From an uncultured Alphaproteobacteria bacterium (lineage in GTDB: Bacteria; Pseudomonadota; Alphaproteobacteria; Methylaequorales; Methylaequoraceae), in contig CABZAL010000011.1 of NCBI GenBank assembly GCA_902523675.1, positions 1-33,163 of the forward strand: a DNA stretch of 33,163 bases, written 5' to 3'. Shown here piece by piece: positions 1 through 33,163 of this stretch. The notes beneath the pieces were generated by a model that saw only the letters and a program-made list of their open reading frames with translations, was not told the DNA's origin and did not search any database. Every line of letters starts with the position of its first letter. Within the stretch, counting starts at the first letter, position 1. Both the position numbers and the translations under genes were made by a program.

Positions 1-1155
1 AAATATTTTATTTTTGTATTTTTTATCCACATCATCTGAAAGTAGATTAATAAAGAATGTTTTATTTATGGTATTTTTCTTTATAACTGCTTTATTCATA
101 GAATCTTCTTTATCTAGCTTTTTACTCAAGTAAATACCAATTAGAATTATTTCCACAGATAAGATATGATAAGCCGAAGATCCCTCCTTGTTTCCACCGT
201 CATTGTAAAATTGATAAGAAATTTCATTAAATAATTGGTTCTCTGCAAACTTTAAAATACCTAAAGTATATTCATCACGAGGAAGAAAATAAGCCATAAC
301 TAGGAGTCCAACAATGTTAGCAAGATAATGATTGTTTCTGGAAAAAGGACTCCATTCCAGATTATTTATTACAAAATTTATATGATCATTTATACTATTA
401 TAAACTACTTTTCTTTCTCTTGGTGAAAGCTTATCTTCTTGTACCAAAATATCTGTAATCATGCACAAATTGGCGCCTCTAATCGCGACCTCCATAGCAT
501 TAAACCAATTGACGCCGTAAGACGGAGGGTTAGAAGCAATAAAATCAAATACTTGATTTTTTATAAAAGTATAAAGGTTCTTTTTTTTATTTAAGAAAGA
601 CCAAACACAGATCTTACTTAATGATTGTAATCTTGAAAGTTCCCATGGAACTTTAATGTCAAATCCTTTATTGTACTGAATCTTAAGAGAGTTACTTTTT
701 TTCGATGCTTTCCATTTAAATTTTGAGTTAGCATCATAATACCAATTAGTTAAGTAAGTATTTCTTTTAAAGGGTGTTATAATATTTTCAAAAATTTTTT
801 TTGATTTTTGCCTATTACTTCTATTAATTTGGCTTATGTTTGAAATTTTCTCACTTAAAGAAGTTGAATAATCTTCAGACTTTTCAGAGAAAATTTTAAA
901 TTTATTTTTTAATAATTCATCTTTGTTAGATATTTCAAAGTTTGAGAGACTTTTATAATCAAAAAGACTATTTGTAATAATATTTTGATCCTCCGCATAC
1001 TTTTCAGAAAAACTAGTAAAAAAGTAAATTTTTAATGAATATATTCTTCTATATGAAAAAATAATTATTTTAAGAGTAATAAAAAATAAAAGTTTGAAGA
1101 AACCAAGACTTTCAAAGAGCCTCTTTAAAGCTAAGACATAAAAAAACTTATTCAT
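1..1155 (-). CDS. Heparinase II/III (alginate-lyase-like) family protein; C-terminus lies beyond window start
   Basis: Open minus-strand frame from ATG at 1155 to the window edge, absent from the ORF track. My translation reads MNKFFYVLALKRLFESLGFFKL...VPWELSRLQSLSKICVWSF...NWFNAMEVAIRGANLCMITDIL...NNHYLANIVGLLVMAYFLP...YNDGGNKEGSSAYHILSVEI, typical of heparinase II/III N-terminal alpha/alpha toroids. Confidence 0.8.
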   Translation of the reverse strand, partial: MNKFFYVLALKRLFESLGFFKLLFFITLKIIIFSYRRIYSLKIYFFTSFSEKYAEDQNIITNSLFDYKSLSNFEISNKDELLKNKFKIFSEKSEDYSTSLSEKISNISQINRSNRQKSKKIFENIITPFKRNTYLTNWYYDANSKFKWKASKKSNSLKIQYNKGFDIKVPWELSRLQSLSKICVWSFLNKKKNLYTFIKNQVFDFIASNPPSYGVNWFNAMEVAIRGANLCMITDILVQEDKLSPRERKVVYNSINDHINFVINNLEWSPFSRNNHYLANIVGLLVMAYFLPRDEYTLGILKFAENQLFNEISYQFYNDGGNKEGSSAYHILSVEIILIGIYLSKKLDKEDSMNKAVIKKNTINKTFFINLLSDDVDKKYKNKIF

Positions 1156-1888
1156 TTTTTTGTAATTTAAAAATCCAAGTTGCACTCATAAAATTTGGAA
1201 TAAAGTCAGCCAAATATGTGTTAAGTTTTTTCATAATATCAGGTTTTAAAATTGTTGAACCAGTTAAATCAGCGCCCAAAAGTGTACCATTTTTTATAAA
1301 CTTAATTAAAAGATTATTTTTAAAAACGATCCCTTTAAATTTCTTTAATGTAAAAAATTGAATATGACCTGACTCATAATTAAAAGGTATGTTCTTATTC
1401 GACAAAGTCTTTTTTCTGAAAAATTTATAAATATATCTAATAATTTTATATATATAAAATTTGTGTATTATAAATTTTTCTATCTCAGTTAAACCATAAC
1501 CATTTGGGATCGAACCTAAGATAAAACCATTATTCTTCAAATTAGCTTTCAATAAATTTAAAATTTGATCTGGTTGATCTAAGTGCTCTAAGACTTCTGA
1601 AATTATGATTACATCAAATTTTTTTTTTGGTAATTTATTCGAAAAAATTATATTTTTGGATCCAAAGCTCTTATTTGCAAATTTTATCGATTCATAATGA
1701 ATATCATAACCGTAGTATTCATCTACTTTATTTATTAGGTATCTGGCGCAATCAAGTGCATTTCCACATCCAAAATCAAAGATTTCAATTTTTTTTTTGC
1801 TAGACCTTAATTTATTAATTTCATCTCTAAAAATATGAATTTTTTTTTTTGTAGCATAACAATCTTCAATTGGATTATATTTATACAT
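1148..1888 (-). CDS. Class I SAM-dependent methyltransferase
   Basis: FDFGCGNALDCARYL motif I, VIIISEVLEHLDQPDQIL motif; overlaps the downstream heparinase start by 8 bp. Confidence 0.85.
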   Translation of the reverse strand: MYKYNPIEDCYATKKKIHIFRDEINKLRSSKKKIEIFDFGCGNALDCARYLINKVDEYYGYDIHYESIKFANKSFGSKNIIFSNKLPKKKFDVIIISEVLEHLDQPDQILNLLKANLKNNGFILGSIPNGYGLTEIEKFIIHKFYIYKIIRYIYKFFRKKTLSNKNIPFNYESGHIQFFTLKKFKGIVFKNNLLIKFIKNGTLLGADLTGSTILKPDIMKKLNTYLADFIPNFMSATWIFKLQKNE

Positions 1889-1902
1889 TCTTTTTTAAAT
1901 CA

Positions 1903-2841
1903 ATGATTAAGTCTTTATTAAAATATATTTTACCAAACTTTATCATAAATTTAATTCTAAAATTTTATATAAAATTAATTAGAATTAAATCATTCAAAAC
2001 ATCACAGTCTTTCTGGAACGAAAATACAGTTAGCTCACCAAAAAATGGTTTTACTTCAATCTCAGAGTCCCAAAATCATCTTAACTGGCGGAATAATCAA
2101 TATATTAATTCTTATAAAAATATGGACTTCCAAAATACTCATAGAAAAATAGTTTTAGATTATGGATGTGGACCTGGAAACGGAATAATTAATATTATTA
2201 ATTCAGCAAAACCAAAAGAAATACATGCAGTTGACGTTTCAAAAAAATCAATCCTTTTAGCAAAAAAAAGAGCTGATCTCCATAAGTTAAAAGTTTATTT
2301 TCATCAAATAAATGAAAATGAGAAAATATATGAGATAGAAAATAACTCTGTAGATGTAATTAAGTGTGATGGTGTTCTACACCATATTGAAGATATGGCG
2401 TTTGTTTTTAAAGAATTTAAAAGAATACTTAAGAAAAAAGGTGTCATTAATTTAATGGTTTATAACAGAGATTCACTTTGGTTTCATTTGCATGTAAACT
2501 ATGAATTAATGATAAAAAGAAATATTTTTCAAAATCTTTCTGCTGATGAAATTTTCCGAATTTCAACTGATGGATTTCAATGTCCAGTATCAAAATGTTT
2601 TTCACCATCTGATTTTATTAACATTTGTAAAGAAAATAAGTTTAAATCAAAACTTAAAAATATAAGTATATCGCTCTTTGAATTAAGTAAGATAAAAATA
2701 CTCAAAGAAGCGGTAAACTCCGATAAAATAGAAAAAAATAGTCGAGATTTTTTAAAGCAAGTTTACTTAACTAAAAATATTCCTTATTTTAAAAAAAATA
2801 TTGCAGGTATAAATTCTTACTATGAGTTAAGAAACTTTTAA
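1903..2841 (+). CDS. Class I SAM-dependent methyltransferase; ORF track extends it to TTG at 1870, but ATG 1903 (MIKSLLKYILPNF) is the more likely start
   Basis: VLDYGCGPGNGIINI motif I, VIKCDGVLHHIEDMAFVFKEFKRILKKKG. Only substantial plus-strand gene. The ATG at 1903 avoids overlap with the divergent gene starting at 1888. Confidence 0.8.
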   Translation: MIKSLLKYILPNFIINLILKFYIKLIRIKSFKTSQSFWNENTVSSPKNGFTSISESQNHLNWRNNQYINSYKNMDFQNTHRKIVLDYGCGPGNGIINIINSAKPKEIHAVDVSKKSILLAKKRADLHKLKVYFHQINENEKIYEIENNSVDVIKCDGVLHHIEDMAFVFKEFKRILKKKGVINLMVYNRDSLWFHLHVNYELMIKRNIFQNLSADEIFRISTDGFQCPVSKCFSPSDFINICKENKFKSKLKNISISLFELSKIKILKEAVNSDKIEKNSRDFLKQVYLTKNIPYFKKNIAGINSYYELRNF

Positions 2842-4734
2842 TTTTTTATCATTAATAAAAATTTTCCACCATATAGCTAAATTTAAAATAAACCAGAGTC
2901 TCGTATCTCCCTTTCTGTTAATGATTTTTTGTATAGTTTCTTTTCTAAAAAAATCAGTTTTACTAACAAAATCATTAATTATTTTTTTTTCATTTATTCC
3001 TAAACCATCCTCAAACCATTCCTTAAGTGGCAAACCAAAACCTTGCTTTTTTCTATTAAGAATTTCATCTGGTAAGAGTCCTGTAACAATATCTTTTAGC
3101 AAAACCTTAAGTTTATTTTCCTTAACTTTAATATTTTTCGGTAAATCAATTGTTTTTTGAACAAGTATATGATCTAAAAACGGTACTCTTGCTTCAAGGC
3201 TATTTGCCATAGTCATCTTATCAATACGCATTAAAATTAATTCCGGAAGTCTAATTTTTAAGTCTAAATAAGTCATCCAGTTTTCAATATTTTTATATTT
3301 AGCATTTTTATTAAAAAATTCGTAGTGTGGCTTTATACAATCCCAACTATCAAAACTTTTAATTTTCTTTTTAAAACTTTCTGAAAATAACTGATTTTTT
3401 TCAAAGCTACTAAAAGCCTCAGCTCCACCCCAGAATATTGGTTTTTTTTCAAGTGATCTTCTTAGTAAATCTGATGAATATTTATATTGAATATTAAATT
3501 TTTTATAAATCAATAAAATTAACTTTTTAAGAAATTTTGGAAAAAAATTATTATTTAGCAGTAAATCTATTCTTGATGTCCTAAGCCAGTTTGTATAACC
3601 AAAAAATAACTCATCGGCTCCTTCACCCACTTGACAAACCCTAATATTTTTTTCTCTTGCAAGTTTAGAAACATAAAAAATTGGCACACAAACTGGATCA
3701 GATATAGGTTCATCTTGAAAATAGACCATATCAAAAATGAAATTTTTAATATCATCCTTACTTAATTTTTTTTCATAGTGTGATGATTTAATATGTTTTG
3801 CAACAATTCTTGCATAATTTAATTCCGACTTGTAGGATTTATATTCTTGATCATAACCAATGGAGAAAGTTTTAATTTTTTTTTTTGAATTCTTTGAAAA
3901 AAAATATGCATTAGTAGATGAGTCAATTCCGCCTGATAGAAAAACTCCAACATCTACATCAGATATTCCCCTGTATCTTATTGATTCCTTAATAGTTTTA
4001 GCTAAAACTTTATTAATATTTCCTGTATTTGTTAATTCTTTGTCTTGTAATGGGTCCCAGTATCTTTTTTTTTCACTTTTTCCTTTTTCATCAAAACTCA
4101 ACCAAGTGCCAGCTTCCAGCTTATTTATTTCTTTAAACATAGTTTTTGGAGCCGGCGAACATAGAAAAGTTAAGTAATGATAAATACTTTCTTCATCAAT
4201 TTCAGGAATATAATCCGGATCAAGTAAAATAGCTTTTATTTCAGAAGAAAAAATTAATTTTTCTGAATCAATTTTGTAATATAAAGGTTTTACACCAACT
4301 CTATCTCTAACCAAAAAAACTTTTTTTTTTATATTATCCCAAATTGCAAAAGCAAACATACCCCTAAATCTATCTACACATTTCAATCCCCATTCAACAT
4401 ATGATAAAAGTAAAACTTCGGTATCAGAATTTTTTGTCTTAAAACTATAACCTTTACTTAAAAGTATTTGTTTTATCTCTTTAAAGTTATAAATTTCACC
4501 ATTAAAAGTAATTACATAGTTTTTTGTCTTATCAACAAATGGTTGATTTGCAGATGAGGTTAAATCTAAGATAGATAATCTTGTATGTCCAAATCCAATA
4601 TTCTTAGTAGAAGAAATCCATTTTCCTTTTCCATCTGGACCTCTATGATTAAGTATGTCATTCATTTCGTCTAAATATTTTTTTTTTACAAAAGGTTTTT
4701 TGTTAAAGTACATTATGCCTGAGACGCCGCACAT
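2827..4734 (-). CDS. asnB: Asparagine synthase (glutamine-hydrolysing)-family amidotransferase, copy 1
   Basis: N-terminal MCGVSGI (Cys2 nucleophile), NHRGPDG, FNGEIYNF; synthetase PP-loop VFLSGGIDSS; EGADELFFGY. Confidence 0.92.
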   Translation of the reverse strand: MCGVSGIMYFNKKPFVKKKYLDEMNDILNHRGPDGKGKWISSTKNIGFGHTRLSILDLTSSANQPFVDKTKNYVITFNGEIYNFKEIKQILLSKGYSFKTKNSDTEVLLLSYVEWGLKCVDRFRGMFAFAIWDNIKKKVFLVRDRVGVKPLYYKIDSEKLIFSSEIKAILLDPDYIPEIDEESIYHYLTFLCSPAPKTMFKEINKLEAGTWLSFDEKGKSEKKRYWDPLQDKELTNTGNINKVLAKTIKESIRYRGISDVDVGVFLSGGIDSSTNAYFFSKNSKKKIKTFSIGYDQEYKSYKSELNYARIVAKHIKSSHYEKKLSKDDIKNFIFDMVYFQDEPISDPVCVPIFYVSKLAREKNIRVCQVGEGADELFFGYTNWLRTSRIDLLLNNNFFPKFLKKLILLIYKKFNIQYKYSSDLLRRSLEKKPIFWGGAEAFSSFEKNQLFSESFKKKIKSFDSWDCIKPHYEFFNKNAKYKNIENWMTYLDLKIRLPELILMRIDKMTMANSLEARVPFLDHILVQKTIDLPKNIKVKENKLKVLLKDIVTGLLPDEILNRKKQGFGLPLKEWFEDGLGINEKKIINDFVSKTDFFRKETIQKIINRKGDTRLWFILNLAIWWKIFINDKKLKVS

Positions 4735-6851
4735 TAAAGTAGTTCCTCAACTTTAAAGCATAAATTCATAGCTTGAATCTGCTCTTCGATAGAAATAGAA
4801 AATTTGTTAAGTTTCAAGTTGTAAAAAAAACTTTGATATTGATTTTCATAACCCTTATCAGGAAATTTGGATGAATAGATAATCTTTTTCTTATTTTTTG
4901 AGGTTAATGTGATTTTCTGAAAATTTTCCATAATTATTGTTTCGTTGGAATTTCTCACTTCAATTATTTCTTTCTTGTCATTTATTGAACCAGCTGAAGT
5001 GTAATTTAATTTTGCAACGCTTCCATTATTAAATTTTATGGTTACAAAAAAATTATCAGTCTTATGTAAGTTCTTATTGTCAGAGTTTATTGAGCTTGCT
5101 TGAATATTAGTGTACCTATTATTTATTAAAAATAAAATTAAATCATAAAAATGACAAGCCTCTCCAATATTTCTACCTCCTCCCTCACGAGAATATATCC
5201 ATGAATTCGGTAATAACTTATCTGCATTAACAGTATAGTTAAGAAAAATTGGACTTGTACTTTTCTCAATAAAGCCTTTTAAAATTTTAGCACAACCAGA
5301 AAACCTCCTATTAAATCCAGTTACAAGTACTGGAGTGGCTTTCTCTTTTATGAAAAAACTTTTTATTTCTTTTAGTTCATTAGCCTTAATGCATAGTGGT
5401 TTTTCACAAAATACATGCTTTTTATTAAGGAGTGCATTTTTAGTGAGTTGCCAGTGATCACTATGTCTAGTAGAAATAAAAATCGCGTCTAAAGACTTAT
5501 TCTTTAGCATTAAATTATAGTTATTAACAACATTTATGTTTTTATAAAAACTTGTAGAGTTTAAAAATGAAATTGGTTTTCTCACACATAGATAGTCAAG
5601 TGAATTATAAGTTTTCATTTTCAAGAGATTTGGTATGATTACTTCTTTTGAAAATCCTCCAACTCCAACTATAGCCGAAGAGGTTATTCCAGATTTTTTT
5701 TTGATTAAAGGAATTTTTGGTTTAATTATTATTTCATTTTTAGTGTAGTATTTAAAAAGGGCTGAAATTGGTCTGTTTTTCCTCTCAAAAGCAGAATAAA
5801 CCTGCTGAGCATTTTTTATAGGTTCTATATTATCTATTAAACTATTAATATTGATCTTTTCGCTATCAATAAGATTAACATAACTCTTCATATTTCTATT
5901 TAAAGTCCACCTTACATATTCCAATGGATAATCAAGTCCATCTATTTCATATGTTGAATCATATCTACCAGGACCATAAGAGGCAGATATTGAAAATTCT
6001 ATTTCTTTTGAATAAATTTCTTCTCTATTAATTTTTATATCAATATCACCTACTAAAATAACTCTAGATTTTTTTCTACATAATCTGAAAGTCTTATTGA
6101 GTAAATCTTCTACTTTATTAGAAGCAGTTATTATAGCAGAGTCAAAACCTAAACTAATTACATCTTGAGATATTCTTTTTGACAGATCCTCAAATGAACT
6201 ATAAACATTAACAAAACCATCTTTTTTTGATTTTTCAAGAAAATCATCATTGGGCTCAATTCCATAAACTTCAACACCTGCAGCTCTTAAAATTTGCATT
6301 GTAATTTGTCCAATAAAACCTAAACCAACTACTAAAGTTGTTTCACCAATACTTGTTTTTGATCTTCTTACAGCATGCATAGCTATTGAACCCAGTGCAA
6401 CAGTGGAGTACAGAGATAAATTTTCTTTTCTTTTGGTTTTTATCACTAAATTTTCTGGTACAAGTATTTTTTCAGCATGAGAGGCAAAGCCTCCACCACA
6501 ACATGCGACAAGATCTCCCCTTGAAAAGTTTTTTACACCCTCTCCAACCTCTTCAATAATTCCTGAACTCGAATATCCAAGTTCATAGTACTCTCCAAGC
6601 TTTCTAGATACAATTCCGCTGGTACTTTTAATACCTTTTTTTTTTAAAACACTAATCAAACTTTTTAAGACTTGAGGTTTTTCTATTATTTTTCTCAATG
6701 TATTTTTTTTTATTGAATTTAAAGACGTAATCTCAGTACCAGGAGATACGCATGAATATATATTTTTTACTAAAACTTTTCCTTTCTCAACTAAAGGCTC
6801 CGGCACTTCTTTTAGCTCAATTCCTTTTCTAGATAAAAAAACTTGTTTCAT
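4734..6851 (-). CDS. Bi-domain oxidoreductase: N-terminal Zn-dependent alcohol dehydrogenase-like plus C-terminal Gfo/Idh/MocA-like
   Basis: MDR part: SCVSPGTE, GYSSSGIIEEVGEGV, TLVVGLGFIGQI. Gfo/Idh part from about residue 395: SAIVGVGGFSKEVIIPNL, DAIFISTRHSDHWQLTKNALLNKKHVFCEKPLCI, GFNRRFSG, GGRNIGEACHFYDLILFL. Confidence 0.9.
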   Translation of the reverse strand: MKQVFLSRKGIELKEVPEPLVEKGKVLVKNIYSCVSPGTEITSLNSIKKNTLRKIIEKPQVLKSLISVLKKKGIKSTSGIVSRKLGEYYELGYSSSGIIEEVGEGVKNFSRGDLVACCGGGFASHAEKILVPENLVIKTKRKENLSLYSTVALGSIAMHAVRRSKTSIGETTLVVGLGFIGQITMQILRAAGVEVYGIEPNDDFLEKSKKDGFVNVYSSFEDLSKRISQDVISLGFDSAIITASNKVEDLLNKTFRLCRKKSRVILVGDIDIKINREEIYSKEIEFSISASYGPGRYDSTYEIDGLDYPLEYVRWTLNRNMKSYVNLIDSEKININSLIDNIEPIKNAQQVYSAFERKNRPISALFKYYTKNEIIIKPKIPLIKKKSGITSSAIVGVGGFSKEVIIPNLLKMKTYNSLDYLCVRKPISFLNSTSFYKNINVVNNYNLMLKNKSLDAIFISTRHSDHWQLTKNALLNKKHVFCEKPLCIKANELKEIKSFFIKEKATPVLVTGFNRRFSGCAKILKGFIEKSTSPIFLNYTVNADKLLPNSWIYSREGGGRNIGEACHFYDLILFLINNRYTNIQASSINSDNKNLHKTDNFFVTIKFNNGSVAKLNYTSAGSINDKKEIIEVRNSNETIIMENFQKITLTSKNKKKIIYSSKFPDKGYENQYQSFFYNLKLNKFSISIEEQIQAMNLCFKVEELL

Positions 6852-8041
6852 AAATAGGCATTTCCTAAAATTTTTTCTAATTTTTTTTGTATTGTTCGAA
6901 GTTCAAAATTCTTTGACTTTTTCATTGCATATTTTAAGGTTTGTTTTCTAACATTTTCATCATATAAAATTTTTTTTATAGAATTTTTTAGTTTTAAGAA
7001 AGATCTTTTATTTTCGACATAAGCCCATTTTTTTTTTTTTGCATCATTAATAAAATATATTTTATCGGGTCCATAAATAAAAATTGGAACATTCGACATC
7101 AAATAAGAACCTAATTTTGCTGGCCAGGAATATTTATAATAATTTATAGAATCATCATCAAAGTTTGATGCTAATAATAAAAGATTACTTTTACTTATTT
7201 TGCTAAAATACTCATTTTCATTTAAATTATGTTCTTCTATATTTATGTTTTGATGTCTTGCAAAATATGACTCAAAAAGTCTTTTTTGTGTTTTAGGTAG
7301 ATAAATAAAACATTGAATGTCAAAGTTTTCATCAATTAAATTTTTTAATACATAAGTAATCTCAATAAGTGAATTTAATTGAGCATTTTTAAAAATAGAG
7401 CCAATGTATATAATAGTTTTAGTTTTTTGGGTATGAATAACTTTTCTAATTTTTTTTTTATCAACACCGTTATGTAATACCTCAAAATTATATCCAAAAA
7501 TTTTCTTATATTCCTCTGACATTTTTGTATTAATTGCTATTCTTATTTTTGAAGAATCGATTAAGTACTTAAAGAGCTCATATTCTCTAGTTTTGTAACT
7601 GTAAGTAGCTAGAACATTATCCATTACGTGAGTTATTAAGGGAATATTTAATTTCTCTTTTAAGTCTTTAATCAAACACATTAAGCTATAATGACCAAAG
7701 ATTGTATAGATCATATCTGGTTTGAACTGATTTAACTCGGTAAGAAGGCCAGAATTAGCTTTTTCTTTTTTATTTAATTTATAAAAATTTTTAAAATTAA
7801 TTAAGAGATTTACAAAAATTGGATGCAAGTTTTTTTTTAAAAAAATATTTATTCTACTTGGTCTTCTAAGTAGATGTGACTTTACAATATTCTCAGTGTT
7901 TGCATTAACGTCCTCATGTAATATGAAAATTTTATCCTTAGGGTAATTTTCAAAAAGATTCTTAAGTAAAACCCCTCCGCCTGTATTCTCAGTAAAAAAA
8001 AATTCACTTATAATTAAAATTTTCTGATATTTATTTGGCAT
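6848..8041 (-). CDS. Glycosyltransferase, GT4-like (GT-B)
   Basis: EFFFTENTGGGVLLKNLFENY N-terminal pattern, VLHNGVDKKKIRK, TIIYIGSIFKNAQL. Confidence 0.78.
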   Translation of the reverse strand: MPNKYQKILIISEFFFTENTGGGVLLKNLFENYPKDKIFILHEDVNANTENIVKSHLLRRPSRINIFLKKNLHPIFVNLLINFKNFYKLNKKEKANSGLLTELNQFKPDMIYTIFGHYSLMCLIKDLKEKLNIPLITHVMDNVLATYSYKTREYELFKYLIDSSKIRIAINTKMSEEYKKIFGYNFEVLHNGVDKKKIRKVIHTQKTKTIIYIGSIFKNAQLNSLIEITYVLKNLIDENFDIQCFIYLPKTQKRLFESYFARHQNINIEEHNLNENEYFSKISKSNLLLLASNFDDDSINYYKYSWPAKLGSYLMSNVPIFIYGPDKIYFINDAKKKKWAYVENKRSFLKLKNSIKKILYDENVRKQTLKYAMKKSKNFELRTIQKKLEKILGNAYL

Positions 8042-8042
8042 T

Positions 8043-9116
8043 TTATAAAATCATATACTTTTTAATAATTTTTAAAATTCTTTCTGAAGTCTTACCATCC
8101 CATTTATCAATTTTAACTTTTTGTTTTTTTATTTTTTCTATTTTATTTATAATGGCTTTTAAATTTACCAATACGTTAGTACCTTTTGAAATCGTAATTG
8201 GTCTCTCTGTATTTTTTCTTAAAGTTAAACAAGGTATACCTAAATATGACGTTTCCTCTTGAATGCCACCTGAATCAGTAATTACAAAGCGGCAATTAAT
8301 AATCTGTAATATAAAATTACTGTAATTTAAAGGTGGGCAAACTTTTAGATTTCTGACTGTTTTTAATGAATCAAACAAACCAAATTCAATTAATTTTTTT
8401 TTTGTTCTTGGATGTAAAGGGAAAAGTATTCTATTGTTTTTTGTCCATTTTTTTATTTCAATTATTATTTCTTGTAAACTTTTTTTAATGTCAACATTTT
8501 CTGGTCTATGCAGAGTAATTACTCCATTAAAATTGTTATATATTGGTTTCAAATTTTTTTTTTTTTTTAAAAAATAGATTAGGCTGTCGATCATTATATT
8601 TCCAACAAAAAAAATATTTTTTTTTATATTTTCTTTTTTTAAATTTTTTTCCTCAATTACTGAAGGTGTAAATAAAAAATCAGAAATTGAATCTGTCAAT
8701 CTTCTATTAACCTCCTCTGGTTGATTATCATCATAACATCTTAGTCCTGCCTCTATGTGAGCTAATTTTACATTATTTTTTTTAGCTACAATAGAAGCTG
8801 CCAAAGTTGAGTTTACATCACCAAAAACCAAAACGAGATCTGGTCTAAAGCTTTCTATAAACTCATTGTATTTTTTTATAATCTTTGATATTTGTAAATT
8901 TGGTGAACCTGAACCAATTTTGAAATTAACATCTGGCATATTGATATCCAAAGTCTTTACCATTTCTTGAAAAAGATTTTTATTATAATGTTGACCCGTA
9001 TACACAAATTTATACTGAATATTTTTTTCTTTGGTCAAAATTCTTATAAGAGGAGCAATTTTTACAATATTAGGTCTAGCCCCAGCAACGATATGAATTT
9101 TTATATTTTTCCTCAT
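8043..9116 (-). CDS. wecB: UDP-N-acetylglucosamine 2-epimerase (non-hydrolysing)
   Basis: IHIVAGARPNIVKIAPLI, YTGQHYNKNLF, VFGDVNSTLAASIVAKK, HIEAGLRCYDDNQPEEVNRRLTD, TLHRPENVD, TDSGGIQEETSYLGIPCLTLRKNTERP. Confidence 0.92.
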   Translation of the reverse strand: MRKNIKIHIVAGARPNIVKIAPLIRILTKEKNIQYKFVYTGQHYNKNLFQEMVKTLDINMPDVNFKIGSGSPNLQISKIIKKYNEFIESFRPDLVLVFGDVNSTLAASIVAKKNNVKLAHIEAGLRCYDDNQPEEVNRRLTDSISDFLFTPSVIEEKNLKKENIKKNIFFVGNIMIDSLIYFLKKKKNLKPIYNNFNGVITLHRPENVDIKKSLQEIIIEIKKWTKNNRILFPLHPRTKKKLIEFGLFDSLKTVRNLKVCPPLNYSNFILQIINCRFVITDSGGIQEETSYLGIPCLTLRKNTERPITISKGTNVLVNLKAIINKIEKIKKQKVKIDKWDGKTSERILKIIKKYMIL

Positions 9117-9137
9117 AAATTAAAAATTTTTTGGATT

Positions 9138-10739
9138 TTAGATCTCAAGTAGTTCATCAGCTGCATTTTTATCAATCCAATTCAAGATTTTTTTTACATC
9201 ACTTTTTTTTAAAAAATCATTATAACTTTTAGGAATATCAACTACATTACTTTTTTCCAGAGATATTCCATTGTAATCATAATCAATTTTAATACCATCC
9301 ATTTTAATTGACCTAGCAATAAGAGAACCATAGGTATAAATTCTTGCTAATTTAATTTGTTTAGATGTTAATTTTTTAATACTATTGAGGTTTGATAATA
9401 TATTTAAAAATTCCTTTTTACTTTTAGGATCAACAGTAAAACCTTGATGTGAATATCTTCCTGTACCAGCTGTAATAACAGGAACACCATAACATGCTAA
9501 TTCACATCCAACAGTGCCACGAACGGTAAGAGCAAAATCAATATTTTGAAAAAAAGAAAAAGTATTAATAACAGAATCTGGTTTAACAATTCTTATATTT
9601 TTTGGTATTTTTTTAAATATTTCATTAATTAACTTTTCCTCCAAAGAAAAATTCGATCTAAGCATATTGGCTGGATGTATTTTTATAATCCAATTAATTT
9701 TTTCATTTTTGTTTGCTTCAAGTAAAGTATGTCTTAGCCAAGACTCATAAGACGAAAATAAACTTGTTCCATAAAAAAAAGTTGCATCATCAAGTATATG
9801 TGTAAACACACAACAAATTTTTTTATTATTGAAAATTTTCAATTTTTTTTTTAACTGAGATTTGTTAAGAATTATTTTATTTTTTTGAAGATTTTGACGA
9901 TTAAAACCCTTTTGACTATAGTATTGATCCTTTAAATGTGACATTATTTTTGTTGAAATTTCCTTTTTTTTATCAGCTAGTAATAAAATCTTTAGGGTAC
10001 TTTTACTTAGTTTTAGTGGATGATGCTGGCGCATACTCCAATCATAACATTTTAATGAATGAAACTTGTCAATTGGTGAACCAAACCATTGAATACATTT
10101 AATATTATTTTTTAATGCTAACTCAAAAATTTCACCTGATGGCGTATACCCTCTTTCATTAAAAATTAAAAATTGAATATTAAGTTTATTTATTATTTTT
10201 TTAAAATTCTCTATTTTTGCAATTGAATTAAAAAAATAATTTGTTATTTTTTCATTTTTGATTTTTTTTAAATCAAAGTTACCAGTCTGTTCTTCCCTAA
10301 GTATTCTAGAAGCAATAAACTTTCCAATTCTAATTTGTTCAAATGAGAAGTTTAAAAAATTTCTGGTAGATTTTAGTTTTTCTAAAAGTATCGAAACTTT
10401 TTTATTTTTTGTTTTATCTAGGGATTGATCTAAATAAATAAAATTTGAAATACCGACTTTTTTATAAAAATATTCATAGAAAGGAGAATAATGATTTAAA
10501 ATTACTATAATCTTAAATTTTTTTTTTAATGCAGTTGCCAATAGACAATTAACTTTTATTGTTGTTAAAGAGGTAGCAAGTTCTACAAAAACTATTGATT
10601 TTTTTTTTTCTTTGATTTTTTTTTTTAAATTGTAAGTGTTTATTGTCCAAATAAACATCTCAAATAATTTTAAAAAAAAAACTTTTATTCTGATTTTGTA
10701 ATAAAAATATTTACTTACTATATTTTTGGTTATTTTCAT
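9138..10739 (-). CDS. Capsule polysaccharide synthesis-like / GT-B-like surface carbohydrate protein
   Basis: C-terminal INWIIKIHPANMLRS ... DFALTVRGTVGCELACYGVPVITAGTGRYSHQGFTVDP resembles Capsule_synth (KpsS/KpsC-like) C-terminal motifs; N-terminal half unassigned. Confidence 0.6.
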   Translation of the reverse strand: MKITKNIVSKYFYYKIRIKVFFLKLFEMFIWTINTYNLKKKIKEKKKSIVFVELATSLTTIKVNCLLATALKKKFKIIVILNHYSPFYEYFYKKVGISNFIYLDQSLDKTKNKKVSILLEKLKSTRNFLNFSFEQIRIGKFIASRILREEQTGNFDLKKIKNEKITNYFFNSIAKIENFKKIINKLNIQFLIFNERGYTPSGEIFELALKNNIKCIQWFGSPIDKFHSLKCYDWSMRQHHPLKLSKSTLKILLLADKKKEISTKIMSHLKDQYYSQKGFNRQNLQKNKIILNKSQLKKKLKIFNNKKICCVFTHILDDATFFYGTSLFSSYESWLRHTLLEANKNEKINWIIKIHPANMLRSNFSLEEKLINEIFKKIPKNIRIVKPDSVINTFSFFQNIDFALTVRGTVGCELACYGVPVITAGTGRYSHQGFTVDPKSKKEFLNILSNLNSIKKLTSKQIKLARIYTYGSLIARSIKMDGIKIDYDYNGISLEKSNVVDIPKSYNDFLKKSDVKKILNWIDKNAADELLEI

Positions 10740-11952
10740 TAATAATTTTTTTATAAATTTTTATATAATTTTTAACTTCATTGCTGACAGAGAATTTTCT
10801 CACAATTGTTTTCCTGCTGTTTTTTTTTAGTGTCTCTAAAATTTCTTTATTTTGAGATAGTGATGAAATTGATTTTATAAATTTATCAATATCAAATTTC
10901 TCTACTAAAACTCCATTTTTATTATCAATAATGTTTGAAATACCACCTGTATTAAAAGAGATTACAGGTGTTCCACACGACATTGATTCAAGAATTACAT
11001 TTGGAAAATTTTCATTTATTGAAGGGACAATAGTGAGGTCTGAAGAATTATACAACAACTTTTTCCATTCAATACTTTTGTTATAATCAAATGTAATTAA
11101 ATTTTTAAATGAAAAATCATTCCATTTTTCACTTCCCATCCCAGCCACTAGAAATTGTATGTTTTTGTCTTCTCTAAAAGTATCTAAAACTTTTTTAATA
11201 AAATCTGTACCTTTTCTATAATTATCAAAAGCTACTTGAGCGATAAATAAAACTGAAAACTTCTCAGAAATTTTCAATTGTTTTTTTGCAAATTTCTTAT
11301 TTAAAGGTTTAAATATTTTTGTATCTATACCATTAGGAATTATATAGATTTCTTTATTTTTTAAAATTGGACTTTTTTTAACATTTTTGTACATTCTATC
11401 ACTAGGCACAACGATTTTTAAATTTAATTTTTCAATAATTTTTTTTTTTTTACTCCAGATATTGGCGGTATTATCAATGCCAATTTCAGGATAACCTTTT
11501 AAAGATGGACAATTTTTGCATAATGTCTTCCATTTTTCACACTCTCCAGGATAAGCACAATGACCAGTCATTGCCCAATAATCTGACAGTCTCCAAACTA
11601 AAGGAGCATAACTATTTAATTTTTTTAAAGTTGTAATTTGAAAATATCCGCCGTGAGTATTGTATAGTTGAATAATAGAGGATTTGGATAAATCTTTATT
11701 CAAAAAAAAGTTTGAAGGTACAAAAAAATACTGTAATCCTAATTTATTTAATAAATAATTAAAAAATTTATCTACTACTCTTAAAAAATTAATTGTTGAA
11801 AAAAAAAATATTTTCTCTTCAGAGTTTTCATTATCGCTAACAAATAATTGAGAATTAATTCTATTAGCCAATAATTGGTTATGAATCCTTCTGGCTGATA
11901 CGGCGGACCCACCCTCTGATGACGAAGTAGATATATGAGATACTCTATACAA
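10711..11952 (-). CDS. Glycosyltransferase family 4
   Basis: HISTSSSEGGSAVSARRIHNQL, WRLSDYWAMTGHCAYPGECEKW (common in WcaC-like GT4s), IPNGIDTKIFKPL, SINENFPNVILESMSCGTPVISFNTGG. Confidence 0.9.
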   Translation of the reverse strand: MYRVSHISTSSSEGGSAVSARRIHNQLLANRINSQLFVSDNENSEEKIFFFSTINFLRVVDKFFNYLLNKLGLQYFFVPSNFFLNKDLSKSSIIQLYNTHGGYFQITTLKKLNSYAPLVWRLSDYWAMTGHCAYPGECEKWKTLCKNCPSLKGYPEIGIDNTANIWSKKKKIIEKLNLKIVVPSDRMYKNVKKSPILKNKEIYIIPNGIDTKIFKPLNKKFAKKQLKISEKFSVLFIAQVAFDNYRKGTDFIKKVLDTFREDKNIQFLVAGMGSEKWNDFSFKNLITFDYNKSIEWKKLLYNSSDLTIVPSINENFPNVILESMSCGTPVISFNTGGISNIIDNKNGVLVEKFDIDKFIKSISSLSQNKEILETLKKNSRKTIVRKFSVSNEVKNYIKIYKKIINENNQKYSK

Positions 11953-11962
11953 GATAAAAATT

Positions 11963-13018
11963 TTATTTTGAAAATTTATTTTTTAATAAAAAATAAATTG
12001 AAATTAAGAAGTTTATTAACCCCTTTGGTTTAAATACGATCATTTTAAAAAAGTAAATAAAATGTAAATTTCTAAATAGATGAACCAATGTTTCATTAAA
12101 TGGTTTATTATTAAAGTGAACTTGATCAATTGAATAGCCCATAGCTTTTTTAAGATACATATCGTTATTGGTTACTTTAGATAACCTCAAAAAGGTTCTA
12201 TGAATGTTTTGTCTTTGTGGATTTTCTTGTAACTTATTTTCTATTTGGTAAAGTTTTTTTTTATTTATATTCAAACTAAAAAAATTATTTTCTAAGGGAT
12301 CATTAATATTTGATTTAATTGACTCAAGATCATTTTTATTAGAAAATAATATAGTATTTGATTCAAAAGATCTTCTTCTAGGAAATAAATTGTTGATTGT
12401 TTTAAAACTTTCACATCTTTCCAAAACACCCAAACTTATATATTTTTTATTTTTCAAATATTTTAGTAATACTCTTGATTCTCCAGAGTATTCCGTTCTG
12501 TCATAAAAGACGATGTCTTGTATAATTACTATTTTTTTTATTCTTGGCAATAATGAACTGATATACCATTTTGCAAACCAATCTTCATGACATGAATCAA
12601 TTAAAACCATATCAGGATCAGGAAATTCTAAGGTGGTTTTTGTAGCGTCACCAATTATAATTTGATGTTTATTGTATGAGTAATTACGGATATTATTTTT
12701 TATAAAACTAACAGTTTCTTTTCCAAACTTTTTTTCTTCTATTTCGAAAGAATATAGAATACCTTTTTTATTTTTTTTTAATGCAGATGTTATATATATA
12801 CTTGAATAACCACAATCTGGAGAAATCTCAAAAAATATTTTTGGTTTAATCTCTCTTATCAGGCAGTACATAATCTCACCATCAAAATCTGAAAAGGTTG
12901 CTCTAAACTTTTTAAATTTAGGAAAATCATTTCTAATTTGCTCTGTAAGATTAACTAATTCATATGAATATTTCTTATATATTTTACTTAAAAAATCTTT
13001 ACTTATTTTTTTTTTCAT
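11963..13018 (-). CDS. Class I SAM-dependent methyltransferase (Methyltransf_24-like)
   Basis: FFEISPDCGYSSIYITSALKKN, GDATKTTLEFPDPDMVLIDSCHEDWFAKWYISSLLPRIK. Confidence 0.65.
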   Translation of the reverse strand: MKKKISKDFLSKIYKKYSYELVNLTEQIRNDFPKFKKFRATFSDFDGEIMYCLIREIKPKIFFEISPDCGYSSIYITSALKKNKKGILYSFEIEEKKFGKETVSFIKNNIRNYSYNKHQIIIGDATKTTLEFPDPDMVLIDSCHEDWFAKWYISSLLPRIKKIVIIQDIVFYDRTEYSGESRVLLKYLKNKKYISLGVLERCESFKTINNLFPRRRSFESNTILFSNKNDLESIKSNINDPLENNFFSLNINKKKLYQIENKLQENPQRQNIHRTFLRLSKVTNNDMYLKKAMGYSIDQVHFNNKPFNETLVHLFRNLHFIYFFKMIVFKPKGLINFLISIYFLLKNKFSK

Positions 13019-13715
13019 TTTTATCTTTTAAATATTTATAAAATAAGGAACCAATCTCAATATCATCTTTAGTATCAATATCAACTGAAGAAAAATTATC
13101 CATCTGAAAGGGTATAGTCTTATCGTTAAAAATTTTTTTATCAATAATTTTTCTTTTTGTAATGTAAATTGCCGCTCCATTTCTGGCATAAAAAATATTT
13201 TTTTTTTGTCTTGAATAAATTTTATTTTTATCAATTTCGATTAAGAATTTATTTTTGATTTTCATCAATGACATTGGATTGAAATTATGTGGGAGCTCTA
13301 CGCAAGAAACTAATGAATCAGCTTTTTTGTTTTTCAGAAACTTTTTTAAGGCAGCATCTATATGCTCAGAATTTCTCAAAGGTGATGTAGGTTGAAGTGT
13401 AACTATTACATCTGGATAATATTTTTTTTTTTCTAAATTTTTAATCTCATATTTCAGAACACTCAAAGTTGTTGCCTTATCAGTAGAATACTTTTTTGGA
13501 CGTAAATTAATTTTATTTACATTATATTTTTCAGCAATATCTCTTATTTTCTTTGAATCGGTGGAAACAATTAACTTGTCAATCAGTTTTGAATTTTGGG
13601 CAGCTTTGATTGTCCAATAAATTAGAGGTTTGCCACAAAAATTTACTATATTTTTGTTCTTTATTCCCTTTGATCCTCCTCTAGCAGGTATAATGGCTAA
13701 AATTTTTGTCATCAA
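12999..13715 (-). CDS. neuA: Acylneuraminate/nonulosonate cytidylyltransferase (CMP-NulO synthetase)
   Basis: ILAIIPARGGSKGIKNKN signature, TLQPTSPLRNSEHID, SVDIDTKDDIEIG. Confidence 0.93.
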   Translation of the reverse strand: MMTKILAIIPARGGSKGIKNKNIVNFCGKPLIYWTIKAAQNSKLIDKLIVSTDSKKIRDIAEKYNVNKINLRPKKYSTDKATTLSVLKYEIKNLEKKKYYPDVIVTLQPTSPLRNSEHIDAALKKFLKNKKADSLVSCVELPHNFNPMSLMKIKNKFLIEIDKNKIYSRQKKNIFYARNGAAIYITKRKIIDKKIFNDKTIPFQMDNFSSVDIDTKDDIEIGSLFYKYLKDKNEKKNK

Positions 13716-14866
13716 TAAGTAATTTGTTTTTGTATTTTTATTGATGATACATTTTTTAAAACGCTAATAATTTTTTGACTAGCGGTTCCATCTCCGTACA
13801 ACTTACCTTCTTTATATTTACCATTTTTTATTTGAAATTTAATTGCATTTATTATCTTTTTTTTTTCAAAAGGAACATTTATGACATTACATCCTCTTTC
13901 TCTAGAATTTTGTCTTGAGCCTATATTAACGCATGGAACACCTAAATAATTACCTTCTCTGATTCCACTAGACGAATTACCAACTATACATAAACATTTA
14001 TCTAGGAGATTTATGTAAAGATCTGTGGGAAGGTTTTTATAAAAATGAGCTTTCTTCAGTAATTTATTTTCTCGATAAACTCGGAATAGTTTTGCTATTT
14101 TCGATGAACCCGCGTCAGCATTGGGCCAAAGAATAATTGTTGGAATATCTAAAGTATTTACACAATCTAAAATTTGACGAGTCTGAACATCAATTTTTTC
14201 AAATTCAGTTGTTACTGGATGATAACTCAAAATGATAAATGGCTTATTTATATCAAACTTAATTCCAACACCTTGAGAAAGAATGTTTTTGTTATAAATT
14301 CTTTTTTTTGATAATACTTCCTTTACATAATCAATTCTTGGACATCCAACATAAAAAATATTATCTTTATTTTCACCTAATTTTCGAATTCTCTCAGCAG
14401 CCTCTTTAGTGGCAGGAAAGTGTATATGAGAAAATTTTGTAATTGCATGTCTAATTGATTCATCAATTGTGCCAGTAACTTCCCCTCCCATTGTGTGTGC
14501 AATTGGAATATTCATATATGATGCGGCAAGGACAACGGCCATTACTTCAAATCTGTCACCAACAGCAAAAACTAAATCAGGTTTTAGTCTTGAAAAAACG
14601 GATGATAACTCAATAAGACATAAACCCGTTGATTTTGCCATTGTTAAGGGAGTTTCTCCTTCGATTAAATTAAAAATTTTTTCGTCTATTGAAAACCCGT
14701 CATTCTGAATGAGGTTAGAGACGTCACCATATCTTTGTAGCACTGATGAGGTTGAAAGGACAAGTTGGAATGAAAACTTTCTATCGGACTTTACTGCAGT
14801 CATAACAGATTTTATTGAACTATAATTAGCTCTTGAGCCAATTACAAAGCAAATTTTTTTCAGCAT
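13712..14866 (-). CDS. neuC: UDP-N-acetylglucosamine 2-epimerase (hydrolysing), NeuC/LegG type
   Basis: ICFVIGSRANYSSIKSVM, VFAVGDRFEVMAVVLAA, IAHTMGGEVTGTIDESIRHAITKFSHIHF, VGNSSSGIREGNYLGVPCVNIGSRQ; 4-bp overlap with neuA. Confidence 0.9.
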   Translation of the reverse strand: MLKKICFVIGSRANYSSIKSVMTAVKSDRKFSFQLVLSTSSVLQRYGDVSNLIQNDGFSIDEKIFNLIEGETPLTMAKSTGLCLIELSSVFSRLKPDLVFAVGDRFEVMAVVLAASYMNIPIAHTMGGEVTGTIDESIRHAITKFSHIHFPATKEAAERIRKLGENKDNIFYVGCPRIDYVKEVLSKKRIYNKNILSQGVGIKFDINKPFIILSYHPVTTEFEKIDVQTRQILDCVNTLDIPTIILWPNADAGSSKIAKLFRVYRENKLLKKAHFYKNLPTDLYINLLDKCLCIVGNSSSGIREGNYLGVPCVNIGSRQNSRERGCNVINVPFEKKKIINAIKFQIKNGKYKEGKLYGDGTASQKIISVLKNVSSIKIQKQITY

Positions 14867-15843
14867 AAATCCTTTTTTATTAATTTATGATCTTTATGGA
14901 TACTATTTTTTAATTTTTTTCCAATTATTTTTTTGTAATGCATAGCAGATATACCATCGCCAGGTTTTTTAAATGACATATCTTCGTCTCTAATAACTTC
15001 ATTTTTTTTCATACCCTTATTTATTACAATACTTTTTTCAAATACTCTTTTCATATCTCTATATTTTTTTAGATTATTTTTATCAACAGGATTCTTATTC
15101 ATTTTCCATATTGATTTAATACCCTTAACATAATTTTTAAATTCCAATAATTCCATTGCAAAAGGTGCATCAGACCCATACATTTTTCGGGAAAATGTAA
15201 TATGCTTTTCTATTACTGATGCACCTAAAGCAGCAGCAGCAAATCCTGCTTCACATCCTAAAAAATGATCAGAAAAACCAACAGGGATTTTATATTTGTT
15301 TTTCATTTCTAGTAAAATGTTTAATCCAACGCTTTCCTCTGGGCATGGGTAAATTGATGAACATTGCATTATTACGGTTTTTTTTTTGTCTAAAATTTTT
15401 AATGCTTGATCAATTTCATTCCAAGAACTCATTCCGGTTGAAAGAAAAACTTTTTTTCCCGTTTTTTTGATAAGCTCAAGCATTTTATGATTAGTTACCT
15501 CCCCAGATGCAATTTTGAAATAATTAACATTAACTTTTTTTAAAATTTCAACAGCTTTTTCTGAGAATGGTGAAACCATAAATTCCATTCCATATTTTTC
15601 TGTCATTTTTTTTAAAACAACAAGTTGTTCTAATGAAAAGTTTGTTCTTTTAAAATATTCATACCTATTTTCATCTTTAAAATATTTAGGTCCAGGTGCA
15701 TTACTCAGCATTTCAAATTCGGGCAAGTGAAGTTGAAACTTTACTATATCTACACCACAATTAAATGATTCTACAATAAGTTTTTTAGCATTTCCAAAAG
15801 AACCGTCATGGGAGGATCCAATTTCTGCTATTATTTTGTTCAT
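14860..15843 (-). CDS. neuB: N-acetylneuraminate (nonulosonate) synthase with C-terminal SAF domain
   Basis: IIAEIGSSHDGSFGNAKKLI, VKFQLH, YFKIASGEVTN, QCSSIYPCPEESVGL, VGFSDHFLGCEAGFAAAALGASVIEKHITF; C-terminal KSIVINKGMKKNEVIRDEDMSFKKPGDGI SAF-like. Confidence 0.93.
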   Translation of the reverse strand: MNKIIAEIGSSHDGSFGNAKKLIVESFNCGVDIVKFQLHLPEFEMLSNAPGPKYFKDENRYEYFKRTNFSLEQLVVLKKMTEKYGMEFMVSPFSEKAVEILKKVNVNYFKIASGEVTNHKMLELIKKTGKKVFLSTGMSSWNEIDQALKILDKKKTVIMQCSSIYPCPEESVGLNILLEMKNKYKIPVGFSDHFLGCEAGFAAAALGASVIEKHITFSRKMYGSDAPFAMELLEFKNYVKGIKSIWKMNKNPVDKNNLKKYRDMKRVFEKSIVINKGMKKNEVIRDEDMSFKKPGDGISAMHYKKIIGKKLKNSIHKDHKLIKKDLC

Positions 15844-16222
15844 ATCTTACTTTTTTCTATCTCAAATTAAGGTTTATTAAAAATTGTTAAATTATCATAT
15901 TTTTAATTTATTTAGGAGTATCATTGCAAATTAAATAAATTTCAAAAAAAATTTTTTATATGAAAAGGCAGAAAAAAAATATGAAAAGAACCCAAATAAC
16001 TCTGACCGAAAATAAAAAAACCAAAAATTAGAAATACAAAAAACTTGTCTAATTTTATGACCAAGATAACTTAAATGAACATTTTTTGTTATCAAAATTT
16101 ATTTCTACAATAATTTGTAAAATAAAGAAAATTTAAAAAGAAATTTTTATAAATAAAATCTTTAAATTTTGAGGATAGGATTTTTGCAATTTTTTTACAT
16201 CATTATAATTATTTTAGTAAAA
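15844..16222. other. 379-bp non-coding gap, the longest between annotated genes; probable boundary between two transcription units
   Basis: No supported ORF on either strand, in contrast to the overlapping or near-abutting genes on both sides. No confident promoter or GC-rich terminator stem recognised by eye. Confidence 0.55.
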
Positions 16223-17263
16223 CTAGATATTTAGAATTTTTTTTAAACTATATAAATAGTTTAAAACTTTTGCAGGAATCTTTTTCCACTCGTTAGCTAA
16301 AAATCTTGAAATAGAAGGAACAGTTGCTAATTCTTCAATTCTAGAAGTAATTTTTCTAGAAAAATAATTACTATCCTTAATAAAGTTTATGCCTGATGAA
16401 TTAAATCCTAGTGCAAGGCATATTAAACCAAGTCTCAAATATTCTTCTTTTGAAAATTTGTGTAAGTCTGGATCAACAATATAGTATGCATCTCCGGCAT
16501 ATTGAAATCTTTTATCATATTCTGAATTGATTTTTGTTTTTTTCCACGAGTAACCAAGATGATTATTTTCTACATAAATAAGTCTATAACCAAATTTATT
16601 TAAAAAAACTTGCTGATGTCCCAACAAACTATGATCTTTATAGTAAGGAGTATGAATAAATTCTGATTTTATAAGTAAAATTCTCTTCTTTTTTAAAAGC
16701 TTTGATGTCCCTTTTAAAATTGATAATTCTGAACCCTCAGTATCTAGTTTAAGAAAATCAATATATTCATTTTTTTTCCAAATATTATCTAACTTATCAC
16801 ACTTTACTGTCTTTTCTTCTGAGATTTGGAACACTTTATCATAAAAATTTTTTTCATCGTTATTAGATATTGAAAGATTAGAGACTATTTTTTTATTTGC
16901 AGGACCCATCAATGTAACAGCGCCTTCACCCTTTGTAATAAAAATTTTTTTTTTACATTTTTTTTCATAGATTGCAGTGTCGAATATACTTCTTTTTTTA
17001 AAATTAAATTCTTTAATACCTATCATCAGGGCGTCTGTTTTATTATCTTTTAATTTTATAAATTCATCTGGATTTGGTTCGAAACCAAATATTGTTGTTT
17101 GTTCAGCGTATTGTTTAGGTAAAATAAAACTTCCATTTCTGGCTCCAATATCAAAAAAATTAAAATTCTGATTTGTTAATTTTGAAAACAATAATGAAAA
17201 AATTGTATCATAATTCCCTATTTTTTTATCTAAAATAACTAAACGATTGTGAATGTTTTGCAT
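16223..17263 (-). CDS. FkbM family methyltransferase
   Basis: NFFDIGARNGSFILPKQYAEQTTIFGFEPNPDEFIKL, IDFLKLDTEGSELSILKGTSKLLKKKRILLIKSEF. Confidence 0.88.
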   Translation of the reverse strand: MQNIHNRLVILDKKIGNYDTIFSLLFSKLTNQNFNFFDIGARNGSFILPKQYAEQTTIFGFEPNPDEFIKLKDNKTDALMIGIKEFNFKKRSIFDTAIYEKKCKKKIFITKGEGAVTLMGPANKKIVSNLSISNNDEKNFYDKVFQISEEKTVKCDKLDNIWKKNEYIDFLKLDTEGSELSILKGTSKLLKKKRILLIKSEFIHTPYYKDHSLLGHQQVFLNKFGYRLIYVENNHLGYSWKKTKINSEYDKRFQYAGDAYYIVDPDLHKFSKEEYLRLGLICLALGFNSSGINFIKDSNYFSRKITSRIEELATVPSISRFLANEWKKIPAKVLNYLYSLKKILNI

Positions 17264-17282
17264 TTTTTAAAATTGACTTATT

Positions 17283-17819
17283 TTATTCGAGTATATTTTT
17301 AAAAAGAGATGTTATTATTTTTTTTTCATAACTTAATATAAATTTCAAATTTTTTTGGTCTTTATTACTTAAATTTAATACATCAACTGAAGCAAGATTA
17401 TCGCATAATTTTAATAGCGAAGACAAATACTGAAAATTTTTTTTTTTTTCCCAAGCAAAAATTAATAAATCTGCAAAAAAAATATACAACTGAATTTCCG
17501 CTAGTCCAGTTCTCTTTATTGCCTTAAATTCTTTATCATACTTTTTAAATAATCTTCCATGAACCTCAAATTTTTTTACAAAATAATTTAACACTCTAAA
17601 ATTGCTTTTTGATTTAATTATTTTAAAAAAAAATAATAAATCAATTTTATCATTGATATTTATATTCCAATCAACTTTTTCTGGTTTACTTTCAATTTTT
17701 TTTATGAAGTTTTCTCTATTTCTTTTCCATTGATAAAATAACTGGTCGGAATACTGTGAATATTCATAATTTATTTTTTCAACAAAAAAATCTCTAGATT
17801 TATATTTGTAATTGTCCAT
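17283..17819 (-). CDS. Protein of unknown function (178 aa)
   Basis: Intact ORF overlapping the upstream APS-kinase-like gene by 20 bp in the same operon; no recognisable motif. Confidence 0.7.
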   Translation of the reverse strand: MDNYKYKSRDFFVEKINYEYSQYSDQLFYQWKRNRENFIKKIESKPEKVDWNININDKIDLLFFFKIIKSKSNFRVLNYFVKKFEVHGRLFKKYDKEFKAIKRTGLAEIQLYIFFADLLIFAWEKKKNFQYLSSLLKLCDNLASVDVLNLSNKDQKNLKFILSYEKKIITSLFKNILE

Positions 17820-18303
17820 TTTTTTTAAGATATTTAATAATTATATTTAGTGCTTCAAACGGATCATCTAGAAACTTTTCTGAAATAATAATATCAGGAT
17901 TTTCCGGTCTATTGAATGGGATGTCAATACCAACAATATTCTTTTGTAATTTATAAACATTCTGCTTTCTTTTTATTGCAAGTTCTAGGGGAATATCTAA
18001 AAAAATTTCAGTATAATCTTTTTTAAAAGTTTTTTTATTTTTTTTTAGCCATTTTGGAAAGTTTGATAATACAGAGACAATGATATGACAATTTTGCTTA
18101 TGTAAAAGTTTTACGAGTTTAAAAATTCTTTCGGCATTTTTTTCTCTAGATTCTATTGCATATCCTAAGTTATCAGACCAAACATTTCGCAATTCGTCTC
18201 CATCAAGGAGTACAACCTTATTTTTTTTATCTAGCAGGTATTTTAGTTTCTTTGCAATAGTTGTTTTTCCACTACCAGAAATTCCTAGAAACCATATTAT
18301 CAT
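17800..18303 (-). CDS. Adenylylsulfate-kinase-like protein (CysC family; could be a different nucleotide kinase)
   Basis: IIWFLGISGSGKTTIAKKL P-loop, VVLLDGDELRNVWSDNLGYAIESREKNAERI, GIDIPFNRPENPDIII. Confidence 0.85.
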   Translation of the reverse strand: MIIWFLGISGSGKTTIAKKLKYLLDKKNKVVLLDGDELRNVWSDNLGYAIESREKNAERIFKLVKLLHKQNCHIIVSVLSNFPKWLKKNKKTFKKDYTEIFLDIPLELAIKRKQNVYKLQKNIVGIDIPFNRPENPDIIISEKFLDDPFEALNIIIKYLKKNGQLQI

Positions 18304-19043
18304 TCTATGTTTTTTTGTTTAGTTGCTAACAATCTTAAAATAGGGTGAATTACAAAGTATTCAAAGTCATCTTTTCTATTATTTTTTTTTTTTTGAAAAT
18401 TCTCTAAATATTTTATACCTTTAGCTATAGTAAATGCCCTGTAAAATGGATCAAAAATAAAATCTATATTTATATTTTGTTTTATATCAACCTCTTGTTC
18501 ATAAAATACTTTACCATTATCAATTTTTTGATCTAATATTATACACGTAAAGTATATTTTTTTTTTATTCAATATACTGTAATAAATAGTGGTACTTCCT
18601 CTATAGTTTGGTAATTTTCCAGGATGGCAATGTAAGATCCTTTTTTTATCAGATAATAATTCAGTAGGTAGGATTTGCCCAGGTAACCCAGAATATATAA
18701 AATAATCAGTATTCGATTTATTAATCAAATTTTTAAATTTTTTTGAAAAATCTTTATCTGTATTTATAACACTTAAATTCTTCTCATTTTTTATTTGCTC
18801 AAAAACATTCTTATTTATATTTTTAAATTTATTGATAATTATTTTTTTATTAATTTCAAACTTTTGTTTGTTTGAACTTTTAAAATATATAAATTTTTCA
18901 AATTTTAAACCTAATCCTCTAAATACATTTAAGTAAATACTTGATCTAATAGTTGGAGATAAAATAATACCTAAGTTTGAAGATCTTGACAGAACATCAA
19001 TCTTTTCTCTCTTTAATTTATTTAATTCCTTTTGAATATTCAT
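18300..19043 (-). CDS. Formyltransferase-fold (FMT/GART-like) protein, divergent active site
   Basis: RILHCHPGKLPNYRGSTTIYYSILN ... FTCIILDQKIDNGKVFYEQEVDI matches the formyltransferase HPxxLPxYRG ... DxGxI core. Confidence 0.8.
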   Translation of the reverse strand: MNIQKELNKLKREKIDVLSRSSNLGIILSPTIRSSIYLNVFRGLGLKFEKFIYFKSSNKQKFEINKKIIINKFKNINKNVFEQIKNEKNLSVINTDKDFSKKFKNLINKSNTDYFIYSGLPGQILPTELLSDKKRILHCHPGKLPNYRGSTTIYYSILNKKKIYFTCIILDQKIDNGKVFYEQEVDIKQNINIDFIFDPFYRAFTIAKGIKYLENFQKKKNNRKDDFEYFVIHPILRLLATKQKNIE

Positions 19044-20769
19044 CTAGTTTATATAATTCAACTAATGTTTTAAAGTCTCGCGATTTATTGTAAAGTTTGG
19101 AAAAACTTCCAGATGACGATATATTTCCATCTTTGAAAAGAAAAATTTCGTCACATTTTTTTAACGTATTTATTTTATGTGTAATCATAATTATAGTTTT
19201 ATTTTTTTTTTCTTTTTCAATTAAATTTAGAATATTTCTTTCATTTTTCCCATCTAGTGATGAAGTTGGCTCATCCAAAACTAATATTTTTTTTTTATGA
19301 GAAATAGCTCTCAAGAAAGAAACAATTTGAGATTGTCCTCCAGACAGTTTAACCCCTCCCTCACCAAGTTTTTTTTCTTTAAAATCTTTTAATAGATCAT
19401 TTTTTGTAAAGTTAACAGGATTTTTCCCAAGAGTAATATTTTCTTCTAATGATGTATTTAATAAAAAAGGTTCTTGAGGAACAAATGATGATAATGATTT
19501 TAAATCTGTTTGATTTGTTATTAATTTACCATCAACCAATATTTGACCTTTATTAATTTCTAATAAGCCAAGAAGAATATTTATAAAAGTTGTTTTTCCA
19601 GAGCCAGAATGACCTGTAAAACCAATAAATTTATTTTTTCTTATTTTTATTGATAGATTTTTGATAACAAAATCATTCACATATTTAAACTTTATGTCCT
19701 TAAATTCGATATATTTATTGAGATTTATATTTACTTCTTGTTTTATCTTTACAGATTTTTTTATTTGAAGATCACTTGAAATAATTCTTTTTAAACTCTC
19801 TTCCATAAGATTAAAGTAGTTTAGATTTACCATTATTTTTGAAAGATGCGGACTTACTCTAATTGCAGTAGTGCCAAAAAGAATAAGTTCTGGGATTAAA
19901 GTTTGATAGTTTTGAGAATCATAAATTATTATTACGCCAGTACAGATAAAAATTATTATAAGTAACTCTAGAGAAACTTTTGGAATTTCGGATACGAGTC
20001 CGATATTTTTTGATATTTTATTTCTTGTAGAAATAGTTTGTTCAATTTCTGTAAAAAATTTTTTTTTCAAATCAAAAATAATTATCGATTTTATCCCGTC
20101 TACAAATTCATTTAATCTTTTGTAAAGAGTTTCATTAGACTTTACCATTATGTCACCTTGCTTTTTTAAGAAGTCGGAAATACAAAAGAAATATAGAGAA
20201 CAAAATAAGATACTTGCAATTATAATAAGTATACTAATTGTAGGAGATACAGTGAATAAAAAACCCAAAAGAATAAATATAGTAATTAAACTAATAGTAA
20301 TATCCAACCCCCCACCTATAAAATGCTGAATAATTGAATTAGGAATTACACCTATATTATTTATAACTCTCGATTTTGTATGTTTCAAAAAAAAACTAAA
20401 ATTTTTATTTAAATAATTATGTAAAATGTTGCACCCAAATTTAGTTTGCATCTTCTTTGTAAAATTATAAAAAAAACCCCTAAAAGAAATATAAAAAACG
20501 GACTTAAAAATAAAAATAATTAAAATTATCAATAACAAATATTTTTCCATTGGCATTCCCCAGTTCATTTTCTGAATAATTAAAAAATATTTATTTTCAA
20601 TAACCTCATTAGTATCAAGCAAAAATGAAAAGAAAATATAAACCAATCCAATTGTAGCAATTTCAATAAAGGCTGATAATAATCCGATGAATGTAATTAA
20701 AACAAAAGTTATTTTTTCATAATTTGTTAAATAGTTATTTAATAACTTTATTTTAAATAAGAGCGTCAT
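19018..20769 (-). CDS. ABC transporter, fused permease/ATPase (MsbA/PglK-like exporter)
   Basis: Hydrophobic N-terminal half; Walker A GFTGHSGSGKTTFI, Q-loop FVPQEPFL, signature VKLSGGQ, Walker B KILVLDEPTSSLD, H-loop IMITHK. Confidence 0.93.
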   Translation of the reverse strand: MTLLFKIKLLNNYLTNYEKITFVLITFIGLLSAFIEIATIGLVYIFFSFLLDTNEVIENKYFLIIQKMNWGMPMEKYLLLIILIIFIFKSVFYISFRGFFYNFTKKMQTKFGCNILHNYLNKNFSFFLKHTKSRVINNIGVIPNSIIQHFIGGGLDITISLITIFILLGFLFTVSPTISILIIIASILFCSLYFFCISDFLKKQGDIMVKSNETLYKRLNEFVDGIKSIIIFDLKKKFFTEIEQTISTRNKISKNIGLVSEIPKVSLELLIIIFICTGVIIIYDSQNYQTLIPELILFGTTAIRVSPHLSKIMVNLNYFNLMEESLKRIISSDLQIKKSVKIKQEVNINLNKYIEFKDIKFKYVNDFVIKNLSIKIRKNKFIGFTGHSGSGKTTFINILLGLLEINKGQILVDGKLITNQTDLKSLSSFVPQEPFLLNTSLEENITLGKNPVNFTKNDLLKDFKEKKLGEGGVKLSGGQSQIVSFLRAISHKKKILVLDEPTSSLDGKNERNILNLIEKEKKNKTIIMITHKINTLKKCDEIFLFKDGNISSSGSFSKLYNKSRDFKTLVELYKLDEYSKGIK

Positions 20770-21818
20770 TTTTTCTTTTGTGCTAAAATATGAATTGAAT
20801 CTGCTAAACTGTTTTTGTCTAATATTTTTTGAAAAGAATTAACTATAGTTTTAAGATTAGTATCAAAAAATTTATATAACTCATCTGTGTAATTATCTTC
20901 AATATTATCCATCATTATTCTATACATATCATTTGCATCTTGACCGAAAGACCATTGAGCAAAAATATTTAGATTCGATTTTTTTAAAAAATACTGTAGG
21001 GATTTATTTGTAAACATCTGTTGATGTATTAGACCATCAAAGTTTCTTGCAAAATCATCTTTAAAGATAGTTTCAAGGATTGAAGAAAAACCAAGCATTG
21101 GGACGGAAAAAAAAAATATTGTTCCAGGTTTTTTTTCGTTTATAGCTTTAATTAAGTCATAAATTCTAAAAAAATGTTCAAAAACAAAAATTGCTACATA
21201 GATATCATAAGATGTATTCGAAATTAATTCATCAATTGGTAATTTTGATAAATTGATACGTGACTGATCTTTTAATTTTTTTTTTGCGTCTAAAAATAAA
21301 TTTTCATTGAATTCATATCCTTGTAATTTTTTAAATTTTTTTTCTAATAAAGAAAGAAGCAAACCATTGCCGGATCCAATTTCACAAATTGATAAATTGT
21401 CAAATTTAATTTTTCTTTGCTTTAAAACTTGCAAAAACCAATCTAATTTAGGCTTATAAATATCTTTTAGCTTTGATAAATTTTGATTAGGATCCAAAGA
21501 ATAAATTTTGTCATAGTCTATAATTTTTTTTAAACTTTGCACTATTTCTTTTGAGTAAATAAACTCTGATTGAACGTGTGTGCAATTGTTACATGAAAAA
21601 AACCTAAGACTTTGATGAAAAAATTTATCTTTTTTTTCTAACTTCTTTTTACATAAAATACAAAATTTTCTTTTGTTGCAATTTTTCCCTATTTTTACTT
21701 TCAAATTACTAATTTTTTTTAGAAATTGTTTTTTTTTCATTCCATTAAAAAGAAAATTTTTGTTAGAAAATTTCCTTAACATAAAACTAGGAATTTCTTT
21801 GGAAAATTTTTTATCCAT
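20766..21818 (-). CDS. Class I SAM-dependent methyltransferase with N-terminal Cys cluster
   Basis: CILCKKKL ... FFSCNNCTHVQ zinc-ribbon-like element; LSICEIGSGNGLLLSLLEKKF motif I; YVAIFVFEHFFRIYDLIKAI. Confidence 0.85.
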   Translation of the reverse strand: MDKKFSKEIPSFMLRKFSNKNFLFNGMKKKQFLKKISNLKVKIGKNCNKRKFCILCKKKLEKKDKFFHQSLRFFSCNNCTHVQSEFIYSKEIVQSLKKIIDYDKIYSLDPNQNLSKLKDIYKPKLDWFLQVLKQRKIKFDNLSICEIGSGNGLLLSLLEKKFKKLQGYEFNENLFLDAKKKLKDQSRINLSKLPIDELISNTSYDIYVAIFVFEHFFRIYDLIKAINEKKPGTIFFFSVPMLGFSSILETIFKDDFARNFDGLIHQQMFTNKSLQYFLKKSNLNIFAQWSFGQDANDMYRIMMDNIEDNYTDELYKFFDTNLKTIVNSFQKILDKNSLADSIHILAQKKK

Positions 21819-21821
21819 AAA

Positions 21822-23195
21822 TTAAATTTGTTTAAGAATAATTTTTGCTATTTCTAACTTATATTGACTATTTATAAAAAAAGATTCTGGAGTTGAAATC
21901 TCAAAATGTGTTAATTGCGGGCCAACAATTAGACTTTTTTCTAACAAACTATTCTTAAATGCTATGCATGAATTGGTATTTTTATAGACCTTCTCTTTAT
22001 CTAGAAAGCCATCTTGTGACAACAAAATTTTCTCAAGCCCAAATTTCCCTTTTTTATAAAACTCTGTATCTCTTTCAATTTCGACAGCAATTGACGTATC
22101 CATAGAGTGTATTTCCAAAGAAAATGCGGATTCTTCAAGTGATTGATAAGTGAAGAAAGGTGATTGTATATATTTAATTATAGTAAGATCATTTAAAGAG
22201 CTTTTAATTTTTTCGTTTACAAGTTTACACGTTTCAACAAGGCTCTCCCCTGGATACGTTAGCTTGGTATCTCTAAAAATATGTCTAACCTTTCTTTTAT
22301 CTAAGTTATTTACGAATTTTTCAACTTTTTCTGAATCAGAAACAACAATCACCTTATTGATGATTTTACTTGAAAGACATGTATTAATTGAAATTTCTAA
22401 AAGGTTTTTTTCACCAATTTTTATTTGCCACAAATCATTCATAAAATCAAAGTATTTTCTAACTGGAATAATTATGTTAATTTTTTTGTTTTCTTTTTTT
22501 ATTTTTATTAGAGCATTGTCCTTTTTGATTTTATGCCTTGCTACTCTTATTCTATCGCTTAGTCCATCATTACCTGTTAGGTTCTTATTATGTCTTCTAT
22601 AGTAAAAAAGAGGAAGATTAATATTTTCAATAAAATGTTTTGTTTTCATCTTTAACCATATATCTAAACCATCTTGTGCTTTAACATCTGTTCTGTACCC
22701 ACCTACATTTTTTAAAAAATTTTTTCTAATCATTAAACATGCTCCATTGGGGGGATAGTCAAAAGCATTAAATTCTTTATGAAGCAATGAAGTTCTTTTA
22801 GTTCTAAATATTTTTCCCTCTTGATTAATTAAATGAAAATCAGAAAAAACCATTCCTAACCCTGGGTTTGAAACAAATTTATTATGAAAAATAAGCAGAA
22901 TATTCGGATCAAAATAATCATCAGCATCAAGTCTAATAATATAATTTCCTCTAGAAATTTTTATAACTTCATTACAAATTTTCGCTAATCCATATCTATC
23001 GAAACTTTGAACTCTGACATTTTTAATAGATTTATATTTATGTATTATCTCCATAGAGGAATCACTTGAACCATCATCAATAATTATAAGCTCCCAATTT
23101 TTAAAAGTTTGCCGAAGGACACTATTTATTGCTTCTTCAAGATAATCTGAGTAGTTATAATTTGTTATAAAAACAGTTACTTCAATATTATTCAT
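21822..23195 (-). CDS. Fusion: GT2 glycosyltransferase (residues about 1-235) plus degenerate NeuA-like cytidylyltransferase domain (about 238-457)
   Basis: GT2: VTVFITNYNYSDYLEEAINSVLRQTFKNWELIIIDDGSSD, RLDADDYFD. C-terminal: INIIIPVRKYFDFMNDLWQIKIGEKNLLEISINTCLSSKIINKVIVVSDSEKVEKF aligns without gaps to the N-terminus of the NeuA encoded at 12999-13715. Confidence 0.82.
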   Translation of the reverse strand: MNNIEVTVFITNYNYSDYLEEAINSVLRQTFKNWELIIIDDGSSDSSMEIIHKYKSIKNVRVQSFDRYGLAKICNEVIKISRGNYIIRLDADDYFDPNILLIFHNKFVSNPGLGMVFSDFHLINQEGKIFRTKRTSLLHKEFNAFDYPPNGACLMIRKNFLKNVGGYRTDVKAQDGLDIWLKMKTKHFIENINLPLFYYRRHNKNLTGNDGLSDRIRVARHKIKKDNALIKIKKENKKINIIIPVRKYFDFMNDLWQIKIGEKNLLEISINTCLSSKIINKVIVVSDSEKVEKFVNNLDKRKVRHIFRDTKLTYPGESLVETCKLVNEKIKSSLNDLTIIKYIQSPFFTYQSLEESAFSLEIHSMDTSIAVEIERDTEFYKKGKFGLEKILLSQDGFLDKEKVYKNTNSCIAFKNSLLEKSLIVGPQLTHFEISTPESFFINSQYKLEIAKIILKQI

Positions 23196-23197
23196 TA

Positions 23198-24088
23198 TTA
23201 AAAACCATAAATGTACTCATCCATTAACGAATTGCTTAAGGACTTTCCTAAATTGTTACGATTAGGTTGGAATAATTTTACAATTTTATTCAGTTTAATT
23301 GCAAACATACACAATACTGAAGTAATACCCCAAATTTCTTCAGATGTTGCAAAAAAATATTCCAAACTATCAACAGTAACTTCAAAATTTTTTACATTAT
23401 TTTCTTCTAAAAAACTTTTTAATTGAAATATTTCTTGTTTAGGATGAGGTCTAAAAATAATTTTATAATTTTTATAAGCATATTCTCTGAGTTTTAGGGC
23501 ATATGAAATACTCTCTTTCCATGTATATCCAATATTTTTAGTTTCGGGGTCTAAAATAAAATAGATGGTTTTTTTTGTTTTTTCTTGAAATTTTTTTTTT
23601 ACTTTTTTTTTAAAAATTTCAAAAAAAGGATTTCCAAAAACATATACTCTTTTTTTTAACGCTATTGAATTGGTGGAACATAGAACTATTTTTTTTGCAA
23701 ATTTATCAGAAACAAAAATTTTTTTTGGATAAAAGTTTTGCTTTTCAAATTCATTCAAGATTGTGCTTATTTCATTCCAAGAGTCACAGAAAAAATAAGT
23801 ATCATACTTTTTCAAAATTTTTATATTTTTTCTCATTTTTTTTATATCAGTTTGTTGGGTCAAAAAGATACAATCATTTTTTCTAAGGTCTATATTACTA
23901 AAAGAAATATCTTTGTTATTATTAATTTTGCTAGCCCATCCTTCAAAAATACAAAAAGTTTTACTTCCAAGCAATGGAATAACTGGTTTCAGAAAATTAT
24001 ATCCTCCAGGATCAGAAAAAAAGACAAAAAATCTAGTATAACTTTTCTCTAAATTTTTAATTTTTATTTTCCACTTCATAGGATTCAA
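23198..24088 (-). CDS. Putative GT-B-like glycosyltransferase / surface-sugar protein
   Basis: FFVFFSDPGGYNFLKPVIPLL, KKIFVSDKFAKKIV, VYVFGNPFFE, YKIIFRPHPKQE; general GT-B layout only. Confidence 0.45.
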   Translation of the reverse strand: MNPMKWKIKIKNLEKSYTRFFVFFSDPGGYNFLKPVIPLLGSKTFCIFEGWASKINNNKDISFSNIDLRKNDCIFLTQQTDIKKMRKNIKILKKYDTYFFCDSWNEISTILNEFEKQNFYPKKIFVSDKFAKKIVLCSTNSIALKKRVYVFGNPFFEIFKKKVKKKFQEKTKKTIYFILDPETKNIGYTWKESISYALKLREYAYKNYKIIFRPHPKQEIFQLKSFLEENNVKNFEVTVDSLEYFFATSEEIWGITSVLCMFAIKLNKIVKLFQPNRNNLGKSLSNSLMDEYIYGF

Positions 24089-24995
24089 TCAATTTTAAAA
24101 CTTTTTCAACTTCTATAATATTTTTTATATTTCCAATTTTCTTTTGTTTAAAAACATCTATAGAATAATCAATTAAATTATTTATATGAGATTTATGATT
24201 AATTTTTAAAACTTTTGGTTTAGAAAAAAAAATCTCTTTTTTTTCATTTTTTACATTACTTATGTAACATGTTTCATTACCACTGATTAAATATTTTTTT
24301 TTATCTGTGAAAATCTCAATTTCAAAATGTGTAAAATATCTATGGTCTAGAGAAACTAAAAATACTTGTGAACATTTTTCATATTTTAGGAAAACGGTTT
24401 GAGTATTATCATTCCTAGAAAAATCATTTTTTTTACATAAAGGATTAATATAAATCAGTTTTCCTAAAAAAAAATTAAATAAATCAATTGCATGATAGCC
24501 ATTATTTCTCAAACCCTTGCCATACTTAATAGTGAAACTAATGATTTTTTGGTTTATTAAATCTTTTTTTATTCTATGGTAAAAATCAATAAATCTTCTG
24601 GAAAAATTAACTATTATTTTTTTTTGTTTTTTTTTTATTAACTTTAAAATCTCTTGGGACTTTTCAAATGATTCTGTGAGTGGTTTTTCCGCAACAATTA
24701 ATGAGGGTGAAAGCTCAGAAATCTTCTTTAATACTGAAAAATGACTTTCAGTTGACGATACAACATATGCAATATCAATTTTTTTTTTTTCTAGAGGATT
24801 AAGATTTTTGAATATTGCATTTCCGGTTTTTAATAATACTGTTGTAGGGTTGGGTTCTATTAAAGCCAACAAATCTATTATTTTTTTTTTTTTTAAAAAA
24901 TAGTAATAACTAAATTTACTTGTTTTTTCTAAGTTACCTCCAAAGCCAAATCTTCCACACCCAACTAGAATGGCAGTAATTTTTTTACTTTTCAT
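24057..24995 (-). CDS. Gfo/Idh/MocA family oxidoreductase
   Basis: ITAILVGCGRFGFGGNLEK, DIAYVVSSTESHFSVLKKI, LIVAEKPLTESFEKSQEIL, VNFSRRFIDFYHRIK, RNNGYHAIDLFNFFLG. Confidence 0.85.
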   Translation of the reverse strand: MKSKKITAILVGCGRFGFGGNLEKTSKFSYYYFLKKKKIIDLLALIEPNPTTVLLKTGNAIFKNLNPLEKKKIDIAYVVSSTESHFSVLKKISELSPSLIVAEKPLTESFEKSQEILKLIKKKQKKIIVNFSRRFIDFYHRIKKDLINQKIISFTIKYGKGLRNNGYHAIDLFNFFLGKLIYINPLCKKNDFSRNDNTQTVFLKYEKCSQVFLVSLDHRYFTHFEIEIFTDKKKYLISGNETCYISNVKNEKKEIFFSKPKVLKINHKSHINNLIDYSIDVFKQKKIGNIKNIIEVEKVLKLIESYEVENKN

Positions 24996-25722
24996 TTGGT
25001 TTCTTTTGTTTAACGTTTATATTTTCAAAAAATATTTTTTTCTTTTTTTTATATAAATCAAGTATATCGATTGCTCTAAAGTATGGTTTTATATGTTTTA
25101 AACTTTCAAAAACATTACAAATCACAAAATAGTCATCTGGCTCATCAAGCGTTAATCTGATATTTTTATTAAAAAATAATTTATTTAATTTTATTTGTCT
25201 AACATCAAAAGTTTTTTTTTTCTTTATAAAAAATCCACCGTGACTTCTCATAATCTTATCTTTGCATATATAATCAATCTTTTTTAACGCTTTAAAAGAG
25301 AAACATCTAACATTTAGTCCAATTATAACAGAATCATCTAAAGACGTATCAACATAATCGCATTTATATCTTTTTATGCATTTTATTACTTTGTCGATTA
25401 TTTCAGGGTCTATTAATGGATTATCACCGGTAAGTTGTACTATATAATCAGGGGGATTAGATTTTTGGGAATCAATGATTCTTTTTATAATATCGTTTTC
25501 GCTTCCCATAAAACAATTTATGTCATTATATTTACAATATTTGCTAATGATTTGGTTTTGCATTCTTGTTGAAGTAAGTACTTGAATTTCGTCAATTTCT
25601 GATGAGTAATTAAGTCTTTCAATTAATCTTCCTAACATTGGCATCCCACCCAATGGTAACATCACCTTACCTGGAAGTCTTGAAGACCCCATTCTAGCTT
25701 CAATGGTAGCAACAACCCTCAT
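24985..25722 (-). CDS. SpsF-like cytidylyltransferase
   Basis: VVATIEARMGSSRLPGKVMLPLGGMPMLGRLIERL, VQLTGDNPLIDPEIID, RLTLDEPDDYFVI. Confidence 0.9.
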   Translation of the reverse strand: MRVVATIEARMGSSRLPGKVMLPLGGMPMLGRLIERLNYSSEIDEIQVLTSTRMQNQIISKYCKYNDINCFMGSENDIIKRIIDSQKSNPPDYIVQLTGDNPLIDPEIIDKVIKCIKRYKCDYVDTSLDDSVIIGLNVRCFSFKALKKIDYICKDKIMRSHGGFFIKKKKTFDVRQIKLNKLFFNKNIRLTLDEPDDYFVICNVFESLKHIKPYFRAIDILDLYKKKKKIFFENINVKQKKPNEK

Positions 25723-26969
25723 CTTTTACTTAAATTACCTTGTAATAACAAATCGTAAGATTTGTCAAGTATCTTTGGAGCATTAAATTTAATATAGTTT
25801 ATGTTTCTATTAGATGTATTTGGAGTTTTGTGACCATTTCTTTTTCTTTTACTTTCATTTGTAAGTTTAATTTTTTTTCCATCAAAATAAATGAGATCTG
25901 ACTTAAATTTTTTTAAATATTCATAGAATTTATTTTTGTTTAATAACAGCCATTTAAAAAAAAAATCGTCGTTAAGTTTTATTTTTTTTTCATAAAAATT
26001 AACTAGTTGAATTCCTTGTTCTCTAGAAATTCTTTTTAATCTAATTTCTCTACACACATGATCTGTAATTTTTGAGTAACCATTTTTAAAAAATTTTATT
26101 GTATCATGGAGTTTATTATAAATTTGACAATCAATATCATTAAAATAGTCATACGTATTGTTTACGCGATTAATATAATACTTATTTTTTTTATATAGAA
26201 GCCTGTGCTGATTAAATGAGTCCCAAAAATGATAATTATTCAAATAAACACCTCTAATACCTTTTTTTTGAATTTCATCATCTGATGGATAATAGAGCAT
26301 TTTTATCTCGTCTTTGTACTTTCCTAATTCATAGCTTTTGAGGTCTTCTGGCTCTAAACCTAATAAGTCATGTTCTTTTCTATAACGTCTAGACATTTCT
26401 ACGTTATCAAAATGCGAAAACATTCCGACTTGATCAATACCTTGATGACAGCCCCAAATAATAAGGGGAATGTTTTCTCTGCAAGCAACTTGAACTGGAA
26501 GAACTGTTGATCCACAAATATATGGCCAATAAATACTACCAATTTTTTTTAATGAAGTTTTTATTAAAAATTTATAGAAATCTTGGTTTATAGTATACAT
26601 AAAAATATCTGTGCCATAAATTGATCTAATTAACTCGAGATTTTTAATACCTAGTTTAGAGTTAAAATGTCTATTAAAAACTACAAGCAAAGGGTTTAAC
26701 TTATAAGTATTGACGACTAAATCTAAAATAAAAAAAGAGTCTTTTCCTCCTGAGATAGGTACAACACAATCATAAAAATTCTTTTTTTTATAATTCAATA
26801 AAAGTTTTGAGAATGCTTTTTTTTTTAAATTCCAATTTATCTTATATTTTTCCTTATGTACCCTACAACCACTACAGACTCCATTCTTATCAAATAACAA
26901 ACCTAAGGGATGTGATGAAGGATATAGACATTCCTTGCAATAATATGTAATTTTATCTGTTTTAAGCAT
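25719..26969 (-). CDS. N-acetyl sugar amidotransferase (PseA/WbpG-like), copy A
   Basis: YYCKECLYPSSHPLGLLFDKNGVCSGCRVHKEKYKINW Cys motif; PP-loop DCVVPISGGKDSFF; EIRLKRISREQGIQLV. Confidence 0.9.
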   Translation of the reverse strand: MLKTDKITYYCKECLYPSSHPLGLLFDKNGVCSGCRVHKEKYKINWNLKKKAFSKLLLNYKKKNFYDCVVPISGGKDSFFILDLVVNTYKLNPLLVVFNRHFNSKLGIKNLELIRSIYGTDIFMYTINQDFYKFLIKTSLKKIGSIYWPYICGSTVLPVQVACRENIPLIIWGCHQGIDQVGMFSHFDNVEMSRRYRKEHDLLGLEPEDLKSYELGKYKDEIKMLYYPSDDEIQKKGIRGVYLNNYHFWDSFNQHRLLYKKNKYYINRVNNTYDYFNDIDCQIYNKLHDTIKFFKNGYSKITDHVCREIRLKRISREQGIQLVNFYEKKIKLNDDFFFKWLLLNKNKFYEYLKKFKSDLIYFDGKKIKLTNESKRKRNGHKTPNTSNRNINYIKFNAPKILDKSYDLLLQGNLSKR

Positions 26970-28128
26970 CAGTACTAATTCTTTTTAAAATTTGATTTAT
27001 ATCAATTTCATCAAGATCATTATAACTCTGCCAGGCTGGACTTTTTAACTTCCACTTTCCTTTGTTTTTGTTCCACATTTCTCCATAAAAAATTTCCTTT
27101 TTCTTATGAAACAAATCATATGATATATGAGACCAATCACAAAATCTTTGAATATATTTTTTTGCGCACCTCCCATCGAGTGCCTTTACTAATGCAGCTC
27201 CCTCCCTTCGTGTAATCCTTTTATCTCTGATATCATATGATACAAATTCTGTGGTATGACCAAAACCAAATTTTATATGTTTTAGCATTGAGTTAACAAT
27301 AGTAAAGTCAGTATCAAGAGAATTATGTTTATATAAATTTCCAATATTTTTATAACTATCTTGATGAAATTTCATACCCTTTTGACGAGAAAAAATTGCA
27401 TTTCTCCAACCAGACCAATTGAAAAAGTAACCCATAAAAATTGATCTACCTCCCCACTTTTTAATTTCCTTATCTGATGGAAACGTATATAGAGCTAAAT
27501 CTTCCTTTTTTATTTCTCTGTCTTCCCAAATTTTAATACTAGCACCTGCTAATGTGTGATTATCTTTAATGCCTATTGCATCCCATCCAGCTCTATTCTT
27601 GTTTAAATCACCTGCCTCCAGTGCAGGGTTTTCGCCAAAAAAAACTAAAGGAATTTTGTATGAAATGGCGGCTCTCAAAGGAATTGTAAAAAGAGAAAAT
27701 TCAGAAAATTTTGCAACGTTTCCAAATTTTAGAAATGATTTTTTTGCAAGCTTTTTAGCAACATTAGGATTTGGTTGGATAGAAATTAACGAGAAGTTAT
27801 GTTTAATTAAATTTTCTAGGTTAAATTTTCCAAGTTCTGTTCCATCTGAACAGGTATAATTTACTAAAAGTGGATTTAATCCTAATTGTCTTAATTTAAA
27901 AGCCTGCCAATAACTATCTTTTCCCCCACTTACACCTAAAACACAATCATGACCACGAAAGCTATATTTTTTTGCCCAATTGATAATCTCTTTGAATTTT
28001 TTTTGCCTAGATTTCCAATCAATTTTTTTCTTTTTTTTATGCCAATTACAAGCCGAGCATACACCGAATTTATCGAAAACTATCCCAGGCCGTGAGCTTG
28101 GCATAAGACATTTACTACAGTGTTTCAT
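26962..28128 (-). CDS. N-acetyl sugar amidotransferase (PseA/WbpG-like), copy B
   Basis: KHCSKCLMPSSRPGIVFDKFGVCSACNWHKKKKKIDW; PP-loop DCVLGVSGGKDSYW; DIRDKRITRREGAALVKALDG. Confidence 0.92.
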   Translation of the reverse strand: MKHCSKCLMPSSRPGIVFDKFGVCSACNWHKKKKKIDWKSRQKKFKEIINWAKKYSFRGHDCVLGVSGGKDSYWQAFKLRQLGLNPLLVNYTCSDGTELGKFNLENLIKHNFSLISIQPNPNVAKKLAKKSFLKFGNVAKFSEFSLFTIPLRAAISYKIPLVFFGENPALEAGDLNKNRAGWDAIGIKDNHTLAGASIKIWEDREIKKEDLALYTFPSDKEIKKWGGRSIFMGYFFNWSGWRNAIFSRQKGMKFHQDSYKNIGNLYKHNSLDTDFTIVNSMLKHIKFGFGHTTEFVSYDIRDKRITRREGAALVKALDGRCAKKYIQRFCDWSHISYDLFHKKKEIFYGEMWNKNKGKWKLKSPAWQSYNDLDEIDINQILKRISTDA

Positions 28129-28838
28129 ATTTTTTTTAAAGTGATATCTGTAATTTTTTTGTAGTTTGCCAAAAGTTTTAGCTCATCTGGAGTCATACTA
28201 CAATTGTGATCGGGACCATAAGACTTTTTATCAATTGTAAAATGTTTTTCTATTATTGAAGCACCTCTAGATAATGCTATCATTGATGCTTCCACGCCAA
28301 CTGTATGGTCACTAAATCCATTATATTTTTTAAAATCAATTGTATTAAAATTAATTTTTTTAATTGCTGTTGGATAATCTGATATACAAAAAAGATAAAA
28401 AATCTTTTTACACGGTTGAAAGTTCGGTAATTTTTCTTTTTTCCAGAATCCTAACGAAACTATTACTGGCTTATTTTCATTAATAACATTTGAAATCAAA
28501 TTTGTATCTTCAATTGATCTAGAGGCAATTTTAAATCTTTTTACATTAATCTTTTTCAACCAATTAAATCTTTCAAGATCAAAAACAGATGCCATAAACT
28601 CTATTTTTACTTTGTCACATGTTTCTTTAATTTCATATAATTGCTTGAGTGATAATTCACATTTACAATTATAATCAAACCATTTATTGTTTTTTCTTTT
28701 GAATAATTTTTTTGCATTAAAAAGTTGAAATTTGGCAACATCACCACCATTTTCTTTCGCGGCATAAATTAATTCCTTGGCTTTAGATATATACCCGTCG
28801 TGATTTTGTCCAATTTCTACTATAATTTCACTTTTCAT
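28125..28838 (-). CDS. NeuB-family nonulosonate synthase-like protein, short form without SAF domain
   Basis: IIVEIGQNHDGYISKAKELI, VAKFQLF, RFKIASRSIEDT, NGFSDHTVGVEASMIALSRGASIIEKHFTIDKKSYGPDHNCSMTPDEL; stops at 237 aa. Confidence 0.9.
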   Translation of the reverse strand: MKSEIIVEIGQNHDGYISKAKELIYAAKENGGDVAKFQLFNAKKLFKRKNNKWFDYNCKCELSLKQLYEIKETCDKVKIEFMASVFDLERFNWLKKINVKRFKIASRSIEDTNLISNVINENKPVIVSLGFWKKEKLPNFQPCKKIFYLFCISDYPTAIKKINFNTIDFKKYNGFSDHTVGVEASMIALSRGASIIEKHFTIDKKSYGPDHNCSMTPDELKLLANYKKITDITLKKI

Positions 28839-30676
28839 AATTTATTTATTTCTAACCATTTATTTAATATTATTAAAGAGAAAATAGTGTGACCATTAAG
28901 TTTCTTTTGGTCATTAAGTAATTTTTTAATCTCATTAAAAAAATTCTTATTAAGTATATTCATTTTATTTAATCTTGAGCTTTTTGAAGCAAGTTCTTCA
29001 ACAAGATGAAACCAATCTTTTTTTAACCATAAATCGATAGGAACATTAAATCCGTGCTTGGGTCTTTGAATAACTTCTTCTCCAACAAGGTTTTTAAAAG
29101 CTTTTTTTAAAAGGACTTTTAAGCTTGAATTTTTAATTAAATTTGAAAATTTTAAATTTGAGGAAAATGCTAAAATTTTTTTGGATACAAATGGAGCTCT
29201 TCCTTCAATTGATGAAGACATTGTGAATCTATCAAGTTTTGTCATCATTTCGTTAGTTAGATAAAAGTCTCTATCATTTTTAATAAAATCGATTTTTTTA
29301 ACCTTTTTTAGGTTATTGAAATATCTTAACGAAGAAGAACATAACTCATAAAAGTCACTACTAAATATTTTTTGTTTATCTAAATCTGATGCATAATAAT
29401 GATATGCCCAAGCTCTCTTGTTTGGAGGATAAATATTTATATCAGAAATTCTCTTTGATAATTGAATTGAAGTACTTTGCATAGACACATCAGAAAACTG
29501 ATTATTTTTTCCACTGTTATCACTCAGATAATTATACCAAGAGTAACCTCCAAAAAGTTCATCTGCCCCATCACCGGATAGAAGAACTTTAACACCTCTG
29601 TTCTTGGCTTCCTTTGATATACTCATTATACCTAAACCAGAGGAAACTGCATAAGGTTGTCCAGAAAATCGCACAAAATCTTCAAGAAGATTTAAATAAT
29701 TTTGGGAATTAGCTTTTACAGAAAAATGCTTAATTCCTTTTTTTTCTGAAAAACTTTTGGCTAAACTACTTTCATCTAAACTTGAATTGCTATATGGGTC
29801 AGATTTATTTTCGAAGCTTACAGAAAATGTTTCTAAATTTGTTATTGTTTCATTAGCTATTGCTGTAATAATTGAACTATCTAATCCACCACTTAAAAAA
29901 CAACCCAACTTCACATCTGAAATTAGTCTTAGGTTTACTGAATCTTCGACAAGTTTCTTTGTAAAATCAACTAAATCATTTTTTTCTAAGTTTAAATTAA
30001 TAGAGTTAGCATAATCTTTGTTGAGTATTTTTTCAGTTTTTACTTTTCCGTTTCTAAAAGTTATCATTGACCCAACTGGGACTGCTTTAACTTCTCTAAA
30101 AATTGTTGAAGGCTCTGGAATCCATAAAAAAGTTGGTAAATCAAATATTCCTTGATAATTCAAATTAAGAGTTAGGTTTTGAATTTTTCTGAAGCTACTT
30201 AGTTGGGAAGAAAATATGAAAGTATTATTTTTCGAGAAGTAGAAAAGAGGTTTTTCTCCAACTAAATCTCTGGCTATGATGATTTGTTTTTTTTGTTTAT
30301 CCCATACAGAAATTGCATACATCCCGTCAATTAAAGAAAAACTTTTTTTGCCGTAACACTCAAAAAGATTAGCTAAAACTTCACCATCACAATTTGAATT
30401 AAATGAATAACCTTTTTTAAGCAGTTTATTCTTTAAATTTTTAAAATTATATATTTCGCCATTATAAAAAATAATAAAATTTCCATTATTACTTATAAAT
30501 GGTTGTGACCCATTTTGAAGATCATTGATTGACAATCTAACCATACCAGCTAAATAGTTGCCGTCGGTAAAAATTTTCAAATCATCAGGTCCACGATGAT
30601 TAAAATCTTTTAATATTTTCTCTAAAACATTTTTATAAGTTTGTTTTTGTGAAAAAATACCGGCAATACCGCACAT
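28835..30676 (-). CDS. asnB: Asparagine synthase (glutamine-hydrolysing)-family amidotransferase, copy 2
   Basis: MCGIAGIFSQ, NHRGPDD, FYNGEIYNF; PP-loop CFLSGGLDSS; SGDGADELFGGYSWY. Confidence 0.92.
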   Translation of the reverse strand: MCGIAGIFSQKQTYKNVLEKILKDFNHRGPDDLKIFTDGNYLAGMVRLSINDLQNGSQPFISNNGNFIIFYNGEIYNFKNLKNKLLKKGYSFNSNCDGEVLANLFECYGKKSFSLIDGMYAISVWDKQKKQIIIARDLVGEKPLFYFSKNNTFIFSSQLSSFRKIQNLTLNLNYQGIFDLPTFLWIPEPSTIFREVKAVPVGSMITFRNGKVKTEKILNKDYANSINLNLEKNDLVDFTKKLVEDSVNLRLISDVKLGCFLSGGLDSSIITAIANETITNLETFSVSFENKSDPYSNSSLDESSLAKSFSEKKGIKHFSVKANSQNYLNLLEDFVRFSGQPYAVSSGLGIMSISKEAKNRGVKVLLSGDGADELFGGYSWYNYLSDNSGKNNQFSDVSMQSTSIQLSKRISDINIYPPNKRAWAYHYYASDLDKQKIFSSDFYELCSSSLRYFNNLKKVKKIDFIKNDRDFYLTNEMMTKLDRFTMSSSIEGRAPFVSKKILAFSSNLKFSNLIKNSSLKVLLKKAFKNLVGEEVIQRPKHGFNVPIDLWLKKDWFHLVEELASKSSRLNKMNILNKNFFNEIKKLLNDQKKLNGHTIFSLIILNKWLEINKL

Positions 30677-31899
30677 TATTTATTAATTGTTTGGTTAAAA
30701 ATATCTTTGATTTGCTTTGCCATTATTTTTATATCCCTTAGTTTGATATCCCAAGAAACAGGCTGAAACTGAATGATTTCATTATTATGAATTCTTTCCA
30801 CAACTTCGCAAGTCAAGTTTTCGTAATAACTTCTGTAAAATTTCATTTTATCGTTACATCCAAAATCAAGGTTTTCGTTAAAAATGCTTAGTCTATAAAT
30901 AGGTTTTACATAACCTTGAGTTATGAGGATTCCTTTTTTTTGAATTAATGAACAAAATTTGTGGAGGCTTTTTTTTGAAGAATTTTTTACTTTACAGCTC
31001 CACATAAAGTAAACATGTCGACAGTTTTTTCTAACTTTAGGAACAATCAAATTTTCAACATCTAATAACTCTTCGCTAAGATAAGAACCTATATCCTCTG
31101 TTCGTTTTGTAAGAAAATCTACCCTTTTCAATTGTTCATTAGCAATTGTTGCCGAAATCTCAGGTAATCGAAAATTAAATCCTAGTATATTAGAGTTATT
31201 TTTTAGATTTAACGAATCAACGACATTTTCACCGTGATTCCTGATAAGACTTAACCTTGAAGCTAATTCCTTATTAGATGTTATACAAACTCCGCCCTCA
31301 CCACAGTGAATATGTTTATGTATATTCAAACTAAATACTCCAATATCTCCGACAGTTCCACACAACTTGTTGTTTTCATGAGCTAGGATTGACTGAGAAT
31401 TATCCTCAATTAAATAAATCCCCTTCTTTTTACAAAAAACTTTCAACCTTTCAAGTTCAGCTGGATGTCCAAACTGGTTTACAACAATAATGGCTTTAGT
31501 TCTACTTGTTGTTTTTCTAATAACATCTTCATAGTCTATATTAAAAAAATCTTCTTCTATATCACAAAAGATTGGAACAGCTCCATAAAAAATAGGTGCT
31601 ATTGCTGAAATCGACATTGAAAATGGTGAAACTATTACTTCATCACCACTTTTTAGATCGATTGCTCCCATTGAGGCAATTAGGCACGATGTTGCTGAAT
31701 TCATTGATACACTGTATTCTGTGTTAAATTTTTTACTCCAATTCTCCTCAAATTTTCTTATTTGTTTTCCGCCAAAAAACTCTGGCCTATTACTCCCGTA
31801 AAAACCTGACAGGGGGCTATCAGATTTTAAAAATCTCTCCACCGCTAAAAGTTCTTTTGGGCTAATACTATTAAATTTTTTTATTTTTGAAAAAGTCAT
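30676..31899 (-). CDS. DegT/DnrJ/EryC1/StrS PLP-dependent sugar aminotransferase
   Basis: NSATSCLIASMGAIDLKSGDEVIVSPFSMSISAIAPIFYGAVPIFCDIE, LIEDNSQSILA, GVFSLNIHKHIHCGEGGVCIT (PLP-lysine motif), ISATIANEQL. Confidence 0.92.
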   Translation of the reverse strand: MTFSKIKKFNSISPKELLAVERFLKSDSPLSGFYGSNRPEFFGGKQIRKFEENWSKKFNTEYSVSMNSATSCLIASMGAIDLKSGDEVIVSPFSMSISAIAPIFYGAVPIFCDIEEDFFNIDYEDVIRKTTSRTKAIIVVNQFGHPAELERLKVFCKKKGIYLIEDNSQSILAHENNKLCGTVGDIGVFSLNIHKHIHCGEGGVCITSNKELASRLSLIRNHGENVVDSLNLKNNSNILGFNFRLPEISATIANEQLKRVDFLTKRTEDIGSYLSEELLDVENLIVPKVRKNCRHVYFMWSCKVKNSSKKSLHKFCSLIQKKGILITQGYVKPIYRLSIFNENLDFGCNDKMKFYRSYYENLTCEVVERIHNNEIIQFQPVSWDIKLRDIKIMAKQIKDIFNQTINK

Positions 31900-33163
31900 A
31901 GAAAATAAATTTTTTTAAAGTTTGATATAGGATATTTTTTTTTTAATTCATAAATATATATAAGAATTTTTATTCTTGATACAAAGAAAAATAAAGGGAA
32001 AGTAAAAAGGTAAAAAAGTTTGTCAATAAATCCTATATTTTCCGACTTTTTGATGAACCAAGAAATTCTTGGTATCTCGCCTAAAAAAGGAAAAATTAAA
32101 AAAATAAAGTCTATTTTTCTTGAATCATATAATTCGTAATTACTAATTTTTAACTCAGTATAGAAAAAATTTGTAAGAAATAATTTCTCAGTCCATGGCA
32201 ACAAATATTTCCATCTTTCCGTAACATGTTTATTTGGTGATGAATAATCTTGACTCTGCTTTTTTAATTCATTGGATAAGATTTTACTTTTATTTGGATT
32301 GTAGTTAGAGTTATAGGCGCCGGTACCATTCCATTCCTTTCCCATCATTTTTATTTTATAATTGCTTGAATCCCAGTCTTGACAAAAATTAATATTTATT
32401 TTTTTACAGAATTTTTTTATTGTCTCTAAAAAATTTAAATTCAAATCCTCATTTTTAATAAAAATCCATTTGTCGTTAGAATTTTCATATTTTTTTAACA
32501 ATGAATAGAAAGCAATATATTGGTAGAATATAAAAAAATTTGCTGGTGAATCAAAACTTTTATACTTTTTAAGTAAAAGATTAAAGAATTTTTGGAAGAA
32601 ACTTGATATTTTATAATCATAGTTATTAATCATCTGTGAAATTAATTGATGTCTAGTAGAGGCAAATTGAGCTCGAGGATCTCTTTGAATACTAATAATA
32701 TAAAAATCAATGAAATCTTTTTTAACTAAATCTAAAATACTAAGATCAAAAGAGTCAAAGAGTCTTTCTTCTCTTAGAGAAACAGAGTCAATACAAAGAA
32801 TATAATTTACTTTTTCTGTATTCTTATTTATGCAAACTGCATAAAAAAAATAAAGCTGTTTTATGGCATCTGATCTTGCAATTGTCTTACTATTTCTATT
32901 CGCATATTCAATAAAATTTCTAAATTTTTTAGATGGAAAATCTATACTAGTATCTCCACCTATTTTTTTTATAAAAGACCTAGATGAATCATTTAAATCA
33001 TTATAAATATATTTAAAATAAGAATTTTTTTCTAGATAATCATAGAATTTACTTATACTCACACTGGTTTTTTTTCCTAAAAATCTCGTCCAATTTGAAT
33101 ACACATAGTGAACTAAGGGACAAACAATGATGTTTTCGTGGTTATCGAACAAACATTGAAAAA
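31896..33163 (-). CDS. Sulfotransferase-like protein; 5' end truncated by window edge
   Basis: FYIISIQRDPRAQFASTRHQ resembles the sulfotransferase 3'-phosphate-binding RDPRxxxxS motif; C-terminal ERWKYLLPWTEK. The track start at 33152 is a TTG, and the frame stays open upstream (…FQCLFDNHE) to the window edge. Confidence 0.55.
   Translation of the reverse strand, partial: FQCLFDNHENIIVCPLVHYVYSNWTRFLGKKTSVSISKFYDYLEKNSYFKYIYNDLNDSSRSFIKKIGGDTSIDFPSKKFRNFIEYANRNSKTIARSDAIKQLYFFYAVCINKNTEKVNYILCIDSVSLREERLFDSFDLSILDLVKKDFIDFYIISIQRDPRAQFASTRHQLISQMINNYDYKISSFFQKFFNLLLKKYKSFDSPANFFIFYQYIAFYSLLKKYENSNDKWIFIKNEDLNLNFLETIKKFCKKININFCQDWDSSNYKIKMMGKEWNGTGAYNSNYNPNKSKILSNELKKQSQDYSSPNKHVTERWKYLLPWTEKLFLTNFFYTELKISNYELYDSRKIDFIFLIFPFLGEIPRISWFIKKSENIGFIDKLFYLFTFPLFFFVSRIKILIYIYELKKKYPISNFKKIYFL

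Follow-up and report, generated by a model that had tools for sequence, protein, structure and literature searches.

NeuB-type synthases serve as the marker of nonulosonate biosynthesis, and a required residue of their active site, Arg314 in Neisseria meningitidis, is held to come from the SAF domain. The WbpB/E/D/G logic combines a Gfo/Idh oxidoreductase, a DegT aminotransferase, an acetyltransferase, and a WbuX amidotransferase with HisH/HisF. The R314A variant of the N. meningitidis synthase (NmeNeuB) is inactive (PMC6795526). N-acetyl-sugar amidotransferases are defined by a PP-loop SGGxDS motif and a tetracysteine motif (PMC10607449). Cluster B of Sphingomonas LM7 comprises an AsnB-like amidotransferase, a PLP aminotransferase, an acetyltransferase, an MviM dehydrogenase, WbuX, HisF2, and HisH, all of which were found by a colony-morphology screen (PMC11340318), and the sps genes of Bacillus subtilis (SpsM, C, D, G, E, and F) belong to legionaminic acid synthesis (PMC7439481).

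The low-GC bacterium studied here carries, in the window (the whole stretch of DNA analyzed, 33,163 nucleotides), a second tightly packed operon besides ordinary sialic-acid-type genes. The genes of this block are real at the coordinates given below, lie on the same strand, and overlap in nearly all cases, in operon-like packing.

31896..33152, minus strand: terminal ORF of the contig, probably lacking its 5' part, overlapping DegT by 4 bases; no match in Pfam or NCBIfam, possibly sulfotransferase-like by motif only
30676..31899, minus strand: DegT/PseC-like PLP aminotransferase (DegT; PF01041, 224 bits)
28835..30676, minus strand: AsnB-like glutamine-dependent amidotransferase (AsnB; PF00733, 224 bits; TIGR01536 above cut-off)
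28125..28838, minus strand: short NeuB, a barrel-only synthase of 237 amino acids (PF03102, 173.5 bits)
26962..28128, minus strand: N-acetyl-sugar amidotransferase (WbuX1; TIGR03573, 308 bits; PP-loop SGGKDS, tetracysteine motif)
25719..26969, minus strand: second N-acetyl-sugar amidotransferase (WbuX2; TIGR03573, 269 bits; intact PP-loop)
24985..25722, minus strand: SpsF/KdsB-like cytidylyltransferase (SpsF; PF02348, 94.6 bits; PDB 6oew, 109 bits)
24057..24995, minus strand: Gfo/Idh/MocA oxidoreductase (Gfo; PF01408, 44 bits; EKP and HxxD motifs)
23198..24088, minus strand: GT-B-fold protein, probable transferase (GTB; HP and S/T motifs, alignment of 12)
21822..23195, minus strand: GT2 glycosyltransferase fused to a NeuA-like domain (PF00535, 91 bits; catalytic motifs lost in the NeuA-like part)
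12999..15843, minus strand: canonical neuB-neuC-neuA set, for comparison; its NeuB has the SAF domain
8043-9116: second Epimerase_2 gene, which looks non-hydrolysing

The family matches at these coordinates bear out the original prediction of a NeuB-type synthase that is independent of the neighboring canonical neuBCA set and has its own aminotransferase, cytidylyltransferase, and N-acetyl-sugar amidotransferases; the two PP-loop amidotransferases, the glutamine-dependent AsnB, and the oxidoreductase are each matched in Pfam or NCBIfam. No fully characterized pathway was found to match the block. The gene content and packing, the conserved modules, the preservation of key motifs in the barrel, PP-loop, and PLP enzymes, and a distinct clade of SAF-less NeuB proteins suggest that the block may well make and attach, as a surface-polysaccharide cassette, an unusual CMP-activated 2-keto-3-deoxy nonulosonate-like acid with one or more acetamidino groups; we favor this reading, albeit tentatively.

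The short NeuB has no linker and, by Pfam, no SAF domain. It belongs to a well-supported clade (support 100/99) of 23 SAF-less members of about 230 amino acids from bacteria and virus contigs, which is a shortened, apparently undescribed branch of the sialic-acid synthases. The presence of the SAF domain was judged by protein length and Pfam, because the C-terminal tails of the big alignment are unreliable. The residues of the PEP/metal site are kept (Glu8, His13, Lys36, Gln38, Lys103, Ser106, His178, Glu197, His199, and Asp210). The acidic residue of the K-I-x-S-x-D/E motif, which is D or E in 117 of 129 alignment rows, is replaced by Ser, and the regions holding Phe288 and Arg314 of NmeNeuB are absent. 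The best relative of known structure, 6ncs, a NeuB with a 290-residue chain, is distant and differs in having the acidic active-site residue and a longer C-terminus. A truncated or frameshifted gene was ruled out: there is a 4-base overlap between its end and WbuX1, and equally long relatives are known from other genomes as well as from virus contigs.

In 16 of the 22 loci of the clade, a cytidylyltransferase lies within three ORFs of the synthase. In Neomarinimicrobiota, the short NeuB is accompanied by AsnB and the GT2-NeuA fusion, and in the virus contigs L259 and L261 a SAF-less NeuB lies beside a Polysacc_synt_2 dehydratase, DegT (35%), and NeuA, to which L261 adds WbuX1 (42% identity) and also a full-length NeuB. 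It is conceivable, though rather doubtful, that the SAF-less synthases of about 230 amino acids from the window, Neomarinimicrobiota, other proteobacteria, and many virus contigs constitute a distinct enzyme class, which would make a CMP-activated 2-ulosonic acid unlike Neu, Pse, and Leg and whose genes would be exchanged between phages and the surface-polysaccharide loci of their hosts. Nothing pertinent on SAF-less or phage NeuB proteins was found in the open library, while such work may exist. With a supported clade lacking SAF domain and linker at hand in bacteria and virus contigs, where it is met with cytidylyltransferases and, in two instances, also with dehydratases and an amidotransferase, the dispensability of the cap and the acid made become directly testable.

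The gene at 21822-23195 had been listed as a glycosyltransferase only, its NeuA-like C-terminus having been overlooked. This domain is homologous to NeuA (hhalign 99.8%; Foldseek match 1eyr, TM 0.79 by target), with the GSK...KN and metal-binding DxD residues replaced. The best relative of known structure for the GT2 domain is 6p61, a glycosyltransferase of Leptospira borgpetersenii, at distant similarity.

Both WbuX proteins score above the TIGR03573 cut-off of 203 bits, and the SGGxDS and tetracysteine motifs are visible in both sequences. WbuX1 is 40% identical to its counterpart in G022, and WbuX2 shows 52%, 46%, and 42% identity to those of G022, G651, and G465, respectively; in these three genomes the WbuX pair occurs with HisH/HisF. 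HisH2/HisF2 are absent from the window. An acetamidino-type HisF2 and HisH2 are found on contig C25 of the same genome, where HisF2 matches best the WbuZ glycosyl-amidation family (179 bits vs a cut-off of 300). AsnB has its N-terminal Cys and PP-loop intact and is 47% identical to the gene product preceding the short NeuB in L063. Concerning the product, for which an amidino- or amide-modified acidic sugar had been proposed, the amidino modification is well supported, and a nonulosonate is the likely product class.

DegT, SpsF, Gfo, and GTB are encountered in a cassette of their own. The arrangement DegT-SpsF-Gfo-GTB(-GNAT) is kept in L145, L220, L221, L222, L223, and L225, the form Gfo-DegT-GTB in L226, L227, L229, L077, and L068, and DegT, Gfo, and GTB, usually with SpsF, are found across eight families of the organism's class; the DegT subfamily is present at 43-45% in eight other genomes. 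In the relatives examined, the cassette occurs without the short NeuB. A NeuB is adjacent to or near the cassette in L221, L225, L227, and L068; that of L221 comes with another SpsF of its own, and two SpsF proteins are likewise present in L220 and L224. Since the cassette is separately conserved and, in relatives, can accompany a NeuB that has another SpsF, the product of the short NeuB is not necessarily the substrate of SpsF, Gfo, and DegT, and from the two-SpsF loci the SpsF of this cassette may not serve NeuB. The parallel drawn earlier to the SpsC/SpsE/SpsF trio is fair at the family level, but these enzymes may act apart from the short NeuB. The cassette, which can now be sought in genomes, has the appearance of a second way of making an aminated CMP-sugar, one that has so far gone undescribed.

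It is possible, though less likely, that two pathways are interleaved: the DegT-SpsF-Gfo-GTB(-GNAT) cassette would oxidize and transaminate a compound such as Kdo or the product of the canonical neuBCA set, in the manner of Kdo8N synthesis, and so lead to a CMP-activated ulosonate bearing an amino group, and AsnB-short NeuB-GT2/NeuA would lead to another acid. This would accord with the cassettes lacking the short NeuB, with short NeuB-GT2/NeuA-SpsF lacking the DegT cassette in L176 and L063 (the latter a short contig), with the separate SpsF of L221, and with the Kdo8N transaminase 5k8b being the fourth-best PDB match of DegT (phmmer). However, both gene sets overlap in one operon-like run in the window, and L259 and L261 put the SAF-less NeuB directly with DegT. 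An improbable reading is that DegT, Gfo, GNAT, WbuX, HisH/HisF, and AsnB make a uronic or hexose diamino sugar of the WbpB/E/D/G type, such as ManNAc3NAmA, that carries an AsnB-made amide, the short NeuB and SpsF being incidental neighbors. While the gene set fits that logic and cluster B of Sphingomonas LM7 is comparable (PMC11340318), the match of DegT to WbpE reaches 73 bits, compared with 129-144 bits for others, Gfo is far under the cut-off for UDP-GlcNAc 3-dehydrogenase (NF040723, 25 vs 450 bits), and SpsF, an ulosonate-type cytidylyltransferase, is conserved in the cassette.

As predicted, a 4,6-dehydratase, a second hydrolysing epimerase, a PseG-like hydrolase, and an acetyltransferase were not recognized in the window; Pfam scans of all larger window genes returned neither a dehydratase-type SDR nor an acetyltransferase. 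GTB was rejected as a PseG-like hydrolase: it is devoid of the GxGHxxR motif, and its model (pLDDT 73) matches 2-epimerases, TagF, a polysialyltransferase, and LpxB in Foldseek, that is, a generic GT-B fold. The suggestion that missing steps are encoded elsewhere holds for some of them, the search of the genome having yielded a 609-amino acid PglF/CapD-type 4,6-dehydratase on contig C38 (PseB model, 179 vs a cut-off of 408 bits) and, on C25, a PseH-like GNAT besides HisH2/HisF2. Joining C25 to the end of the window failed for want of shared end sequence, and the linkage of its HisH2/HisF2 and GNAT genes to the block is a candidate only. With these genes, an ordinary Pse/Leg pathway leading to an acetamidino-bearing acid, with its genes dispersed in the genome and with a short NeuB that merely lost its SAF domain, could be assembled, the more so as DegT is nearest to PseC in NCBIfam; we regard this as quite unlikely. 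DegT is far under the cut-offs of PseC (TIGR03588, 179 vs 423 bits) and LegC (153 vs 420 bits) and is, on these scores, a homolog but not an equivalog; the short NeuB is likewise far under those of PseI and NeuB (184 vs 400 and 144 vs 340 bits); no PseG/LegG partner is seen in the window; and the C38-type dehydratase gene appears family-wide and may serve other sugars. The exact order DegT-AsnB-NeuB(short)-PseA-PseA-SpsF-Gfo/Idh was found in no other searched genome, so that the proposed conservation is confined to sub-blocks, and the block is, judged by its gene neighborhoods, a mosaic of conserved modules.

In the favored single pathway to an acetamidino-modified nonulosonate-like acid, all steps of which are assigned from protein families, DegT would aminate the precursor, either with Gfo or following a 4,6-dehydratase whose gene lies elsewhere, and the GNAT would acetylate the added amino group. 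WbuX1 and WbuX2 would turn N-acetyl into N-acetimidoyl groups with ammonia from HisH2/HisF2, perhaps also from AsnB. The short NeuB would condense the aldose with PEP, SpsF would activate the acid with CTP, and GTB and/or the GT2-NeuA fusion would transfer it. Speaking against this pathway are the two SpsF proteins of L221, L220, and L224, the absence of the Phe288 and Arg314 regions and the Ser replacement in the short NeuB, the full-length NeuB of L261, the lack of a recognizable PseG-like hydrolase or second hydrolysing epimerase in the window, and the position of HisH2/HisF2 and GNAT on another contig.

Compared with known systems, the block shares DegT, a NeuB-type synthase, and an SpsF-like protein with B. 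subtilis sps, and a GNAT is present in sister cassettes; unlike sps, it is devoid of SpsM and SpsG, adds Gfo/Idh, AsnB, and two WbuX proteins, and has a SAF-less synthase. Campylobacter Pse/Leg synthesis with PseA/PtmG-type amidotransferases has in common a PseC-like DegT, a NeuB-type synthase, and a WbuX-family amidotransferase giving acetamidino groups, but the block contains no dedicated PseB/LegB or PseG/LegG, and its DegT and synthase are far under the equivalog cut-offs. With WbpB/WbpE/WbpD/WbpG-HisH2-HisF2 of Pseudomonas aeruginosa O5 and LM7 cluster B, Gfo/Idh, DegT, acetyltransferase, WbuX, and HisH/HisF are shared if the C25 genes are counted, and with LM7 also an AsnB-like gene; no NeuB/SpsF pair is reported there, and Gfo and DegT of the block show no close similarity to GnnA or WbpE. 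The Kdo8N pathway (KdnA/KdnB) includes a related DegT-type transaminase, KdnB, and follows the same logic of oxidizing and aminating an ulosonate, whereas the block uses a Gfo/Idh oxidoreductase instead of the Kdn dehydrogenase and includes a cytidylyltransferase and a GT-B protein of its own.

The block lies on the minus strand of contig C11, which makes up the window in full and belongs to a genome of 25.6% GC, 1.1 Mb and 74% completeness. In transcription order it comprises a contig-end ORF (31896-33152), DegT, AsnB, a short NeuB-type synthase, the N-acetyl-sugar amidotransferases WbuX1 and WbuX2, SpsF, Gfo/Idh, a GT-B-fold protein (GTB), and a GT2 glycosyltransferase. From the contig-end ORF through GTB, adjacent genes share 1-32 bases, and GT2 starts 2 bases past GTB; these overlaps and the narrow gap suggest that the block would form one translationally coupled unit. 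The gene block described in the original prediction was confirmed, and the names given to its genes were borne out by family matches in profile searches. Its reading as a second nonulosonate-like pathway holds in part: the product would likely be an acetamidino-bearing acidic sugar, with a nonulosonate as the best guess of its class, substrates and steps being read from sequence, and the block combines conserved modules in a mosaic rather than encoding a single fixed pathway. An APS-kinase-like gene (17800-18303) and the contig-end ORF, which is sulfotransferase-like by motif only, hint at sulfated sugars at the same locus. At 4734-6851, a zinc-type alcohol dehydrogenase and a Gfo/Idh oxidoreductase are joined in one protein, whose gene adjoins a second AsnB-like gene (2827-4734).

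The order DegT-AsnB-NeuB(short)-PseA-PseA-SpsF-Gfo/Idh (PseA denoting the two amidotransferases), whose conservation had been proposed for checking, was absent from all other genomes found. The DegT subfamily occurs at 37-45% identity in 13 other genomes, the sample being 385 genomes of the class. Consecutive DegT-SpsF-Gfo-GTB genes are found at six loci of relatives (L145, L220, L221, L222, L223, and L225), with a GNAT acetyltransferase next in three of them, and a Gfo-DegT-GTB set at L226, L227, L229, L077 (SAR116), and L068 (Bacteroidetes). Inside the class, this cassette in either form is spread over eight families, and a gene order so constant over many families would hardly be due to chance. 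The window has this set too, with AsnB-shortNeuB-WbuX1-WbuX2 lying between DegT and SpsF. At L221, the adjoining NeuB has its own, different SpsF, and two SpsF are also present at L220 and L224; therefore, the cassette need not act on the NeuB product. Near NeuB and the Gfo-DegT-GTB set of L077, an apparent PseG/SpsG-like hydrolase (GFGHLSR motif) is fused to a formyltransferase-like domain (2074-3795).

WbuX1 and WbuX2 are 29% alike. Genes resembling both accompany HisH and HisF in the genomes G022 (39% and 52% identity), G651, and G465, while no HisH or HisF is encoded in the window. An additional HisH gene and one of HisF2 type lie at the end of C25, another contig of the same genome; the HisF2-type protein scores best with the WbuZ glycosyl-amidation family. 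Search of the genome for the dehydratase and acetyltransferase returned a PglF/CapD-type dehydratase of 609 aa on C38 and a PseH-like GNAT on C25 (53 bits, below the cut-off of 93 bits). The steps listed as missing in the original prediction were indeed not recognised in the window, but these genes, encoded elsewhere in the genome, close the gaps at least in part. On its minus strand, C25 (L157, 1379-6370) also bears what looks like an O-methyl-phosphoramidate capsule set: a gamma-glutamyl-CDP-amidate hydrolase-like GATase (128 bits to NF045546, under the cut-off of that model), a nucleotidyltransferase, and a PEP-utilising protein (904 bits, above the PRK05849 cut-off) read as glutamine kinase-like. 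HisF2 and WbuX are fused into one protein of about 680 aa directly 3' of HisH in G030 (L148:1797-3827); a similar 679-aa protein of G021 (L146:3442-5481) has WbuX as its C-terminal part.

AsnB adjoins a WbuX1-type gene in many relatives of the class, and NeuB in G030, G028, and L129 (Nitrospirae). Because of this recurrence, AsnB is likely a pathway member that would supply ammonia or make an amide; the pairs with WbuX1-type genes suggest a role as WbuX1 partner or ammonia source. At eight loci (L035, L036, L037, L039, L041, L043, L045, and L047), an AsnB-like gene lies directly 5' of WbuX1-type genes.

The GT2 protein (21822-23195) ends in a domain with homology to CMP-sialate synthetases (hhalign 99.8%, E 1.3e-29; Foldseek to 1eyr), in which other residues stand in place of the GSK...KN catalytic motif and the Asp motif for metal binding. 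The fusion is kept in two same-family genomes, Neomarinimicrobiota, and a Magnetococcales bin.

The short NeuB stops at the end of the barrel and retains the PEP- and metal-site residues. Its nearest cellular relative (57%) is found in Neomarinimicrobiota at L063, in the order AsnB(47%)-shortNeuB-GT2/NeuA(39%)-SpsF; at L176, two other genes come between a short NeuB and the GT2/NeuA and SpsF that follow. With the window, L063, and L176 proteins as queries, further short NeuBs were found in two other Neomarinimicrobiota families and on IMG/VR contigs. In the tree, 23 short NeuBs of 224-278 aa form a single clade (support 100/99). A K-[ILV]-A-S-R motif is present in 19 of them; at this position most other NeuBs show a small residue followed by Asp or Glu. 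A cytidylyltransferase lies at most three ORFs away in 16 of 22 clade loci, rows that are not independent. In Neomarinimicrobiota families f192 and f197 (L329:9777-12235, L324, L325, and L327), a 590-630 aa protein beside GT2 and short NeuB has a NeuA-like N-terminus and a C-terminus that reads as 2-hydroxyacid dehydrogenase.

The strongest case for SAF-less synthases serving a Pse/Leg-like route with WbuX comes from the virus contigs L259 and L261. L259 encodes a hexapeptide acetyltransferase, an unknown protein, NeuA, a 4,6-dehydratase (PF02719, E 5e-82), a SAF-less NeuB, and DegT; L261 encodes a full NeuB, NeuA, a small ORF, a PAPS-reductase-like protein, WbuX1 (42%), a 4,6-dehydratase, a SAF-less NeuB, and DegT. 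Their SAF-less synthases are a separate pair inside the clade, lacking the ASR motif. A phage major head protein is encoded on L259 and on L252, where a phosphonate-type set (9448-12995) places a short NeuB, together with a small NeuA-like gene, beside LicD, PEP phosphomutase, and two ORFs resembling phosphonopyruvate decarboxylase.

SAF-less NeuBs of 270-294 aa occur at other places in the NeuB family tree, and loss of the SAF domain is therefore not new by itself; the barrel-only clade seems to be. In NeuB of N. meningitidis, Arg314 comes from the SAF domain, and its replacement by Ala abolishes activity; Phe288 is another contact (PMC6795526), and its position lies past the end point read for the short NeuB.
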